Shown: positions 1 through 64,000 of the stretch, one piece after another | Layout of the letters: the number at the start of each line of letters is the position of its first letter | Numbering within the stretch: position 1 is the stretch's first letter | Notes under the pieces: generated by a model | Told to the model about the DNA's origin: nothing | The model's input: only the letters and a program-made list of their open reading frames with translations | Database searches by the model: none | From: a virus | DNA: 64,000 nucleotides | Virus record (IMG/VR): IMGVR_UViG_3300027971_000044 | Coordinates: 17,487 to 81,486 of that record | Reading direction: 5' to 3' (one strand) | Program-made: the position numbers and the translations under genes

Positions 1-953
1 GAATAGTTACAACATCAGGTGGAAATACAATTCACACTTTTAATGCTAGTGGTAATTTTGAAACTTCATATTCTGTTGCAGCTAAAGCAACTGGTGGTGC
101 AATAAATACAGACGGAAGTTATTTTTATCATGTATTTAATGATTCAGGAACATTTACTCCTACTCAATCTTTAACTGCTGACATTTTAGTTGTTGCAGGT
201 GGCGGTGGAGCCAGTATGGGAACAGGTGCTGGTGGCGGTGGAGCAGGTGGTTTTAGAGCTATAACATCTCGTGCCGTAACATCAGGAACTGCATACACAG
301 TTACCGTTGGTAGTGGCGGTGCTCCTGCTGCTCCTGACACTGTTCGTAGTGAAAGCGGAAATAACTCATCTTTTTCTGGAACAGGATTTGCAACAATTAC
401 CGCTACTGGCGGTGGCGCAGGTGCTGCTGAAAGTTCAACCACTCCTGCTTCTGGTGGTTCTGGAGGCGGTGGTATGTATAGCACATCTGGAGCATCAGGA
501 AACTCTGGTGGTTATACCCCTGTCGAAGGTTATGCAGGTGGTAGTGGCATAGGTGCAGCTTCTGGTTTTTATGGCGGAGGCGGAGGCGGTGGAGCAAGTT
601 CTGTAGGTGGAAATGCTGCTAGTCTAAATGGTGGTGCAGGTGGTGCTGGTGCAACTACTCCAATATCTGGTGGTGCAACTACTGGTGCTGGTCAATTAGT
701 AAACGGAAATTATTATTTTGCTGGCGGCGGAGGTGGTGGTACACAATTTACCGTTTCAAATACTACCGCTGGTGTTGGTGGTAATGGTGGAGGTGGAGCA
801 GGATCAGCAGATAACACAGGTGGTTCATCTCGTTTGGCACCTGGAATTTCTGGAACTCCAAATACAGGCGGAGGCGGTGGCGGAGCTGGTGGCGATAATT
901 CACTAGGAGGAGCTGGCGGCTCAGGAATAGTAATTATTCGTTACGCAGTATAA
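1..953 (+). CDS. Tail fibre/adhesin with Gly-rich receptor-binding domain (5' partial)
   Basis: The frame is open from base 3 to the TAA at 951-953, so the start lies outside the window. The visible part opens with a short beta motif (NTIHTFNASGNF) and a linker (ATGGAINTDGSYFYHVF). A long Gly-rich domain follows, beginning DILVVAGGGGASMG and ending GGSGIVIIRYAV. The linker and Gly-rich segment match the second half of the double-headed protein at 7954-10539. The missing part therefore probably holds FN3-like domains and a first Gly-rich head; this is inference. Gly-rich domains of this kind cap receptor-binding tail fibres of many phages. The domain call is good, the receptor is unknown. Confidence 0.8.
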   Translation, partial: IVTTSGGNTIHTFNASGNFETSYSVAAKATGGAINTDGSYFYHVFNDSGTFTPTQSLTADILVVAGGGGASMGTGAGGGGAGGFRAITSRAVTSGTAYTVTVGSGGAPAAPDTVRSESGNNSSFSGTGFATITATGGGAGAAESSTTPASGGSGGGGMYSTSGASGNSGGYTPVEGYAGGSGIGAASGFYGGGGGGGASSVGGNAASLNGGAGGAGATTPISGGATTGAGQLVNGNYYFAGGGGGGTQFTVSNTTAGVGGNGGGGAGSADNTGGSSRLAPGISGTPNTGGGGGGAGGDNSLGGAGGSGIVIIRYAV

Positions 954-958
954 AACAA

Positions 959-987
959 TAGACTTATCATTTAATAAATGGTAAAAT
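959..987 (+). promoter_or_regulatory. Sigma70-like promoter, extended -10
   Basis: TAGACT (959-964), 17-nt spacer, TAAAAT (982-987) preceded by TG, giving AATGGTAAAAT. The same 11-mer occurs at 14494-14504. It sits between two adhesin genes and would start a leader of about 30 nt ending in AAAGGAGA before the ATG at 1023. Confidence 0.5.
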
Positions 988-1022
988 ATAAATAAGTAAG
1001 ACAACTAACAAAGGAGAAAAAA

Positions 1023-1406
1023 ATGGCACACTTCGCAGAAATCGACGAGAACAACATTGTTACTCGTGTTCTAGTAGTAAATGACGCTGATGCAGCTGAT
1101 GGACAGAACTTTCTGGCCAACACTTTGAATCTAGGCGGAACATGGATACAGACTTCATATAACACTTCAGGTGGCGTACACGCAAACGGCGGTACCCCTG
1201 TAAGAAAAAATTATGCAGGAATTGGATATTCATACGACTCAGTTCGTGATGCATTTATCCCACCAAAGCCTTTTGCTTCATGGTTACTAAATGACGCAAC
1301 ATGTCTTTGGGAAGCTCCAACAGCAATGCCTGTTGAAGAGGGTAAAATGTTCAGATGGGTTGAAGAAGATTTAAACTGGCAAGAAATAGTAATACCACAG
1401 GAGTAA
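1023..1406 (+). CDS. Phage structural protein of unknown function
   Basis: A 127-residue protein starting MAHFAEIDENNIVTRVLVV, with a strong Shine-Dalgarno (AAAGGAG) upstream. The middle reads GGTWIQTSYNTSGG and RKNYAGIGYSYD, followed by PPKPFASWLLND. I recognise this pattern from hypothetical proteins of marine and freshwater phages, often near tail fibre genes; no biochemical role is known to me. It has its own promoter-like sequence (959-987) and ends 6 nt before the next adhesin. It may be a small tail-decoration or fibre-associated protein. Confidence 0.7.
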   Translation: MAHFAEIDENNIVTRVLVVNDADAADGQNFLANTLNLGGTWIQTSYNTSGGVHANGGTPVRKNYAGIGYSYDSVRDAFIPPKPFASWLLNDATCLWEAPTAMPVEEGKMFRWVEEDLNWQEIVIPQE

Positions 1407-1412
1407 TTTAAA

Positions 1413-3089
1413 TTGACTAGAGCAAGGGATGTAGCAAACGTTCTATCTACCGCCACATCTCTGGCGACAGATACTGAAACGGCTGCCGCCATCTCTAGTC
1501 ATAATTCTTCTACAACAACAGTTCACGGTATTTCAGATACAGCAGCATTAGCAACACAGACTTATGTTCAAAACAATAAGGGAATAAATAAAGGCAATAC
1601 TGCCTCACGTCCTGCATCTCCTGCAAATGGAGATTTATATTATAATACAGAAACATCCACTCTTGAAGTATATGATGGAGGATGGTGGATTCCAAATACC
1701 GCTCCAGGAATTCCTACATCACCAGTTGCAACAAACTCAGGATCAGCACGGGCATTTAATAATGGTAGAGCCTCAGTAGCTTTTACTCCTGCAACAAGCG
1801 GCGGAAAAGCAACATCATTTACAGTTACTTCAACACCAGGCTCATATACAAATACAGGTTCATCTAGTCCTATTGTAGTTACTGGTTTACAATCAAGTAC
1901 AGCATATACTTATGCGGTTACAGCAACTGGACCACTTGGAACATCTTCTGCATCATCTGCGAGTAGCGCAGTTACTGCAACAACTGTGCCACAGGCACCT
2001 AGTATAAGCGCTGTAGGAGCATCTCAGTCAGCTACAATTACAATTACAGCAGGGGCAACTGGTGGTTCAGCAATTACAGGATATTCAATAGTTTCAAGTC
2101 CAGTAACTACTACTCAAACAACATCTAACACAACATATACTTTTACAGGACTTACCGATGGTACAGCGTATACGTTTACTGCAACAGCAACAAATACAAA
2201 TGGAACATCAGTATCAAGTGCTGCAAGTAGTTCTGTTACCCCAGTATCAACTGCAGTTTCTGGAGGAACATTATCATCTGACGCAACTTATTATTACAGA
2301 ACATTTACTGGAACTGGAAATTTAATTATTTCTGGATCAGCATTAACATGTGATTATTTAATTGTAGCAGGCGGCGGCGGTAGTATGGGACAAGGCGCAG
2401 GCGGCGGCGGCGCAGGCGGACTTAGAACATTTACATCACAAAATTTAAATGCAGGTACTTACACAGCAACTATCGGCGGCGGTGGTGGACCAGGAGTTGG
2501 ATCTTCAACTACAACTTCTGCTTATAATGGTCAGAACTCATCTTTTAATGGCGCATCAGCAACTGGCGGTGGAGTAGGAGCGGGTCGCAACACTGATGGT
2601 ACCGCAAACGCTTATGCTGGTGGCTCTGGTGGCGGTGGAGGAAATGGCCGTTCAAACTCTGGTGGAGCAGGTAACGCAGGATCTTACACTCCAGTAGAAG
2701 GTTATAAGGGTGGAGATGCATCAGGAGATAATCCTCCCTATGGTGGTGGAGGCGGCGGCGGAGCAGGAGGTGCTGGAAGCAATAATGATGCTTCTGGAGG
2801 AAATAGAAATGGTGGGATTGGTGCAACATCAGCATTACTTAATGCAATGGGTGCTGCTACATCTACAGGACAACTAAGTGGTGGAAATTATTATTTTGCA
2901 GGTGGCGGTGGAGGACTTGCTGACTCTGCTTCATCTTCAGGAGGCCTTGGTGGCGGAGGAATCTATAGCACATCAACTGGTGGAACAAATGGAACAACAA
3001 ATACTGGCGGAGGTGCTGGTGGCGGAAACAAAGCTGGTGGCTCAGGTATAGTTATTGTTAGATATCTTAGATCGGCAGTAGGTGGATAA
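1413..3089 (+). CDS. Tail fibre adhesin: trimerising N-terminus, two FN3-like domains, Gly-rich head
   Basis: A 558-residue protein from a TTG start, chosen because CAGGAG lies 8 nt upstream and the product (M)TRARDVANVL matches the N-terminus of the paralogue at 7954. Residues about 20-50 (ISSHNSSTTTVHGISDTAAL) resemble the coiled segment of many phage fibres. A conserved GNTASRPASPANGDLYYNT block follows. Two FN3-like beta domains cover about 90-275. A Gly-rich domain runs from DYLIVAGGGGSMG to GGSGIVIVRYLR. The TAA at 3087-3089 overlaps the next ATG. It probably binds host surface sugars or proteins; the ligand is unknown. Confidence 0.85.
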   Translation: MTRARDVANVLSTATSLATDTETAAAISSHNSSTTTVHGISDTAALATQTYVQNNKGINKGNTASRPASPANGDLYYNTETSTLEVYDGGWWIPNTAPGIPTSPVATNSGSARAFNNGRASVAFTPATSGGKATSFTVTSTPGSYTNTGSSSPIVVTGLQSSTAYTYAVTATGPLGTSSASSASSAVTATTVPQAPSISAVGASQSATITITAGATGGSAITGYSIVSSPVTTTQTTSNTTYTFTGLTDGTAYTFTATATNTNGTSVSSAASSSVTPVSTAVSGGTLSSDATYYYRTFTGTGNLIISGSALTCDYLIVAGGGGSMGQGAGGGGAGGLRTFTSQNLNAGTYTATIGGGGGPGVGSSTTTSAYNGQNSSFNGASATGGGVGAGRNTDGTANAYAGGSGGGGGNGRSNSGGAGNAGSYTPVEGYKGGDASGDNPPYGGGGGGGAGGAGSNNDASGGNRNGGIGATSALLNAMGAATSTGQLSGGNYYFAGGGGGLADSASSSGGLGGGGIYSTSTGGTNGTTNTGGGAGGGNKAGGSGIVIVRYLRSAVGG

Positions 3090-3562
3090 TGGCCAATAAA
3101 GACTTTAAAGTAAAAAATGGGTTAGATATCCAGACACCCCTTGCTGTTTCTATGGGCGGAACTGGACAAACCTCTACAACTAATACATTAAACTCTTTGC
3201 TCCCGTCCCAATCTGGAAATAGCAATAAAGTATTATCAACAGACGGAACTAATACAACTTGGGTAGCACAATCAGTTGGATTTCCTTCATCTTCTGTAAA
3301 CTCAAATGTAACTCTTGTTTCTAATAACAAGTATTTTGTTGATACATCAACTTCCAGAACTATAACCTTGCCTTCATCACCATCTGTGGGAGATGAGATA
3401 TATGTATTTGATGCATCAGGATCTGCGGGAGCGTATAATATAACTGTGAACAGAAACTCAAATTATATAAATGGGTCTTCGTCAAATTTAATTATAGATG
3501 TTAATGGTGGTGCTGCTAGTTTTACATATACTGGCGGTAGCTACGGTTGGAAGGCAGGATAA
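3089..3562 (+). CDS. Short fibre-stem protein paired with the next adhesin
   Basis: A 157-residue protein starting MANKDFKVKNGLDIQ, then MGGTGQTSTTNTLNSLLPSQ, a motif common in phage tail fibres. The C-terminal half (SRTITLPSSPSVGDEIYVFD ... YGWKAG) is a beta domain shared with the ends of the proteins at 5391 and 10539. Start and stop overlap both neighbours as TAATG, so it should be translationally coupled to the adhesin at 3562. It is likely a connecting or trimerising stem. The three stem-plus-adhesin pairs (3089/3562, 5391/6374, 10539/11156) behave as one repeated cassette. Confidence 0.75.
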   Translation: MANKDFKVKNGLDIQTPLAVSMGGTGQTSTTNTLNSLLPSQSGNSNKVLSTDGTNTTWVAQSVGFPSSSVNSNVTLVSNNKYFVDTSTSRTITLPSSPSVGDEIYVFDASGSAGAYNITVNRNSNYINGSSSNLIIDVNGGAASFTYTGGSYGWKAG

Positions 3563-5337
3563 TGTCAGACATTAGACTATCAGGATTTTCACTTCCTTAT
3601 ACAACTGGAACTACAGGCAATAGGCCTGCTAATCCAGCAGAAGGAACACAATATTTTAATACAACAATTGGCGGACTTCAAGTTTATGTAAATGGGCAGT
3701 GGTCAACACATCAAAAACCAACTGATATTATTGCTCCATCTGGGGCTACTGCTACAAATCAAGGATCTGGGCGGGCATTTAATAATGGTCAAGCATCTAT
3801 AGCATTTACAACTTCAGAATTAGGAGGTCCAGCATCTAGTTATGTAGTTACATCTACTCCTGGATCTTATACTCAAACAGGAACATCTTCTCCGATAGTA
3901 GTAACAGGACTTCAATCTAATACATCATATACGTACACCGTTGCTGCTTCAAATTCATACTCATCTGCTACATCTGCAGCTTCAGCAGCAGTTACCGCAA
4001 CTACTGTGCCACAGGCACCAACAATAAATTCAGTAACAAATGGAAATTTACAAGCATCGATTGCATTTTCTGCAAACGCTACAGGCGGATCATCTATTAC
4101 AGGATTTACAGTAACATCAAGTCCAGGTGGACTTACAGCAACTGGTGCATCGTCACCATTAGTTGTAACAGGTTTAACAAATGGTACAGCATACACATTT
4201 ACTGCAGTTGCAACAAATACAAATGGAACATCAACGGCAAGTTCAGCATCTTCATCGATAACTGCAGCAACAGTTCCAGGTGCTCCAACTATTGGAACCG
4301 CAACTCAAACAGGAGCAACAACTGCAACATTAACATTTACAGCTCCTGCAAGTAATGGTGGATCAATTATTACAAGTTATACTGCTACATCATCTCCAGG
4401 AAGTATTACCTCTACATTAAATCAGGCGGGATCTGGAACATTTAATATTACTGGATTAACTGCTACTACTTCTTATACATTTACAGTAACAGCGACAAAT
4501 GCTGCTGGAACTTCTTCTGCTAGTTCTTCTAGTAATTCAATTACAACACCTTCTGCTGGAACAGAAATAGAATATTTGGTTCTAGCTGGAGGCGGAGGCG
4601 GCGGAGTTGATTATGCAGGCGGCGGAGGTGCTGGAGGATACAGAACAAATTATGGTGGAACAAAAATATTAATAAATAATTCAAGTCAATATACAATTAC
4701 AGTTGGCGGAGGCGGTCAGGGAGGAAGTAGAAATAACGGTGACAACGGGGGTATTGGAACAGTCTCAGGAATTTATCTTTCTGGTTCTCCAGTAATTGAA
4801 TCTGCTGGTGGCGGATACGGATCCAGCTATTTTGGAAATGGCGGTAGCGGTGGTTCAGGCGGCGGAGGCGGAGGAGGATACGGTACACAAATTTATACTA
4901 CTGGAGGTTCAGGTAATACTCCAGCAACAACTCCTTCTCAAGGTAATAATGGAGGGGGAGGATATGGACCAAGCGGATATGGTGGGAATAGATACGGCGG
5001 AGGTGGCGGAAGCCCAACAGGAGCAGGAACTAGCGCAACTTCAAATTCTCCTGGAGTAGGAGCATCTGGTATATCTAATTCAATAAGTGGATCAGCGGTT
5101 ACTTATGGTCGTGGTGGAGACGGATGTACTAGTCAGCAAGCACAACCAACTAGAGGAACCACATCAAATCGTGGTGAAGGAGGCTCTGGCGGTGGAGAAA
5201 ACATTACAGGAACTGCTGGAAGTAATGGCATTGTAGTAATTAAAGCTAGCGTTCAGGCATCTTCTACAACTGGATCTCCATCTAATCCAAGTACTGGAGT
5301 ATACGTATTTAATAATAGTGGTACTATTACATTCTAA
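3562..5337 (+). CDS. Tail fibre adhesin with three FN3-like domains and Gly-rich head
   Basis: A 591-residue protein. The ATG at 3562 is preferred over an in-frame ATG 15 nt upstream: it gives MSDIRLSGFSLPY, matching the N-termini at 6374 and 11156, and it overlaps the upstream TAA. After a GNRPANPAEGTQYFNT block come three FN3-like domains separated by linkers such as TVPQAPTINSV and TVPGAPTIGTA. The Gly-rich head runs from EIEYLVLAGGGGGG. It ends with a beta tail (STGVYVFNNSGTITF) shared with the protein at 6374. The extra FN3 module compared with its paralogues points to domain-number variation. Confidence 0.85.
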   Translation: MSDIRLSGFSLPYTTGTTGNRPANPAEGTQYFNTTIGGLQVYVNGQWSTHQKPTDIIAPSGATATNQGSGRAFNNGQASIAFTTSELGGPASSYVVTSTPGSYTQTGTSSPIVVTGLQSNTSYTYTVAASNSYSSATSAASAAVTATTVPQAPTINSVTNGNLQASIAFSANATGGSSITGFTVTSSPGGLTATGASSPLVVTGLTNGTAYTFTAVATNTNGTSTASSASSSITAATVPGAPTIGTATQTGATTATLTFTAPASNGGSIITSYTATSSPGSITSTLNQAGSGTFNITGLTATTSYTFTVTATNAAGTSSASSSSNSITTPSAGTEIEYLVLAGGGGGGVDYAGGGGAGGYRTNYGGTKILINNSSQYTITVGGGGQGGSRNNGDNGGIGTVSGIYLSGSPVIESAGGGYGSSYFGNGGSGGSGGGGGGGYGTQIYTTGGSGNTPATTPSQGNNGGGGYGPSGYGGNRYGGGGGSPTGAGTSATSNSPGVGASGISNSISGSAVTYGRGGDGCTSQQAQPTRGTTSNRGEGGSGGGENITGTAGSNGIVVIKASVQASSTTGSPSNPSTGVYVFNNSGTITF

Positions 5338-5355
5338 ATAATTCAATGCTATAAT
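5327..5355 (+). promoter_or_regulatory. Promoter with extended -10 AATGCTATAAT
   Basis: TTACAT (5327-5332), 17-nt spacer, TATAAT (5350-5355) with TG two bases before. It overlaps the end of the upstream adhesin. The 11-mer AATGCTATAAT is identical to that at 18952-18962. It would drive the stem-adhesin pair from 5391. Confidence 0.5.
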
Positions 5356-5390
5356 TAAGTAATAAACAACTAGGGGAAATGTGAACTTAG

Positions 5391-6374
5391 ATGGCAAATA
5401 AAGACTTTAAGGTCAAGAATAAACTTGTTATATCAGGTTTAACTAACGCTAATGGCGTTTTGCTATCTGAAAATAATTCTGTTGATTCCCACACAAATTT
5501 AGCTACACAATATGGCGGAACTGGAACAACAACCTCTCCTACTTCTGGCCAAATATTATATTCAACTTCGGGCTCTACATATGCCCCAACTACTTTAGCA
5601 TCATTAATTCAAGGATCTAGTTATCAAGCAGATGCTCCTTCTTCCCCCGACATTGGCGATATATGGATTGAATCAGATTCTACTTCAGACTCATTTGACC
5701 CCAACATTATTCGCCGTCATACATTTACAGCAACGGCGGGACAAACAAATTTCGTAGCATCAGTAGCATTTATAGATGGATATGAGCAGGTATACTTCAA
5801 TGGTCTTCTACTATTAAAGACAACAGATTATACAACATCTTCTAGCACTACCGTTATTCTTAGTTCCGCCGCAGCAGCAGGCGACATTATAGAGATAGTT
5901 ACAATAACAAATTTAAACTCAACTAATACATATACTCAGTCTGAGATTAATACTATTGTTACAACTCAGGTAAATAATTTAATTGATAGCGCTCCATCTG
6001 CCCTAAATACACTTAATGAATTAGCGGAGGCATTGGGCGATGATGCAAGTTTTGCTACAACAGTTACTACATCTTTAGGAACTAAAAAGACAGAAGTATC
6101 TGCATCAATATCAGCCAATACAAATTTAGTGGCAGGACGTAGATATTTTGTAACATCTGCTTCTGCTCTTACTCTAACATTACCCTCATCACCTTCAGTA
6201 AATGATCAAATAGATGTATTTGATGCTTCTGGAAACGCTTCGACGTATAATATAACTGTGGCCCGTAACGCCAAGTTAATTAATGGTAATGCGGGAAATC
6301 TAATTATTGACGTAAACGGCGGATGGTTTACTCTTGTCTTTACAGGTAATACATATGGATGGAAGGTAGCATAA
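5391..6374 (+). CDS. Fibre-stem protein, long form
   Basis: A 327-residue protein starting MANKDFKVKNKLVISGLTN, a paralogue of 3089-3562. In order it contains a GGTGTTTSPTSGQILYST linker, a beta domain (VYFNGLLLLKTTDYTTS), a helical ALNTLNELAEALGDDASF segment and the shared C-terminal domain (LTLTLPSSPSVNDQIDVFD ... YGWKVA). The middle modules are familiar from cyanophage and marine phage fibres. An AGGGGA lies 13 nt before the ATG; no better start exists because a stop codon directly precedes it in frame. It overlaps the adhesin at 6374 by TAATG. Confidence 0.75.
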   Translation: MANKDFKVKNKLVISGLTNANGVLLSENNSVDSHTNLATQYGGTGTTTSPTSGQILYSTSGSTYAPTTLASLIQGSSYQADAPSSPDIGDIWIESDSTSDSFDPNIIRRHTFTATAGQTNFVASVAFIDGYEQVYFNGLLLLKTTDYTTSSSTTVILSSAAAAGDIIEIVTITNLNSTNTYTQSEINTIVTTQVNNLIDSAPSALNTLNELAEALGDDASFATTVTTSLGTKKTEVSASISANTNLVAGRRYFVTSASALTLTLPSSPSVNDQIDVFDASGNASTYNITVARNAKLINGNAGNLIIDVNGGWFTLVFTGNTYGWKVA

Positions 6375-7954
6375 TGGCCGATTTAAGAGCATCAGGATTA
6401 GGTGGGGTTCCAAAAGGAACAACCGCAAGTAGACCATCATCTCCATCAGTTGGTGACGTATTTTATAATGGCGATTTAGGTTACTTAGAAATGTATACCG
6501 CACAAGGATGGTTTGCATCTTCACCAGTTCTTCCAGGACAGCCTACTTCAGTAGTTGCTACAAACTCAGGAACATCTAGAGAATTTAATAATGGTAGAGC
6601 ATCTGTAGCATTTAACGTTGGAACTAATGGCGGGCTTCCAACATCATTTACAGTTACCTCTTCTCCAGGATCATATACAGCATCTGGATCAACTTCTCCA
6701 ATATTAGTTACAGGACTTCAATCATCAACACAATATACATATACCGCTACAGCAACTAATAATTTTGGAACATCATCTGCATCATCTGCGAGTAGCGCAG
6801 TAACTGCAACTACTGTTCCACAGGCACCAAGCGTAAGCGCTGCATCTAGCAACGCACAAGCAACAATTACAATCACACCTGGAGCAACAGGTGGTTCTGC
6901 AATTACAGGATACTCAATTGTTTCAAGCCCAGCAACTACTACTCAGACAACTTCAAATACAACTTATACATTTACAGGATTAACAAATGGAACATCTTAC
7001 ACATTTACTGCAACAGCTACAAATGCTAATGGAACATCGGCATCAAGCGCTGCAAGTAGCTCTATAACACCACTTAACGTTATGAGTTATTTAGTTGTAG
7101 CAGGAGGTGGCGGAGGTGGAAGCCACATCGGCGGAGGCGGTGGTGGAGGAGGAGTAAGAAGTGGAACAATTCCAACAGTCCCTGGAACTTACAATATAGT
7201 TGTGGGGTCAGGAGGAGTAGGCTCATTAGATACTAATGGTACAAATGGTACTAGTGGATTAAACTCGTCGTTTGGCTCAATTACCGCAACTGGTGGAGGT
7301 AAAGGAGGTTCAGGACTTGCAAATGGCACTAGCGGAGGTTCTGGCGGAGGATCAGGACATGGTCCAACTAATGGAGTAGGTGGATCTGGTAATGTCGGCT
7401 CATATTCACCAGTAGAAGGATATGCTGGAGGAACTGGAACACAGAATGGAATGCATGCAGGTGGCGGTGGCGGTGGCGCAGGCGGAGTAGGTGCAAATGG
7501 TAACTCATCTGGGTTTGGAGGCAACGGAGGAGTTGGAATAGAAAATTTAATTCTTGGCACTTCTTATTATTGGGCAGGAGGCGGGGGTGGAACAACTGGA
7601 GTAGGACAAACTGGATTAACTGCAGGTAGCGGCGGACTAGGAGGCGGAGGAGGAGCTTCTATTGAAGGTTCTCCAAACACTGCAGGAATAGGTGGAGGCA
7701 GCGCATTAAATAATGGTGGCAATGGAAGTTCTGGAGGCTCTCCAGCAGCAAAAGCTGGAAATGGAGGACAGTACACTGGCGGTGGCGGTGGCGGTGGTTC
7801 TCACGCAAGCGGAGATGGTGGTGAAGGTGGTTCTGGAATAGTTATTATTTCTTTACCAAATGCAGCAATTTCAACTACAGGGTCTCCGATATTAACAAAT
7901 CCAGACGGAAGATATGTTTATAGATTTAACAATACAGGAAGCATAACTTACTAA
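6374..7954 (+). CDS. Tail fibre adhesin: two FN3-like domains and Gly-rich head
   Basis: A 526-residue protein starting MADLRASGLGGVPKG, taken from the ATG that overlaps the upstream TAA. A GTTASRPSSPSVGDVFYNGD block leads into two FN3-like domains. Their DNA is very close to that of 1413-3089, for example the stretch around 6779 against 1948. A Gly-rich head (SYLVVAGGGGGG ... GGSGIVIISLPN) follows, with a short C-terminal beta tail ending RFNNTGSITY as in the protein at 3562. Its stop overlaps the ATG at 7954. It is probably a host-range determinant. Confidence 0.85.
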   Translation: MADLRASGLGGVPKGTTASRPSSPSVGDVFYNGDLGYLEMYTAQGWFASSPVLPGQPTSVVATNSGTSREFNNGRASVAFNVGTNGGLPTSFTVTSSPGSYTASGSTSPILVTGLQSSTQYTYTATATNNFGTSSASSASSAVTATTVPQAPSVSAASSNAQATITITPGATGGSAITGYSIVSSPATTTQTTSNTTYTFTGLTNGTSYTFTATATNANGTSASSAASSSITPLNVMSYLVVAGGGGGGSHIGGGGGGGGVRSGTIPTVPGTYNIVVGSGGVGSLDTNGTNGTSGLNSSFGSITATGGGKGGSGLANGTSGGSGGGSGHGPTNGVGGSGNVGSYSPVEGYAGGTGTQNGMHAGGGGGGAGGVGANGNSSGFGGNGGVGIENLILGTSYYWAGGGGGTTGVGQTGLTAGSGGLGGGGGASIEGSPNTAGIGGGSALNNGGNGSSGGSPAAKAGNGGQYTGGGGGGGSHASGDGGEGGSGIVIISLPNAAISTTGSPILTNPDGRYVYRFNNTGSITY

Positions 7955-10539
7955 TGAGCAGAATCAGAGATATAGCAAATTTATTCAGCGCAAATACGTC
8001 GGCAGCGACGGACTCTGAAGTAACTACTGCTATCTCTGCACATAACTCTTCAACAACAACAGTACATGGTATTTCTGATACTGCCGCCCTTGCTACATCT
8101 ACATCTGTAACATCTGCAATATCAACACATAATACAACTGCTAATGGACATGTTAAGAGAGGCAATACTGCTTCTCGTCCCGCTTCACCTACAACTGGTG
8201 ACATGTATATGAATACACAATTAGGCTACCCAGAATTTTATGAAGGAACGGCATGGATTCCAATTGGAGCAGATCCAACTGCGCCATCATCTGTAGTTGC
8301 TACAAACTCAGGATCTGGGCGGGCATTCAATAATGGTCAAGCATCTGTTGCATTTACAGCAGGAACAGTACCAGGATCTAGCTATACAATAACATCTTCC
8401 CCAGGTTCTTATTATAATACTGGCTCATCATCTCCCATCCTTGTATCAGGATTGCAATCAAATACATCTTATACTTTTACTGCCACCGCATCAAATGTTT
8501 ATAACACATCTGTTGCCTCATCTGCGAGTAGCGCAATTACTGCAACTACAGTGCCTGCTGCACCAAGCGTAAGCGCTGTTGGAGCAAATCAATCAGCTAC
8601 ACTTACATTAACAGGTGCAACAGGTGGCTCTGCAATTACTTCATGGTCAATTACATCAAGCCCAGCAACTACAACACAAACAGCTTCATCTTCACCTTAT
8701 ACTTTTACTGGACTTACAAATGGCACATCTTATACATTTACTGCTACAGCAACAAATGTTAATGGTACATCAGCAGCAAGTAGCGCAAGCAGTAGCATAA
8801 CTGCAGTAAACCCAGACTTTGCTGTTAATTATTTAGTCATAGCAGGCGGCGGTGGCGGCGGAGGCGGAGTAAATAATGGCGGTGGTGGCGGAGGTGCTGG
8901 AGGATTACGTTCAACCGTAACAGCAACAGGCGGCGGAGGCTCCCTTGAGTCCCCAATAACTGTTTCAAGTAACACTGCTTACACAGTTATAGTCGGAGCA
9001 GGCGGCGGCGGCGGTAGCGGTAGCTCATTAGATAGTACCCAAGGTACAGATTCTGTATTTTCTACAATTACCTCAACAGGTGGTGGCAAAGGTTCAAATG
9101 TAGATAGCGATGGTGGCTACACTGCTAGTGGTGGCGCAGGTGGTTCGGGTGGCGGTGGTTACGGTAGCAACCCACGATCAGGTGGAACAAGAACTGCAAG
9201 CCCCGTACAAGGGTTTAATGGTGGTGGTGTAAGTGGTAGTATTTGGGATGGCGCAGGTGGCGGTGGCGGTGCTGGTGCTGTTGGCGGGGATGGTGTGGCA
9301 GGAACCTCATCACCTGCTTCAACATCAGGTTCTGGTGGTAACGGTATAGCAGTTGCAATTTCAGGTTCATCTATTACTTATGCTGGAGGCGGCGGCGGTG
9401 CTTCAAGATATGGTTCTGACGGTGCAGGAGGCTCAGGAGGCGGAGGTGCTGGTGGCGCAGTAGGATCATCTGGTGGTTCAGGATCAGAAAACTTTGGCGC
9501 AGGTGGTGGCGCAGGTGGAGGTGGCACAGGCGGTGCAGGAGGTTCAGGTATTGTAATTATTCGATACGCAGGACTTACACAAAAAGCAACAGGTGGAACT
9601 GTAACCAATGATGGTACAAATACAATACATACATTTACTTCTTCAGGAAGCTTCTATACTGGAATTATAAGTTCTGTTAAAGCAACAGGCGGAAATATTT
9701 CAACTGATGGTACTTATTGGTATCACGCATTTACTGGCACAGGAACATTTACTCCTACACAATCTATAACTACCGAAATTTTAGTAATTGCAGGCGGCGG
9801 CGGCGGTGCTTCTAATACTTCAGGAGGTTCTTCAGGTGGTACAGGCGGAGGAGGTGCTGGTGGATTAAGATTACTTACTTCTCAATCTTTAACAGTAACT
9901 GCCTATACTTGCACCGTAGGAAGCGGTGGCGCAGGATCAGTATCATCTGGATTCAGTGGTTCTAATGGACTTAATTCATCAATTTCTGGTTCAGGATTTA
10001 CAACTATTACTGCTTCAGGCGGCGGCGGCGGTTCGGGAACTGGATCTGGTAATGGTCTTGCAGGAGGCTCAGGAGGAGGCGGATATGGATATCCATTAAA
10101 TACACATAATGGCGGTGCTGGTAACTCAGGTGGATATGCTACAGTTGAAGGTTACGCTGGTGGTAGAGGTTATACAGATGGCGTAAATTATACTACTGGT
10201 GGTGGCGGAGGAGGCTCAGCCGCAGCAGCAACACAAAAACTTAATAGTAACGGTGCTGACGGTGGGGCTGGAACACAGCTGACTGCTTGGTCTACAGCAA
10301 CTGGCACTGGTGTTTCTGGTTATTATGCTGGCGGCGGAGGCGGCGGCGGAAGCATAAACGGTGGTGTTGGTGGAACTGGTTCAGCAGGTGGTGGTAATGG
10401 AAGCGCAATTGGCGCTAATGCTTTTAGTGCAAGAGTAAACACTGGCTCAGGAGGAGGCGGTGTTGGTGGTGGTTCAAGCGCTTTCTACCGAGGCGGCACG
10501 GGTGGTTCAGGAATTATTATAGTGAGGTACCCAGTATAA
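7954..10539 (+). CDS. Double-headed tail fibre adhesin (two Gly-rich domains)
   Basis: At 861 residues this is the largest complete member of the array. The N-terminus MSRIRDIANLFSANTS and ISAHNSSTTTVHGISD segment match 1413. Two FN3-like domains follow, then a first Gly-rich head ending GGSGIVIIRYAG. A bridge with NTIHTFTSSGSF and STDGTYWYHAF leads to a second Gly-rich head from EILVIAGGGGGAS to IIIVRYPV. Duplication of the head within one protein is visible directly. The partial gene at the left edge has the same bridge, so at least two double-headed adhesins probably exist. Confidence 0.85.
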   Translation: MSRIRDIANLFSANTSAATDSEVTTAISAHNSSTTTVHGISDTAALATSTSVTSAISTHNTTANGHVKRGNTASRPASPTTGDMYMNTQLGYPEFYEGTAWIPIGADPTAPSSVVATNSGSGRAFNNGQASVAFTAGTVPGSSYTITSSPGSYYNTGSSSPILVSGLQSNTSYTFTATASNVYNTSVASSASSAITATTVPAAPSVSAVGANQSATLTLTGATGGSAITSWSITSSPATTTQTASSSPYTFTGLTNGTSYTFTATATNVNGTSAASSASSSITAVNPDFAVNYLVIAGGGGGGGGVNNGGGGGGAGGLRSTVTATGGGGSLESPITVSSNTAYTVIVGAGGGGGSGSSLDSTQGTDSVFSTITSTGGGKGSNVDSDGGYTASGGAGGSGGGGYGSNPRSGGTRTASPVQGFNGGGVSGSIWDGAGGGGGAGAVGGDGVAGTSSPASTSGSGGNGIAVAISGSSITYAGGGGGASRYGSDGAGGSGGGGAGGAVGSSGGSGSENFGAGGGAGGGGTGGAGGSGIVIIRYAGLTQKATGGTVTNDGTNTIHTFTSSGSFYTGIISSVKATGGNISTDGTYWYHAFTGTGTFTPTQSITTEILVIAGGGGGASNTSGGSSGGTGGGGAGGLRLLTSQSLTVTAYTCTVGSGGAGSVSSGFSGSNGLNSSISGSGFTTITASGGGGGSGTGSGNGLAGGSGGGGYGYPLNTHNGGAGNSGGYATVEGYAGGRGYTDGVNYTTGGGGGGSAAAATQKLNSNGADGGAGTQLTAWSTATGTGVSGYYAGGGGGGGSINGGVGGTGSAGGGNGSAIGANAFSARVNTGSGGGGVGGGSSAFYRGGTGGSGIIIVRYPV

Positions 10540-11156
10540 TGGCTAAATTAATAAGAGTATGGGATGGAAGTGCTTGGCAAGAAGTCGGCACCGCTATTCC
10601 TAATGGCCTTACAACAGATGGAACCCAAACATTAACTAATAAAACAATTAATCTTGCCAGTAATACTTTTACTGGAACTACCGCCCAATTTAATACGGCA
10701 TTATCTGATGCCGACTTTACAACTTTGGCGGGAACCCAAACATTAACTAATAAAACTATATCTGGTGCATCTAATACTTTAACTAATATTGGAAATGCCT
10801 CCCTAACTAATTCAGCAATTACCGTTAATGGGTCCGCCGTTTCTTTGGGCGGAAGCGTAACAATAGTTACAGGTCCAGCATCATCTGCGGTATCATCTAA
10901 TATAACAATGGCGGCTAACAATAATTACTTTGTAAATACTTCAGCGGCAAGAACACTTACTCTTCCTGCCAGCCCTACCCTAGGAGACACTATTGCAATA
11001 TATGATGCATCAGGGACGGCGGCAACAAACAATATTACAATAGCAAGAAACGGCAGCAATATTAATGGAGTAGCAGATAATGCTATAATAGATGTAAATC
11101 AATCAAGTTCAGTATTTATATATACAGGCGCAACAGTTGGGTGGAGGTTCGATTAA
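10539..11156 (+). CDS. Fibre-stem protein with TLTNKTI repeats
   Basis: A 205-residue protein starting MAKLIRVWDGSAWQEVG. Two GTQTLTNKTI motifs, a typical phage fibre repeat, precede ITVNGSAVSLGGSVTIV. The C-terminal half carries the shared domain (RTLTLPASPTLGDTIAIYDA ... VGWRFD) of the proteins at 3089 and 5391. The N-terminus differs from those two, so only the C-terminal module has been exchanged. It overlaps both neighbours by TAATG. Confidence 0.75.
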   Translation: MAKLIRVWDGSAWQEVGTAIPNGLTTDGTQTLTNKTINLASNTFTGTTAQFNTALSDADFTTLAGTQTLTNKTISGASNTLTNIGNASLTNSAITVNGSAVSLGGSVTIVTGPASSAVSSNITMAANNNYFVNTSAARTLTLPASPTLGDTIAIYDASGTAATNNITIARNGSNINGVADNAIIDVNQSSSVFIYTGATVGWRFD

Positions 11157-12673
11157 TGGCAATTAGAAAATCAGGTATATCAGGTATTCCTTTTGGAAAT
11201 ACAGCAGCACGTCCTGCTAGTCCATCATTGGGTCAGCCATATTTTAACGGCGAAGTTGGAAGACTTGAGCTATACTCATCAAACGGTTGGCAGAACATTG
11301 TTCAGGAAACTCCTGGTATATCTAGCGCATCTGGAACATATAATCAATCTACAGGTTCTGGAACATTTACAATTTCAGGAACTAACTTTGTTGATGGAGG
11401 AATTGCATATGCAGTTGGAACAAACGCAACTGAGTATCAAGCAACTACAACAACATATAATTCAATTGTTCAAATGACTGCTTTATTTACTGGTCTGTCA
11501 CCAGATTACGAGCCATATGATATTAAGGTTACAAATCCTTCAAATTTATTTGGATTATTACCAGACGCATTTTATATAAATGATTCACCAGTATGGAGCA
11601 CATCCTCTGGTTCATTAGGAACCTATACTGGATCTAGTATTCAATTGGCAGCAACTGATGATGAATCAAATACAATTACGTATTCTGTAACATCAGGGTC
11701 TTTGCCCGCAGGAGTATCTTTATCATCTAGTGGTTTAATCTCAGGAACAGCAACATCTGCAGGAACATTTACATTTACAGTATCAGCTTCTGATGGAAGC
11801 AATACAGCAGTAACAAGATCTTTCAGTATTATTGTTTATCCAACAATTTCTGGAGGCTCTTTAACTTCTGATTCAACCTATTATTATAGAGCCTTTACTG
11901 GAACTAGTAATTTAGTAGCTTCTTTGGGAACATTAAATGCAGATGTTCTTGTAGTTGGCGGAGGCGGAGGCGGAGGAAGTTGTATCGGAGGAGGAGGCGG
12001 AGCGGGAGGATATAAAAATCAACAACTTGCAATAACAGCTGGAACGCACACTGTCACAATAGGAGGCGGAGGAACTGGAGTTGCAGGAAGAACCAGCCAA
12101 TCTACCAATGGCCTACCAAGTAGTATAGGATCTTTAATTTCTAGTCTTGGTGGTGGAGGCGGAGGAAGTTATCAGACTTATGCTTTAAATGGCGGTTCAG
12201 GAGGCGGAGGAGCATCGTACGGCCTTGGGTCAGCTTATTCTGCCAAGGGTCTTGGTACAAGCGGTCAAGGTAACGACGGTGGTGACGGTAACAATAATGT
12301 TAGCGATATGTCTGTTGGTGCAGGCGGCGGAGGAGCAGGAAGTGTAGGTCAAATTGGATCTTTAAATAAAGGTTCTTCAGGCGGAGGCGCTGGGCAAGGA
12401 GTTCAAAGTTCAATCTCAGGATCTGCTATAACTTATGCAGGCGGAGGAAACGGCGGAGGACATAACGGTGGTTCAGGTCCAGGTCTTGGCGGACAAGGTG
12501 GACCAACAACTGCAGGTTGGAAAAATACTGGTGTTGAAACTGGAAGCAACGGTGTTGTTAATACTGGTTCAGGAGGCGGAGGCGGATCTTATAATGGTGG
12601 TGACCCCCGTGGAGGTGACGGAGGATCAGGAATAGTAATCGTCCGTTACACAAAAGCATCTGTAGGCGGTTAG
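11156..12673 (+). CDS. Tail fibre adhesin with Ig-like domains and Gly-rich head
   Basis: A 505-residue protein starting MAIRKSGISGIPFGNTAARP. The conserved N-terminal block and the Gly-rich head (ADVLVVGGGGGGGS ... GGSGIVIVRYTK) match the array. The middle differs: an IPT/TIG-like segment (GTFTISGTNFVDGGIAYAVG) is followed by a putative Ig domain (LPAGVSLSSSGLISGTATSA) in place of FN3. The C-terminal KASVGG resembles the RSAVGG end at 1413-3089. Head and N-terminus have stayed while the spacer domains were swapped. Confidence 0.85.
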   Translation: MAIRKSGISGIPFGNTAARPASPSLGQPYFNGEVGRLELYSSNGWQNIVQETPGISSASGTYNQSTGSGTFTISGTNFVDGGIAYAVGTNATEYQATTTTYNSIVQMTALFTGLSPDYEPYDIKVTNPSNLFGLLPDAFYINDSPVWSTSSGSLGTYTGSSIQLAATDDESNTITYSVTSGSLPAGVSLSSSGLISGTATSAGTFTFTVSASDGSNTAVTRSFSIIVYPTISGGSLTSDSTYYYRAFTGTSNLVASLGTLNADVLVVGGGGGGGSCIGGGGGAGGYKNQQLAITAGTHTVTIGGGGTGVAGRTSQSTNGLPSSIGSLISSLGGGGGGSYQTYALNGGSGGGGASYGLGSAYSAKGLGTSGQGNDGGDGNNNVSDMSVGAGGGGAGSVGQIGSLNKGSSGGGAGQGVQSSISGSAITYAGGGNGGGHNGGSGPGLGGQGGPTTAGWKNTGVETGSNGVVNTGSGGGGGSYNGGDPRGGDGGSGIVIVRYTKASVGG

Positions 12674-12676
12674 CCT

Positions 12677-14449
12677 ATGTCATATCAACTTAAAGTAATT
12701 AAAGACTATCCTATCGGCTTCTGGCCATTGGATGAGTCTTCTGGCACCACCGCCCTAGATATTTCTGGATGTGGCAATACAGGTACATACACTGGCGGAA
12801 TTACAACAGGATTAATTCCACTTGTTTCAGGCGGAGCAAATGGATCCCTTATAACTAATACTAAATACATAACATTACCCGTAACTAAAGATTATTATGG
12901 ATCTACCGCCGATGGCGGATTTGCAGATACAAACTCATCAGATAATGCATTCTCATTAGAGGTGTGGTTCTATCCTAAAATTACAACAACTGGCCTAACA
13001 ACTATATTTGCAGACTCTACAAAAAATGTTGGAATCTTCTATGAAAAGGGAAACATAGTATTTAAACTTGAGGCGGAAAGACTTGATTATACTTTACCTA
13101 ATATCAGCCAATCTCATCATATTGTAGCTACATACTCTGTTACAGAAATGTCATTATATGTAGATGGCAAATTTGCTGTAAGCAAACCTTTAACTAATTA
13201 TAACTTTACCAATGCCACAATTACATTAAAATTGGGGCCAACCCCAAATGCATCTGATTCTTTTATTGTAGATGCTCCAGCAGTATATAGATATGCTTTG
13301 GGATTAGATAGAATTGTAGAACATTTTGAATACTCTGGTACCACTTCTCCCCTTCAAATTTCATATCCAGATGGTGGAACATTATTTGAAATATATGATG
13401 ATAGCGTAAGCAAGCAATTTAATTTTGCATATCCCGCCAACCGCCCATTAGAATATTTTGCTACAGAGTATTTATCCTATAACACAGAAGAGAAATGTTT
13501 AGAGATTAAGAAAACGGCCTCTGCAGCCTCTAGGAGCGTAGTTGTGACAGACGCCATAGCAATTCCTGCAGGATTCGATCTGGACTCCTCTAAGATAGAG
13601 TGGAACGGCGATAACGGGGTCTCTGTAAGAACTTCTATAGATGGAACAACATGGCAAGCATGTGCTAATGGGAAAGCCATTCCTCAATTTAGATTAGGAG
13701 CATTTAGTTCTGAAAGAACCCTTTATCTTGAGATAACATTTACCTCATCAGATACAACTAAATTCCTTCCACGACTTTATAGCCTTCTAGTGTGCTTTTA
13801 TAAAGATCAGGTTTTATATTCCCCTAGCAACCCAGACTACATTTATACAATAGAGGCGACATCTGGATTTGCTTCAAAAGATATGACTCTAGGAAGAATT
13901 AGATACCCTATTTTGTCCCGCCAAAAGCTAAATGGGCTGACAACAGCAGAAGGGGCGGGATTCAAAATTAACACCGCAGAATCAATTAGAACAATAGAGT
14001 TCTTCTTAACCCTATCAGATTTATCAACAAATTCTATTTTGTTAAGCGGAGCAAATGGAAACTTTGTATCCGCAAGATATTCATGGATAACAAATGGAAC
14101 TCTTACTAAATCTAATATATCTGCTATTTATGTAAATGGAGTAAACCAGACATCCCAAACAAATGTAGCCTCAGTATTTACAGCAAATGAGCTTTACCAT
14201 GTGGTAATAGTAACAAGTGGGCCAATTACAGGAGCAATCCTATTTAATCACACAGCAACAGGGGGTCCTTCTAGCCTTTATCAGTATATCTCTTATTACC
14301 CGTCCGCCTTTAATTCAACCCTTGCCTTGTCTCACTATAATATGCACATAGGTAGATCAGCCACAATTGCAGACGATTCGTCCATAACTTTGACAGAAAA
14401 CTCTGTAGACTTCTACGACAATGACTGGATTGTGTTGCAGAGTATATAA
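12677..14449 (+). CDS. LamG-like (concanavalin-fold) tail fibre protein
   Basis: A 590-residue protein. Residues 10-60 (IGFWPLDESSGTTALDISG) are the typical opening of phage LamG/laminin-G-like jelly-roll domains. LEVWFYPK and a YVDGKFAV strand continue it to about residue 220. A second sandwich-like region at about 395-590 contains IYVNGVNQT and ends NDWIVLQSI. It follows the adhesin array by 3 nt and probably belongs to the same host-recognition apparatus as a carbohydrate-binding spike. A hairpin follows the stop codon. Confidence 0.75.
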   Translation: MSYQLKVIKDYPIGFWPLDESSGTTALDISGCGNTGTYTGGITTGLIPLVSGGANGSLITNTKYITLPVTKDYYGSTADGGFADTNSSDNAFSLEVWFYPKITTTGLTTIFADSTKNVGIFYEKGNIVFKLEAERLDYTLPNISQSHHIVATYSVTEMSLYVDGKFAVSKPLTNYNFTNATITLKLGPTPNASDSFIVDAPAVYRYALGLDRIVEHFEYSGTTSPLQISYPDGGTLFEIYDDSVSKQFNFAYPANRPLEYFATEYLSYNTEEKCLEIKKTASAASRSVVVTDAIAIPAGFDLDSSKIEWNGDNGVSVRTSIDGTTWQACANGKAIPQFRLGAFSSERTLYLEITFTSSDTTKFLPRLYSLLVCFYKDQVLYSPSNPDYIYTIEATSGFASKDMTLGRIRYPILSRQKLNGLTTAEGAGFKINTAESIRTIEFFLTLSDLSTNSILLSGANGNFVSARYSWITNGTLTKSNISAIYVNGVNQTSQTNVASVFTANELYHVVIVTSGPITGAILFNHTATGGPSSLYQYISYYPSAFNSTLALSHYNMHIGRSATIADDSSITLTENSVDFYDNDWIVLQSI

Positions 14450-14453
14450 ATTT

Positions 14454-14480
14454 GTCCAACTTTGTGACAAAAAGCTGGAC
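14454..14480 (+). terminator. Possible hairpin after the fibre operon
   Basis: GTCCA (14454-14458) plus CTTT pairs with AAAG plus TGGAC (14476-14480), with one internal A/C mismatch and a 7-nt loop. No long T run follows, so termination is uncertain. The right arm overlaps the -35 of the next promoter. Confidence 0.3.
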
Positions 14481-14504
14481 TTGTGTATGAAATAATGGTA
14501 AAAT
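14476..14504 (+). promoter_or_regulatory. Promoter giving a leaderless or near-leaderless start at 14513
   Basis: TGGACT (14476-14481), 17-nt spacer, extended -10 AATGGTAAAAT ending at 14504. The ATG at 14513 is 8 nt downstream and no Shine-Dalgarno lies between, so transcription should begin at or next to the start codon. It heads the head-morphogenesis operon. Confidence 0.5.
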
Positions 14505-14512
14505 AAATTACT

Positions 14513-14854
14513 ATGGATATTAATCGCATAAATACCAAAGTCCTTGAAGAAGAATCTACTCTTGGGATATATGTTTGGGAAATGCCAGACGGCAGATGGA
14601 TAGGAGATGACGATGGGAACTTTCTTTCAGTCACGTCCAAAAAAGGAAATAGATCCAGAATCGATGCTTTGGCTAGAGAAGTTCGCTCATTCGGTATTTA
14701 TGAAGGCGGGCCTAAATTTCTTTCTGCAAGAAGAAAAATTGACGATGAAGAATTCCAACACCAAAAGCAAAGACTTGACTGGGGACTAGTCCCAGACCCA
14801 CTAGATATTGGAAGCTATAAAGACGATATGAAAAAGTTAAGGGGTATAAGATGA
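14513..14854 (+). CDS. Hypothetical protein upstream of portal
   Basis: A 113-residue acidic and basic mixed protein. It opens MDINRINTKVLEEESTLGIY, contains YVWEMPDGRWIGDDDGNFLS, and ends in a helical, Lys-rich segment. I do not recognise a named family; small proteins directly before the portal are common in actinophages. The stop overlaps the portal start as ATGA, implying coupled translation. It may be a head-associated or portal-assembly factor. Confidence 0.65.
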   Translation: MDINRINTKVLEEESTLGIYVWEMPDGRWIGDDDGNFLSVTSKKGNRSRIDALAREVRSFGIYEGGPKFLSARRKIDDEEFQHQKQRLDWGLVPDPLDIGSYKDDMKKLRGIR

Positions 14855-16434
14855 GCGTAGAGTTTATTGACGATGAAAGTTCTGAAAACATAATTGATAT
14901 TTCAAACACAGCAGACTGGTTCTCCTTAAAAAAGGATCAAGTAAGCAATGACCCATTTGCTGCTGGGATAGATGAATTAAAAAAAGTTAGAGGATTAGGT
15001 TCCTCATTTAAGCGTAAGGTAAGCAGAGAGTTTTCTAAATCGCTTACTGGTGTAGAAGGAACGGGAACACAGCAAAACCTACTAGCACAAGCTATTACAG
15101 GATATGCTATGTTCGACTTAGTAGAGCCAACATATAACCTTGAATACCTATCGGTTGTATACGAAACATCAACATACAACTATGCAGCAATTAATGCAAA
15201 GGTTGCAAACATTGTTGGACTAGGCTATGACTTTGTAGAAACAAAGAAAACAAATGATGCACTAGATGCACTCACAGATGATAAGTCTCTTGAAAGAGCA
15301 CGTAGAAAAATAAGCAAGTTGCGACAAGATATTCACGCATGGCTAGACACTACAAATGATGAAGACACATTTACTCAAACTTTAATTAAAACCTATACAG
15401 ATTTAGAAGCAACAGGAAATGGCTATATTGAAATTGGTAGAACAACTGGCGGAAACATTGGATACATTGGGCATATACCAGCAAAAACAATGCGTGTACG
15501 TAGACTAAGAGATGGCTTTATTCAATTGCTATATGGCAAGGCTGTTTACTTCAATAACTTTGGAGACACAGAAACAGAGAACCCAATTGCTGGACAAGAA
15601 GATCGCCCTAATGAAATTATTCATTTAAAGAAATATACCCCTATGAATAACTACTACGGCATTCCAGACATTATTGCAGCACAGGTAGCACTTGCAGGAA
15701 ATGAACTATCTGGCAGATATAACCTAGACTACTTTGAAAATAAAGCGGTCCCAAGATATATTATTACAGTAAAGGGAGCAAAGCTTTCTCCAGAGTCAGA
15801 GAGAAAATTGCTTGAATTTTTCCAGGTCGGATTAAAGGGAAAGAATCATAGATCCCTATATATTCCACTTCCAGGAGATACCCCAGACTCAAAGACAGAA
15901 TTTAAGATGGAGCCAGTGGAGGCAAATCCACAGGAATCTTCATTTAATATTTATCGTAAATCAAATAGAGATGAAATCCTATTGGCCCACCGTGTCCCAA
16001 TTAATAAGATTGGAACTCCAGAAGGCGTAAATTTGGCAGTGGCAAGAGATGCGGATAAAACATTTAAAGAGCAGGTTTGCCGTCCAGCCCAAATGATTTT
16101 AGAGAAGAAAGTAAATAAAATATTTGAGGAAAAGACAGATGCCCTAGCACTTAAATTTAATGAATTAACTTTAACTGATGAAGATACTCAGTCTAAAATT
16201 GACGAAAGATATTTAAGAATGCAGGTAATTACCCCTAATGAAGTTAGAATTAGAAAGGGAATGATTCCTCTAGATGGCGGAGATCAGGTTATTGAACTTA
16301 AAGGTCCAGCAAAAGCCGAGCAGACAGCGGTGGCTGGAAATACTAGACAAAGATCTCAAGATCGCCAAGCAAATACCCCAGATATTTCTGGTGAGGGAAG
16401 AAATGCTAAAGGCGATGGCAGACAGGTTGACTAA
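14851..16434 (+). CDS. Portal protein
   Basis: A 527-residue protein with the order expected for the phage portal family (PF04860 type). An N-terminal variable part precedes a wing/stem region with EIGRTTGGNIGYIGHIPAKT. A conserved core follows: EIIHLKKYTPMNNYYGIPDI, then GRYNLDYFENKAVPRYII, then LAHRVPINKIGTPEG. The C-terminus is hydrophilic. Twelve copies should form the ring through which DNA enters and leaves the capsid. It is followed by the protease-scaffold and capsid genes, the standard head order. The terminase lies about 45 kb away, which fits a circular map or an unusual split. Confidence 0.9.
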   Translation: MSVEFIDDESSENIIDISNTADWFSLKKDQVSNDPFAAGIDELKKVRGLGSSFKRKVSREFSKSLTGVEGTGTQQNLLAQAITGYAMFDLVEPTYNLEYLSVVYETSTYNYAAINAKVANIVGLGYDFVETKKTNDALDALTDDKSLERARRKISKLRQDIHAWLDTTNDEDTFTQTLIKTYTDLEATGNGYIEIGRTTGGNIGYIGHIPAKTMRVRRLRDGFIQLLYGKAVYFNNFGDTETENPIAGQEDRPNEIIHLKKYTPMNNYYGIPDIIAAQVALAGNELSGRYNLDYFENKAVPRYIITVKGAKLSPESERKLLEFFQVGLKGKNHRSLYIPLPGDTPDSKTEFKMEPVEANPQESSFNIYRKSNRDEILLAHRVPINKIGTPEGVNLAVARDADKTFKEQVCRPAQMILEKKVNKIFEEKTDALALKFNELTLTDEDTQSKIDERYLRMQVITPNEVRIRKGMIPLDGGDQVIELKGPAKAEQTAVAGNTRQRSQDRQANTPDISGEGRNAKGDGRQVD

Positions 16435-16451
16435 CCCCACTCAACTGTTAT

Positions 16452-16480
16452 TTGCCTTTTTATCTATAAGTCGCTAAAAT
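16452..16480 (+). promoter_or_regulatory. Promoter for a leaderless protease-scaffold transcript
   Basis: TTGCCT (16452-16457), 17-nt spacer, TAAAAT (16475-16480). The ATG at 16488 begins 8 nt after the last base of the -10 (7 nt between), and no ribosome binding site precedes it. The spacing fits a transcript beginning at the start codon. Confidence 0.5.
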
Positions 16481-16487
16481 TAAGCAT

Positions 16488-17822
16488 ATGAATATTGAAA
16501 AGTCTTTATGGACTAGCCATGGCAATGACATTAACTTGTCTGTTCCTTTCACTAAAGTTAACCGTGAAAATAGAACTGTCTCTGGTTTTGCAACACTCGA
16601 CAATGTAGACCAAACTGGTGACGTTGTAACTTCTGAAGCAAGCGTAAAGGCATTTGAAAGCTTTCGTGGGAACATCCGTGAAATGCATGGATCTCTTGCA
16701 GTTGGAAAGATGGTTTCTTTTAAGCCAGAAACTTTCTATGATCCAACAACCAAAGAGTTTTATAACGGAGTTTATGTAACAGCATACATTTCAAAAGGCG
16801 CACAAGATAGCTGGGAGAAAGTTCTAGATGGAACTCTTTCAGGATTCTCAATCGGCGGGAAGATTAAAGAGTCAGATAACGAAGTTAATAAAGCTACAGG
16901 TAAAACTGTAAGATTTATTAAAGACTACGAATTGATGGAGCTATCAATTGTAGATTCTCCAGCAAATGAGCTATGTAACATTCTTTCTATTCAGAAAGTA
17001 AATGGACAATACATTGCAAAGGGTATAGCAGTAGATGTTGTAACCGAAAATATTTTTTACTGTGAAGACAGTAATTCTGTTTTTATCTCAACAGATAAGA
17101 CATATGACTCACCAGTATCTGGTAAGCCAGCACAACTAATTGGTTGGGTTGAGAGTTCAGATGTTAATAAAGCAAAAGAGATTGATAAGATTCTTGATGC
17201 ATATAAGCATTCAAGATTTACGTTGCCTGATACACAAAAAATTGCAAAACAGGCAAACGCAGAAGGAGGTAATGAAATGTCAGAAAACACAGAAAACGTA
17301 GTTACTGAAGATGTTGCAGTCGATGCAGCAGTTGAAGTAGCCGTTGAAGAGACAGCAGTTGTTGCAGAAGATGCAGCTCCAGCTGAGGCTCCTGCAGAAG
17401 CAGTAGCAGAAGACGTTCCTGCCGAGACTCTGGAAAAAGCAGCCGAAGTATCAGAAGATAAGGTTGATGAACCTGATTTTGCAAAGATGTTAGGCGATCT
17501 AAAAGGCTTTTTCTCAGAAACTCTAAATAAGGCATCTGAAGCAAATGCAGCACAAGTTACAACAATCCAAGAGACTGTTGAAGCTTTCAGCAAGAGCGTA
17601 GATGCTAGAATTTCAGAGTTGGCAGAACAACACACAGTACTTTCAAGTGCTGTAAATGATATCAAGAGCACGATTGATGGTGTACAAAAGCGTGTCGACG
17701 CAGTAGAATCAGAGACTGCAATTAAGAAGTCTTCAGATCTTGGCCGATCAGAAGAAGTAACAATCAAAAAATCCAAATGGAACGGTTCTTTCCTCGGTTC
17801 CGTGAACGAAATATTTAACTAA
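16488..17822 (+). CDS. Prohead serine protease fused to scaffold domain
   Basis: A 444-residue protein. Residues 20-165 match the HK97-type (S78) prohead protease. His67 (REMHGSL) and Ser121 (LSGFSIGG) are the catalytic pair, and Glu151 is in ELMELSIVDSP. A linker of about 100 residues leads to a very acidic Ala/Glu/Val-rich stretch (about 264-325) and a coiled coil (about 335-420), as in scaffolding proteins. The protease matures the procapsid and cuts away the scaffold. A strong internal start at 17277 should also give scaffold alone. The start has no Shine-Dalgarno and a -10 box 7 nt upstream. Confidence 0.88.
   Translation: MNIEKSLWTSHGNDINLSVPFTKVNRENRTVSGFATLDNVDQTGDVVTSEASVKAFESFRGNIREMHGSLAVGKMVSFKPETFYDPTTKEFYNGVYVTAYISKGAQDSWEKVLDGTLSGFSIGGKIKESDNEVNKATGKTVRFIKDYELMELSIVDSPANELCNILSIQKVNGQYIAKGIAVDVVTENIFYCEDSNSVFISTDKTYDSPVSGKPAQLIGWVESSDVNKAKEIDKILDAYKHSRFTLPDTQKIAKQANAEGGNEMSENTENVVTEDVAVDAAVEVAVEETAVVAEDAAPAEAPAEAVAEDVPAETLEKAAEVSEDKVDEPDFAKMLGDLKGFFSETLNKASEANAAQVTTIQETVEAFSKSVDARISELAEQHTVLSSAVNDIKSTIDGVQKRVDAVESETAIKKSSDLGRSEEVTIKKSKWNGSFLGSVNEIFN
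17263..17270 (+). promoter_or_regulatory. Consensus internal Shine-Dalgarno (AAGGAGGT)
   Basis: AAGGAGGT matches the 16S rRNA tail over eight bases. It lies 6 nt before an in-frame ATG at 17277, in the middle of the protease-scaffold gene and exactly at the boundary to the acidic scaffold part. Confidence 0.75.
17277..17822 (+). CDS. Scaffolding protein from an in-frame internal start
   Basis: 181 residues from Met264 of the protease-scaffold, in the same frame, ending at the same stop. Sequence support is the AAGGAGGT 6 nt upstream, better than the site of most genes here. The product holds only the acidic Ala/Glu-rich segment and the coiled coil, and ends NGSFLGSVNEIFN, which may contact the capsid protein. 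Nested protease/scaffold genes are established in lambda (C/Nu3) and relatives. Expression here is inferred. Confidence 0.65.
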   Translation: MSENTENVVTEDVAVDAAVEVAVEETAVVAEDAAPAEAPAEAVAEDVPAETLEKAAEVSEDKVDEPDFAKMLGDLKGFFSETLNKASEANAAQVTTIQETVEAFSKSVDARISELAEQHTVLSSAVNDIKSTIDGVQKRVDAVESETAIKKSSDLGRSEEVTIKKSKWNGSFLGSVNEIFN

Positions 17823-17836
17823 GGTAGGTATAAATA

Positions 17837-18886
17837 ATGAGCAATGAAACATTAGAAAAAGCAATTGCAACTGGCACAACAGCCCGTGGTACATTTGCTT
17901 CAACAACTGGTGGTTCTGGAGTACACACAGCTAGCGAGTCTGGCAATGGTGGTCTTCTTAACCCTGAACAGTCTGCCCGCTTCCTTGACTATATGTTCGA
18001 CGCAACCGTAATCGGTAAAGTTGCACGTACAGTTCGTATGAAGTCAGACACAGCCGAGATTGACCGTATGTCCGTTGGTGAGAAGCTTATGAAGCTTGCA
18101 ACTGAAGGAGATAACGATGCTGCTAATAGTGCAGTAACTTTCTCAAAGATTTCTCTAACAACAAAGAAACTCCGCATGGACTGGGAGCTTTCAACTGAGT
18201 CTCTAGAAGACAACATCGAAGGTGCAGATCTAGAAGATCATATTGCACGTTTGATGGCAACACAGGCAGGAAATGACATCGAAGATGTTATTCTTAACGG
18301 TGACACATCTCTAACAGGAGACGCTCTTTACAAGTCATTTGATGGCGTTGTAAAGAAGGCAAAGGCATCAGGTCGCGTCGTAGACGCAGCAGGTGCTGAA
18401 GTTTCTCGTGAAGTATTCAACAAGGCACTTAAGGCTATGCCACGTAAGTACAAGCAACGTCGTGCAGACCTTCGCTTCCTTGCTGGATCAAACTTGATTC
18501 AGGACTTCCTATACAAGAACAGTATTGGAACAAACCAGACAATTCCACAGGACATCGCTTCAAGCGTAATCCGTGGCGGAGTCGCACCACTAGGTGGACC
18601 TGCAGGATACGTAGCACCATTCGCGTTCGGTATTCCGATCATCGAAGTTCCGCTACTTGCAGAAGCACAGACTGGTACACACTCAGGAGCTTCAGGTTCA
18701 CACGGAGATATCCACTTGTCATTCCCAAATAACGTAGTTATTGGTGTCAAGCGTGATGTAACTGTTTACCGTTTCTTCTGGCCACGTAAGGACTCAATCG
18801 AGTACACAATGTACACTCGTGTTGGCGTCCAGATCGAACAAGCAGATGCTTGGGTTGTCGTAAAGAACGTTAAGGTTGCTTCTTAA
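17837..18886 (+). CDS. Major capsid protein, HK97 fold
   Basis: A 349-residue protein directly after the scaffold and before a strong terminator. The N-terminal arm (about 1-45) precedes LNPEQSARFLDYMFDATVIG. Then come KKLRMDWELSTESLEDNIEG, a helix and nucleotide-like VILNGDTSLTG, the P-domain region around RRADLRFLAGSNLIQDFLY, and C-terminal strands with GVKRDVTVYRFFWPRKDS. This is the order of HK97-type capsid proteins of actinophages. Codons ending in C and the codon CGT are more frequent than in neighbouring genes, as expected for a very highly expressed gene. Confidence 0.88.
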   Translation: MSNETLEKAIATGTTARGTFASTTGGSGVHTASESGNGGLLNPEQSARFLDYMFDATVIGKVARTVRMKSDTAEIDRMSVGEKLMKLATEGDNDAANSAVTFSKISLTTKKLRMDWELSTESLEDNIEGADLEDHIARLMATQAGNDIEDVILNGDTSLTGDALYKSFDGVVKKAKASGRVVDAAGAEVSREVFNKALKAMPRKYKQRRADLRFLAGSNLIQDFLYKNSIGTNQTIPQDIASSVIRGGVAPLGGPAGYVAPFAFGIPIIEVPLLAEAQTGTHSGASGSHGDIHLSFPNNVVIGVKRDVTVYRFFWPRKDSIEYTMYTRVGVQIEQADAWVVVKNVKVAS

Positions 18887-18911
18887 TTAATTAAGAAATA
18901 GCCCCAGAAAG

Positions 18912-18937
18912 GCCCCCAATTAATTTTGGGGGCTTTT
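18912..18937 (+). terminator. Rho-independent terminator after capsid gene
   Basis: GCCCCCAA (18912-18919) pairs with TTGGGGGC (18926-18933), with a short A/T loop, followed by TTTT. It ends the capsid transcript. Confidence 0.85.
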
Positions 18938-18962
18938 CATTTTAATTTAACAATGCTATAAT
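18934..18962 (+). promoter_or_regulatory. Promoter with extended -10 AATGCTATAAT
   Basis: TTTTCA (18934-18939), 17-nt spacer, TATAAT (18957-18962) with TG upstream. The -35 overlaps the terminator tail. It restarts transcription into the connector genes from 18988, which has an AAAGGAGA leader. Confidence 0.6.
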
Positions 18963-18987
18963 TGAAGAACCTAACAAAGGAGAATAT

Positions 18988-19395
18988 ATGTCATTTGAGA
19001 CATTGAAAGTAGCAGAACTCAGAAAAGTTGCAGAGGACTTTGCAGTTGACACTGATGGACTAAAGAATAAGGCCGATATTGTTGCCGCTCTTACCGAAGA
19101 GGGAGTAACTTGGTCTGTTTACCAAAAGACTATTAAGGATATTGAAAAAGCGGCAGACGAATTCAGCGAAGATGCAGAAGAGATTCTTCCAAGATTTAAT
19201 CCTGATGCTCAGCCAGAAAATACATTGCTAGTCAGAATGACTAGAGAGAATTATAGATATGATATTCTTAACTATACATTTACAAAAGAGCATCCTTTTG
19301 TCGCAATGACATCAGAAGACGCTCAAGAAATTTTTGACAAGGAGGAGGGTTTCCGCTTAGCAACTCCAAAGGAAGTTCAGGAGTACTACGCTTAA
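18988..19395 (+). CDS. Head protein with SAP/Rho-N-like N-terminus
   Basis: A 135-residue acidic protein. Residues 4-35 (LKVAELRKVAEDFAVDTDGL then KADIVAAL) fit the helix-extended-helix of SAP/Rho-N-type domains, found in small head proteins after the capsid gene of many actinophages. The remainder (ILPRFNPDAQPENTLLVRMT ... FVAMTSEDAQEIF) looks like a small beta domain. It probably contributes to head completion or DNA contact; the function is inferred from position. Confidence 0.6.
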   Translation: MSFETLKVAELRKVAEDFAVDTDGLKNKADIVAALTEEGVTWSVYQKTIKDIEKAADEFSEDAEEILPRFNPDAQPENTLLVRMTRENYRYDILNYTFTKEHPFVAMTSEDAQEIFDKEEGFRLATPKEVQEYYA

Positions 19396-19405
19396 CCTTT
19401 ATTAA

Positions 19406-20386
19406 ATGGAAATTCTAGTAGGTTCAAATTCACCAGTAACGCACAAAGTGTTTTGGCAGGGGCAACTAACTGACTCAGACAGTCTTCCAGTTGTTCGGCT
19501 ATATGACATTACAGAAGATCCAGCAATATCTCCACCTATAAATCCTGGAACAATACTTGCAACATTAACGGCTGTAAAGTCGGAAGTAGATGCGGGTACA
19601 TATGTTGTGTATATTCCAGTATCATACACTACCAGACAAAGACAGCTTAGATTGAGTTGGTCATACACAGTTGGCTCAGTTTCTACAGAAAAGAACCATA
19701 AGATTTATGTGCAGACTCCATATACAGATTTGAGCCAAGCAATTGATTCTTTAGGGTTGGGATCTGATTTTTCAGATCCTAATTCTAAATCATATTTTGA
19801 ATTATGCAGTGCTGAAAGATACGCTAGAAAATTAATTGAAGCATATACTCAGCAACAGTTTTACTTATACGATGACGTGCAGATTGCATATGGATCAGGG
19901 TCAGATGTCTTGCCACTTCCTTATAAATTAGCAGAACTGCATGAGCTATATCAAAATGATATCTTGCTTTTAAATACTTTAACTAATGTTAATAATTGGA
20001 ACTACAACACAATCATTTCAGAGAGCGGATTTGGAATAAGAATTAATAGAGCAAATATGCTTGATAATACTGTGTATACAGCAAACGGCATGGTTCCTCC
20101 TCCAACAAATGATGTATGGAATGGGGTATTTAAACAGGGAGTAACATACAGAGTTCAAGGCAAGTTTGGATGGGAAGAAGTTCCTGATGAAGTTGATCTT
20201 GCATGCATTGAATTAATGAAAGATTATTTTTCAAAAGATAAGGTTTGGCGTAATAAGTACATGAAGTCAATTCAAACATTTGACTGGAAATTCGAGTACA
20301 ATTCTGGTACATATTCAGGAACAGGCAATCTCTATGCAGATCAACTACTTCTTCCGTATGTTATCAATAAAATGGTTGTGATCTAA
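19406..20386 (+). CDS. Head-tail connector protein
   Basis: A 326-residue protein. The N-terminal third is a beta-rich domain (SNSPVTHKVFWQGQLTDSDS) resembling phage beta-sandwich adaptor domains. The remainder is the connector-like part: YFELCSAERYARKLIEAYTQ, with helices and EEVPDEVDLACIELMKDYFS, typical of gp6/gp15-like adaptor proteins that dock on the portal. Its TAATG overlap with the next gene and its position after capsid and Rho-N protein support this. A domain fusion at the N-terminus is unusual for the family. Confidence 0.65.
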   Translation: MEILVGSNSPVTHKVFWQGQLTDSDSLPVVRLYDITEDPAISPPINPGTILATLTAVKSEVDAGTYVVYIPVSYTTRQRQLRLSWSYTVGSVSTEKNHKIYVQTPYTDLSQAIDSLGLGSDFSDPNSKSYFELCSAERYARKLIEAYTQQQFYLYDDVQIAYGSGSDVLPLPYKLAELHELYQNDILLLNTLTNVNNWNYNTIISESGFGIRINRANMLDNTVYTANGMVPPPTNDVWNGVFKQGVTYRVQGKFGWEEVPDEVDLACIELMKDYFSKDKVWRNKYMKSIQTFDWKFEYNSGTYSGTGNLYADQLLLPYVINKMVVI

Positions 20387-20811
20387 TGTATGATCTTGTT
20401 GACTCCGTTATGCCTATGTTCTTGGATGTCTACAGACAGTTTGATTTACAAGATCCAGATACAGGTTCTATAAAAAAAGAATGGCAGTTTGATAGAACAG
20501 TTCCTTGCAGCGCTAAAGGTATTATCAGTAACTCTTCTTCCAGCAGAACTGGAGATAGACAAGTAATGTCTAATAAATATACTAATGATCAAATTTTACA
20601 AATTAGAACATCAGAAAAAATAACTTTAAGAGAAAAAATTACAAATATTAGAGACTCAGAAGGAACTGTAATTTGGGAAGAATTAAATTTTCCAACTAAC
20701 ACTCCTACAGTTTTTGAGTTAATGGGAACTACTCCAATGACAGATCCACTGGGCGGAGTTCTAGGATATAACTCTACTGTCAAGAGATCGGAAAACCAGA
20801 CAATTGGATAA
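20386..20811 (+). CDS. Head closure (stopper)-like protein
   Basis: A 141-residue beta-rich protein starting MYDLVDSVMPMFLDVYRQFD, with QDPDTGSIKKEWQFDRTVPC and KYTNDQILQIRTSEKITLRE. Size, beta character and position after the connector fit the SPP1 gp16-like stopper that closes the portal channel. The family call rests on position more than motif. Its end overlaps the next start. Confidence 0.55.
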   Translation: MYDLVDSVMPMFLDVYRQFDLQDPDTGSIKKEWQFDRTVPCSAKGIISNSSSSRTGDRQVMSNKYTNDQILQIRTSEKITLREKITNIRDSEGTVIWEELNFPTNTPTVFELMGTTPMTDPLGGVLGYNSTVKRSENQTIG

Positions 20812-21586
20812 TAGCTCACTACTAGTCACGGCTGCCAGCGGTCTTCAAAAAGGCATGGCGGGAACTAAAGGCACCGTTTTAAGAGATAGCACAGTAGCAC
20901 AAATATCTGCTGCAATATATTATCACGCACAAGTAGTATCTAAACTAACAACAAATAAACAATTTCAAAAGAAATTTCAGTCTGTAATATTTAAACAAAT
21001 AGAAGAAGACTTTGGTCTATATGTAGACTCACAATCAAGAATGAATCCTAAGTCTTTGCATCATGTGTACGAGTGGAAAAAGACGGGAAACAAAAATTCA
21101 AGATTATTTAAGCTAAAGGTATTGTCTACAGACGGACTTTCATTTAAAATTACATCTAGCTTTTTGCCTTCTAAATCTGCCGTCCCAAATCAATTTGGAA
21201 AGAGAAGACACGTATTTATTAATAAAGCATCCGTGATGGAAGCTGGAATACCTCTAGTAATCCGCCCTAAGTTCGCAGAGCGCTTAGTATTTGAAACTAG
21301 TACTGGAGTAGTATATATGCCCAAAGGGGCTTCTGTGACCGTTACAAGGCCTGGTGGAGGCAAAGCTACTGGAAGGTTCCAAATAGCTTACGCACAATTC
21401 TTTACTGGCAATCTAGTAAATACAGCAATTAAAAGATCTGGCTTCCAACAACTATTTAATTCATCACTAACTAAAGCAATGAGAGTCCCATCAGATGTTA
21501 GAAAAGTTAAATATTCATTTAATGCTAACACATTAAATATGAATGCAGAATCAGCAATTGCTTCAGCATTTGGAGGTGCAGTATGA
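20804..21586 (+). CDS. Neck/tail completion protein (HK97 gp10-like position)
   Basis: 260 residues from a TTG start overlapping the upstream stop; no ATG fits before a long conserved-looking stretch. It opens MDNSSLLVTAASGLQKGM, with helices around QVVSKLTTNKQFQKKF, then HHVYEWKKTGNKNSRLFKL and RRHVFINKASVMEAGIPLVI. The order connector, stopper, this gene and terminator points to a tail-completion role. No named family was recognised. The tail terminator follows with an ATGA overlap. Confidence 0.5.
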   Translation: MDNSSLLVTAASGLQKGMAGTKGTVLRDSTVAQISAAIYYHAQVVSKLTTNKQFQKKFQSVIFKQIEEDFGLYVDSQSRMNPKSLHHVYEWKKTGNKNSRLFKLKVLSTDGLSFKITSSFLPSKSAVPNQFGKRRHVFINKASVMEAGIPLVIRPKFAERLVFETSTGVVYMPKGASVTVTRPGGGKATGRFQIAYAQFFTGNLVNTAIKRSGFQQLFNSSLTKAMRVPSDVRKVKYSFNANTLNMNAESAIASAFGGAV

Positions 21587-22092
21587 CAGACTATAAGGCA
21601 GATATAATGCTTGATTTAAGAAAGTACCTTTGGTCTGAATTAAAAGCTAATAATATTTTTACAGCCACGGACTATTATTCAGACAATATAGGTCAAGAGA
21701 TTGTTCCAATTATTCCAGTTCAACAGTCTCCAGAAATGAATCAATTTTTGAGCGGGAAGAAGCACATAGTCTATGACAAGATAGGGTTATCATATGAAGA
21801 CAACTGGGCTATATGCTGTGAGCAGATTCTGTTCACTATATATTCAATAGATGTTTCAGATATAAATGAGGTTAGAAACCTAATGACAGATTTATTCAGA
21901 AGAATGGATGATTCAGCTAGGGATGCAAATGCCTATTCTGGCATATCCAAGAAGTTTAAATTCTTCAGCATATTTGTTGCTGATATTTCTCCAACAGCCC
22001 CATCCGAAGAATTGGCAGGATTCCTATCAGCAGATGTAATCCTTGAGGTTAAATACGCAAGACACCTAGGCCTTACTGGACGCTTTGCTTAA
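21583..22092 (+). CDS. Tail terminator-like protein
   Basis: A 169-residue alpha/beta protein starting MTDYKADIMLDLRKYLWSEL, with IVPIIPVQQSPEMNQFL and a central YEDNWAICCEQILFTIYSID. The pattern (N-terminal helix, strands, long helix DINEVRNLMTDLFRRMDD) fits tail terminator proteins that cap the tube. It directly precedes the tube protein gene. The evidence is mainly order and size. Confidence 0.55.
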   Translation: MTDYKADIMLDLRKYLWSELKANNIFTATDYYSDNIGQEIVPIIPVQQSPEMNQFLSGKKHIVYDKIGLSYEDNWAICCEQILFTIYSIDVSDINEVRNLMTDLFRRMDDSARDANAYSGISKKFKFFSIFVADISPTAPSEELAGFLSADVILEVKYARHLGLTGRFA

Positions 22093-22093
22093 T

Positions 22094-22122
22094 TTGCCTT
22101 TGGGCGCATTATACTCTATTAT
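22094..22122 (+). promoter_or_regulatory. Weak candidate promoter before the tail tube gene
   Basis: TTGCCT (22094-22099), 17-nt spacer, TATTAT (22117-22122), in the 117-nt gap before the tube gene. The same TTGCCT occurs at 16452. The -10 is poor. A long A/T-rich leader ends in TAGGAGGAAA before the ATG at 22210. Confidence 0.3.
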
Positions 22123-22209
22123 TGTACATAGAGGGAAGGGCCTAGCCAGCCAAGATTTAATGATTTACAACAATATATATATATTTTTATAAATAGGAGG
22201 AAAATAACT

Positions 22210-22920
22210 ATGGCACAATCCGTAGGTAATGCTAAAAATATTCTAGTTGGCGCATCTCCATTGTTCTTGTCGAATGTTGACATTAACGATTCAGATTATA
22301 TCGCTAACGCAGAAGCAGGCGTAGCAATCTCATCAGGTGCAACAACAGTTGGAGTTCCAGCTTTTGCACCAGGAGCATCATACGCAACTACGCTTAATAA
22401 CGTAAACCAAACAGCAGGACTTTTTGGATACCGTAACGTTGGTTTTACTAACAATGGTCTTCAAATCACATATAACCCAACATTCGATTCAGTAACAGTT
22501 GATCAGCTACTTGATACAGCTAAGCTGTTCAAGTCTGCAATGGAAGTTATGATCGCAACAGAAATGTCAGAAGGTACTCTAGAGAACATCGTAACAGTGT
22601 TCGGACAGAGCTCAAGCACACTTTCAGCAGTAACTGGAACATCTACAACTACCAAGCAAGAACTTGGTCTAGCAGCAGGATCACTTGGTGCCGCTCCAAC
22701 AGAGCGTCAACTAATTGCAGTAGGACAGGCTCCAACAGCAGGTTCAACTTCATCTGAGCGTGTATATTATGCACGTCGTGTTTTGTCTGTACAACAGTCA
22801 CAGCACTCTCTTGCACGTACAACTGCGACCACATTCCCAGTGACTTTCCGTCTTCTACCAGATGCTAACTACTCTGGCTCAGAATACGGCAAGATTATTG
22901 ACCGTGTATTAGTAGTATAA
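22210..22920 (+). CDS. Major tail (tube) protein
   Basis: A 236-residue protein with a strong ribosome binding site (TAGGAGGAAA). It opens MAQSVGNAKNILVGASPLFL and is beta-rich: AGLFGYRNVGFTNNGLQITY, then TAKLFKSAMEVMIATEMSEG, with C-terminal FPVTFRLLPDANYSGSEYG. Tube proteins are the most abundant tail component. Codon use (CGT, AAC, TTC) resembles the capsid gene, and a strong terminator follows, both expected for high expression. It lies between the tail terminator and the chaperones, the classic position. Confidence 0.82.
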   Translation: MAQSVGNAKNILVGASPLFLSNVDINDSDYIANAEAGVAISSGATTVGVPAFAPGASYATTLNNVNQTAGLFGYRNVGFTNNGLQITYNPTFDSVTVDQLLDTAKLFKSAMEVMIATEMSEGTLENIVTVFGQSSSTLSAVTGTSTTTKQELGLAAGSLGAAPTERQLIAVGQAPTAGSTSSERVYYARRVLSVQQSQHSLARTTATTFPVTFRLLPDANYSGSEYGKIIDRVLVV

Positions 22921-22940
22921 TAAATTCAATTTATTAATGA

Positions 22941-22967
22941 AAACCCCCAGGAAACTGGGGGTTTCTC
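22941..22967 (+). terminator. Rho-independent terminator after tube gene
   Basis: AAACCCCCAG (22941-22950), loop GAAA, CTGGGGGTTT (22955-22964): a perfect 10-bp stem with a GNRA tetraloop, then a short T/C run. Confidence 0.85.
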
Positions 22968-22969
22968 AT

Positions 22970-22998
22970 TTGTGTCGATAATATCTATATGTTATAAT
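22970..22998 (+). promoter_or_regulatory. Promoter for tail chaperone/tape measure operon
   Basis: TTGTGT (22970-22975), 17-nt spacer, TGT then TATAAT (22993-22998). It lies right after the terminator and reads into 23028, whose leader contains TAGGAGGATT. Confidence 0.6.
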
Positions 22999-23027
22999 AA
23001 TTAAGACTAGATCCTAGGAGGATTAAA

Positions 23028-23360
23028 TTGGCAACAACAGTATATAGCGTAGAAGAACTAACGCTTCAAAATGGCTCAACGGTTAAGCTTAAGCCATTGA
23101 GTATCAAAGAGCTAAGAAAATTTATGCTCGTATTACAGGCAGCAAGCAATTCAACTACAGAAGATCAAACACTTAATGTATTAATTGATGCGGTTGCAGT
23201 AGCACTTGAAAAACAACTACCAGATTTGGTAGCAGATAGAGATGCATTAGAAGATGCACTCGACGTCCCCACAATCAATCGCATACTTGAGGTATGTGGT
23301 GGGATTAAGATGGACGACCCAAACCTTCTAGCGGCAGCGGTTCTGGCTGGTCAGAATTAG
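23028..23360 (+). CDS. Tail assembly chaperone, short form
   Basis: 110 residues from a TTG start with GGAGG 6-7 nt upstream. It opens MATTVYSVEELTLQNGSTVK and continues LKPLSIKELRKFMLVLQAAS, the usual beginning of siphovirus tail chaperones (lambda G position). It coats the tape measure before tube polymerisation. Near its end (23318-23324) is the heptamer CCCAAAC in the correct frame for a -1 slip, giving the longer fusion form. Confidence 0.85.
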   Translation: MATTVYSVEELTLQNGSTVKLKPLSIKELRKFMLVLQAASNSTTEDQTLNVLIDAVAVALEKQLPDLVADRDALEDALDVPTINRILEVCGGIKMDDPNLLAAAVLAGQN

Positions 23361-23695
23361 ATTTAGCCGCTTTAGAAGGTGAAGTTTTTCTTCTAGGTCA
23401 CTGGAAGAATTACGAAGAACTAGAAGAAAGTCTTTCGATGCCAGAGCTTATTCAAACATTGAAGTCTTTTAAGAAGCAAAAGTCGGAAGACAGAAAGTTT
23501 ACGGCAAGTCTTAAAGGAATAGATCTAGATGTAACTGAGGAAGACGCAGGGACTCAAGCAAAAACTTTTGAAGATGTGCAAAGACAAGCTCTTGGTATAA
23601 ATGCTTCAGGTGATGATATAGTTTCCTTACAGGGAAGCTTTGCAGAACAAGCAGGGTTTGGAATTGGGGCAGGTCTAGGCTACATAGAGGAGTAA
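23028..23695 (+). CDS. Tail assembly chaperone, frameshift fusion (lambda GT-like)
   Basis: After a -1 shift at CCCAAAC the first 99 residues join a second part beginning PSSGSGSGWSELDLAALEGE. It continues with FLLGHWKNYEELEESLSMPE and ends GAGLGYIEE, about 222 residues in all. The SGSG linker followed by an acidic helix is typical of actinophage GT-type fusions. An ATG at 23438 lies inside the second part but has no good ribosome binding site and would lose its first 38 residues, so frameshifting is the better reading. The minor form links chaperone to tape measure. Confidence 0.85.
23318..23324 (+). other. Programmed -1 ribosomal frameshift site CCCAAAC
   Basis: In the zero frame the codons read GAC CCA AAC, so the heptamer is C CCA AAC, the X XXY YYZ form. 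The -1 frame is open from 23309 to the stop at 23693-23695. The zero frame stops 12 codons after the heptamer, at 23358-23360. Confidence 0.88.
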
Positions 23696-23706
23696 CATAA
23701 AGATAA

Positions 23707-26700
23707 ATGGCTGATGAAAATATTGTAACTAATATAGTTGCTAATGCAGATTTTTCAGGTCTTATTGCAGATGTCAATAAGGTTGCAGCCTCTCTATCAA
23801 AACTCCAAGCACAAATAATTCAGTCGGACGCAAGACTTGCAAGTCAAGTCGCTACGATGAACAGATCCTTTGGTGAAAACCTAAGAAGAACTGGTCAGTT
23901 TGCAACACACTTTGTTACCTTAACATCGGATGTTGAAAAGTTTGGCACCAACCTAGACAGGGGCCAAATGAAACTGAAGCAGTATTTTCAGACATTTAGC
24001 CAGCATACAAAAACACAAGGCGGATTAATTAGAGACCTTGCTAAACAGCAAGTAGCACTACAAAATGCAATCATACAGCCAATGGGCAAAAATGCTCAAG
24101 GGCTTATGCAATATAGCGTACATATTCCACAAGGTCTTGATGCAATAAAAAATAAGACTGCTCTTGCTAAACAAGAACTTCAAATCATGAATAAGGTTAT
24201 TCAAGATGGTGGAGTTCAAATGATTAACTGGGGTAAAAATACTCAGTGGGCAGGTCGTCAATTAACAGTAGGACTTACAGTCCCACTAGCAGCATTTGGT
24301 AAAGCAGCAGCCGATGCATTTAGAATGGCAGACGCAGAACTAGTAAGACTTACAAAAGTTTACGGTGGAGTTGCAGCTACATCAGCAGCAGAGCTTGGAA
24401 AAGTAAGAAGAGAAGTTACTGAAACAGCAAGAGATATTGCAAAGGCCTATGGTGTTTCATTTAAAGATACTATTACTCTTGCAGCAGATATTGCGGCAAC
24501 AGGTAAACAGGGTAACGAACTGCTAGCTTCAGTTAAAGAAACAAGCAGACTTGCAGTACTTGGTGAAGTAGATAGACAAGATGCCATGAAGGCAACGCTG
24601 GCAATTCAAAATACGTTTAAACAAAATACAGATCAGCTATCTGAATCAATTAACTTTCTCAACGCAGTTGAAAACCAGACATCAACAAGCCTTGCAGATC
24701 TAATTGAAGCAATTCCAAAAGCGGGACCAGTTATTCAGGGAATGGGTGGAAGCGTAAAAGATTTAGCACTTTATCTTACAGCAATGAAAGAAGGTGGAAT
24801 TAATGCTGCAGAGGGAGCAAATGCTCTTAAATCAGCACTTGCTTCCTTGATTAACCCAACAAAAGTTGCAACAGCAAAATTTGCAGATATGGGAATAGAC
24901 CTAGGCGGCATAGTATCAAAAAATGCTGGAAATCTTACTGAAACAATTTTAGAGCTACAAAAGGCATTAGATAACCTAGATCCTTTGCAAAAACAACAGG
25001 CTATTGAACAGCTATTCGGAAAGTTCCAGTTTGCTCGACTTAATGCTTTGTTCTCAAACTTAGGAAAGCAGGGAAGCCAAACCCTTCAGGTAATGGATTT
25101 AATGAAAGCTAGCTCTCAAGAATTAGCAGGAGTAGCGGGTCGAGAATTATCAATGGTAACAGAGTCTGCTTCTGGAAAATACAGAAGAGCAGTAGAAGGA
25201 TTAAAGGCAGATCTTGCAGGAGTTGGAGAAGAGTTTTTAAAGATTCAGACATTCTTTATTAATGTCGTAGACGGAATTATTAAGTTTATAAACAAATTAC
25301 CAGACCCAATTAAATCTTTGTTGACATTTGTTACAGGATTTACAGCAATCATTGGCCCAGTAATTATGCTAACGGGTGTTCTTGCTAACTTCTTTGGATA
25401 TATTATTAAGGGAGCTTCACACTTCAGATCCTTATTTAAAGGCGGAGAAGGCTGGAAGATGCTTACGCCAGAAATTTTGGCAGCACAAAAAGCAGGATCT
25501 CTTGTTGAACAAACATTTTATAGTGATGCAAAAGCAGCAACAGTATTAAAAACAGCAATTGCAGGGCTTGTAACAGAATTTGAATTACTACAATCTAAAG
25601 CAATGACAGGTGCAGTATCTGCAGGACCAGCAATTTCAACCGTAGCTGGCAACCTAGTGTCACCTGGTGGAATGGGAAGAGTTGTCAATCCAGATCATCC
25701 TTTAATTAGCCCTGAAGATACACGCTCAATGTCACATCTTAATCCAGTTGCTGGAATGACGCTAGATCAAAAATCACAACAAACAATTTTTAGCACAGTA
25801 CCAGGAGCGCCAAAGGTTAATCAAAAGATTGGAAACAACCCACAGATGTATATGTCTGGAGATCTTCCAAAGATTCCAGGACTTACATCAATAGGTGGAG
25901 CATCTACAGGTATTGTTGCAGCTGAAGCTGCTAAATGGCATGCAATGACAGGCGCACTTGCAATGCAATCAGAAACAGAAATTGCATTACTTAAAAAAGA
26001 AGTTCAAACTACGGGCTTAATAACATCATCATTATCTGATTCGTATCAAGCATTACTTCCTACAATGACTAAACTTACAGCAAATGCAGCAACAGAATCT
26101 GCAGCTATTGTTGCAGAACTTCAAGCAGGCAAAATAACTGTAGATCAAGCAAGATCTAAAATTATTCAATTAAATGCACAAGTAGAGTCTATGATTGCAC
26201 AGGCATCAATAGATATTGCAGGGCAACAAGGAAGATCAATCGGCTTAACAACAGTTCCCCTATTAAATCAACCAGTTGTAAATGCTGCTGGAAAATCTAA
26301 TATGAAAGAGCTTCTTCGACCAGGAAGAACTAGAAGTCTTCTTAATAAAATTGCGGGCGGATTAGGAGTAAGAACATTTGGTGCTGGGTACAGTACAGAA
26401 ACAACAATTCCAAAAAGATTTGCAAATGGCGGAGTTGTATACAGAGGTGATGGAAGTGATGATCCAGAACTTCAAGGTCCACAATTTATACCAATGGGAA
26501 CAGACAAAATTCCAGCAATGCTTACTGAAGGAGAATTTGTTGTAACAAAAGAAGCAACTGCTGCAAATCTGCCAGTGCTTCAAGCAATGAATAACAACCC
26601 TGCTCCATTAAAAATAGATACATCTAGGGGTCCAGTAAGGGCTCATGCATCTACTTCGGTATCAATGATGGGGCATCACGTAAGAGATGCATACGGAGAT

Positions 26701-29700
26701 CACCTCCCAGCTGGGATGGATGATTTTATAACAGCTTACCCAGATCAAGAATTATTAATTAAAGATGGTCAAATTTTAGGACTTTATAGAGAAGAGAATG
26801 ATGCTCTAAGAGTTGGAAAACGCGGACTTACAAAACAAGAACTTATTAGAGCTTTAGACGTTCCAGAAAGTAGATTATTTAAACATTTACCAGGAATGGA
26901 TGCACACACACAATCTACTTTAAAAAGTGATTTATTACATTTTGCAAATCAATTACCAGAAGGGCAAATGTTTCATGATGATACATTATCAGATATTTTT
27001 GCTAAATCTAAAAAGAAAACATTTGTATCTTTACCTCCAGCATCAAAAGAATCTTTTAAATCAGTAATTCAAGCTGCTTCAAAGCCAAAATATATAACTC
27101 AGGGCTCTCTTGGTAATTTAATGACGGGTGATGAAGTTCAAATGGGTTCTAAAGAGGCTCGTGCTAAAGCAGCAGGATCAACAATGACTTTTACATCACC
27201 ACAAAGAAAAGATGCAGTTATAGTTAATGGAAGAACGCACGAGTCTGGACAAACAAGAAGTTTTAGAAAATCAATACAAGATGATCCAAAAGCAGGTAGA
27301 CCAAATCCAAGATTAATAAAAACTCCATTTGCAGAAAAAATGGCTCAAGCGGCAATGACCGCTAGATGGAGAAGATCTGGCGGAACAAGGTATCCATCTA
27401 AGGGTGGATTAATGTATATGGCAGACGGCGGAATGGTTCGAGGTTATGCAAATGGAGGAATGGCTCAGGCACCTCAATATTTTGTAGACGGAACAGATGA
27501 TCCAGTAAAACCAGGAAGGATAACATTTGGGTCTGCTTACTCACAACAAAGAGAAAAGGGATTCGTCGGTAAGGGAATGGCTAGTGGACCTATGGCTGGT
27601 ATGGGTATCGGCATGGGCATGGGAATGGCTGGCGGAATGATGGGCGGACAAGCTGGACAAATAATGCAAATGGCATCTATTCTTCCAATGATGGCTCCAA
27701 ATCTTTTATCTGGTATTCCAAAGATGCTAGGAAACATATCTGGAGGATTAAAAGGAGTTGGCGGAGCCGCAGGCCTAGCTGGAAAAGCTATGGGAATGTT
27801 TGCAAATGCAGGACCATTGCTTGCGCTTACTGCAGCAATAACTGTATCTTATTTAGCATTTAAAAAGTTTAAGCAAGAGCAAGAACAGAATAGAATTGAG
27901 CAGTCTAACTCGATTGGAATTACTGAAAAGTCTGCAGCGGAAGCGGGAATTAAATATAATAACCTTTCTAATTCTATCAAGGCAGTTAATGATCAGCTTG
28001 AACTGACTAGAGCAAAAGGAAAGAATGCATATGAATCTCTTAACTCTTCAGGGGTACAAGGTTTAACTTTAAGCATAAAAGAGCTTAGAGATAATATCAA
28101 ACAAGCTAAAACAGATCAAAAAGAGCTAGTTGCCACATTTACAAATATTGATGAAGGCACAAAAGGACAAAGACAACAGAAAGTCCTGGATATTGCTACA
28201 AATTTAAAAACTCAAATGGTTGCTGCTGGCATGTCTGCTCAAGATGCAACAAATGAAATTTATTCAATTATATCTGCATCAGATAAAGCATCCATGGCAT
28301 TTAATGCTATATCAAGTAAAGGTTTTAGAGAAATTATAGACGCAACAACTGCAGCAGATTCAATGATTACTAAGCTTGGTAAAAATATGAATACTCTAAG
28401 CGGAGAAGATCTTGGTAATGCTATTTCTAATACTGCAGTAGCTTTAGAAGGTAATTTTCAAAAATTGTTAAAGACTAAAGATGAAAATGGAAAAATCCTG
28501 ACTCAACAAGAGGCCATGTCAAAAATGTTAAGCGATATTAACTCAAAGCAAGGATCTCAAACAACAATTACTCAAGGACAGATTGAAGCCCTTAAAAAAA
28601 CACAACCAGAGTTAGCGGCAATACTTAATACTTCTGACAATGTTGCAGGAATGTATGCTAAATGGAGATTGCTTCTTTCTGGAGTTAGAACGGATTTAAG
28701 TCAAATAAGTTCAGAACAAGCTCAATCTCTTGCAACATTTGAGGCTGCATTAGATTCTGCTATATCAGCATCAGAAAAAACATCTTCAGGAAGTGGAGTT
28801 ACATTTAAAGCTCAGTCTTCAATAGCGGCACTTCAAAAGTTAATTGCTGCGGGCGGACAAAAAGCAGCAGTAAATGCACAAAAAACTCAAGACCAGATTA
28901 AAGAAGAGATTAAGCTTATTGATAAAAAGATTGATAAGATTAATGAAGAGGCAGATGCTAGAAAGAAAGCCCTTGCTGCAACACAGTCTAAGGAAAATCT
29001 AGCACTTGAAATTCAAAAAGCTCAACTTGAATACGCCGACAAAATGGCTGCTGGAGATATGGCTGGAGCGGCACAAGCACAATTAAAGATAAAGCAGCTT
29101 GTTGGAGAAAGAGAAACTCAGAAAGCTATTGATGCAATTGAAGAGAATAGAGCAAAGCGTGAAAAGGCATTAATTGCTGAAAGAGAAAAGCTTCAGGCTT
29201 TATCAGATAAAGCTGCAAAAAATCTAACTAATGCTCAAAATAATGCTGCTTCTGCAACTGAAAGAATGAACAAGATTGATCAATATCAAAACGAGTATCA
29301 AAGAATTCAAAAAGAAAAAAATAGAGTCGATATAATTTTAGACAAAGATCCTGTTAACAAAGAAGCTTTAAAAGACAGGGACAATCTAGTAAGAGGGCCC
29401 TTGAGCAACCTTGCAAAACAAGTTTCTGCAGATGCTAAGGGTTCAGACAAAAATCTTGCAACAGAGATAAAGAAAATATTTACTGGAACTTTAATTGATA
29501 AAGACGGTAATTCAACAGCTGGAAAAGTAATTTTACCTAGAACAAAAGTTGCTGGAGGCTATAAAGAGGGAGATGCAGATAAAGCCCTAGCAAAAGATGC
29601 CGCTATCTCTAAAGACGCAGCAGAAAAAATTATGGGTGGAAAGTCTCTTGGAGATCTTTATAATGCATATATGGGAATTGGACCAGCTGGCTCAACTACA

Positions 29701-30249
29701 TCAAAAACAGCACTTCCAATTGCTGAAGATAAAGCTAAGTACGGAGGCAATACAAATAAAGGTGGGCTTTCTCAAATTGCAAAAGAAACAATTGTTAGAG
29801 AAAACAAATTAAAGGTTGGACAATTTTTTGAATATGGCGGTAATACATATAAAGTAGCAGCTTCAAATTATATTGTAAATCAAGGCCCAACTCCTATTAA
29901 GAAATCATTAGGCGGACCATTTGCTGCTGGACAACTTATGCAAATAAATGATAGAATTAATCCGTTAGGTGCACAACAAGAAGGAATGATGATTAGACCT
30001 GATTTCTCAGGAGTAATTTATCCTAATGCCGCAACAATGCCACAATATAATATTCCTTCATATTCTACATCAAGTGGAATTAAGCAAGGCGGAGCAGGAT
30101 CAAGCAACTCTAATGTTACAATTAATGCTACACTTAATTTTGCAGAAGCTCCAAAGAACGGAAGACAGCTTTGGAAAGAATTTAAAGATATTGCTAGATC
30201 AGAGGGTGCAAAAGTTGGAGAGACAGTACTAGTGGGAGGAATGAATTAA
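23707..30249 (+). CDS. Tape measure protein
   Basis: At 2180 residues this is the longest gene in the window. An N-terminal coiled region precedes a TP901-type core at about 200-530 (TAATSAAELGKVRREVTETA; LADLIEAIPKAGPVIQGMGG). Hydrophobic segments lie near 534-565 and 1368-1388, and a Gly/Met-rich stretch near 1294. The familiar IPAMLTEGEFVVTKEAT motif is near 936. A long charged coiled coil covers about 1718-1845. Residues about 960-1260 form an unrecognised soluble domain. At 0.15 nm per residue the length predicts a tail near 327 nm. It follows the chaperones, as expected, and sets tail length and may help DNA entry. Confidence 0.93.
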   Translation: MADENIVTNIVANADFSGLIADVNKVAASLSKLQAQIIQSDARLASQVATMNRSFGENLRRTGQFATHFVTLTSDVEKFGTNLDRGQMKLKQYFQTFSQHTKTQGGLIRDLAKQQVALQNAIIQPMGKNAQGLMQYSVHIPQGLDAIKNKTALAKQELQIMNKVIQDGGVQMINWGKNTQWAGRQLTVGLTVPLAAFGKAAADAFRMADAELVRLTKVYGGVAATSAAELGKVRREVTETARDIAKAYGVSFKDTITLAADIAATGKQGNELLASVKETSRLAVLGEVDRQDAMKATLAIQNTFKQNTDQLSESINFLNAVENQTSTSLADLIEAIPKAGPVIQGMGGSVKDLALYLTAMKEGGINAAEGANALKSALASLINPTKVATAKFADMGIDLGGIVSKNAGNLTETILELQKALDNLDPLQKQQAIEQLFGKFQFARLNALFSNLGKQGSQTLQVMDLMKASSQELAGVAGRELSMVTESASGKYRRAVEGLKADLAGVGEEFLKIQTFFINVVDGIIKFINKLPDPIKSLLTFVTGFTAIIGPVIMLTGVLANFFGYIIKGASHFRSLFKGGEGWKMLTPEILAAQKAGSLVEQTFYSDAKAATVLKTAIAGLVTEFELLQSKAMTGAVSAGPAISTVAGNLVSPGGMGRVVNPDHPLISPEDTRSMSHLNPVAGMTLDQKSQQTIFSTVPGAPKVNQKIGNNPQMYMSGDLPKIPGLTSIGGASTGIVAAEAAKWHAMTGALAMQSETEIALLKKEVQTTGLITSSLSDSYQALLPTMTKLTANAATESAAIVAELQAGKITVDQARSKIIQLNAQVESMIAQASIDIAGQQGRSIGLTTVPLLNQPVVNAAGKSNMKELLRPGRTRSLLNKIAGGLGVRTFGAGYSTETTIPKRFANGGVVYRGDGSDDPELQGPQFIPMGTDKIPAMLTEGEFVVTKEATAANLPVLQAMNNNPAPLKIDTSRGPVRAHASTSVSMMGHHVRDAYGDHLPAGMDDFITAYPDQELLIKDGQILGLYREENDALRVGKRGLTKQELIRALDVPESRLFKHLPGMDAHTQSTLKSDLLHFANQLPEGQMFHDDTLSDIFAKSKKKTFVSLPPASKESFKSVIQAASKPKYITQGSLGNLMTGDEVQMGSKEARAKAAGSTMTFTSPQRKDAVIVNGRTHESGQTRSFRKSIQDDPKAGRPNPRLIKTPFAEKMAQAAMTARWRRSGGTRYPSKGGLMYMADGGMVRGYANGGMAQAPQYFVDGTDDPVKPGRITFGSAYSQQREKGFVGKGMASGPMAGMGIGMGMGMAGGMMGGQAGQIMQMASILPMMAPNLLSGIPKMLGNISGGLKGVGGAAGLAGKAMGMFANAGPLLALTAAITVSYLAFKKFKQEQEQNRIEQSNSIGITEKSAAEAGIKYNNLSNSIKAVNDQLELTRAKGKNAYESLNSSGVQGLTLSIKELRDNIKQAKTDQKELVATFTNIDEGTKGQRQQKVLDIATNLKTQMVAAGMSAQDATNEIYSIISASDKASMAFNAISSKGFREIIDATTAADSMITKLGKNMNTLSGEDLGNAISNTAVALEGNFQKLLKTKDENGKILTQQEAMSKMLSDINSKQGSQTTITQGQIEALKKTQPELAAILNTSDNVAGMYAKWRLLLSGVRTDLSQISSEQAQSLATFEAALDSAISASEKTSSGSGVTFKAQSSIAALQKLIAAGGQKAAVNAQKTQDQIKEEIKLIDKKIDKINEEADARKKALAATQSKENLALEIQKAQLEYADKMAAGDMAGAAQAQLKIKQLVGERETQKAIDAIEENRAKREKALIAEREKLQALSDKAAKNLTNAQNNAASATERMNKIDQYQNEYQRIQKEKNRVDIILDKDPVNKEALKDRDNLVRGPLSNLAKQVSADAKGSDKNLATEIKKIFTGTLIDKDGNSTAGKVILPRTKVAGGYKEGDADKALAKDAAISKDAAEKIMGGKSLGDLYNAYMGIGPAGSTTSKTALPIAEDKAKYGGNTNKGGLSQIAKETIVRENKLKVGQFFEYGGNTYKVAASNYIVNQGPTPIKKSLGGPFAAGQLMQINDRINPLGAQQEGMMIRPDFSGVIYPNAATMPQYNIPSYSTSSGIKQGGAGSSNSNVTINATLNFAEAPKNGRQLWKEFKDIARSEGAKVGETVLVGGMN

Positions 30250-30731
30250 TGGCAAGCACAGTATATTTACCAGTAGGTTCACTTCTATATATTGACACCT
30301 CTACTACAGATACCCCGACATGGGTAAAGCTTTCAGAACATAACAGACAGCCAATGTCTATTGGACAAAACCGTATTCAAAAAGTAACTAGAATGAGCAA
30401 TGGAACACTTAGAAAGTTTTTTATTGCAGATAAAAGAGAATTTAGCACATCATGGAATATGCTTCCATCATTTTCAAATATGACAGTAGATGCAGGATAT
30501 GGAGCGGTAGATTTAAAATCATATTTTGAGGGAACTAAAGGACAAGGCGTATTTAAACTTAAGATAGTATATGGTAAGAATCAAACGACACCATTTGCGG
30601 ATAGAGAAGAAATATTTACGGTGTCTTTTACATCTTGCAGTTTTGAGGTAATAAAGAGAAACGTTAAAAATTTGTCAGCTGATCCAGCTCAAGAATTTTG
30701 GAATGTTTCTATTGCAATGGAGCAGGTATAA
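30249..30731 (+). CDS. Distal tail-like protein
   Basis: A 160-residue beta-rich protein, MASTVYLPVGSLLYIDTST, with RIQKVTRMSNGTLRKFFIAD and SFEVIKRNVKNLSADPAQEF. Position directly after the tape measure and size fit a distal tail or hub-adaptor protein. The TAATG overlap shows tight coupling to the next tip gene. Family assignment is by context. Confidence 0.6.
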   Translation: MASTVYLPVGSLLYIDTSTTDTPTWVKLSEHNRQPMSIGQNRIQKVTRMSNGTLRKFFIADKREFSTSWNMLPSFSNMTVDAGYGAVDLKSYFEGTKGQGVFKLKIVYGKNQTTPFADREEIFTVSFTSCSFEVIKRNVKNLSADPAQEFWNVSIAMEQV

Positions 30732-32980
30732 TGATTACCTCAGTTCCATCTACGAATAATACTGTCGTACAGAATTTATTTAAGCAGCAATCATCAGTTA
30801 AGATAAACACAGGCTGCACAATAGAATATAACATGAACTCTATGCTTGATAACATTACTGTTACATACCCATCTACCATGGATCAATATTATGCTAAATC
30901 TGAAAATGGTAAAGTAAATACTTACAAAAAGCTTTTTCCAATAGATTCAATTATTAAACCTTTTCGTCCACTTTACTCTGGAGTAAAGTATTTGATTTGG
31001 ACAACAGCACAAACAGATACTCCAGCAAATAGTTTTTATTCACCCAAGACATTAATTTATCCAAGAGCAACATCCCCACAAACAGATGGATATGAGTCTG
31101 CAGTTGCAACACTATACCCAAGAGTTTACTATCCTGGAGTAACAACTGCATATAAATATTGGGTTACGCCAATAAATCAAAACGCAGATTTAACTGTTAC
31201 ATACTCTCTTGTTTCCGCAACAATTAAAGAAGCATCCTCTTCTGGGTCTATTGTAACTTATAAAACATTGAATAACCATGGGCTATCTTCTGGACAAACG
31301 GTTACTATTACTGGCCTATCAACATCTGCTTTTAATTTATCAGCAAGCGTAATTGCTTCTACTCCAAGCCCTACATCTTTTACTATTGCATCATCTGCAA
31401 CAGGAGCTTGGGCAAGGGAGCAATCAGCAACGGCAACATTATCTGCAGCAACAAAACCTGCCGTATCAAATAAAATTGTTGCAAGATTTGAAAAAACACA
31501 TGCCCTTCCAAGCAACTACACAATGACAATTACATATTCAGACGCAACAACAGCAACGGTTGGGCCATCTACCGTAGATGCATCAGGTCAGGTCGTACTG
31601 TATTACAACGGAACTACTTGGACTACAACAGAGCCTTCTTCATATGCTACTCCTAAACTAATTAAATCAATTCGGCTTCAAGCAACAAACCCAGGCGGCG
31701 GGAAAGTATTAGGTGTTATTGAGCTATCAGCAAGATGGATAAAGGATATATCATCGGATATAGTTTCACTTGATATACAAAAAGAATCCTCTGCCAGCTC
31801 AGAAGATATATTACCAGTCGGTAAAATTACTGCAAACAGCCTAAGTCTGGATGTAGTTAAATATAATCAATCTAGTCTTGAATATGTTTCATATAATAGA
31901 GCATCAGATTTTGATATAACAAAGTCTTACTTAGTAAAAAATGCTGAGCTTAAGCCATATTTTTCAGTATATCATTCTGCAGGAACATATGGATCTGCAG
32001 GAGAATTATACGATAAAGTTCCACAAGGGTCTTACTATATAGACTCATGGAGCATAGGAGATACTGGGGAGGTGTCTTTAAATGCTTTAGATGCTGCCAA
32101 ATATTTAATGGATACATTAGCCCCAGATATTTTATGCGAGTCATACCCAGTAACTAGCATTATAAGAAGACTACTAGACTCAGTAGGATTTACAAGTTAT
32201 GAAATTAGAACTGCAACAGATGATAAGTCTATCCCAGTTATTAATTACTGGTGGACAAACGGATCAAAAACAGTTTGGCAATGCCTTCAGGAATTATGCC
32301 GTGACATACAGATGAATGCATTTTTTGATGAAAATAATATATTACAGTTTGCAAGCCGTGATTATATATATAATAAAAGTTCGATAGACTGGGCTTTTAC
32401 TTATGATGCAGATGGAACAACCCTTCCTAATATAATTGATTTTAATAAACAAGAAATTCCTTCTGCAAATCAAGTTAAAATTTTATGGCAAAGTCAGTTA
32501 ACATCCAACTATGCTGGTAACTCAGGAGACCTGTGGACTGATGAAGTTTCTTACCTAAGCGCTGGTGGTTTAAGATCTGACATTGCTGCGGACACATCAC
32601 CAGAAAATACTATTCTAGCGGTAGATGTAGAAACACTAGATCAATATAGTAATGCAACCTTGTATAACTACGCGGGTTATGTTATGATTGATTCAGAAAT
32701 AATTGAATATGATGCAATACAGTATCAATACACACCAATTGGCTCATACACATCCCAAAATGTTTGGGTTGCTTCCTCGTCAGATGTAAATAAATATAGG
32801 CATTTATCTAAGCCAGGATATTCGGATATAAATAAGCCAGCAGAATCTGCATACTTTAGACCAACAGGATTATATAGAGTAAAGACAAGAGGAGCGTTTG
32901 GAACTACATCAGCGTACCACGCAGCCTCCTCACTTACTGGGCTAGCGGACTGGTCTCAAAGAAAGGCTACGTGGGAATAA
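30731..32980 (+). CDS. Tail tip/baseplate hub protein
   Basis: 749 residues from the ATG overlapping the upstream stop (30729-30731); an in-frame ATG 33 nt earlier would overlap the previous gene and is rejected. The N-terminus is extended. Beta domains with PRVYYPGVTTAYKYWVTP come in the first third. The core contains SESYPVTSIIRRLLDSVGF-like sequence and WQCLQELCRDIQMNAFFDEN, a pattern of hub proteins that form the central tail-tip ring. The C-terminus includes AGYVMIDSEIIEYDAIQYQY. It probably anchors the fibres encoded downstream. Confidence 0.65.
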   Translation: MITSVPSTNNTVVQNLFKQQSSVKINTGCTIEYNMNSMLDNITVTYPSTMDQYYAKSENGKVNTYKKLFPIDSIIKPFRPLYSGVKYLIWTTAQTDTPANSFYSPKTLIYPRATSPQTDGYESAVATLYPRVYYPGVTTAYKYWVTPINQNADLTVTYSLVSATIKEASSSGSIVTYKTLNNHGLSSGQTVTITGLSTSAFNLSASVIASTPSPTSFTIASSATGAWAREQSATATLSAATKPAVSNKIVARFEKTHALPSNYTMTITYSDATTATVGPSTVDASGQVVLYYNGTTWTTTEPSSYATPKLIKSIRLQATNPGGGKVLGVIELSARWIKDISSDIVSLDIQKESSASSEDILPVGKITANSLSLDVVKYNQSSLEYVSYNRASDFDITKSYLVKNAELKPYFSVYHSAGTYGSAGELYDKVPQGSYYIDSWSIGDTGEVSLNALDAAKYLMDTLAPDILCESYPVTSIIRRLLDSVGFTSYEIRTATDDKSIPVINYWWTNGSKTVWQCLQELCRDIQMNAFFDENNILQFASRDYIYNKSSIDWAFTYDADGTTLPNIIDFNKQEIPSANQVKILWQSQLTSNYAGNSGDLWTDEVSYLSAGGLRSDIAADTSPENTILAVDVETLDQYSNATLYNYAGYVMIDSEIIEYDAIQYQYTPIGSYTSQNVWVASSSDVNKYRHLSKPGYSDINKPAESAYFRPTGLYRVKTRGAFGTTSAYHAASSLTGLADWSQRKATWE

Positions 32981-34692
32981 TGAGTGCATATAGAGAGTAT
33001 GAAAGTTACATTCCTCAGTCAACTACCAATATTGGTGCCATACCAGAAATAACTTTTGTTTCAACATCATCAATTTCTGTAAAAATTTCTAAAACAAACA
33101 TGACGGTAGAACCAGCAAGCTATTCTGTAACATACTATAAATTAGATTCAGTCGGAGTTATTGTCTCTGGCACCTCTCAAACGGTAACAAAAACTGAAAA
33201 TCCATTTACAATAAGTGATCTTTCAACAAATCAATCCTATGGAATTTCTGTAAAAGCAAGCAACGGCAGCACGTTCGGCAATACTGTATATCGATCATTT
33301 GCAACTCCAATTGAGTATAATGTTGCAGGATATAAAGGCACTGTTGTAGATATTAATAAAGCCGCAGCCGCAAAATCATTTTTAAGAATGTCTAACAGCT
33401 CAACTAGTCCAAAAGAATATTCTGTTGCGTATAGAACATTTACTGCAATAACATTACCAACAACTACTTTCTCATATGCTGGACTACCTTCTTATATTCA
33501 AGAAGCAATAAATTCATACTCAACAAGCCATTACGCATTTGGTACAAAGATGTTCTTAGAGTCTATTATTGATAGAACAAAACAGTCTGCAGGGTTTGGA
33601 TTCTTTGTAGACGGTCAGGGAAATGACGGATATTATATCTTAATTGACAGCACAGAAACAGCAGGTGCCGTTAATAAAAAAGAAGTCAGGATATGTAAAG
33701 TAAAAGGCGGAGATATACGTGTATTAAATGACACTCAAAAAAATACAGTAACAAGTCTTAATGGGGTATACGGCGGAAGATCTTATGATATTGATGTTAA
33801 GGTTAAAGTAAATCTATCAACCGTAAAGATAAATGTATATATAAACGGATTTTTAATTACAGCAACAGACAGCTCTGGAGTGTATGAGGATGAAAATGGA
33901 AAAAGCTCTGTCAACCAAATATTAAAACCAACAAAAACAATTGCCATAGTTTGTAAATATGGAGAGGCTATATTTGATTATGTCTACGGAACGGACATTT
34001 TAGAAAAATCATATAACGACTCTGAATTTGTAAGCAACATGTACAGAGGATCCTTTTCCAACGACTATTTAAATACTGGGTTTGGAGATATTATATATAA
34101 TAACTCAATAGAAGAAGATAATCAATTAAAACCAGTGGGCCTTGATGAGTTTGGTACATCGGTTAGAGAAATTAGAAAGGTATCTTTAAGATATAATAGC
34201 GCACCAGCATACCCTATTAAATTTTCAACAGGCCTGAATACATCGGTAAAACTCCTTGGCTCAAAGCTTAGCAATTTTGGAGGAGAGGCCTATGTCCTTA
34301 ATAACAGCTCAGCGCTTACCCCACTAAATGATGAAAAGGCTGCAACTTTTTATTTGTATGGAGACACTATTGCCCCATCTGGAACCCTAGAGTATAATTC
34401 CGACATATTGTCTGATTATATAAATCAGGAGCCAGTAGTATTTGAGTCCTCGTGGCTACAGAACCTTTCAGATGTAGAGGCTTTAGGCACATGGATTAAA
34501 AATAATATTGTAAATAAAGGTAAGCTAATTAATTTATCAGTTTTTGGAAACCCATTTATTGCAGTTGGCGACATAGTCTCTGTCAAGTATTCATATCAGG
34601 GGTTAGACGGCACACAAAAATTTATAGTTACAAATGTTAGACATACGTTTAGCGAAGGTCTAGATACGGAGATCACATGTCGATCCTTATAG
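32980..34692 (+). CDS. Minor tail protein with FN3-like and jelly-roll domains
   Basis: 570 residues from the ATG that overlaps the previous stop. Residues about 20-110 form an FN3-like domain (PASYSVTYYKLDSVGVIVSG). A LamG-like sandwich spans about 125-350 (GFGFFVDGQGNDGYYILIDS; VKINVYINGFLITATDSSG). The C-terminal part ends GTQKFIVTNVRHTFSEGLDT, a common end of tail-tip proteins. The segment TSPKEYSVAYRTF echoes TSAKEYKTNVQ in the protein at 35496. Confidence 0.65.
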   Translation: MSAYREYESYIPQSTTNIGAIPEITFVSTSSISVKISKTNMTVEPASYSVTYYKLDSVGVIVSGTSQTVTKTENPFTISDLSTNQSYGISVKASNGSTFGNTVYRSFATPIEYNVAGYKGTVVDINKAAAAKSFLRMSNSSTSPKEYSVAYRTFTAITLPTTTFSYAGLPSYIQEAINSYSTSHYAFGTKMFLESIIDRTKQSAGFGFFVDGQGNDGYYILIDSTETAGAVNKKEVRICKVKGGDIRVLNDTQKNTVTSLNGVYGGRSYDIDVKVKVNLSTVKINVYINGFLITATDSSGVYEDENGKSSVNQILKPTKTIAIVCKYGEAIFDYVYGTDILEKSYNDSEFVSNMYRGSFSNDYLNTGFGDIIYNNSIEEDNQLKPVGLDEFGTSVREIRKVSLRYNSAPAYPIKFSTGLNTSVKLLGSKLSNFGGEAYVLNNSSALTPLNDEKAATFYLYGDTIAPSGTLEYNSDILSDYINQEPVVFESSWLQNLSDVEALGTWIKNNIVNKGKLINLSVFGNPFIAVGDIVSVKYSYQGLDGTQKFIVTNVRHTFSEGLDTEITCRSL

Positions 34693-34710
34693 TCGACTAA
34701 ATGATATAAT
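34690..34710 (+). promoter_or_regulatory. Leaderless promoter with GTCGAC palindrome
   Basis: Palindrome TAGTCGACTA (34690-34699) and extended -10 TGATATAAT ending at 34710. The ATG at 34717 follows after 6 nt without a Shine-Dalgarno. TAGTCGACTAAA also occurs at the terminase promoter (58972-58983). The 15-mer CTAAATGATATAATA (34697-34711) is repeated exactly at 42308-42322. No good -35 is present. Confidence 0.6.
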
Positions 34711-34716
34711 AATAAA

Positions 34717-35487
34717 ATGACACAAGACAATAATAGAGTTGACGGAAAATCAGTTGTTACTGGTCCTCCCATTGTTTTGCCAAAAAATTCTCCAGATCGT
34801 GTCTTTGTAAGACGAACAGTTGGAATAGATATTGATGAAGGGAATTCTTCTAATTTAGTTTCTCCATTTTCTATAGGAGTAGGTTCGGGAGGATCAGGCG
34901 GATCCACTCCAGCAGATCCAAATCTTCCAGTAGTAATAAATGATATCCCACAATTAACAGACATTGAAAATATTACTTATCAGCAATACTATGACACTTT
35001 TAATTCAATAAGAATTAAAGCAATTATTAAAATTAGAAACTCTAGCAAAAATAAAGCAAATGTAATTGGAGTAGATGCAAGAAATGAACCTAGGGGGCAA
35101 GCAGTATCAACTGCAACAGCAACTCCCATAGGATTTAAAATGCCTTCTCCCAATGTCCCATCTGTTAAATTTGATAGAACGGGAACCGCAGTAGCATGGG
35201 GCTGGGACAATGTAACTGGTCTTGGATCATATCAATCAGTTAGCTATGAATGGGAAATTAGATCCGCATCTAGTGTAACAAGCACAAAAATAAGTTCTGG
35301 GATTAAGTCATATGTATCTGATGCTACACTAGCAATAGGAAATAGCGGAGTAAATAAAGATTACAGGGTTAGTTCTGCACAAGGAGACACTGCTGCAACT
35401 GCTTCTGAAAGATGGCTAAGGGTAAGAGTTGTTATTGTTGCAACGGACGGCAAAACATATTATTCAGGATATTCTACACCACTCTAA
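34717..35487 (+). CDS. Tail protein of unknown function
   Basis: A 256-residue protein starting MTQDNNRVDGKSVVTGPPIV. A Gly/Ser linker (GVGSGGSGGSTPADPN) separates a short N-terminal arm from a beta-rich C-terminal half (PSVKFDRTGTAVAWGWDNVT) that looks FN3-like. It has its own leaderless promoter in the middle of the tail operon, which is odd for a minor structural gene. No named family was recognised. Confidence 0.6.
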   Translation: MTQDNNRVDGKSVVTGPPIVLPKNSPDRVFVRRTVGIDIDEGNSSNLVSPFSIGVGSGGSGGSTPADPNLPVVINDIPQLTDIENITYQQYYDTFNSIRIKAIIKIRNSSKNKANVIGVDARNEPRGQAVSTATATPIGFKMPSPNVPSVKFDRTGTAVAWGWDNVTGLGSYQSVSYEWEIRSASSVTSTKISSGIKSYVSDATLAIGNSGVNKDYRVSSAQGDTAATASERWLRVRVVIVATDGKTYYSGYSTPL

Positions 35488-35495
35488 GGGGAATC

Positions 35496-36419
35496 ATGTT
35501 AAAGGGAACATATATATATTACGAAAACGGACAAGAAGTATACAGATCCGAAAATGTCATTACCAAATATGGTAAAAGATTTTTAACAAGCTTTTTAGCG
35601 GGAAGAGATTCTTTTTCATCAAAGTCAATGGCGTTTGGTATTGATAGCACTGCCGCATTAGATACAAACACAAGGTTAGGATTTGAATTCTATAGAACTC
35701 CAGTCTTGTTTGGAAGCACCGACATACAAACATTAAATGATGCAACAACATATTCTATAGTTTATAAAGCAACAATCCCACAAGATGTTGCAGGATACAT
35801 TACAGAAGTTGGGCTATATCCAGAATATAAAGAATCTTTAAGCTCTTATGATAGCAAATTTATAGCAGATTTTGATAATCAATTAGACTGGACAAATGCA
35901 CCATCAATAACAACAACAAGTGCTAGGGTTGGTCAGTACCTTTTAAACATGTCATCTAACGGAACATCTGCAAAAGAGTATAAAACAAATGTACAGGCAA
36001 TAGACCTTTCGGGCTATAGCGTAAATGATACTTTAAAGCTAGCGTATGTAAAAAATGATGCTAATCTACAAAACATTATTATTAAATTTTATAGCTCATC
36101 TGTAGACTACTATTCAGTAACCGTAACTCCAGCCTCTGGGACTGGATATAAAATATCTTCTGATATAACATTAAATAATTTATTTTCAAATGCTAGCACA
36201 TTAAACGTTGATCCATCTAATATTAATCAAATTGCAGTAACCATAACACCAGTATCTGGCCAATCAACCTCAGTTGGGCTAGATGGTTTAAGAATTAATG
36301 ACGAAGATACTTTTGACCCAAATTTTGGTTTAATTAGTCGTTCAGTATTAACAACACCATTAGTAAAATTAGCTGGAAGGCAAGTAGACGTAGAATATAG
36401 ATTGGATCTAGGATTCTAA
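35496..36419 (+). CDS. Minor tail protein
   Basis: 307 residues from the ATG at 35496, which has AAGGGG 5 nt upstream; a longer in-frame start at 35412 lies wholly inside the previous gene and is rejected. The start MLKGTYIYYENGQEVYRSEN, followed by ITKYGKRFLTSFLAGR, is like actinophage minor tail proteins. A sandwich domain with TSAKEYKTNVQAIDLSGYSV follows. It ends GRQVDVEYRLDLGF. It is probably part of the tip complex. Confidence 0.65.
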   Translation: MLKGTYIYYENGQEVYRSENVITKYGKRFLTSFLAGRDSFSSKSMAFGIDSTAALDTNTRLGFEFYRTPVLFGSTDIQTLNDATTYSIVYKATIPQDVAGYITEVGLYPEYKESLSSYDSKFIADFDNQLDWTNAPSITTTSARVGQYLLNMSSNGTSAKEYKTNVQAIDLSGYSVNDTLKLAYVKNDANLQNIIIKFYSSSVDYYSVTVTPASGTGYKISSDITLNNLFSNASTLNVDPSNINQIAVTITPVSGQSTSVGLDGLRINDEDTFDPNFGLISRSVLTTPLVKLAGRQVDVEYRLDLGF

Positions 36420-36420
36420 T

Positions 36421-39186
36421 ATGGCTTATGAAGATCTAGATGATTATAGCGTAGGCGCTGCAGGCAGCGATACGTTTGATATTGTCATCCCAGACTTAGA
36501 TCCATCTACAGCATATCCAATTCAATTCAGATGGCAGTTTGCAGATAAAACCGTAGGTCAATGGTCAGTGGCTAAAATATTAAATACCCCTGAAATTGCT
36601 CGTCCAGAATCAACAAACATAGTTGCAGTATGGAATGGAATAAATTTAGAAATTACTTGGGATGCGCCAAGTCTTGCAAATGGGTTTGTTATATATTTGA
36701 CATCTGGATCAACCACAGTTCCATTTGGTTATACGCTAGATAAAAGCAAAACAGCACAGAAAGCAATTATTACAGCACAAAATCTTAGAGATAGTTTTTC
36801 TGGAGTATTTGTTACAACGCTTACGGGACTTTTAAAGACCACATATATAGATACATCAACCAGCGGATCAGCATTTACAATTCCAGCTTACTCAGACCCA
36901 CTGGCTGGGGCGGCAATTTTAGATTCTAGTTGGGCAATTACTGCAGTAGATTTAGGATTTTCTGTTAGCTGGGATGCTATACCAACAACAGGAACATATT
37001 GGGAAACCGTTGTTTACAAGTCTTCAACAGCAAATGGAACATATCTTCCAGTCGGAAGCGCAACAAATGCTCCAGTTATAATTAAAGAATTAAATACAGT
37101 ATATATTAAAATTAGACACCGCCTAATAACTGGAGGATATTCAGCCTACTCAAATTATAAAGTTGGAGCAGCCTACGTTCCAATTGTATTTGATACAACT
37201 CCACCAAATGACGCAACTGGAGTTTCTGCAGCATGGTCTGGCGACGATATTGTTGTATCTTATACTATGCCAGACACAGACTCGGGTGCAAGATTTGAAA
37301 TTGTTTTAACAAATAGCGGAGTATCTCGAACATTTTTTAAATGGCCTTCATCTCAAACTGGGGCAGGATCTGTAAAGATAACAGATTCAGAGCTATTTGC
37401 TCAGTTTGGACAAAGATACACATCCTATACTGGCCTAATAAAATCTATTGATAGTGGAGAAAATAAAACATCAGGAGTTGCATTTACTGTTGCATCAAAA
37501 GTAAATGCCCTAGCAGCAATCGTTCCAACGTTTACTGTTACTCAAATATCAAATGGATACACTGTTGTATATTCCTTACCATCTGGAGCCTCTTATGCTA
37601 AAGTATATGAAGGAGCAACATCAGGATTTACTCCAAACGATTCTACAAATTTAGTTTATTCTGGATCAAGTCCAGGAGTAGTAATTAATTCAACATACTC
37701 TGAAGTTTTTATTAAGATAAAATATTTTGCTATAGACGGAAGCTCTTCATTATCATCAGCAGCACAAGCAGTTACCCCACTAGAAGCAGGAATGCTTTCT
37801 TTAATTGCCAATGAAGTTAAGATAAGCACAACAGGATCTATTCTTGCGGGAGATTCTGCAACAAGCGGTGGAAGAGCAATATTAAATAAAACGGGTTTGT
37901 ATGTATACAACACTGGAGGATCACCTTCAACTCAAATTATAGCTAACGCTACAGACGGAAGCCCTACTTTAATAACAACAAATGCAAAAATTGCAGACTG
38001 GATGGTTTATTCGGGTAAGATTGAAAATACATTACATGCAGGAACAACGCAATATACTGGGTTATCTCCAAGTGGTACGTACGCCTTCTGGGCTGGCTCA
38101 ACTACAGCGGGTGGAGATGCCTCTGCTAAATTTTCTGTAACTCCAGCAGGTGCAGTTATAGCAAGAAATATTTCTGTATATGGCGGAACCCTATCTGTCG
38201 GAGCAAATTTTGATGTAACTTCAAACGGAGTACTTACGGCAACATCTGCAAACGTAACGGGAACAATTAATGCTCAGGCGGGTGTATTTAAAGGAACAGT
38301 GGACGTTGGAAGTGCCACAGATACTGGCGGAGTATTGAGAGTATCCGCTGGATCTGGAACAATTTTAATTGGTACAAATGCTTTAATTAATGGAACAACA
38401 ACAGCTGCAATTACAGCATCAAGCGGGGGAACAACAAACTTTTATGTAAGAGCCTCAGATGGATATTTATTTAGTCAGTATGGAAAAATTGGCGGATGGG
38501 ATATTGGAACTTCAAAACTAAGTGGTGGAGGAGGAGCATCTGCTGTAGGATTACAAATTGATGCTACAGCTGGAGGATATGCGTTTTGGGCAGGAGCGGG
38601 AACCCCAGATACAAATACCCCATTTTCAGTAACAAATACTGGAGTACTACGTGCAACAGGCGCAATAATTAGCGGACAAATATCAGTAACGTCTGGAAAA
38701 ATTGGAAACCAAACGACGGGCTGGAATATTAATGGAACAACTTTAGAATCATATGGATATCCAGTTGGAACATCACCGCTTTTATTAAATTCAAGTACAG
38801 GAACAATTTCTGGCGGTTTAATAACTGGAGTAAAATTAATAGCATCAGCATTTGAATTTACAGCAGGATCAGATTATTTAAAATCCGACGGATCATTTCG
38901 TTTAGGAAATGGAATTTTATCATACTCTGGTTCAGAAATTCTTGTTGGTGCAAATCTTAAGTTTACCCCAGATACTAGAGTTGTTGATGATGATAATGAC
39001 TACGGTAATTCAAGCTCTGTTTCAGTAAATACAAATGGAGAATTAACAAGAGGTAGAGCATTTTATTATGGTTCTACAACAATTCCAGGCAGCGGTAATA
39101 CATCTAGAGCGGTATATAACCGTGCAACAAACTCATATCAAACAGTTAGTTTTGTTGCGGGAGATATATGGATGACGGTAGACTAA
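36421..39186 (+). CDS. Central tail fibre with FN3-like domains and repeated C-terminal motif
   Basis: A 921-residue protein. The first half has three or four FN3-like domains (STNIVAVWNGINLEITWDAP; DATGVSAAWSGDDIVVSYTM). The second half is a beta-helix-like fibre. The motif YAFWAG ... FSVT ... G occurs twice (about residues 550 and 720), each followed by an ISG/ISV turn series as in host-specificity proteins of other siphoviruses. It likely projects from the tail tip as the main fibre. The next gene starts directly after its stop. Confidence 0.75.
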   Translation: MAYEDLDDYSVGAAGSDTFDIVIPDLDPSTAYPIQFRWQFADKTVGQWSVAKILNTPEIARPESTNIVAVWNGINLEITWDAPSLANGFVIYLTSGSTTVPFGYTLDKSKTAQKAIITAQNLRDSFSGVFVTTLTGLLKTTYIDTSTSGSAFTIPAYSDPLAGAAILDSSWAITAVDLGFSVSWDAIPTTGTYWETVVYKSSTANGTYLPVGSATNAPVIIKELNTVYIKIRHRLITGGYSAYSNYKVGAAYVPIVFDTTPPNDATGVSAAWSGDDIVVSYTMPDTDSGARFEIVLTNSGVSRTFFKWPSSQTGAGSVKITDSELFAQFGQRYTSYTGLIKSIDSGENKTSGVAFTVASKVNALAAIVPTFTVTQISNGYTVVYSLPSGASYAKVYEGATSGFTPNDSTNLVYSGSSPGVVINSTYSEVFIKIKYFAIDGSSSLSSAAQAVTPLEAGMLSLIANEVKISTTGSILAGDSATSGGRAILNKTGLYVYNTGGSPSTQIIANATDGSPTLITTNAKIADWMVYSGKIENTLHAGTTQYTGLSPSGTYAFWAGSTTAGGDASAKFSVTPAGAVIARNISVYGGTLSVGANFDVTSNGVLTATSANVTGTINAQAGVFKGTVDVGSATDTGGVLRVSAGSGTILIGTNALINGTTTAAITASSGGTTNFYVRASDGYLFSQYGKIGGWDIGTSKLSGGGGASAVGLQIDATAGGYAFWAGAGTPDTNTPFSVTNTGVLRATGAIISGQISVTSGKIGNQTTGWNINGTTLESYGYPVGTSPLLLNSSTGTISGGLITGVKLIASAFEFTAGSDYLKSDGSFRLGNGILSYSGSEILVGANLKFTPDTRVVDDDNDYGNSSSVSVNTNGELTRGRAFYYGSTTIPGSGNTSRAVYNRATNSYQTVSFVAGDIWMTVD

Positions 39187-42108
39187 ATGGCGTGGTATAT
39201 ATTTAAAGGATCTACATATATCCCAGGCTATGGATCTGTAGCAAGTTGGACAAAAATTAAAAATATTTATAGAAAAACTACCCCATCTTCTTATTCTGGA
39301 ACATCTGCAACAAACTTTACAGATGTATCTAAAGAATGGCGTAGGTCTTCAGGTTTTTATAGAAAAACTTCTACTGGATGGAGAAAAGTTTTTACAAAAA
39401 CTTCTACTGGTGTCACCTTTACAACTGGACCAGCAATTCACGTATATTCATCACCTTATCCATACGGTCCAAATAATGGCACAAGCGTTTCGTCACCAAG
39501 ATATGTAAATGAGGTTTTATATGGTAAAGATGGAATATGGACTCCAAGAAATGAAACTTCAATATCAAGAAGTTTTCAGGCCGCACTAGCCCCAGACGGA
39601 TCAAATAGATTTACAATTGATAATAACGACGTTTTTGATTTATCAACATCCCCCTCCAATCAAGATTGGGCAGATGAGACGTATCTTTATTATAGGATAT
39701 CTGTTCAAAATTATGGTGATCTGGTAACAGCATCAGCAGGTCCAATAAAATTAATTAAACGGGAATCTTCATTTAATAGTGAAAATTTAACAGGAACAAC
39801 AACAGTTGGAAGTACATTAACTGGAACATATAGCTTAGAAAACCGTTGGTATAACAAGCCAGAACTATATAACTCTTATATAAGATGGTGGAGAAGTACT
39901 AGCAATGATCCTAGTGGAACTTTGGTCAGAGAAGAATATTTAGGAGATCATTACAGTACAAATAATTCAACAAGCCTTCAAGGTTCTGATACATATACAA
40001 TTCAAGCGGCAGATGCAGGGTACTACATAGTATTTCAAGTAGTACCATATAATTCGTATAATAGACACTATGGGTATCAAACATATATGTCAACCCCATC
40101 AAATATAATTAGTGCTCCAATTACAATATCAAATGTAAACTTTACAGATAGTAATGGTCGTTCTGGTAAAAATGCTAAAGGAAATTTAGTTACTAGTACA
40201 GCAACCTACTTAAATTGGACTGTTGGTGGAGTAACACCAAGTACAACATTTAGAGTTAGATATCGTGTATTAAATAATCAAAATGGATTATACTATAATC
40301 CAAATGACCCAACCACATCTTTAGCTGCTGGAAGCGCTTGGCAAACCTATACAAAAAATTATAATGGAACGGGAGACATAAGTAGTATTTCTATAAATGG
40401 TTCAACGGCTACCCTATATGATGCTTTTACAATTAATTCAACTTTTAATGGATCAACATATGGTGGAGGAATATCAAGATGGTCATTCCAATATGAAATA
40501 AGCGTTGTCAATTCTTCTGGTACCAGATACTATTGGGTTTATCCAAGCGGTGTGTCTACGTCTCAAGCTAATGATTATTGGGATATTGATCCAACAACAA
40601 ACCCATCAATTTCTGCAAGCTCATCATCTATTGCTACAGGTGGCTCAGTTACATTTACAGGTACATTTAATTCATATCCAACATCATTAAGCTCATACCC
40701 TGAATCGTATAGATTAGTTTACGGAGACGGATCAAATTCAGGATGGATTACATTGTCCGCAGGTACTGCAAATCAAAATTATAGTCAATCACACACGTAT
40801 AATTCTGTTGGAACATACTATCCATATGTAGAAACTACTCCATCGTATACAACTAATTCTACAACCGTAACAGTAGCTAATGCTATAACAACACCGACAG
40901 GTCTTTCTGGGTATGCAAATGGATCTACGGCCACTCAATCAATTACTTTAAATTGGAATGCAACATCGGATGCAAATACTTATGAATTATTTTTTAATGG
41001 GAATGCAATTCCTCCAACAGATTACGCAGCCTATGCAGACTATAAAGGAATAACCACAAATACATATACAACTCCTGTAATATTTTCAGCTTCAAATACT
41101 TATTATTGGTATGTTAGAGGAAAGGGCAGCTCTGGAACATTTAGCACATGGAGTCCTGCCGCATCTGTTACAACAAATGCACAAGTTGTAAAACTTTCTA
41201 CTCCTTCTGGAGTATCTGCTACTACAACAAGAACAGATGGAGTGAACATTACATGGAATGCCGTATCTGGTGCATCTTACTATGGAATTTGGTATGGTGG
41301 TGCGCCAGGATACGATTATTTAGCAGACTTCGGAGGAAATAGAAATACATCACTAATAACTGGAACATCATATTTAGATACAAGTATTTCTTCAGGCTCA
41401 TCTAGAGATTATTATGTACAAGCTTATAAATCTGGAGATCCGACAGGAACAAAATCTGATTGGAGTAGCGTTGCAACTGGAACTAGGGCAGTTGCTTTGG
41501 CAGTCCCATCAACACCAACTGGGTTATCTGCATCTTCAAATAGAACTACCGATGTATTTATTAGTTGGAACGCAGTTTCTGGTGCAACATCTTATGAAAT
41601 TTACTGGGGAGGAACTCCACAAGATTACTATACTCCAGATTTTTATCCAGGAAGCTCTACTTATTATTTTGATAGTGGGCTTAGTCAGGGCTCTTATAGA
41701 ACATATTACGTCAGAGCTAGGAATGCATCTGGTGCATCATCGTGGTCTGGTGGGGTAGTTGGATATAGAGCCGCTCCCGTATTAACTCCAGCCACAGCAC
41801 CAGGAACAGTTGGAACTCCCACAAACGGATGGACTAGCGGAACAGCATATCCATTTAGCTGGAGTGCTCCAAGCGCTGGCACAGTTAGTGGTGGTGGGGC
41901 GGCATCAATTTCATACTATAACCTTTATGTGTATGAGGCAACCAATAGCTCTGGAAGCGGATATTATCAAATAAACTCGTATACAGTTTATGGAACAAGT
42001 TTTAATTATACCTCGCCTAATGCTTCGCTATACTATGCCTGTCAAGTTAGTGCTGTAAACACAGCAGGTCTTACAGGTGGTTTATCAGGATTTAGTGCTT
42101 TCAGATGA
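39187..42108 (+). CDS. Large tail fibre with PKD-like and FN3 domains
   Basis: A 973-residue Ser/Thr/Tyr-rich protein. The N-terminus has repeated basic turns (FYRKTSTGWRKVF; EWRRSSGFYRKTS). Ig-like domains follow, then a PKD-like domain at about 475-560 (VYGDGSNSGWITLSAGTANQ; SHTYNSVGTYYPYVE). Three or four FN3 domains come next, each with an NWNA or TWNAVSGA strand (about 570-900). The last domain ends LSGFSAFR. Such domains bind cell-surface sugars or act as spacers. It overlaps the next start as ATGA. Confidence 0.75.
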   Translation: MAWYIFKGSTYIPGYGSVASWTKIKNIYRKTTPSSYSGTSATNFTDVSKEWRRSSGFYRKTSTGWRKVFTKTSTGVTFTTGPAIHVYSSPYPYGPNNGTSVSSPRYVNEVLYGKDGIWTPRNETSISRSFQAALAPDGSNRFTIDNNDVFDLSTSPSNQDWADETYLYYRISVQNYGDLVTASAGPIKLIKRESSFNSENLTGTTTVGSTLTGTYSLENRWYNKPELYNSYIRWWRSTSNDPSGTLVREEYLGDHYSTNNSTSLQGSDTYTIQAADAGYYIVFQVVPYNSYNRHYGYQTYMSTPSNIISAPITISNVNFTDSNGRSGKNAKGNLVTSTATYLNWTVGGVTPSTTFRVRYRVLNNQNGLYYNPNDPTTSLAAGSAWQTYTKNYNGTGDISSISINGSTATLYDAFTINSTFNGSTYGGGISRWSFQYEISVVNSSGTRYYWVYPSGVSTSQANDYWDIDPTTNPSISASSSSIATGGSVTFTGTFNSYPTSLSSYPESYRLVYGDGSNSGWITLSAGTANQNYSQSHTYNSVGTYYPYVETTPSYTTNSTTVTVANAITTPTGLSGYANGSTATQSITLNWNATSDANTYELFFNGNAIPPTDYAAYADYKGITTNTYTTPVIFSASNTYYWYVRGKGSSGTFSTWSPAASVTTNAQVVKLSTPSGVSATTTRTDGVNITWNAVSGASYYGIWYGGAPGYDYLADFGGNRNTSLITGTSYLDTSISSGSSRDYYVQAYKSGDPTGTKSDWSSVATGTRAVALAVPSTPTGLSASSNRTTDVFISWNAVSGATSYEIYWGGTPQDYYTPDFYPGSSTYYFDSGLSQGSYRTYYVRARNASGASSWSGGVVGYRAAPVLTPATAPGTVGTPTNGWTSGTAYPFSWSAPSAGTVSGGGAASISYYNLYVYEATNSSGSGYYQINSYTVYGTSFNYTSPNASLYYACQVSAVNTAGLTGGLSGFSAFR

Positions 42109-42311
42109 TAAATAAAATAGAGATAATAACAGAAAGAATATCAAATATTCAATTTCACATAGATCATGTTAATCACGTTATAGACAATCCAGGGATGTAT
42201 AATACGCCAAGTAATAAAACTGAAGTAAACTTAGTTCAATATTTACAAGATTTAACGTCTGCGAAGCAGGCGCTAGAAGCAGAAAAGGAAGCCTTGACTA
42301 ATCAAGGCTAA
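42105..42311 (+). CDS. Small coiled-coil protein
   Basis: A 68-residue protein, MINKIEIITERISNIQFHID, with a C-terminal helix SAKQALEAEKEALTNQG. The end is similar to that of the next protein (NVLIAEKETLTEGA), so the two may be paralogues. It is translationally coupled to the large fibre and may be a fibre chaperone or trimerisation factor; this is inference. Confidence 0.6.
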   Translation: MINKIEIITERISNIQFHIDHVNHVIDNPGMYNTPSNKTEVNLVQYLQDLTSAKQALEAEKEALTNQG

Positions 42312-42321
42312 ATGATATAAT
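42291..42321 (+). promoter_or_regulatory. Promoter overlapping a hairpin
   Basis: TTGACT (42294-42299), 16-nt spacer, TATAAT (42316-42321) with TG upstream. The -35 lies within an inverted repeat, GCCTTGA (42291-42297) and TCAAGGC (42302-42308). It reads into 42338, which has AAAGGAGG. Confidence 0.55.
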
Positions 42322-42337
42322 ATGAAAGGAGGCAAAA

Positions 42338-42562
42338 ATGACAACTACTTTAACAAACGAAGAGAAGATTGCAATTATTGATTTACACCTTAAATCAATT
42401 GATTATTCCCTATATGGATTTGAGCTTGATTTAGCAGAAGCAAATGCTGTATTGAGTCCAGATACAGATTTAATATCTAGCATTACAACTAGAAAAGCGG
42501 CAGCAACTGCAAAAAGAAACGTTCTAATTGCAGAAAAAGAAACCCTAACAGAAGGAGCATAA
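42338..42562 (+). CDS. Small helical protein
   Basis: A 74-residue protein with a strong ribosome binding site (AAAGGAGGC). MTTTLTNEEKIAIIDLHLKS leads into two predicted helices, the second ending LIAEKETLTEGA. It shares its length and ending with 42105-42311. It may be a fibre-assembly helper; function unknown. Confidence 0.6.
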   Translation: MTTTLTNEEKIAIIDLHLKSIDYSLYGFELDLAEANAVLSPDTDLISSITTRKAAATAKRNVLIAEKETLTEGA

Positions 42563-42563
42563 A

Positions 42564-42758
42564 TTGGCAGATAAAGCTGAATTAGTTATAACTGCATTGC
42601 AACAACGCATTGGTGAGATTGTCTCAAACTATGAGACGCAAATTGCTATTTTACGTGCAGAGCTAACACAAAATATGATTGAAAAAGAAGACAAGCTTAA
42701 TGCTGTCAAAGAATATTCAGAACAAATGGAAACATTTGCAGAAGTTTCTGAAATTTAA
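42564..42758 (+). CDS. Small coiled-coil protein
   Basis: 64 residues from a TTG start, with GGAG upstream. It is almost entirely one amphipathic helix (ALQQRIGEIVSNYETQIAIL and following). It lies 1 nt after the previous gene. Proteins of this type often oligomerise with tail fibres; no family recognised. Confidence 0.55.
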   Translation: MADKAELVITALQQRIGEIVSNYETQIAILRAELTQNMIEKEDKLNAVKEYSEQMETFAEVSEI

Positions 42759-42771
42759 ATAGGAGAAATAA

Positions 42772-43218
42772 ATGGCAACAAATGAATTTATACCAGTTGT
42801 TTTTAATGACGGAGAACCGTTAGATCCTACCAAGCTTAATAATTTGGTTAGAAACATTAATAACGTTTATCAGTCAGCTTCAATTTCTTTGTCTAATCAA
42901 ACAATGTCTGGCGTAACAACTCTTCAAACACCAGTAATATTTACCTATAGATACAGTTTTCAGAATGTTAAAGCTGCCGCTTCAGCACAAACACATACTT
43001 TTAATTTTAATGGTAAATTTACTGATGCTGAATTAACTGCAAATAAAGTTTTTGTTACAACAGGAATAACAAATGCAATAGGAGATAACGATAATGTTAA
43101 TGTTGCTATAGGCGATATTAAAACAGGAGCACCAAAGATTTATTGCAGCATGACTGGATCTGGAACAAGAAATGTATCCGTAGATGTAATAGCTATCTGC
43201 ATGAGGGACATAGTTTAG
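42772..43218 (+). CDS. Tail-associated beta protein
   Basis: A 148-residue protein starting MATNEFIPVVFNDGEPLDPT, then KLNNLVRNINNVYQSA, a pattern of short phage tail proteins whose N-terminus is an attachment arm. A beta domain (TFNFNGKFTDAELTANKVFV) follows and ends VDVIAICMRDIV. It is the last gene of the structural block; a promoter and terminator follow directly. Confidence 0.6.
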   Translation: MATNEFIPVVFNDGEPLDPTKLNNLVRNINNVYQSASISLSNQTMSGVTTLQTPVIFTYRYSFQNVKAAASAQTHTFNFNGKFTDAELTANKVFVTTGITNAIGDNDNVNVAIGDIKTGAPKIYCSMTGSGTRNVSVDVIAICMRDIV

Positions 43219-43222
43219 CCCC

Positions 43223-43261
43223 TTGACAAGCCCCACCAATATGTTACAATTACTGTAACAT
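43223..43261 (+). promoter_or_regulatory. Strong promoter with operator-like inverted repeat over the -10
   Basis: TTGACA (43223-43228), 16-nt spacer, TGT plus TACAAT (43245-43250). ATGTTACA (43241-43248) and TGTAACAT (43254-43261) form a perfect 8-bp inverted repeat covering the -10 and the expected start near 43257. It heads the early/replication block. Confidence 0.75.
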
Positions 43262-43262
43262 C

Positions 43263-43287
43263 AAAGTCACGTACCCGTGACTTTTTT
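43263..43287 (+). terminator. Terminator-like hairpin directly after the promoter
   Basis: AAAGTCACG (43263-43271), loop TACC, CGTGACTTT (43276-43284), then TTT. It could end the tail operon, or attenuate the promoter at 43223-43250, whose start point lies only about 6 nt upstream. Confidence 0.7.
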
Positions 43288-43304
43288 ACATATTAAGGTA
43301 GAAA

Positions 43305-44105
43305 ATGAGCAACGATTTAAAATGGATGCTTTCATCCGATCAGCAGTTTCCGTATCAAGATGATAAGATGATAGCCCTTTGGTTTAAAGTAATGAAATGG
43401 TTTAAGCCAGATGTCGTTGACTACCTTGGGGATACAGATGATCAAGCCTGTTATAGCAAGTATACTGAGGGACGCTCAGCTGAGTTTTTAAACTATCATA
43501 AAAATGATAGCAAAGATCTTATTGTTCCAATGATGCGACATGAAGCAAAGGGCGCAAGAGATTTTTATGCAAAGACAAGAGAGATGCTTCCAGACGCACA
43601 ACTTTTTTCAGCATTAGGAAACCATGATATAAGAGTATTTAATTATGTAGATGCAAAGCTTCCTGATTATATTACCGAAGTTACACCAGAGTCGCTCTGG
43701 AGTCTAGACTCATTGGGGTATGAATACATCTATTATAATGAATTGCCAAAGCGTCGCTTTGGAGATATTCACGTACACCACGGACTTTCTATTTCTGCTA
43801 CAGGCGCAGTAAGAAAAGATATGGAAGACCTACAGGTTTCCCTTATTCGTGGACACTCACACAGAATTGCTTCACATATGGTAACATATGAACTTAGAAA
43901 CGGCGGAGAAGGAGAAACCCTTCGCGGCTATGAAATTGGACATATGTGTGATGAAAAGAGTGATGGAATGAAGTATAGCCAGCACCATGATTGGCAAAAG
44001 GGATTTGCCGTTGCCCATATTGTAAATGATTATCCACATATTCAGATGATTCATATTGCACCAGATTACTCTTGTGTAGTTGATGGAAAGGTATTTACCT
44101 TATAA
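43305..44105 (+). CDS. Calcineurin-like metallophosphoesterase
   Basis: A 266-residue protein with all metal-binding motifs of the family: Asp12-x-Gln14 (SSDQQF), Gly42-Asp43 (LGDTDD), GNHD at 105-108, His159 (VHHG) and GHSH at 183-186. It should use two metal ions to cleave a phosphoester. The substrate is unknown; phage relatives act on nucleotides, RNA ends or DNA. It is the first gene after the early promoter and terminator-like hairpin and overlaps the next gene by TAATG. Confidence 0.88.
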   Translation: MSNDLKWMLSSDQQFPYQDDKMIALWFKVMKWFKPDVVDYLGDTDDQACYSKYTEGRSAEFLNYHKNDSKDLIVPMMRHEAKGARDFYAKTREMLPDAQLFSALGNHDIRVFNYVDAKLPDYITEVTPESLWSLDSLGYEYIYYNELPKRRFGDIHVHHGLSISATGAVRKDMEDLQVSLIRGHSHRIASHMVTYELRNGGEGETLRGYEIGHMCDEKSDGMKYSQHHDWQKGFAVAHIVNDYPHIQMIHIAPDYSCVVDGKVFTL

Positions 44106-44290
44106 TGTGGTGTGGAAAATGTAGAGGCAGAGTCTTTGTTGACAGAGTTTTTTCTCAAAAATTACATGTAGAGTTATTTTGTATCATGTGCGGCAAACGC
44201 TGGATGTGCAATAAAGAGACGAGTGCTTTCGGAAGATGGCTAGAAAAAAAAGAAACAGCAACCTTAAAAAACTACGGTATTTTTTCTTAA
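44105..44290 (+). CDS. Zinc-ribbon small protein
   Basis: A 61-residue protein with two CxxC pairs, WCGKCRG and FCIMCGKRW, about 20 residues apart; four cysteines could bind one zinc. The rest is basic and aromatic (GRWLEKKETATLK). It is probably nucleic-acid binding. The gene overlaps the next by 55 nt, so one of the two starts could be later, though the ribbon itself lies before the overlap. Confidence 0.6.
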   Translation: MWCGKCRGRVFVDRVFSQKLHVELFCIMCGKRWMCNKETSAFGRWLEKKETATLKNYGIFS

Positions 44291-44718
44291 ACGATAAGAT
44301 ACACAAGGTAATTAAATCATCTCGATCAAAGGATGAGATAGTCGCTTGGTGCTACCCAGATAAAAAGAGAGTGATGTATTCTTACTCTCAAGTTGAAAAA
44401 TATATGGGTAAAGCTTATGCAATGAGGGATGTTTCAGCATTATTAAATAAACATACTGTTACTTTACATGATTATATTTTGGAGGGCAAGATAAAGGCTC
44501 CCCAAAAGATATATCCTATAGGAGATCCAGATAATAAGAACTGGTCTAAGTATATGTTTTGTGAGAAGGATATATTAGAGATACATGAGTTTATATTAGA
44601 TTCAGGTCATTCGGGAAATGTTCCTTCAAGAACAGAGCTCTTAGGGCTTCTCAAACACAACATTATATTGTATACTAAGACAGACAGCGGCTTCATCCCA
44701 GTCTGGAAGGCGGAGTAA
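44236..44718 (+). CDS. Putative MerR/excisionase-like DNA-binding protein
   Basis: A 160-residue basic protein. The N-terminus is Lys/Arg-rich (MARKKRNSNLKKLRYFFLND). Residues about 65-135 (YAMRDVSALLNKHTVTLHDY, then KIKAPQKIYPIG and YMFCEKDILEIHEFI) fit the helix-turn-helix plus wing of MerR/excisionase-type domains common in actinophages. It may regulate early genes or bind DNA during replication. The 55-nt overlap with the upstream ORF leaves the exact start open. Confidence 0.55.
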   Translation: MARKKRNSNLKKLRYFFLNDKIHKVIKSSRSKDEIVAWCYPDKKRVMYSYSQVEKYMGKAYAMRDVSALLNKHTVTLHDYILEGKIKAPQKIYPIGDPDNKNWSKYMFCEKDILEIHEFILDSGHSGNVPSRTELLGLLKHNIILYTKTDSGFIPVWKAE

Positions 44719-44855
44719 TGACATTCAATGCACAGTACACCCTTGAAACGGGAGCAGCAAAGAAGCGCAAGAGAGAAGAGGAAGTTGCTTACTGGAACTC
44801 GTTAAACGGTCCAGTAGTAATTAAAAGCGTTAAAGGTGATGACGATGGCGAGTAG
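44718..44855 (+). CDS. Short basic hypothetical protein
   Basis: A 45-residue ORF starting MTFNAQYTLETGAAKKRKRE and ending GDDDGE. The TAATG overlap with the previous gene and the overlap with the next start support it as real. A KKRKREEE patch is followed by an acidic tail. No family recognised. Confidence 0.5.
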   Translation: MTFNAQYTLETGAAKKRKREEEVAYWNSLNGPVVIKSVKGDDDGE

Positions 44856-44955
44856 TCGTATTGTGATTTGCCCAATTTGTAAAAAGGAATTAGAAGTTAG
44901 ATCAGATTTTGCCCATATGACATTATCTAACCATACAAATAAGGAGCATAAGTGA
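44845..44955 (+). CDS. Very short C2H2-type zinc finger
   Basis: A 36-residue ORF starting MASSRIVICPICKKELEVRS, with histidines in HMTLSNHTNKEHK. CPIC plus spaced His gives a C2H2-like finger. It overlaps the previous ORF by 11 nt and the next GTG by 4 nt, filling the only gap in this operon. Confidence 0.5.
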   Translation: MASSRIVICPICKKELEVRSDFAHMTLSNHTNKEHK

Positions 44956-45155
44956 CAACGAGAGTTAAGGTGGACTTATCGTTCACACGCAATCTAGGTA
45001 ACTACGAGAGCATTAAAATTGGTGTAGGCATTGAAGATGATCTTCGAGACGGAGAAAATGTAGATGCTGCTACTGAGAGAGTCTATAAGTTTGTTGAAGA
45101 CAAGCTTATTGAAAAGACTCGTGAGGTGGAAGAAGAATTAAAACGTGGCAAATGA
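44952..45155 (+). CDS. Hypothetical protein
   Basis: 67 residues from a GTG start overlapping the previous TGA, with AAGGAG upstream. It opens MTTRVKVDLSFTRNLGNYES, then a beta strand, then an acidic C-terminal helix. I recognise the general pattern from actinophage replication operons but know of no function. Confidence 0.55.
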   Translation: MTTRVKVDLSFTRNLGNYESIKIGVGIEDDLRDGENVDAATERVYKFVEDKLIEKTREVEEELKRGK

Positions 45156-45462
45156 GAAAGAGCCCTACGTCTTAATTGGATTGTACCTATCCTTGTATAA
45201 GGAAAGATATAACAAATCACTTACTGTAAACAAGTTTAGAGAGAAGTGGGCCATGAATGATGTTATAGAGAGCGTTGGTTTTCAACGTGCTCAGGAACTA
45301 TTAATATACTATTTCTCTACTAATAAGACAGGGCACCCATTAAATTTCTTTTATAATAACTTTGATAGAATTGATGCCTTAAATAAAGAAATTAAGAAAG
45401 ACAAGTTTAACCGTAGCATTCTATTGAATGAGACTAAGAAGATGGTGGAGGGCGAAGAGTGA
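45145..45462 (+). CDS. Hypothetical protein before DnaB; possible helicase loader
   Basis: 105 residues from a GTG start, mostly helical: YVLIGLYLSLYKERYNKSLT and VNKFREKWAMNDVIES, with a conserved-looking YYFSTNKTGHPLNFFYNNFD. Its stop overlaps the DnaB start by 4 nt. Small helical proteins directly upstream of phage dnaB sometimes load the helicase; here that is inference from position only. Confidence 0.55.
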   Translation: MANEKEPYVLIGLYLSLYKERYNKSLTVNKFREKWAMNDVIESVGFQRAQELLIYYFSTNKTGHPLNFFYNNFDRIDALNKEIKKDKFNRSILLNETKKMVEGEE

Positions 45463-46727
45463 ATACAGAAGCAACACTAATATCTGCTGTGTGCAAGAAC
45501 AAAGATATCAGCACACTACTGGCAGACAATGTAGATGAGCTTTTTACATCACATAGAGATATTTGGGAAAGCCTAAAGTCATACTATTATAAGTTTAAAG
45601 CAGTTCCTGAAGCAGGAGTTCTTATGGAGCGCCATAAAGACTTTGAGCCAGTAGAGGCTAAGGCAGAGACTGGTTACTATTTAGACATATTAAAGAATGA
45701 GTTTATCTCAAACAAACTTAAGACAATTATTATTCGTGGAGGATCTGCGCTTAAAGAAGATGCAGCATCTAGAGTTCTTGCACAAATGCAAAGCGACCTT
45801 GCTAATCTAAGCAGGTATACTAATAACGTAAGAGATTTAGATATTGTTGATGTTGAAAATGCTGCACGACATTATCAAGCAGTCAAAGATCGTTCATCTA
45901 TAATGGGCGGAGCCCCTGGTATTCTAACTGGATTTGAAGCAATTGATAAAGCATATCCAACAGGAATGGCACCAGGACATTTAATTGTTGCAATTGGTTG
46001 GCCAGGAAAAGGAAAGACATGGTTTACCGCTTACCTTGCATGCAAGGCATGGGAACAAGGATTTAAGCCAATGATTGTTTCTCTTGAAATGTCTCCAGAG
46101 AATATGCGTGACCGTATATTTACAATGCTTGGTTCTGGTATATTTCGTGCAAGTGATTTGTCAAAGGGCGATATTAATATTGATGACTTCCGCAACTGGG
46201 GAAACAAAAGGTTTGAGGGAAAGAATAGTTTTGTCCTCATTTCGAATGAGGGTGCATCAGAAGTTACTCCTGCAACTATTCAAGGTAAGATAGATCAGCA
46301 TAAGCCAGACTTAGTTATTCTAGATTATCATCAGCTATTTAATGATAACAAGCGTTCACACTCTGAAGTAGAAAGAAATAGAAATGTTTCTCGTGAGTTT
46401 AAAATGCTTGCAGTATCAAACAATATCCCAATTATTGACATTACTGCTGCAACAGCAGATGATATCTCTGATCAAGATAATCCGCCAATGATGAGCCAAG
46501 TTGCTTGGTCTAAAGCAATTGAGTATGATGCTGACATGGCGCTGGCCGTTCACAGATACCCACAAACTAATATGATTGAGATCGTCTCTCGAAAGAATAG
46601 ACACGGTCACGATTTTAATTTCTATCTAGACTGGGATATCAACCGTGGTATCGTCAAAGAAATTTATGAGAATCCATTCCAAAAAGATGAACCACAAACA
46701 GATAAAAAGATTTCAAGTAAGGGTTGA
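45459..46727 (+). CDS. dnaB: Replicative DNA helicase, DnaB family
   Basis: 422 residues from a GTG start. A helical N-terminal domain (1-130) precedes a RecA-type ATPase. Walker A is GWPGKGKT (180-187), Walker B LVILDY (285-290); the DnaB-typical MIVSLEMSPENMRDR and a late SRKNRHG arginine/lysine motif are present. It unwinds DNA 5' to 3' ahead of the DnaE polymerase encoded here. The primase gene follows after one small overlapping gene, so helicase and primase are made together. Confidence 0.92.
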   Translation: MNTEATLISAVCKNKDISTLLADNVDELFTSHRDIWESLKSYYYKFKAVPEAGVLMERHKDFEPVEAKAETGYYLDILKNEFISNKLKTIIIRGGSALKEDAASRVLAQMQSDLANLSRYTNNVRDLDIVDVENAARHYQAVKDRSSIMGGAPGILTGFEAIDKAYPTGMAPGHLIVAIGWPGKGKTWFTAYLACKAWEQGFKPMIVSLEMSPENMRDRIFTMLGSGIFRASDLSKGDINIDDFRNWGNKRFEGKNSFVLISNEGASEVTPATIQGKIDQHKPDLVILDYHQLFNDNKRSHSEVERNRNVSREFKMLAVSNNIPIIDITAATADDISDQDNPPMMSQVAWSKAIEYDADMALAVHRYPQTNMIEIVSRKNRHGHDFNFYLDWDINRGIVKEIYENPFQKDEPQTDKKISSKG

Positions 46728-46986
46728 GTTTGCTGACGACTCTGGTATACCTAGATTAAAATACCAGTACGAAAGCATGCTTACTCACGACATGAGGAGC
46801 AAGGGCTATGCAAGAGTACTTGACATAGATACTAACTTTTCGGTACAATTTGACGGACAAACGTGGGTGTTCTTAATGACACTTTACGGAGTATATATAG
46901 GAAAGAAGCAAGCATGGCTATCAGAGGGCATAACGCAAGGAAAGTTAATTCCACGCAGTATGCGCCAAACCATATCAAGTCTATAA
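46687..46986 (+). CDS. Small protein overlapping helicase and primase genes
   Basis: 99 residues from an ATG 41 nt inside the end of dnaB, in another frame. It opens MNHKQIKRFQVRVEFADDSG and contains RVLDIDTNFSVQFDGQTWVF, a beta-type sequence of normal composition. The last 73 nt overlap the primase. The large overlaps at both ends are unusual here, but the middle (46728-46913) has no other coding frame, which supports it. Confidence 0.55.
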   Translation: MNHKQIKRFQVRVEFADDSGIPRLKYQYESMLTHDMRSKGYARVLDIDTNFSVQFDGQTWVFLMTLYGVYIGKKQAWLSEGITQGKLIPRSMRQTISSL

Positions 46987-47912
46987 TTAAAAATCTAGGC
47001 TTAGATATTGTGGCAGAACCAGGTAATGAGGTTATGTTTTACTGCCCATTTCATTCTAATAGACATACGGCAAGCTGCTGCATAAACAAATCTACAGGGG
47101 TTTGGCTATGCTTTAATCCATCATGCGGAGAGTCTGGAACATTAGTAGAACTAGTAAGACGTGTATTGCACAAGAATGATTTTGAAGCCATTAGATTTAT
47201 AGGGGCTCAAGAAAAAGAAGCTCTAGATAATTTTGATGAGATCATGGCTGGTATATTAGAAGACAAGCCAGACTTTGAAGAGTTCTCAGAAGAGACACTA
47301 AAGGGTTTATATAATGGATTAGTTAATTCTGAAAAGGCTAAAGATTATTTTAAATCAAGAGGAATAGAGATGTCTTCAATGACACATTTTTCTTTGGGAT
47401 ACTCCGAAAAACAAAATATGGTTACTGTTCCAGTTCATAGCCCAGACGGCACACCAATTGGAATTGTAGGAAGATCAATTGAAGGAAAGTCTTTTAAGAA
47501 TAGTACAAACCTGCCAAAGAGCAAAACGTTATTTAATGTACATCGTGCCAAAAGAATTGGCAGCAATGTCATAGTTGTGGAGTCTAGCTTTGATGCAATC
47601 CGTGTGCATCAGGCTGGGTTTCCAAATGTTGTTGCTACGCTTGGAGGCTTCTTGTCAACCGAGCAGCATAAACTTTTAAATAGATATTTTAATAAGGTAA
47701 CCGTAATGACAGACGCAGATTTGGCTGGCAGAGAGCTAGGCTTGAGCATAGCCAATAGATTAAAGAATAAAGACCTCTTGTGGGCTTCGTACGAATATGG
47801 TAAGATATACCCACATGATGCAAAAGATGCTGGTGATATGACTGATGAAGAAATTAAAATCTGTATTAAAAATGCAGTATCAGACATAGAATACAGATCT
47901 TGGAACCCATAA
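46914..47912 (+). CDS. DNA primase, DnaG-type (zinc finger plus TOPRIM)
   Basis: 332 residues from the ATG at 46914, with GGAAAG 7 nt upstream; an in-frame GTG 51 nt earlier has no site. The CHC2-type zinc motif is Cys44, His47, Cys66 and Cys71 (FYCPFH ... LCFNPSCGE). TOPRIM motifs follow: VVESSFDAIRV near residue 222 and TDADLAG near 266. It lacks the C-terminal helicase-binding domain of cellular DnaG. It makes RNA primers for the phage replisome. Confidence 0.9.
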   Translation: MAIRGHNARKVNSTQYAPNHIKSIIKNLGLDIVAEPGNEVMFYCPFHSNRHTASCCINKSTGVWLCFNPSCGESGTLVELVRRVLHKNDFEAIRFIGAQEKEALDNFDEIMAGILEDKPDFEEFSEETLKGLYNGLVNSEKAKDYFKSRGIEMSSMTHFSLGYSEKQNMVTVPVHSPDGTPIGIVGRSIEGKSFKNSTNLPKSKTLFNVHRAKRIGSNVIVVESSFDAIRVHQAGFPNVVATLGGFLSTEQHKLLNRYFNKVTVMTDADLAGRELGLSIANRLKNKDLLWASYEYGKIYPHDAKDAGDMTDEEIKICIKNAVSDIEYRSWNP

Positions 47913-47965
47913 TAAAAACAAACTAAAGATGGATATACACCATCAACTATATGAAATGAGGAAAC

Positions 47966-48634
47966 ATGGGAATAGTAAAAGGGTTAAAAGACCTTAACAA
48001 AGTAATGGACAAGCCACAGTCTTCAGGTGGAGACGGTACAAAGGCTCGTTGGGTTAAGTTAGAGGATGCAGAAAGTGTTAAAGTTCGCTTTCTTCAAGAA
48101 CTTGATCCAGACTCACCTACCTATAATGAAAAGCTAGGTCTAGGATTTATTGCAGTAGAACACACAAATCCAAAAGACTATCGTCGTAAGGCTCTATGCA
48201 CAATGGACGATCAAGGCAAGTGTTACGGTTGCGAACAACACCGCAAGGACTATAAGGCAGGATGGAAGGGTCGTTCACGACTTTACATTAATGTTCTTAT
48301 TGATGATGGCAAAGAAGATCCTTATGTAGGAATCTTGTCTCAGGGTTCAAGTGGAAAAACAATCACACCAACACTTATCGAGTACGCTGGAGAGATGGGA
48401 AGCATTACTAACCTAATGTGGCGCATCAAGCGTACTGGTACAAAGACAGACACAAGTTACACAATTATCCCACTTGCAAAAGATGAAACACCATTTGATG
48501 GTTCATCACTTGAGCTTTATCAGCTTGAGGATACAGCAGTGCGTGACATGCCATACACCGAGCAAGAAGCATTCTTTGCTGGTGAAAACAGTAATGGCGA
48601 AGAGTCTACTTCATCAAGTAGCGTAGACTGGTAA
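47966..48634 (+). CDS. gp32-like single-stranded DNA-binding protein (putative)
   Basis: A 222-residue protein. The centre has a zinc-like cluster, EHTNPK then LCTMDDQGKCYGC (C-x7-C-x2-C), followed by KGRSRLYINVLIDDG. This is the arrangement of T4 gp32-type cores. The C-terminus is acidic and Ser-rich, ending SSSSVDW, as in SSB tails that bind partners. It lies between primase and polymerase. A second, bacterial-type SSB is encoded at 53971, so roles may be divided. The assignment is by pattern, not full alignment. Confidence 0.65.
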   Translation: MGIVKGLKDLNKVMDKPQSSGGDGTKARWVKLEDAESVKVRFLQELDPDSPTYNEKLGLGFIAVEHTNPKDYRRKALCTMDDQGKCYGCEQHRKDYKAGWKGRSRLYINVLIDDGKEDPYVGILSQGSSGKTITPTLIEYAGEMGSITNLMWRIKRTGTKTDTSYTIIPLAKDETPFDGSSLELYQLEDTAVRDMPYTEQEAFFAGENSNGEESTSSSSVDW

Positions 48635-48657
48635 TAGGTTAAGAGGCGGAGAGTTAA

Positions 48658-51600
48658 ATGAAATTTACACACTTACATGTGCATTCCTACTATTCTTTAA
48701 TGGATGGGCTTAACTCTCCCCTTGAACTTGTTCAGGCAGCAAAAGCGGCGGGGCAAACAGCAATAGCAATTACAGATCATGGAACATTATCATCACACCG
48801 TGAAATGCAAATTGCATGTAAAGAAGAAGGCATTAAGCCAATCCTTGGAGTAGAGGCATACATATCTCCAACAGATAGATTTGATAAGTCTTCAAAGACA
48901 GATAAATCTATTCAAGCATATAACCACATAATCCTATTGGCAAAAAACAAAAAGGGATTAGAGAATATCAATACTCTCCAAGAGCTTGCTTGGAACGAAG
49001 GCTTTTACCATAAGCCAAGAATTGACAGAGAGGTTTTAAATGATTATAGCGAAGGTGTTATCGTTCTCAGCGGATGTCTTAATGGACTCATTAGTAAGGC
49101 TATCGATAAAGGTAACATGGAGGAAGCAGAACTTCTTCTCAAAGGCTTTAAACAAACTTTCGGACAAGATTTTTACGTGGAAGTGCAATCACATAACCCT
49201 GTGGAGATCAACTCCGCCCTTCTAGAATTAGCAGACAAACTTAAAATTAAGGCGGTGGCAACAGGAGATGCCCACTTTGCTAAAGAAGAAGATAGAGTCC
49301 TAGAAGAGGCAATGCTTATATTATCAACATCCCCCAAGATGGATAAGGATGCTGACTTTGAAATGTCTAGACAGATTAAAGATATTAATGAAAGATTAAA
49401 TTACTTATATCCAGACCGTAGAATATCCTTTCAGGACTACAATTTATTTATTCAATCAAGGTCTGAAATTGAAGCTGACTTTAATAAGGCTGGAATTACT
49501 CGTACAGATATATATGATAATACTATGGAGATTGCTAAGAAAATTGGAGAATACGATTTTAACAGTGGTTTAGACCTACTCCCTGTACCCAAGACGGATG
49601 CCGACCAGAAACTGGCTCAGATGGCCTCTGAAGGCCTTAAAAGGCTAGGTTTGGCAGAGTCTCAAGTCTACATTGATAGGCTTAATGAGGAGTTATCTGT
49701 AATTAAAGATAAGTCTTTTGCCTCCTATTTCTTGGTTGTTGCAGACATGATTAACTGGGCAAAGGAAAATAATATTAGGGTAGGTCCAGGTCGTGGATCT
49801 GCCGCTGGCTCGCTGGTATGTTATTCGCTAGGAATTACAGATGTAGACCCAATTAAATATGATTTATTGTTCTTCCGTTTTATTAACCCAGAGCGTAATG
49901 ATTTCCCAGATATTGATACAGACTTTGAAGACCGCCGTCGTAAAGAAGTTAAAGACTATTTAAAGAAGAAGTTTAAGCACGTTGCATCTATTTCTACATA
50001 CACTTACTTTAAAGATAAGGGTGTAATTAGAGATGCTGCTCGTGTATTTATGGTTCCACTTTCAGATGTTAACCGTGCAATGAAATCTATTGATACCTTT
50101 GAGGATTTTGTTGATTCACCAAACACTAAAGAGTTTAGGGCTAAGTATCCTGAAGTGCTGTGGCTGGCAGATAGACTTCGTGGAAGAATTAGATCTGTTG
50201 GAGTACACGCTGCAGGTGTTGTAGTTGCAAAAGATGATTTGAGAAAGTATGCTCCTGTTGAATCAAGAGCTGATGCAAGTGATTTAGTATCAGGTAGAAT
50301 TCCTGTCGTCGCATACGACATGGACACGGTTGCGGATATAGGTCTTATTAAACTAGATGCACTAGGACTTAAAACCTTATCTGTAATTTCAGATACCCTT
50401 GCTTCAATTAAAAGGCGTTCAGGCAAAGATATTAATCTTTCCGAGTTAAGACTTGATGATCCAGATGTTTATAAGGTTCTAAGCGAAGGCTATACAAAGG
50501 GAGTGTTCCAAGCAGAAGCAACCCCATATACTAATTTGCTAATCAAGATGGGTGTAGATAAATTTGAAGATCTTGCTGCATCAAACGCATTAGTTCGTCC
50601 AGGCGCTATGAATACAGTAGGTGCTTCTTACATTAAGCGTAAACACGGTAACGAAGCAGTTCAGTTTATTCACCCAATTATGAAGCCCTTTACCGAGAAT
50701 ACATATGGTGTTATTATATATCAAGAGCAGGTTATGCAGGCATGCGTACACCTCGGTGGTATGACTTGGTCAGAGGCTGATAAGGTCCGCAAGATTATTG
50801 GAAAGAAGAAAGATGCAAAAGAGTTCGACCAGTTCAAGGATCGCTTTATTGATGGGGCTTCAAAACACATTTCTAAGAAACAAGCCGAAACGCTCTGGCA
50901 TACTTTTGAAGCGCATGCTGGTTATTCTTTTAACCGCTCCCATGCTGTTGCTTACTCTATGCTTAGTTATTATACTGCTTGGCTTAAGTTTTATTATCCA
51001 CTTGAGTTCATGTTTTCGATTCTTAAAAATGAAAATGACAAGGACAAAAGAACAGAGTACCTGATTGAGGCTAAGAGATTAAAGTTAAGTATTAAGCTTC
51101 CACATGTCAACGAGTCTGATGTATTCTTTTCCTTAAAGGAAGACTCAATTAGATTTGGTCTTGGAGAAGTAAAGTTTATTTCAGATAGTATCGCAAACAA
51201 AATTATTGACCAAAGACCATTTATTTCTTACTCAGAGTTTATTGACAAGGCTTCTAAAAAAGGTAGTGGAATCAATAGCCGTGCTATCTCTGCTTTAAAT
51301 GCAATTGGCGGAGCGGCATTCCCAGACAATCCAAGAAGCGGAAATGAAAAAGATAGTTACTATGAGTATTTAGGTATACCTACATTTAACCTAGAAGGAA
51401 TTCCACCACGTATTAAATCGCAAGCAAGACCAATTGAAGAGTTTGAAGATCTAGGTTCATTTGTTATGTTTGGTATGGTTAAATCAATTAAGCGTGGTAA
51501 TGGCTGGGCACGTATTGAGTTAGTAGATGAGACTGGATCTATTGGTCTATTTCATACAGAGCAAACTCAAATAGAGACTGGCCAGATGTATTTCATTCTT

Positions 51601-51927
51601 GTGGGTGATAATAGAATTGCTCGTTATGTAAAGGTTAGTGAGATTGATCCAACAGGGTCTAATTCATTTGTAGACTATTTATACAAAAAAGAATATGACC
51701 TTGAAGAAGACGAGTATGTTGTAGTAGACTTTACTCCGTATGTAACAAAAGCTGGCAAGACAATGAGCCATATAGTTCTTTCAAATGCACAAAAAGAATT
51801 AACTAGAGTAATTGCTTTCCCTACAATGTATAAGATGTCTTTAGCTAAAATGCGAGAAGGCATGAAGTGTAATGTTGTTCTATCCACCTTAGATGATGGA
51901 ACATTAATGGTAAAGGAAATAAAATGA
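48658..51927 (+). CDS. dnaE: DNA polymerase III alpha subunit (DnaE)
   Basis: A 1089-residue, full-length protein with GGCGGAGAG upstream. The PHP domain at 1-200 opens HLHVHSYYSLMDG with ITDHGTLSS. The C-family palm has GPGRGSAAGSLVCYSLG near 380, catalytic PDIDTDFED near 418 and the third Asp in LIKLDALGLKTL near 565. Fingers follow, with HAGYSFNRSHAVAYSMLSYY, and an OB-fold near 955 (ARIELVDETGSIGLFH). It should be the phage replicative polymerase. A C-family rather than A- or B-family enzyme is known in some actinophages. Confidence 0.95.
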   Translation: MKFTHLHVHSYYSLMDGLNSPLELVQAAKAAGQTAIAITDHGTLSSHREMQIACKEEGIKPILGVEAYISPTDRFDKSSKTDKSIQAYNHIILLAKNKKGLENINTLQELAWNEGFYHKPRIDREVLNDYSEGVIVLSGCLNGLISKAIDKGNMEEAELLLKGFKQTFGQDFYVEVQSHNPVEINSALLELADKLKIKAVATGDAHFAKEEDRVLEEAMLILSTSPKMDKDADFEMSRQIKDINERLNYLYPDRRISFQDYNLFIQSRSEIEADFNKAGITRTDIYDNTMEIAKKIGEYDFNSGLDLLPVPKTDADQKLAQMASEGLKRLGLAESQVYIDRLNEELSVIKDKSFASYFLVVADMINWAKENNIRVGPGRGSAAGSLVCYSLGITDVDPIKYDLLFFRFINPERNDFPDIDTDFEDRRRKEVKDYLKKKFKHVASISTYTYFKDKGVIRDAARVFMVPLSDVNRAMKSIDTFEDFVDSPNTKEFRAKYPEVLWLADRLRGRIRSVGVHAAGVVVAKDDLRKYAPVESRADASDLVSGRIPVVAYDMDTVADIGLIKLDALGLKTLSVISDTLASIKRRSGKDINLSELRLDDPDVYKVLSEGYTKGVFQAEATPYTNLLIKMGVDKFEDLAASNALVRPGAMNTVGASYIKRKHGNEAVQFIHPIMKPFTENTYGVIIYQEQVMQACVHLGGMTWSEADKVRKIIGKKKDAKEFDQFKDRFIDGASKHISKKQAETLWHTFEAHAGYSFNRSHAVAYSMLSYYTAWLKFYYPLEFMFSILKNENDKDKRTEYLIEAKRLKLSIKLPHVNESDVFFSLKEDSIRFGLGEVKFISDSIANKIIDQRPFISYSEFIDKASKKGSGINSRAISALNAIGGAAFPDNPRSGNEKDSYYEYLGIPTFNLEGIPPRIKSQARPIEEFEDLGSFVMFGMVKSIKRGNGWARIELVDETGSIGLFHTEQTQIETGQMYFILVGDNRIARYVKVSEIDPTGSNSFVDYLYKKEYDLEEDEYVVVDFTPYVTKAGKTMSHIVLSNAQKELTRVIAFPTMYKMSLAKMREGMKCNVVLSTLDDGTLMVKEIK

Positions 51928-52139
51928 CAGACGACATAGAAGGCCTAGTCACTTCAATTAATATGAACCAGGTTCTGGTTGCTATTCTTGAAGAGCATGG
52001 CAAATTAGCTGTACCGACATTAAGATTTTTAGATGTCAATGTTAGCAATAAGGAATTAGTAATAGATTATGACGAGACAGTCCCGTCATTTACTTTTAGT
52101 TTAAGGGAAAAAGATGCAGTCGGATCAGATTCTAACTGA
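51924..52139 (+). CDS. Hypothetical protein
   Basis: A 71-residue protein starting MTDDIEGLVTSINMNQVLVA, then ILEEHGKLAVPTLRFLDVNV. An N-terminal helix precedes beta strands. The start overlaps the polymerase stop (ATGA) and its end overlaps the MazG-like gene by 26 nt. No function recognised. Confidence 0.55.
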   Translation: MTDDIEGLVTSINMNQVLVAILEEHGKLAVPTLRFLDVNVSNKELVIDYDETVPSFTFSLREKDAVGSDSN

Positions 52140-52461
52140 GTATGGCCTAGACGCTCTGTCTGCTATTCTTCATGAAATTGCAATAGAAAAAGGATTTTGG
52201 GATGGAGAATATAACCACGACAAGATTGGTAACAAATTAGCTTTAGTTCATTCTGAAGTAACTGAAGTTCTAGAAGCAATTAGAAAGTCAAAGGGAAGCG
52301 AAAGTATTGTAGAAGAAATGTCTGATGTAATTATCAGACTATTAGATATTTATGCAGCAATGAGAAATGAAGAGCAAGTATTACATAGCCTAGATGAAAT
52401 TCTAGAAAAGAAAATTAATATAAATAAGGAACGCCAAAGGCTTCACGGAAATTTATTTTAA
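52114..52461 (+). CDS. MazG-like nucleotide pyrophosphohydrolase
   Basis: A 115-residue all-helical protein. LALVHSEVTEVLEAIRKS supplies the ExxE pair, and VEEMSDVIIRLLDIYA the ExxD-type second half; the two acidic helices bind Mg2+ and the NTP phosphates. It hydrolyses NTPs or dNTPs to monophosphates and may adjust nucleotide or ppGpp pools. Position between polymerase and RecA fits a nucleotide-metabolism role. Confidence 0.8.
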   Translation: MQSDQILTEYGLDALSAILHEIAIEKGFWDGEYNHDKIGNKLALVHSEVTEVLEAIRKSKGSESIVEEMSDVIIRLLDIYAAMRNEEQVLHSLDEILEKKININKERQRLHGNLF

Positions 52462-52470
52462 TGCTATACT
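52442..52470 (+). promoter_or_regulatory. Promoter with extended -10 AATGCTATACT
   Basis: TTCACG (52442-52447), 17-nt spacer, TGC plus TATACT (52465-52470). The 11-mer AATGCTATACT is identical at 62145-62155. It gives recA its own start. No clear Shine-Dalgarno precedes 52491 except GGAAAGAAAGAG. Confidence 0.5.
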
Positions 52471-52490
52471 ATAGGAAAGAAAGAGTTTAA

Positions 52491-53495
52491 ATGACAATAG
52501 AAATAGATGGCATTTTAGCCAAGCTAGATCCAAAAACACGAGCACGAGTTCAATCCGCACAGGACATACAAGTTGAAAAGCAACTTACTCCTAGTATTGG
52601 ATTAAACTTTGCGTTGCGTGGAGGTTTGGGTTACGGCAGACAAGTACTCGTATGGGGAAATAAATCTGCTGGTAAGTCTTCTTTCTGCCTACAGATGATT
52701 GCTCTTGCACAAAAAAAAGGCAAGACATGTGCCTGGATTGATGCAGAAGCTTCCTACGACCAGTCTTGGGCAGAAAAGCTAGGAGTAGATTCCTCTTCTC
52801 TTATTTACTCACCAGCAAAAACTGTTAACGACATGGTTGATGTTGCTACAAAGTTAATGGACGCAGGCGTTGATATGATTGTAGTAGATTCAATCTCAGC
52901 GTTGCTACCTGCAATTTATTTTGAAAAAGACGGAAATGAAATGAAAGATTTGCAAGATACAAAGCAAATCGGCGCTGAAGCAAAGGATATGACCCACGCA
53001 GTCAAGATGTTAAACTATGCAAACAAAAACACACTACTTGTTCTCATCTCACAACAACGAAATCAATTTGGATCTATGCATGCTAGTCACATCCCCACGG
53101 GCGGCATGGCTGTCAAGTTCTTCTCTTCCACAGTTATTAAACTCTGGTCGTCTGAGGCTGAGGCTAATGCTATCAAGGCTGGCATTAAAGTTGGCGACAA
53201 AATTATTGAGCAAAGAGTTGGCAGGCCAGTTAACTGGATTATTGATTACAACAAACTCGGCCCCCCAAATTTATCGGGACAATATGACTTCTACTATCAA
53301 GGGAACATTCTTGGTGTAGATAGCGTAGGAGAAACTTTAGATGTTGCAGAAATGTGCGGCATCGTAGAAAAAGGTGGAGCATGGTACACAGTAAATGGAG
53401 AACGTTTTCAAGGACGTGCAAAGGCTGTAGCATATTTAAAGGAAAATCCAGATGTTGTAGACAGCTTAATAGGAGACATAAATGCCAAACATTAA
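52491..53495 (+). CDS. recA: RecA/UvsX-like recombinase
   Basis: A 334-residue protein. Walker A is GNKSAGKSS (56-64), Walker B MIVVDS (129-134). A MAW-like and L1/L2 region includes LISQQRNQFGSM and PTGGMAVKFFSSTVIKLW. The C-terminal part GETLDVAEMCGIVEKGGAWY, then NGERFQGRAKAVAYLKENPD, is typical of RecA. It pairs homologous DNA for repair and recombination-dependent replication, and could act on the repeated adhesin modules. It has its own promoter. Confidence 0.9.
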   Translation: MTIEIDGILAKLDPKTRARVQSAQDIQVEKQLTPSIGLNFALRGGLGYGRQVLVWGNKSAGKSSFCLQMIALAQKKGKTCAWIDAEASYDQSWAEKLGVDSSSLIYSPAKTVNDMVDVATKLMDAGVDMIVVDSISALLPAIYFEKDGNEMKDLQDTKQIGAEAKDMTHAVKMLNYANKNTLLVLISQQRNQFGSMHASHIPTGGMAVKFFSSTVIKLWSSEAEANAIKAGIKVGDKIIEQRVGRPVNWIIDYNKLGPPNLSGQYDFYYQGNILGVDSVGETLDVAEMCGIVEKGGAWYTVNGERFQGRAKAVAYLKENPDVVDSLIGDINAKH

Positions 53496-53670
53496 TGAGT
53501 TTCTTAATAAGCCTGAGAAAATAATGGCCACAGAACTAGAAAAGTTTGATGGAATTAAACCATGCTCAAAGTGTGATAAGAATTCTGACGTATACTACTG
53601 GGATGCAATCAATATGACTATATCTTGGGAATGTCCAGACGGACATAAAAATTCCTTTACGGTTCAGTAA
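53482..53670 (+). CDS. Zinc-binding small protein
   Basis: A 62-residue protein that starts inside the end of recA. CSKC (KPCSKCDKNS) and a later ECPDGHKN give a possible Cys3-His site; between them lies YYWDAINMTISW. It is probably a small nucleic-acid-binding ribbon. Overlap with neighbours at both ends supports expression in the operon. Confidence 0.55.
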   Translation: MPNINEFLNKPEKIMATELEKFDGIKPCSKCDKNSDVYYWDAINMTISWECPDGHKNSFTVQ

Positions 53671-53978
53671 TGTCAGAAAGATCAGAAGTAAAACGTGATG
53701 GTGCCAAAGCACAAAAAAACAGTGGTCGCGGCGACTATCAAAAGGGTGATGCTAAGTGGAATCAGTTCCTTGTGGACTACAAAGAAGCAAAGGCATCATT
53801 CAATCTAAATAAAGATGTATGGGCTAAAATCTGTACAGATACTTTTAAGGTAAGCAGAGATATGCATCCTGCCCTTAAAATTATTATCGGTGAGGATTCC
53901 AAGGTTCGTCTTGGAATCATTGAGTGGTCAGTCTTAGAAGACTTGATCGCATTCTGGGAGGAAAATAATAATGGCTAA
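53670..53978 (+). CDS. Hypothetical protein next to SSB
   Basis: A 102-residue protein. A basic N-terminus (MSERSEVKRDGAKAQKNSGR) precedes DAKWNQFLVDYKEAKASFNL and VWAKICTDTFKVSRDMHPAL. The rest is helical, ending EENNNG. It overlaps the SSB gene by 8 nt. A recombination-related role is possible from context only. Confidence 0.55.
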   Translation: MSERSEVKRDGAKAQKNSGRGDYQKGDAKWNQFLVDYKEAKASFNLNKDVWAKICTDTFKVSRDMHPALKIIIGEDSKVRLGIIEWSVLEDLIAFWEENNNG

Positions 53979-54381
53979 TCCAACAATTACAATCGTTGGT
54001 CGTGTAGGGCAAGATCCAGTTAAGCTTAATGGAGGCGGAGTTAGACTACGTATAGTATCTAATGACCGTGTAAAGAATGATTCAACAGGTAGCTGGGATG
54101 ATAAAGATACGTCATGGTGGACCGTTAAGGCGTGGAAGAGTTTGGCGGAACAAAGCATTGCTACTTTAAAGAAGGGTCAAGAAGTAGTTATTGTGGGTAA
54201 GATTTATGAAGAGACTTGGAAAGATAAAGAAGGAAATAGCCGCACATCTTATGATGTTAATGCAGACACAATTGCAGTAACAACATGGTCGCTATCAAAG
54301 AAAGAGTCTGCTCCAGCATTTGATAACTCATGGTCAGCACCTGCTAAATGGGATATTGCAGAAGCAGAGGTTCCATTCTAA
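53971..54381 (+). CDS. ssb: Single-stranded DNA-binding protein (SSB, OB-fold)
   Basis: A 136-residue protein with GGGAGG upstream. The OB-fold reads ITIVGRVGQDPVKLNGGGVR, then DTSWWTVKAWKSLAEQSIAT and LKKGQEVVIVGKIYEETWKD. The linker is short and Ser/Trp-rich. The C-terminal tip AEAEVPF resembles the acidic-Pro-Phe tail of bacterial SSBs that recruits partners. It should protect ssDNA and load recombination proteins. Confidence 0.9.
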   Translation: MANPTITIVGRVGQDPVKLNGGGVRLRIVSNDRVKNDSTGSWDDKDTSWWTVKAWKSLAEQSIATLKKGQEVVIVGKIYEETWKDKEGNSRTSYDVNADTIAVTTWSLSKKESAPAFDNSWSAPAKWDIAEAEVPF

Positions 54382-54539
54382 TGAAGGAACTTATCTATAC
54401 AACTCTAACTGGAGTTGCAGTAGGTGGAGTATTTAGCATATTCAAATTGCCTATCCCTGCCCCGCCAGTATTTGCTGGCCTAATGGGTATCGTTGGATTA
54501 TGGATGGGATATGCGTTAGTTCAAAAGGCATTCGCATGA
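54381..54539 (+). CDS. XapX-like small membrane protein
   Basis: 52 residues from the ATG overlapping the SSB stop (TAATG). It has two hydrophobic segments separated by the hallmark FKLPIPAPPVFAGLMGIVGL. This Pro-rich turn is typical of XapX (DUF1427) proteins of bacteria. Their function is unknown; they sit in the inner membrane. The gene lies in the middle of a replication operon, where a membrane protein is unexpected. Confidence 0.72.
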   Translation: MKELIYTTLTGVAVGGVFSIFKLPIPAPPVFAGLMGIVGLWMGYALVQKAFA

Positions 54540-54634
54540 CAGCATTCCTTATTGGATTAATGATTGGTTTTGTAATTGGATACCCCCTTGGGTTATTTAT
54601 AGATAAATGGGATAAGAGGATAAAAAATGGCTGA
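54536..54634 (+). CDS. Tiny single-pass membrane protein
   Basis: A 32-residue ORF starting MTAFLIGLMIGFVIGYPLGL and ending KWDKRIKNG. One hydrophobic helix with GxxxG-like spacing precedes a basic tail, so the C-terminus should be cytoplasmic. It is coupled to the XapX-like gene by an ATGA overlap and to the next gene by 8 nt. It may partner the XapX-like protein. Confidence 0.55.
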   Translation: MTAFLIGLMIGFVIGYPLGLFIDKWDKRIKNG

Positions 54635-54965
54635 GGATAAAAATACCCTTGAGTTAATTAGTGATATTACAGAGTTCAATGATCTGCATGAGTTCATGAA
54701 AGATGAGCACTTAGACAGAGCCCTTGCAATTGTGGTAAAATTATTAATGAATCCTGATGTTCCATCAGCAAAAGCACCACATTTAATTATGGAGCTTCAA
54801 GCAATGTCAACTAAGTTTGCAGTGCTTGCATCTGTATACTCTACAATTGCTAAGGACAAGGCTGGAACGGCAAATAATAATAAAAAGAATATATATTATT
54901 CTGTAAAAGAGTCCATAGACAAATTGGTTGATGCGCTTAAATATGTTGTGAGGTATAACTCCTAA
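54627..54965 (+). CDS. Hypothetical helical protein
   Basis: A 112-residue, nearly all-helical protein: MAEDKNTLELISDITEFNDL, then PSAKAPHLIMELQAMSTKFA. It ends 1 nt before the Cas4-like gene. In actinophages small helical proteins often accompany this nuclease, so the two may act together; inference. Confidence 0.6.
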   Translation: MAEDKNTLELISDITEFNDLHEFMKDEHLDRALAIVVKLLMNPDVPSAKAPHLIMELQAMSTKFAVLASVYSTIAKDKAGTANNNKKNIYYSVKESIDKLVDALKYVVRYNS

Positions 54966-55757
54966 ATGGGTAGAGATATAGTAAAGAATTTAAAGTTTAA
55001 AAAGCATACTGGCAAGTTCTTTGATCCAGAATTATTTGCTCAACTGCTTGATGAGTCTTATCGAAATACTAAACGTGCAGACGGAGAGATGACAAAGAAG
55101 TCATTTAGCCCAAGTTCTCTCGGGTACGGTCACGGCACATGCCCACGATATTGGTACATGGCCTTCTCTGGTGCAATGTTCATTGATGATAATGATGCAG
55201 TTGCAGTCGCCAATATGGCGCAGGGAACACAGGCTCACGAAAGACTTCAGAAACTTATCTCTACTATGCCTCAATTCAAAATGGAAGAAGAAGAGATTCT
55301 AAATGAATACCCACCCATCAGAGGCTTTATAGATTTAATTATGGAGTACGATGGTGAAACCGTAATCGGTGAAATTAAAACGGCTAAGCAAGAAGTATGG
55401 GATACAAGACAGTCTGAAATGAAACCTACTGCTAATCATATGCTTCAGCTTCTAACATACATGAAGCTAAAGAAGGCTAAAGAAGGGTTCTTCCTATATG
55501 AGAATAAGAATACCCAAGAGATATTAGTTATTCCAATTTCAATGAATGAAAGAAATACAAAGATTATTGAAGACACATTTATTTGGATGTGTGAAGTTTG
55601 GGATAACTTTAAAGATGGCGACCTACCAATGAGACCTGCTGGTGCTACAAAGTCAAAGATGCCTTGTACATATTGCCCAGTTAAAAAAGAATGCTACTCC
55701 AAAGAGACACCCGTTGGCACAGTTCAAATTGAAAAATTTGAGGTTCCTTCTGTATGA
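54966..55757 (+). CDS. Cas4/RecB-like PD-(D/E)XK nuclease with Fe-S cysteines
   Basis: A 263-residue protein. Nuclease motifs: His91 (TQAHERL), Asp123 (RGFIDLIMEYD) and Glu136-x-Lys138 (IGEIKTAK), with a QLLTYM motif near 161. Four cysteines, Cys59 (GTCPRYW), Cys234, Cys237 and Cys243 (CTYCPVKKEC), are placed as in the Fe-S cluster of Cas4/AddB-type enzymes. It should resect DNA ends for recombination with RecA and SSB. No CRISPR array or cas1/cas2 lies in the window, so a CRISPR role is not supported. Confidence 0.88.
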   Translation: MGRDIVKNLKFKKHTGKFFDPELFAQLLDESYRNTKRADGEMTKKSFSPSSLGYGHGTCPRYWYMAFSGAMFIDDNDAVAVANMAQGTQAHERLQKLISTMPQFKMEEEEILNEYPPIRGFIDLIMEYDGETVIGEIKTAKQEVWDTRQSEMKPTANHMLQLLTYMKLKKAKEGFFLYENKNTQEILVIPISMNERNTKIIEDTFIWMCEVWDNFKDGDLPMRPAGATKSKMPCTYCPVKKECYSKETPVGTVQIEKFEVPSV

Positions 55758-56032
55758 TCTGCGCTAATTCGGAATGTAAAAAGAATTTTAAGCCTAAGAC
55801 GCATAATCAAAAGTATTGTGCGGATGAGTGTTGCAGAATTGCTACTAATCGTAGGATCATGGAAAAATATTATGAGCGTAAAGCAATTAGAAATGGTGCT
55901 CTGCGACCTTGCTCTAGGTGTGGACATCAGCTTAGCAGATACAACAAGGGAGAGTTTTGTGCAACATGTGAAAAGAATATTAACCTGGAAAACAAAAGTA
56001 AGTTATTTAGGATGCTAGATGACATTAGCTAG
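55754..56032 (+). CDS. Double zinc-ribbon protein
   Basis: A 92-residue protein. First ribbon: CANSECKKNFKPKTHNQKYC with ADECC. Second: RPCSRCGHQLSRYNKGEFC with ATCEKN. Eight or nine cysteines are enough for two zinc ions. A basic helix (RRIMEKYYERKAIRNG) joins them. It overlaps the nuclease stop (ATGA) and the resolvase start by 14 nt. It is probably a DNA- or RNA-binding factor. Confidence 0.65.
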   Translation: MICANSECKKNFKPKTHNQKYCADECCRIATNRRIMEKYYERKAIRNGALRPCSRCGHQLSRYNKGEFCATCEKNINLENKSKLFRMLDDIS

Positions 56033-56585
56033 TCTAAAAAAGATTCAAGCAAATAGAGTATTAGGTATAGATGCCTCAACTAACTCTATTGCTTTTTGCT
56101 TGATGGAAAATGATGTTCCATTAAAGTGGGGTAAAATTAATTTAACAGGCAATGACATATATGAAAAGATTCATGATGCTAAGATCAAAATGGCTTCAAT
56201 GCTTGATGAACTTAGATCAGATTATATTGTTGTTGAAGGAGCAGTATTTGTTAAGTCTGCAGATGCTGTAATTAAACTATCATATGTTTATGGAGTTGTT
56301 ATAGCAGAGTTGATGTCTACTGGAGCTAAGGTTATTACTATAGCCCCTTCTTCTTGGCAGGCATACATAGGAAATAAGAACCCTACAAAGGAAGAGAAAG
56401 CGGCTATTAGGGTAAAAAATCCAGGCTATGCAGACTCCTGGTATCAAAACCAACTACGTAATATGCGTAAGCAAAGAACAGTAAACTATTTTAATAATAA
56501 GTATAATTTGTCTTTAACAGATTTTGATGTGGCAGATTCATTCGGGATTGCACATTATTCAAACAGTATATTGACGGAACGATGA
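56019..56585 (+). CDS. RuvC-like Holliday junction resolvase
   Basis: A 188-residue RNase H-fold protein. Catalytic acids: Asp18 (LGIDASTNS), Glu73 (VVEGAVF), Asp170 and Asp173 (DFDVADSFGIAHY). The order and spacing match RuvC. It contains SYVYGVVIAELMSTGAKVIT and SSWQAYIGNKNPTKEEKAA, also typical of RuvC. It cleaves four-way junctions made during recombination-dependent replication before packaging. Confidence 0.88.
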   Translation: MTLASLKKIQANRVLGIDASTNSIAFCLMENDVPLKWGKINLTGNDIYEKIHDAKIKMASMLDELRSDYIVVEGAVFVKSADAVIKLSYVYGVVIAELMSTGAKVITIAPSSWQAYIGNKNPTKEEKAAIRVKNPGYADSWYQNQLRNMRKQRTVNYFNNKYNLSLTDFDVADSFGIAHYSNSILTER

Positions 56586-56728
56586 AATATTATCAAAGTA
56601 GAGATTGGCTACACCGTAGATATGTCTTGCAGAAAAAGACAGTCACAGAGATAGCTAAAGAGTGTAATGTATCCGCTATGACCATACAGAGATATCTAGA
56701 TCAGTTTGGATTGATTAAAAAGAGATGA
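56582..56728 (+). CDS. Small helix-turn-helix protein
   Basis: A 48-residue ORF. It starts MKYYQSRDWLHRRYVLQKKT, then TVTEIAKECNVSAMTIQRYL forms a clean HTH with the recognition helix in NVSAMTIQRYLDQF. The ATGA overlaps at both ends fit the operon. Stand-alone HTHs of this type resemble the DNA-binding part of phage HNH endonucleases, without the nuclease. Confidence 0.65.
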   Translation: MKYYQSRDWLHRRYVLQKKTVTEIAKECNVSAMTIQRYLDQFGLIKKR

Positions 56729-57420
56729 AATTTACTCATAAAGTTTTTCACATTGAGCAGCAAAATGACAGGGATCATCTGGTAAATAGTATTAATGATT
56801 ATCTTTCTTTATACTCTGATCAACTTGATACACCAACATTTAAAATTTCATCTAATGATGAATATTTAAAGTTTGCTAGCAACAACCCTGATTTTATTGT
56901 AGATCCTTCAGGCTATTCTTTAGACGGCGAGCAAGGGTGGAGGTACGGAGAGATCGGTATCTGGGCAAGCAATAGAACAGCATGGAAAAAATTTCTTGAA
57001 ACAGATTCAGATTATTTAATATTGATGGAAGATGACATTGTTTATAGTCGTAAGTTTATTGATATATTAAAAGACTCTATTTTACAAATGCCAGATGATT
57101 GGGATGTGCTGCACCTTTTTGCACCAGAAGATCAATTTTATAAATATAATCATACTAACGACTTCGGAGCTATTGATGTATGCTACCCATATCAAGATTG
57201 GTCATGCTTATGCTATATTATAACTAGAAAGGGGGCAGAGAGATTGCTTGAGTCATCAACTAGAATATCATTGCCGCTAGACTGGCATATGTTTAGACAG
57301 ACACACTTATTTAATATTTTTACATTAAAGCCAGAATCATCTACAGCCTGTTCTTTATTTCCTATAGAGTCAACATTTCAAACAAAGCAAAAGAGAGAAG
57401 CATTAAATGGGATACTCTAA
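56725..57420 (+). CDS. Glycosyltransferase, family 25-like
   Basis: A 231-residue protein. WRYGEIGIWASNRTAWKKFL followed by YLILMEDDIVYS (MEDD at 101-104) is the signature of GT25 enzymes, which transfer a hexose from a nucleotide sugar. VLHLFAPEDQFYKYNHTNDF and a YIITRKGAERLLE helix follow, also typical. It begins a three-gene cassette with a methyltransferase and a second glycosyltransferase, all overlapping. The acceptor is unknown: capsid, fibre, lipid or DNA. Confidence 0.85.
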   Translation: MKFTHKVFHIEQQNDRDHLVNSINDYLSLYSDQLDTPTFKISSNDEYLKFASNNPDFIVDPSGYSLDGEQGWRYGEIGIWASNRTAWKKFLETDSDYLILMEDDIVYSRKFIDILKDSILQMPDDWDVLHLFAPEDQFYKYNHTNDFGAIDVCYPYQDWSCLCYIITRKGAERLLESSTRISLPLDWHMFRQTHLFNIFTLKPESSTACSLFPIESTFQTKQKREALNGIL

Positions 57421-57931
57421 TCCAGAAAACAAGCCATGGGCTCAACAAAAAATAATTGAGCTGCGCCCACAAACCGTACTAGATGTCGGTGCTGGGCAAG
57501 GAACCTATCTAGATCTTATCAGAGAAGGGTTGGGAGCGGGGGTAATAGTAAATGCAGTAGAGGTATGGCAACCATACATAGATCAATTCAACCTATTAAA
57601 TAGATACGATAAGCTATTTGCGATGGATGTAAGAGATATGACAAACTTTGAATATGATTTAGTTATACTAGGAGATATTCTTGAGCATATGTCTGAGCCT
57701 GACGCTATAAGTCTATGGGATAAGATTTCAAAACAGGCAAAATATGCAATCATATCTATTCCTATTATTCATTACCATCAGGATGCAATCAATGGCAACC
57801 CATATGAGGTACACGTAGAAGAAGACTGGACAGTAGAAAGAGTACTAGAAAAGTTTAGTCACATTGTTGAGCATAAAAAGTTTGAAGTAACTGGGACATT
57901 TATTGCAGAGTTTAACAATGACAATCCCTAA
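57407..57931 (+). CDS. Class I SAM-dependent methyltransferase
   Basis: A 174-residue protein. Motif I is TVLDVGAGQGTYLDLI (23-38); an acidic loop follows (NAVEVWQP); YDLVILGDILEHMSEPDAI is motif IV/post-motif as in small-molecule methyltransferases. No target-recognition domain is present, so a sugar or small acceptor is likelier than a sequence-specific DNA target. It lies between two glycosyltransferases and overlaps both. Confidence 0.82.
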   Translation: MGYSNPENKPWAQQKIIELRPQTVLDVGAGQGTYLDLIREGLGAGVIVNAVEVWQPYIDQFNLLNRYDKLFAMDVRDMTNFEYDLVILGDILEHMSEPDAISLWDKISKQAKYAIISIPIIHYHQDAINGNPYEVHVEEDWTVERVLEKFSHIVEHKKFEVTGTFIAEFNNDNP

Positions 57932-58637
57932 GATTATCTGGCAAACATATAAAGATCCGTATGATAGCTTAAAAAACTATATGTACGACTCTATGCAAAC
58001 ATGGAGTGATTTAAATCCAGAGTACGAGCACAGGTACATGGATGACTTGCAGGCTGGAGAGTTAGTATTAAAGGAGTATGGACAGGACTGGTACGACATA
58101 TTTATAAATCTTCCAGTCGGTGTCATGCGTGGAGACCTTTGGAGGTATATGGTTATATATAAGTATGGCGGTGTGTATACAGACTTAGATACAGAATGTT
58201 TGCTCCCTATATCTCAATGGATGCTTGATGATAAAGATTTTATTGTATGTCCTGAAACAAGTAAACATTTTTGTCAATGGACATTTGCCTCAACAGCAGG
58301 CAATCCTATTTTAAAATCAGTATTAGATTTAATTAAAGATAAATTAATGTCTCCAAGTTACGGCTCAGATCATTTTGTACACACTCATACAGGGCCAGCG
58401 ATATGGACAAATGGAATTACAAAAGCCTTGGGGATAGAAGTAGAAAATATTATAGATGATTATCTATTGTTAAATTCTTCTGATAATGCTAAACTATATA
58501 AGTTCCATTGTTACGGAGGCGAACAATGGAGAATATTTCATTTTGAGTCTGTAAAGCATATTTATGGAAGCCAAGCATGGAATGATGGAAGCTATATTCA
58601 ATGGATTCAGGATCCTTTAGTGAGAGGTACACAATGA
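57918..58637 (+). CDS. Glycosyltransferase with DXD motif (OCH1/capsular type)
   Basis: 239 residues from the ATG at 57918; an in-frame ATG 15 nt earlier is also possible. MTIPKIIWQTYKDPYDSLKN is the standard family start. RGDLWRYMVIYKYGGVYTDL, then DTE, carries the DXD (Asp89, Asp91) and the Arg/Asp pair of Gly_transf_sug enzymes. They transfer mannose or other hexoses. Together with GT25 and the methyltransferase it forms a likely glycan-decorating cassette. Confidence 0.85.
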   Translation: MTIPKIIWQTYKDPYDSLKNYMYDSMQTWSDLNPEYEHRYMDDLQAGELVLKEYGQDWYDIFINLPVGVMRGDLWRYMVIYKYGGVYTDLDTECLLPISQWMLDDKDFIVCPETSKHFCQWTFASTAGNPILKSVLDLIKDKLMSPSYGSDHFVHTHTGPAIWTNGITKALGIEVENIIDDYLLLNSSDNAKLYKFHCYGGEQWRIFHFESVKHIYGSQAWNDGSYIQWIQDPLVRGTQ

Positions 58638-58966
58638 AATTAAGACCAGTATTTGAGGATGTTACTCAGTTTAATTGCAGTGATCTATATTTAAAATCTG
58701 TAGGAGCGCCAGCAGGAAATAAAATATGGTCAACGTGCCATGAAATTGCACACATGTTAATTGAAAAGAATATATCATACGGCAATTCAGCTTTGGATCC
58801 TGCCAGAATATTTTCAACAGCGGATTCAACAGAACAATTAAAAGTTCGTATTGATGATAAATTAAATAGAGTTAAGAATAATCAAGGCTATGCTGGGGAC
58901 AATGATATTGATGATTTGATTGGCTATTTAGTATTATATAAGATTGCAAAGGCTAAATCTGATTGA
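58634..58966 (+). CDS. DUF1599-like (nucleotide-modification-associated) protein
   Basis: 110 residues from the ATG overlapping the upstream stop (ATGA). AHMLIEKNISYGNSALDPAR, then LKVRIDDKLNRVKNN and DIDDLIGYLVLYKIA, give the acidic-helix pattern of DUF1599, a MazG-like all-alpha family also called nucleotide-modification-associated domain 1. Its biochemical role is not settled. Its place beside two glycosyltransferases raises the possibility of modified DNA. It ends just inside the terminase promoter. Confidence 0.65.
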   Translation: MKLRPVFEDVTQFNCSDLYLKSVGAPAGNKIWSTCHEIAHMLIEKNISYGNSALDPARIFSTADSTEQLKVRIDDKLNRVKNNQGYAGDNDIDDLIGYLVLYKIAKAKSD

Positions 58967-58991
58967 CATTTTAGTCGACTAAAAGTATAAT
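58963..58991 (+). promoter_or_regulatory. Consensus promoter with 16-bp palindrome in the spacer (terminase)
   Basis: TTGACA (58963-58968), 17-nt spacer, TATAAT (58986-58991). TTTTAGTCGACTAAAA (58969-58984) is a perfect palindrome filling the spacer. The ATG at 58998 starts after 6 nt, without a Shine-Dalgarno: a leaderless start. A regulator bound to the palindrome would directly block or remodel polymerase binding. Confidence 0.85.
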
Positions 58992-58997
58992 ATAGTA

Positions 58998-59534
58998 ATG
59001 AGCGAAATAGAATTATCAGAGCATTTTGATAGAATGAACAAGGTGGTTGAAGAACTTCTTAAAGGAAGTACGCCTACCCAGATTGCCACTACTACTGGAA
59101 TCCAGCGCAAAGAAGTCCTTGAGCTAATTGACGACTGGAAAGATGTAGTACATAATGATAGCAATATCAGAGATCGTGCCCGAGAGGCCATCTCAGGGGC
59201 CGATCAGCACTATGCCATGCTTATCAAAGAGGCGTGGAAAACAGTAGAAGATGCAGATCAATCTGGCCAATTAGGAATAAAGTCTGGCGCATTAAAGCTT
59301 ATTGCGGATATAGAGACCAAAAGAATTGCAATGCTTCAATCTATTGGCGTACTTGAAAACAATGAGATTGCATCACAAATTGCAGAGACAGAACGTAAAC
59401 AAGACATCCTTGTTAGAATTTTAAAAGAGACTACATCAATATGCCCTAAGTGTAAGATGGAAGTAGCAAAAAGGTTATCTCAAATAACTGGAGTAATTGA
59501 ATCCGTTCAAGTAGAGGAAGCCGATGTCGTTTGA
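58998..59534 (+). CDS. Terminase small subunit
   Basis: A 178-residue protein. An N-terminal HTH (LKGSTPTQIATTTGIQRKEV) precedes a long helical oligomerisation region. CPKC (SICPKCKMEVAKR) lies near the C-terminus. It overlaps the large terminase start by 11 nt. The small subunit recognises phage DNA and stimulates the motor. No Shine-Dalgarno is present; it starts 6 nt after a consensus -10. Confidence 0.8.
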   Translation: MSEIELSEHFDRMNKVVEELLKGSTPTQIATTTGIQRKEVLELIDDWKDVVHNDSNIRDRAREAISGADQHYAMLIKEAWKTVEDADQSGQLGIKSGALKLIADIETKRIAMLQSIGVLENNEIASQIAETERKQDILVRILKETTSICPKCKMEVAKRLSQITGVIESVQVEEADVV

Positions 59535-61326
59535 TTTTACCGACCTTATCGACATGCTCGATGGAGAGGAGTTCGATGAAAAACCAGTCGATCTTAAAAC
59601 GTTTGTTAGAAGTCCAGAATACCTTGGGCTTCCAGAACTTTCCGACTATCAGTACACACTTATCGAAAAAAGTTCGCAGATCTATAAAGAGTCAACCCTC
59701 ATCAAATTATTTGGAGAAGAAGAAGGAAAGATAAGATTTAAACAAACTGCTAATGAAGTAGTGGCTCAATTAGGAAAAGGGTCGGGCAAAGATTACTGCT
59801 CAACCATTGCAACTTCGTATATAGTATATTTACTATTGTGCCTTAAAGATCCAGCCACATACTATGGCAAGCCTCCAGGAGACAGCATTGACATTATTAA
59901 CATTGCTATTAACTCTCAACAAGCAAGCAACGTGTTCTTCAAGGGATTTAAGACACGCATTGATAAATCACCTTGGTTTGCTGGAAAGTATAATGACAAG
60001 GCGTCAGAAGTTAAATTTGATAAAGCCATTACCGTACACTCAGGTCACTCGGAGCGTGAAGCTTGGGAAGGCTATAACGTAATTGTGGTTATCCTTGATG
60101 AAATTTCAGGATTTGCTATTGACAATACAACAGGTCATGAACAGGCAAAAACAGGCGCAGCTATATATGATATGTACCGTGCATCTGTAGATTCTCGTTT
60201 CCCAGATTTTGGAAAAGTAATTCTATTGTCATTTCCTAGATACAAGAATGATTATATTCAGCAAAGATATGATGCGGTGGTAGCTCAAAAAGAAACTATT
60301 GTACGTGACCATAGATTCAAAATGGATGAAGACCTACCAGATAACACAGAAGGCAATGAGTTTAGTGTTGAATGGGAAGAAGATCACATCCTGTCTTATA
60401 AGATTCCAAGAGTATATGCTCTTAAGAGACCTACGTGGGAAGTGAACCCAGTAAGAAAGATTGATGACTTTAAAGTAGCATTCTTTACAAACCCCTTAGA
60501 CGCCTTGTCTAGATTTGCATGCATGCCGCCAGATGCAGTTGACGCATTCTTTAAATCAAGAGAAAAGATTGAGAAGGCTTTTAGTAAAGGGCATCTTGCA
60601 GTAGATAATTTTGGTAGGCTTGAAGAATGGTTTATTCCAGATCCAGACAAGGAATACTTTATACACGTAGACTTAGCGCAAAAACATGACCACTGTGCAG
60701 TAGCAATGGGTCATGTAAATAAGTGGGTTAATGTTAAAGTTACCGATACATATTCTCAGCCCGCTCCTATTGTTGAAATAGATGCTGTTAGATTCTGGAC
60801 ACCAACAAAAGATAAGTCTGTAGATTTTACTGAAGTAAAAGATTATATTCTTTCATTAAAAACCCGTGGATTTAAGATACGAGTTTGTACTTTTGACAGA
60901 TGGAACTCTCACGATATGATGCAACAACTAAAACAATACGGCATCAATACAGAGATTCTGTCTGTCGCTAAAAAACATTATGACGACATGGCAATGATCG
61001 TGGCAGAAGAAAGACTGTCTGGGCCACATATACAATTGCTTATAGATGAATTACTTCAGCTTAAGATAATGAGAGACAGGGTTGACCACCCAAGAAAAGG
61101 TTCAAAAGACTTGGCGGATGCAGTTTGTGGAGCTATTTACAACTCTATTAGTAGAAGTAAATTTGACACAAATGAAGAAATAAATATACATACATATGAG
61201 TCCATGAGTTATGACAACGACTTTGGAACAAAAAATGATGGAGATACCAGCTCATATAATATGATAAGGGCACCAAGAATGCCTGAAAATTTACGAGATG
61301 CAATGGACAGGATGACGATAATATGA
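59524..61326 (+). CDS. terL: Terminase large subunit
   Basis: A 600-residue protein. ATPase: Walker A GKGSGKD (84-90), Walker B VVILDE (188-193), then ISGFAIDNTTGHEQAKTGAA. RNase H-like nuclease: EYFIHVDLAQKHDHCAVAMG with Asp near 382, CTFDRWNSHDM near 457, and SKDLADAVCGAIYNS with Asp near 530. It packages DNA and cuts it. Walker A lacks the usual Lys/Arg-rich start but has the GxGSGKD core. Confidence 0.93.
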   Translation: MSFDFTDLIDMLDGEEFDEKPVDLKTFVRSPEYLGLPELSDYQYTLIEKSSQIYKESTLIKLFGEEEGKIRFKQTANEVVAQLGKGSGKDYCSTIATSYIVYLLLCLKDPATYYGKPPGDSIDIINIAINSQQASNVFFKGFKTRIDKSPWFAGKYNDKASEVKFDKAITVHSGHSEREAWEGYNVIVVILDEISGFAIDNTTGHEQAKTGAAIYDMYRASVDSRFPDFGKVILLSFPRYKNDYIQQRYDAVVAQKETIVRDHRFKMDEDLPDNTEGNEFSVEWEEDHILSYKIPRVYALKRPTWEVNPVRKIDDFKVAFFTNPLDALSRFACMPPDAVDAFFKSREKIEKAFSKGHLAVDNFGRLEEWFIPDPDKEYFIHVDLAQKHDHCAVAMGHVNKWVNVKVTDTYSQPAPIVEIDAVRFWTPTKDKSVDFTEVKDYILSLKTRGFKIRVCTFDRWNSHDMMQQLKQYGINTEILSVAKKHYDDMAMIVAEERLSGPHIQLLIDELLQLKIMRDRVDHPRKGSKDLADAVCGAIYNSISRSKFDTNEEINIHTYESMSYDNDFGTKNDGDTSSYNMIRAPRMPENLRDAMDRMTII

Positions 61327-61574
61327 GCACTTATCAAGAAAAAGCTAAAGAATGTAAATGTTGTGGCAAGCATGTTCCGCTTCCAACGGTATTAAAGGAG
61401 TATAATGGAATAGTGTTATGTCCAACTACATTTAACAACGTAATTGAATATAAAAGAATTTGGAAATCTACTGGCTATAGACCGATGGGTAATATTAGAA
61501 AGCATTTTTCTGAATATGTACAGCAAATAGTAGAAGAAACTATTGACAAGAATGAAGATGGCACGATACAATAA
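61323..61574 (+). CDS. Zinc-binding hypothetical protein after terminase
   Basis: An 83-residue protein. CKCCGKHVPLP and a later VLCPTTFNNVIEYKRIWKST give a small Cys cluster followed by a helix. Coupled to terL by ATGA. HNH-like proteins can look similar, but the His/Asn residues needed for catalysis are not evident. Confidence 0.6.
   Translation: MSTYQEKAKECKCCGKHVPLPTVLKEYNGIVLCPTTFNNVIEYKRIWKSTGYRPMGNIRKHFSEYVQQIVEETIDKNEDGTIQ
61543..61572 (+). promoter_or_regulatory. Promoter for the tRNA region
   Basis: TTGACA (61543-61548), 18-nt spacer, TACAAT (61567-61572), inside the end of the preceding gene. Transcription would start close to the tRNA at 61583. Confidence 0.65.
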
Positions 61575-61582
61575 GTCACTAA

Positions 61583-61656
61583 GCAACAGTAGCTTAGTTG
61601 GTCAAAGCCCCGAACTCATAATTCGGTAATCGTAGGTTCAAGTCCTACCTGTTGTA
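61583..61656 (+). tRNA. tRNA with CAT anticodon (Met or lysidine-Ile)
   Basis: Acceptor GCAACAG pairs with CTGTTGT (first pair G-U). D stem GCTT/AAGC. Anticodon stem CCGAA/TTCGG with loop CTCATAA; anticodon at 61617-61619. T stem GTAGG/CCTAC with TTCAAGT. No encoded CCA. The paired first base argues against an initiator. It could be elongator tRNA-Met or tRNA-Ile2 reading ATA. Confidence 0.9.
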
Positions 61657-61668
61657 CTAGGAGAGCAT

Positions 61669-61980
61669 ATGGATGATGATGAGAAATTATCAATGTACTT
61701 AGAAATGGGTGCAGTGGAGCTAGCGGGAATGGATGAGCATGGAGAATTTATCTTCCAGATTACAGAAAAAGCAAAAGATATTGCTCCAGAGTTATGGCAG
61801 GCTCATCAAGAGCATGTTGATAGATCATTAGTTCAATTATATGAGGCGGGCTTAATAAATGTTACTTATAATGATAACCTTGAAGCAACAATAGAAATGT
61901 CAGAAGAAGGACATGAAATGGCCAAAGATTTGGGCTTAGTAGAGATTAATATGCATGAGGAAGATATTCCAAACGATTAA
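61669..61980 (+). CDS. Hypothetical acidic protein between tRNAs
   Basis: A 103-residue acidic protein, with AGGAGAG upstream: MDDDEKLSMYLEMGAVELAG, then FQITEKAKDIAPELWQAHQE. The pattern strand, helix, helix (SLVQLYEAGLINVTYNDNLE) resembles a winged-helix fold without clear DNA-binding residues. It is flanked by tRNA genes. Function unknown. Confidence 0.6.
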   Translation: MDDDEKLSMYLEMGAVELAGMDEHGEFIFQITEKAKDIAPELWQAHQEHVDRSLVQLYEAGLINVTYNDNLEATIEMSEEGHEMAKDLGLVEINMHEEDIPND

Positions 61981-61986
61981 TTTAAT

Positions 61987-62059
61987 GCCTTCGTAGCTCA
62001 GAGGATAGAGCAGGACTCTTCTAAGGTCTTGGTCGCAGGTTCGACTCCTGCCGACGGCG
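61987..62059 (+). tRNA. tRNA-Arg (TCT)
   Basis: Acceptor GCCTTCG with CGACGGC (one T-C mismatch at the fourth pair). D stem GCTC/GAGC. Anticodon stem GGACT/GGTCT (two G-U pairs), loop CTTCTAA, anticodon TCT. T stem GCAGG/CCTGC. No CCA. It reads AGA, the arginine codon favoured in many genes here. Confidence 0.88.
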
Positions 62060-62063
62060 CAAC

Positions 62064-62134
62064 GCGGATGTTGCATATTGGTAGTGCCTCTGCCTTCCAA
62101 GCAGAAGGGGTCAGTTCGATTCTGATCATCCGCT
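62064..62134 (+). tRNA. tRNA-Gly (TCC)
   Basis: Acceptor GCGGATG with CATCCGC, all seven pairs. Anticodon stem TCTGC/GCAGA with loop CTTCCAA, anticodon TCC. T stem GTCAG/CTGAT. No encoded CCA. It starts 4 nt after tRNA-Arg. It reads GGA, a very frequent codon in the Gly-rich adhesins. Confidence 0.9.
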
Positions 62135-62146
62135 CAAATAAAGAAA

Positions 62147-62165
62147 TGCTATACTTATAGTATAG
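62147..62165 (+). promoter_or_regulatory. Extended -10 with overlapping inverted repeat (lysin)
   Basis: TGC plus TATACT (62150-62155). CTATACT (62149-62155) and AGTATAG (62159-62165) form a 7-bp inverted repeat around TAT, covering the -10 and the expected start. No clear -35: it would fall in the tRNA-Gly gene. The AAGGAGAA leader precedes 62190. Confidence 0.5.
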
Positions 62166-62189
62166 TAAACTACAATAAGGAGAAATAAA

Positions 62190-62732
62190 ATGGCAGAAGT
62201 AATTCACGCAAATGCAGCAAAAGTATTAGCAGCGGCTAAGAAGTATGCTGATGAGAAGTACACAGAAGGAACAAATAACGATACAGTTTTTGGAAAGCGA
62301 TACGGAATGAATCACCAACCATGGTGTGCAATGTTTGTTTCAGGATGCTTTGATGATGCAGGATTAGTTCACCTAGTTGCCGCTTCAACAAAGAAAGGCT
62401 TTGCATCATGTGATGCAGGAGCACAATGGTTTGCAAAAAATAAGAGAATTGTTCCAATTGGACAAGCACAGGCAGGAGACGTTGTATTCTTTAACTTTGA
62501 TAAAGAACCAACAGATACAGAGCATGTGGGAATTGTTATTTCAAATGATGGAAAAAATCTTATCACATATGAAGGCAATACATCTGGGGATACAAAGGGA
62601 AGTCAAGCAAATGGCGACGGTGTATTCAAGAAGAAAAGAGCATACAGTTTAGTTATGTCGGTTGCTCGCCCAGATTGGGATGCGGCAGCACCAAAACCTG
62701 CTACAGTAAAAGCAAGCGTAAAGAAGAAGTAA
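62190..62732 (+). CDS. Endolysin with CHAP-type peptidase/amidase domain
   Basis: A 180-residue protein. Cys46 (HQPWCAMFVSG), His112 (TEHVGIVISN) and Asn130 (YEGNTS) form the CHAP catalytic triad. The AQAGDVVFFNFDK strand is typical. The C-terminus is Ala/Lys-rich (PKPATVKASVKKK) and may bind the acidic cell wall. No signal peptide, so a holin is expected, but none is clear beside it. It hydrolyses peptidoglycan for lysis of a Gram-positive host. Coupled to the next gene by TAATG. Confidence 0.85.
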   Translation: MAEVIHANAAKVLAAAKKYADEKYTEGTNNDTVFGKRYGMNHQPWCAMFVSGCFDDAGLVHLVAASTKKGFASCDAGAQWFAKNKRIVPIGQAQAGDVVFFNFDKEPTDTEHVGIVISNDGKNLITYEGNTSGDTKGSQANGDGVFKKKRAYSLVMSVARPDWDAAAPKPATVKASVKKK

Positions 62733-63136
62733 TGTACGAATACCACGTTAAGAAAGTAAATAATGTAGTAGACGGAGATACAATAGACGTAGATATTGAT
62801 CTAGGTTTTGACATATCATTTAGTTCAAGAGTCAGACTGGCTGGAATTGATACTCCAGAGTCTAGGACAAAAGACCTTGTTGAGAAAAAGCTGGGGCTTG
62901 AGGCTAAAGAGTATGTAAAGTCTAAGATTAAAGATGCTAAAGAAGTTGTAATTAAGACAGAGAAGATGGACTCATCAGAAAAATATGGACGCATCCTTGG
63001 ATGGCTATTCCTAGATGGATCTAAAGTCTCAGTAAATGAACAAATGATTGCCGATGGATATGCCTGGGGATACCTAGGGGATACTAAGGTAAAAGACTTT
63101 GAAGCACTTGCTAAGGTAAGGGCCAAAAAGAAGTAG
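62732..63136 (+). CDS. SNase-type (thermonuclease) nuclease
   Basis: 134 residues from the ATG overlapping the lysin stop. VVDGDTIDVDIDLGF, then RVRLAGIDTPESR and KYGRILGWLF, supply all active-site residues of staphylococcal nuclease: Asp21, Arg35, Asp40, Glu43 and Arg87, by chance at the same numbers as in the mature Staphylococcus enzyme. It cleaves DNA or RNA with Ca2+. No signal peptide is present, so it acts inside the host, perhaps on host DNA at lysis. Confidence 0.88.
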   Translation: MYEYHVKKVNNVVDGDTIDVDIDLGFDISFSSRVRLAGIDTPESRTKDLVEKKLGLEAKEYVKSKIKDAKEVVIKTEKMDSSEKYGRILGWLFLDGSKVSVNEQMIADGYAWGYLGDTKVKDFEALAKVRAKKK

Positions 63137-63162
63137 ACAAGATATAAATATTTTGCTATAAT
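63134..63162 (+). promoter_or_regulatory. Promoter for the hsp20 gene
   Basis: TAGACA (63134-63139), 17-nt spacer, TGC plus TATAAT (63157-63162). The -35 overlaps the SNase stop codon. The leader has an inverted repeat and ends in GAAAGGGG before 63225. Confidence 0.68.
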
Positions 63163-63163
63163 A

Positions 63164-63196
63164 ATATATGGATCGCTCATTAGAGGGTCCATATAT
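63164..63196 (+). repeat. Inverted repeat in the hsp20 leader
   Basis: ATATATGGA (63164-63172) and TCCATATAT (63188-63196) pair perfectly around a 15-nt loop, starting just after the -10. It could be an operator or an RNA hairpin at the 5' end. Confidence 0.6.
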
Positions 63197-63224
63197 TAAT
63201 TTATTCGCTTGAAAGGGGAATATA

Positions 63225-63710
63225 ATGGTAACAACAACACTGGATTTTTTTAATGATCCATTTTTTATTGGTTTTGATCGCCAAATTAAAGATCTACAAA
63301 ATATAAGCAGAAATACTTCAAACTATCCGCCTCATAATATATCTAAGGTCAAAGGACCAGATGAGATGTATGTAATTGAGCTGGCCTTGGCTGGATTTAA
63401 TAAAGAGGATATTGAAGTAGAACAAGATAAGAATGTACTAACAATTAAAGGTGCCTCTAACGAAGACCCAAATAAAGAATATCTTTATAAGGGAATTGGA
63501 GCACGTTCATTTGTTAAAACATTTTCTCTTGCAGAATATGTAAAGGTTAATTCCGTGATTATTTCAAACGGAATCTTGATGGTAGGACTAACTAAGTTCA
63601 TTCCAGAAAGTGAAAGACCAGTTAAGTTCGATATTCATGACTTTGATTCAGCAGAAGGATTTGAAGATCTTAGAGATACTGAAGTAAAGACAAAAAGAAC
63701 AAAGAAATAG
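63225..63710 (+). CDS. Small heat shock protein, Hsp20/alpha-crystallin family
   Basis: A 161-residue protein. The N-terminal FFNDPFFIGFDRQIKDLQNI is typical of IbpA-like proteins. The alpha-crystallin domain at about 40-135 contains YVIELALAGFNKEDIEVEQD, then KNVLTIKGASNED and GIARSF-like GIGARSFVKTFSLAEYVKVN. The C-terminal ISNGILMVGLTKFIPE matches the end of the fold. It holds unfolded proteins, perhaps during particle assembly, as in cyanophages. It has its own promoter. Confidence 0.88.
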   Translation: MVTTTLDFFNDPFFIGFDRQIKDLQNISRNTSNYPPHNISKVKGPDEMYVIELALAGFNKEDIEVEQDKNVLTIKGASNEDPNKEYLYKGIGARSFVKTFSLAEYVKVNSVIISNGILMVGLTKFIPESERPVKFDIHDFDSAEGFEDLRDTEVKTKRTKK

Positions 63711-63716
63711 TATAAT
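63687..63716 (+). promoter_or_regulatory. Candidate promoter for a structured RNA
   Basis: AAGACA (63687-63692), 18-nt spacer, TATAAT (63711-63716) at the end of hsp20. It would start transcription at the base of the first stem below. Confidence 0.45.
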
Positions 63717-63795
63717 AGAAATCTGCACCCCTTCATCGGGAAGTCGCAGATAGCGGGCCGTTACCCGCAGGATGGACCTGAGTAAGTCCTCAAAC
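63717..63795 (+). ncRNA. Putative structured RNA, three stem-loops
   Basis: Stem 1: ATCTGC (63721-63726) with GCAGAT (63746-63751), enclosing CCC (63729-63731) with GGG (63738-63740). Stem 2: GCGGG (63753-63757) with CCCGC (63764-63768). Stem 3: GGAC (63774-63777) with GTCC (63786-63789). It is G+C-rich compared with its surroundings, has no ORF and lies 27 nt before the next gene. I could not match it to a riboswitch family. Confidence 0.5.
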
Positions 63796-63821
63796 TGCTC
63801 ACTATAATTAAAGGATAGGTA

Positions 63822-64000
63822 ATGCCAGTATACGAATACAAGTGCTCATATGATGATGCACATCCAACAATGTCAACTCATAGATCGATAACAGAAAGTG
63901 ATCCAGGCTATAGTTGTGTTGAATGTGATTCACAAATGACAAGACACTTTACACCATTTGGTATACAATTTAAAGGTAACGGATTTTATAAAACAGACAA
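63822..64000 (+). CDS. FmdB-like zinc-ribbon protein (3' partial)
   Basis: 59 complete codons before the window ends (AAGGATAG upstream). MPVYEYKCSYDDAHPT and the end FGIQFKGNGFYKTD are the hallmark start and end of the FmdB/CxxC-SSSS family. One cysteine pair is intact (CVEC); the first pair is reduced to a single Cys followed by SYDDAH, so metal binding is altered or uses His. The family is common in bacteria as a presumed regulator and occurs in some actinophages. Confidence 0.8.
   Translation, partial: MPVYEYKCSYDDAHPTMSTHRSITESDPGYSCVECDSQMTRHFTPFGIQFKGNGFYKTD

Follow-up and report, generated by a model that had tools for sequence, protein, structure and literature searches.

The seven tandem tail adhesins of this freshwater phage combine N-termini that are specific to their position in the array with glycine-rich heads that have no link to position, and sequence comparison strongly supports the exchange of modules between related phages. 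Relatives keep the slots and the N-termini, exchange the spacers, and replace the heads, which supports the modular array with swappable domains proposed in an earlier note on this DNA. We think it probable that the locus encodes a multi-slot adhesin rack on the siphophage tail, with heads and stalks exchanged between relatives and the different adhesins displayed together.

The window analyzed here is a 64-kb stretch of an 81-kb record; coordinates prefixed L009 refer to the full record and all others to the window. In the full record, the adhesin block covers 23 kb between a ribonucleotide reductase (RNR) gene and a LamG-domain gene and encodes seven glycine-rich adhesins (G1 to G7) with nine heads in total. 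The six consecutive large genes described earlier are indeed present as large open reading frames, but the count is seven, with the array beginning upstream of the window, and the single block that they form has small adaptor genes interspersed among the adhesins. Three small genes with a common C-terminal domain lie between the adhesins of the window, along with a Tfa-like gene, and one more lies upstream. The common N-terminal block holds for six of the seven adhesins, but the N-terminus of G2 differs. Glycine-rich heads occur, as had been stated, in all of the large reading frames (PF21722, E = 1e-9 to 5e-20); each of the six large proteins encoded in the window passed the curated cutoff of this profile, and the G1 head was found with our own profile. 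Given these E-values and the recurrence of its slots in some 20 further contigs, the array is not a product of chance. In ten genes (s1b, G1, s2, G2, s4, G4, G5, G6, s7, and G7), the start ATG shares one base with the stop codon just before it (TAATG), and promoters and terminators within the array showed no excess over shuffled sequence.

G1 (L009 13600-15399) lies upstream of the window. The two-headed G2 (L009 15803-18439; 878 amino acids) consists of its own N-terminus, IPT, PIG, and two heads, and its C-terminal part opens the window (3-953, plus strand, as are all of the window features that follow; second head, 150-947, PF21722 E = 4e-18). After it comes the Tfa-like small protein (phrog_7759; 1023-1406), which is 92 to 96% conserved in the nearest arrays and is possibly a fiber assembly factor with a chaperone role. 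G3 (1413-3089) has a slot-specific N-terminus (1413-1721), two FN3 domains (1722-2258), and a head (2328-3065). The small adaptor s4 (3089-3562; C-terminal domain, 3287-3559) precedes G4 (3562-5337), whose start ATG at 3562 overlaps the s4 stop and which carries the N-terminal block, three FN3 domains (3739-4554), a head (4543-5247), and a C-terminal tag. Adaptor s5 (5391-6374; C-terminal domain, 6099-6371) is 82 to 96% conserved in near relatives and is followed by G5 (6374-7954), with the N-terminal block, two FN3 domains (6557-7072), a head (7079-7735), and a C-terminal tag. G6 (7954-10539) has an N-terminus (7954-8292), two FN3 domains (8293-8808), and two heads (8809-9570 and 9745-10533), and adaptor s7 (10539-11156; C-terminal domain, 10881-11153) leads into G7 (11156-12673), with the N-terminal block, an IPT domain (11309-11575), a PIG/Ig domain (11576-11848), and a head (11924-12649). 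The LamG-domain gene (12677-14449) forms the right edge of the island, and the portal gene (14851-16434) marks the backbone beyond it. The variety of spacers reported earlier is thus real, with two FN3 domains in G3, G5, and G6, three in G4, and IPT plus He_PIG/Ig in G7 (FN3 domains were called with our own domain model), and so are the two double heads, in G6 and, once the part upstream of the window edge is read, in G2.

Slots were assigned by position alone in 16 genomes, and the slot of each module's nearest neighbor was compared with a permutation expectation. For the N-terminal 60 amino acids, the best match lay in the same slot in 43 of 47 cases (15.8 expected; P = 0.0002), and for the spacers, in 32 of 45 (15.1 expected; P = 0.0002). 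Heads showed no link to slot, with 14 same-slot best matches among 51 (17.0 expected; P = 0.82). Across about 20 genomes, same-slot N-termini have identities of 0.59 to 0.65 and cross-slot N-termini 0.27 to 0.32. Slot 6 illustrates the pattern: its N-terminal DNA is 97% identical to that of genomes G013 and G015, and its heads are at the background of any head pair.

The exchange of modules has to be weighed against rapid divergence of the heads in place, with selection acting on loops of a conserved scaffold and no transfer of modules. All heads are built on one glycine scaffold, on which very fast change could mimic replacement, yet same-slot heads are no nearer to each other than cross-slot heads, and DNA identity falls abruptly from 90 to 97% to about 55 to 60%, often at domain junctions. 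Distinct breakpoints lay within 10 amino acids of a junction in 11 of 19 cases (5.1 expected; P = 0.0045), an outcome that depends on defining junctions as those between neighboring domains, as no clustering was seen with domain starts alone as the reference. The same slot also exists in one-head and two-head versions among relatives, slot 7 has spacers of either the IPT/Ig or the FN3 kind, depending on the genome, and phage 027804_1746 provides one clear move, since its slot 7 (L094 4234-5853) contains the second FN3 domain, head, and tail of G5 (FN3b+head+tail). Head pairs with at least 50% identity at non-glycine positions are mainly same-slot (four, versus one cross-slot pair), as in-place divergence would have it; clear slot-to-slot moves are thus rare in this sample, and most head donors are unsampled phages. 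A trio of phages that are 99.9% identical has no single-nucleotide polymorphism in any head, and taken together these observations make divergence in place quite improbable.

Very improbable, in our judgment, is programmed variation, in which the array would be shuffled at high frequency within a lineage through its repeats and the phage RecA. The modules are indeed repeated in tandem, and the RecA that the earlier note had pointed to exists (a RecA/UvsX-type protein at 52491-53495, plus strand; PF00154 E = 8e-37). The near-identical FN3 DNA through which it saw a route for shuffling was not found: the best block, between G3 and G5, is 78% identical over 542 bp, and exact matches from one adhesin gene to another reach 26 bp at most, too little identity for that route. 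Groups of near-identical contigs (99.9 to 100%), from different samples, carry identical arrays, so that shuffling within the genome is unsupported on both counts. No reverse transcriptase (PF00078) was found in the 81-kb record, which speaks against a diversity-generating retroelement, and no integrase or resolvase (PF00239/PF00589) in that record, which may be incomplete. Window positions 1 to 14500 showed no long inverted repeat, only weak and scattered ones; neither the site-specific recombinase nor the module-flanking inverted repeats of an invertible tail fiber were found. Recombination between coinfecting relatives, across blocks that are 90 to 98% identical, fits the sequences better than intragenomic shuffling, and RecA/UvsX is a possible agent of such exchange. 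Whether the virion carries many adhesins at once or uses them as alternatives, both of which the earlier note had entertained, bears on the other half of our reading. Were they alternatives, one or two per virion would be selected by competition or by choice of expression, giving mixed phenotypes from one genome. A siphophage tail usually needs fewer adhesins, and some N-termini are related (G3/G6 and G1/G7, about 60% alike), so that some slots could share one dock. Competition for one dock would not, however, keep the N-termini slot-distinct over about 20 genomes, the genes form a single coupled operon, and no recombinase, reverse transcriptase, or invertible structure for switching was found in the sequence searched. 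We consider use as alternatives unlikely; slot-specific N-termini and TAATG-coupled genes favor simultaneous display.

In the rack that we propose, one coupled operon would produce seven adhesins, presumably as trimers. Each N-terminus, with its own XD1/gp9-type adaptor if present, would dock at its own place on the tail tip, so that one virion would carry different adhesins. FN3 or IPT/Ig domains would serve as stalks, and the glycine-rich tips would present variable loops on a constant scaffold to host-surface molecules. Heads, stalks, and whole genes would be replaced by homologous recombination between related phages, for which the conserved DNA of N-termini, stalks, and adaptors would provide the matching stretches, with an occasional head-and-stalk unit shifting to another slot.

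The heads resemble known glycine-rich tip proteins. An AlphaFold model of the G7 head (pLDDT 88.4) matched the fiber protein gp24 of cyanophage Pam3 best in a Foldseek search of the PDB (7YPX; E = 2.1e-5, probability 1.0), as well as the Bxb1 tail tip, and the model has the stacked glycine-motif fold of the gp24 type, at a TM-score to Pam3 of only 0.46 to 0.50. In Pam3 gp24, as in gp38 of Salmonella phage S16 (PMC9608196), glycine motifs form a scaffold for variable loops, and the variable loops of our heads may bind host-surface molecules; S16 gp38 was absent among the structure matches listed. Pam3 has one short fiber, whereas here seven adhesins, two of them two-headed, sit on FN3 or IPT/Ig stalks. 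The mycobacteriophages Bxb1 (PDB 9D93; chains Qa and Qb match our head model) and Mysterious are likewise actinobacterial siphophages with glycine-rich tail-tip domains, two polyglycine-domain tail proteins being predicted in Mysterious; fewer such proteins than our seven are reported there, and slot-and-head exchange is not described in the available part of that source (PMC13252515).

The C-terminal domain of the adaptors matches residues 91 to 174 of CBA120 TSP4 (E = 9.5e-10 by sequence, 3.6e-7 by structure), which places s4, s5, and s7 with the XD1 type by their shared profile, and it also matches T4 gp9. XD1 has been described as a spacer and not a binding domain (PMC8825819). The whole-protein model of s5 was poor (pTM 0.32), with the C-terminal domain alone interpretable, and relatives carry adaptor-adhesin fusions (sN+NTB+FN3+head). 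On our preferred reading, the locus encodes the siphophage equivalent of a branched multi-tailspike complex, its heads being plug-in units. Like the branched tailspikes of Ackermannviridae (CBA120 TSP1-4 and S117; PMC8825819, PMC11414711, PMC8432352), it encodes several receptor-binding proteins in a cluster, with conserved position-specific N-termini, assembly components that include an XD1/gp9-type domain, and receptor modules that move between proteins, here as slot-free heads and one clear move. Unlike them, it has its XD1-type domain in separate small proteins, glycine-rich heads in place of beta-helix depolymerases, and seven adhesins in an actinobacterial-type siphophage; a gp10-like jellyroll (XD2/XD3) was not found by sequence, with no TSP or gp10 match to G6, u2, or u4. 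Shuffling of receptor-binding protein domains likewise leaves the N-terminus constant and exchanges the C-terminal receptor module (PMC10684548), but here seven parallel slots in one genome allow anchor and tip to be compared slot by slot.

Gene order and polymerase and portal similarity indicate that this low-GC freshwater siphophage is related to the Stanwilliamsviridae (Streptomyces phages): in BillNye and Comrade, the order glycosyltransferase-RNR-(...)-LamG-portal matches, with LamG adjoining the portal gene there too, and polymerase and portal match at 58% and about 59%. The interval that holds 17 to 28 kb in our relatives contains one endolysin gene alone in the related Streptomyces phages. 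Named phages gave no DNA-level match to the array, nor did a tblastn search with G6. A Cytophagaceae metagenome-assembled genome was rejected as a host clue, since the portal scan of genomes gave a single 3-kb contig, probably stray. As in metaviromic islands of aquatic phages, including those of Nanopelagicales phages (PMC3909814, PMC10202952), host-recognition genes vary at a fixed place between conserved flanks (RNR, 86 to 97%; LamG or portal) and cassette types differ; in this case, the island spans 17 to 28 kb and comes in four or more cassette types, within one of which the slot and head structure is resolved.

A broader and more tentative proposal, which we hold to be possible although doubtful, is a universal plug-in system in which about seven noninterchangeable docks draw on a pool of interchangeable heads shared among freshwater actinophages, giving up to nine specificities per virion that are redrawn slot by slot. 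The array is a natural experiment in which mounting and recognition parts can be separated slot by slot in some 20 genomes. It makes testable whether freshwater phages of this kind carry many specificities together and how quickly their host recognition changes, and it extends multireceptor tail complexes, mainly known from phages of enteric bacteria, to siphophages related to Streptomyces phages.

The glycine-rich adhesins occupy a block of ~23 kb that runs from just past the ribonucleotide reductase (RNR) gene at L009 5226-7160 (L009 being the full record) to the LamG-domain gene at window 12677-14449. The window corresponds to positions 17487-81486 of the 81,486-bp virus record, and adding 17486 to a window position gives the L009 position. 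Reading the upstream part of the record showed that the array begins upstream of the window and comprises seven adhesins, G1 to G7, where the earlier note had counted six. Tail genes come first in the block (L009 7536-12519), followed by small genes and the adhesins. Pfam and profiles built in this analysis gave the domain orders: common N-terminal block, IPT, two PIG domains, and a head, the glycine-rich tip, in G1 (599 aa); an N-terminus of its own, IPT, PIG, and two heads in G2 (878 aa); an N-terminus and one head with two FN3 domains in G3 (558 aa), three in G4 (596 aa), and two in G5 (531 aa); an N-terminus, two FN3 domains, and two heads in G6 (861 aa); and an N-terminus, IPT, PIG, and one head in G7 (510 aa), for a total of nine heads. 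The small genes are interspersed among the adhesins; s2, s4, s5, and s7 have a common C-terminal domain, and one small gene is a member of phrog_7759, with "Tfa-like" as a working label for its putative role. The ATG overlaps the previous stop by one base in 10 genes (s1b, G1, s2, G2, s4, G4, G5, G6, s7, and G7), a count that presumes the downstream ATG as the start of G4, G5, and G7, and these overlaps suggest that translation is probably coupled from one adhesin to the next. Sites resembling promoters or terminators were no commoner in the array than in shuffled sequence.

Glycine-rich arrays of related contigs have recognizable positions, or slots, such as s5-G5-G6-s7-G7-LamG. To avoid circularity, slots were set solely by order after the s5 orthologue in 16 genomes from which near-duplicates had been removed, expectations came from within-genome permutation, and head comparisons disregarded Gly-Gly columns. 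The nearest neighbor in another genome came from the same slot for 43 of 47 N-termini (first 60 aa; 15.8 expected, p=0.0002), 32 of 45 spacers (15.1 expected, p=0.0002), and 14 of 51 heads (17.0 expected, p=0.82), p-values that are indicative, the genomes being related to one another. A broader set, with slot rules partly based on the N-terminus, gave 77/80, 60/80, and 28/93, respectively. In slot 6, DNA identity of our phage (G000) over the N-terminal part, spacer, and head is 97%, 82%, and 57% with G013; 97%, 80%, and 60% with G015; and 93%, 89%, and 56% with G014. Any pair of heads scores about the same identity, and slot-6 heads are therefore about as unrelated as a random pair, beside nearly identical N-terminal DNA. 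The slot-7 spacers are of the IPT/Ig kind in two genomes, G000 and G014, and consist of FN3 domains in G013, G015, and 027804_1746; one- and two-head versions occur in both slots 6 and 7. In the closely related L010 (portal identity, 97%), the gene product ahead of s7 (339-1988) carries an NTA-type N-terminus on IPT/PIG stalks rather than FN3.

One slot-to-slot move is clear: G5 shares ~50% identity with its slot-7 counterpart in 027804_1746 over the first 80 residues and 72 to 90% from about residue 160, head included. Slotted head pairs above 42% non-Gly identity number 7 within and 20 across slots, and those above 50% number 4 and 1; this same-slot excess above 50% indicates that close head pairs are mostly inherited and that the majority of head donors are unsampled. 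Of the 19 distinct events in which DNA identity drops from high to low, 11 are no more than 10 aa away from a domain junction (5.1 expected, p=0.0045); no clustering emerged when only domain starts were considered. The near-identical FN3 DNA proposed earlier as a route for shuffling did not hold up, as the best internal block (G3/G5) is only 78% identical over 542 bp and exact matches between adhesin genes reach at most 26 bp. The phage RecA was borne out (window 52491-53495; PF00154, E 8e-37); it lies in a cluster at 52114-56585 with genes for a MazG-like protein (slightly under the cutoff), SSB, a PD-(D/E)XK nuclease, and a RuvC-like protein.

Programmed switching among the adhesins would be an alternative source of variation. 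Near-identical contigs of different metagenome records, which may stem from repeated sampling at one site, carry identical arrays within each group; one such trio shows 18 differences over 15.4 kb, 15 of them in the portal gene, 3 in an FN3 gene, and none in a head. We found no reverse transcriptase, integrase, or resolvase in the 81-kb record, which may be incomplete, and no long inverted repeats in window 1-14500. Together, these observations argue against programmed switching. If the adhesins competed for a single dock, their N-termini would hardly be expected to differ from slot to slot and yet be conserved in each. The small proteins and slot-specific N-termini may assemble a branched tail-tip structure holding adhesins side by side, a model that homology and position support and in which one virion would display several adhesins together. 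The small-protein profile matches residues 91-174 of the CBA120 tailspike TSP4 (E 9.5e-10), and TSP4 is also the top PDB match of the small-protein (adaptor) model (E 3.6e-7), which is poor as a whole and has T4 gp9 among its matches. The matched stretch of TSP4 is its XD1 domain (residues 80-178), to which T4 gp9 is the closest structure; XD1 is regarded as a spacer, with XD2 and XD3 as binding modules (PMC8825819). In relatives, the N-terminal part of s4 is fused straight to the N-terminal block, FN3, and head.

The 99 aligned heads have invariant glycines with variable stretches in between. For the G7 head, AlphaFold gave a model with pLDDT 88 and pTM 0.88, whose top PDB matches are the tail fiber of Pam3 (7YPX, E 2.1e-5) and the tail tip of mycobacteriophage Bxb1 (9D93, E 2.4e-5). 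The Pam3 domain is described as having a conserved glycine stem and a hypervariable tip, the tip being the proposed receptor binder (PMC9608196); according to a preprint, polyglycine domains are associated with the Bxb1 central fiber (PMC13252515). Adhesin function, trimerization, and receptor binding are inferred.

The island itself varies among relatives, which were taken from IMG/VR as relatives of LamG, G6, and s5; every array-bearing one is a metagenome contig. RNR and LamG are 17 to 28 kb apart in records with both flanks, and at least four cassette types occupy the site: the glycine-rich array (A); a 1004-aa protein with a run of ~240-aa proteins including 2OG-Fe(II) oxygenase domains (B; G001, G004, and G007); a type with a 1165-aa protein (C; G003, G005, and G006); and a fourth (D; G012 and G023). 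By Pfam and PHROGs, examples of B and C contain virion structural, oxygenase, methyltransferase, and LamG families. In L012 (type B), oxygenase-domain proteins of ~240 to 290 aa (4954-5694 and 7805-8665) lie amid similar-sized genes. Cassette type does not track backbone relatedness: G001 is type B despite RNR, portal, and LamG identities of 97%, 90%, and 86%; G013 is type A with portal at 98% and capsid at 97%, yet LamG at just 44%; and portal identity is 97% in both L010 and L050, with type A beside LamG in L010 only. The LamG gene (window 12677-14449; L058, L073, and L010) is mosaic, at 44% where portal is 98% (G013) and 86% where portal is 90%, and in L035, L036, and L037 its match is 2280 bp long rather than the usual ~1770, an insertion of ~510 bp. 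In G022 (the contig of L149/L190), RNR appears as two overlapping matches (48640-50593) with one in-frame TAG, which may reflect an intron, a frameshift, or an assembly error.

In Streptomyces phage Comrade, the same neighbors flank just an endolysin gene; the related phage BillNye has the same gene order, and there a large unnamed gene takes the place of LamG. Our phage's CHAP-domain lysin (window 62190-62732) and transglycosylase (L009 3495-4133, opposite strand, ahead of RNR) sit elsewhere, the former distant from the island. Further genes encode a glycosyltransferase family 25 protein, a methyltransferase-like protein, and a DXD-sugar glycosyltransferase consecutively (window 56725-58637) and an HSP20-type small heat shock protein (63225-63710). 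Polymerase and portal of the Streptomyces phages are 58 to 59% identical to those of our phage, relatives from which we infer a probably actinobacterial host; GC is about 36 to 45%.

The array probably works like the branched multi-tailspike complex of the Ackermannviridae, in which each position keeps its own conserved N-terminus and receptor modules are exchanged (PMC8432352, PMC11414711). It is not classed as a member, because neither XD2/XD3 (by sequence) nor beta-helix bodies were found in the array, whose heads are glycine-rich. What is new is how many parallel slots one siphophage has, how cleanly N-termini tied to their slots contrast with heads that are not, and the replacement of whole cassettes at a single site.
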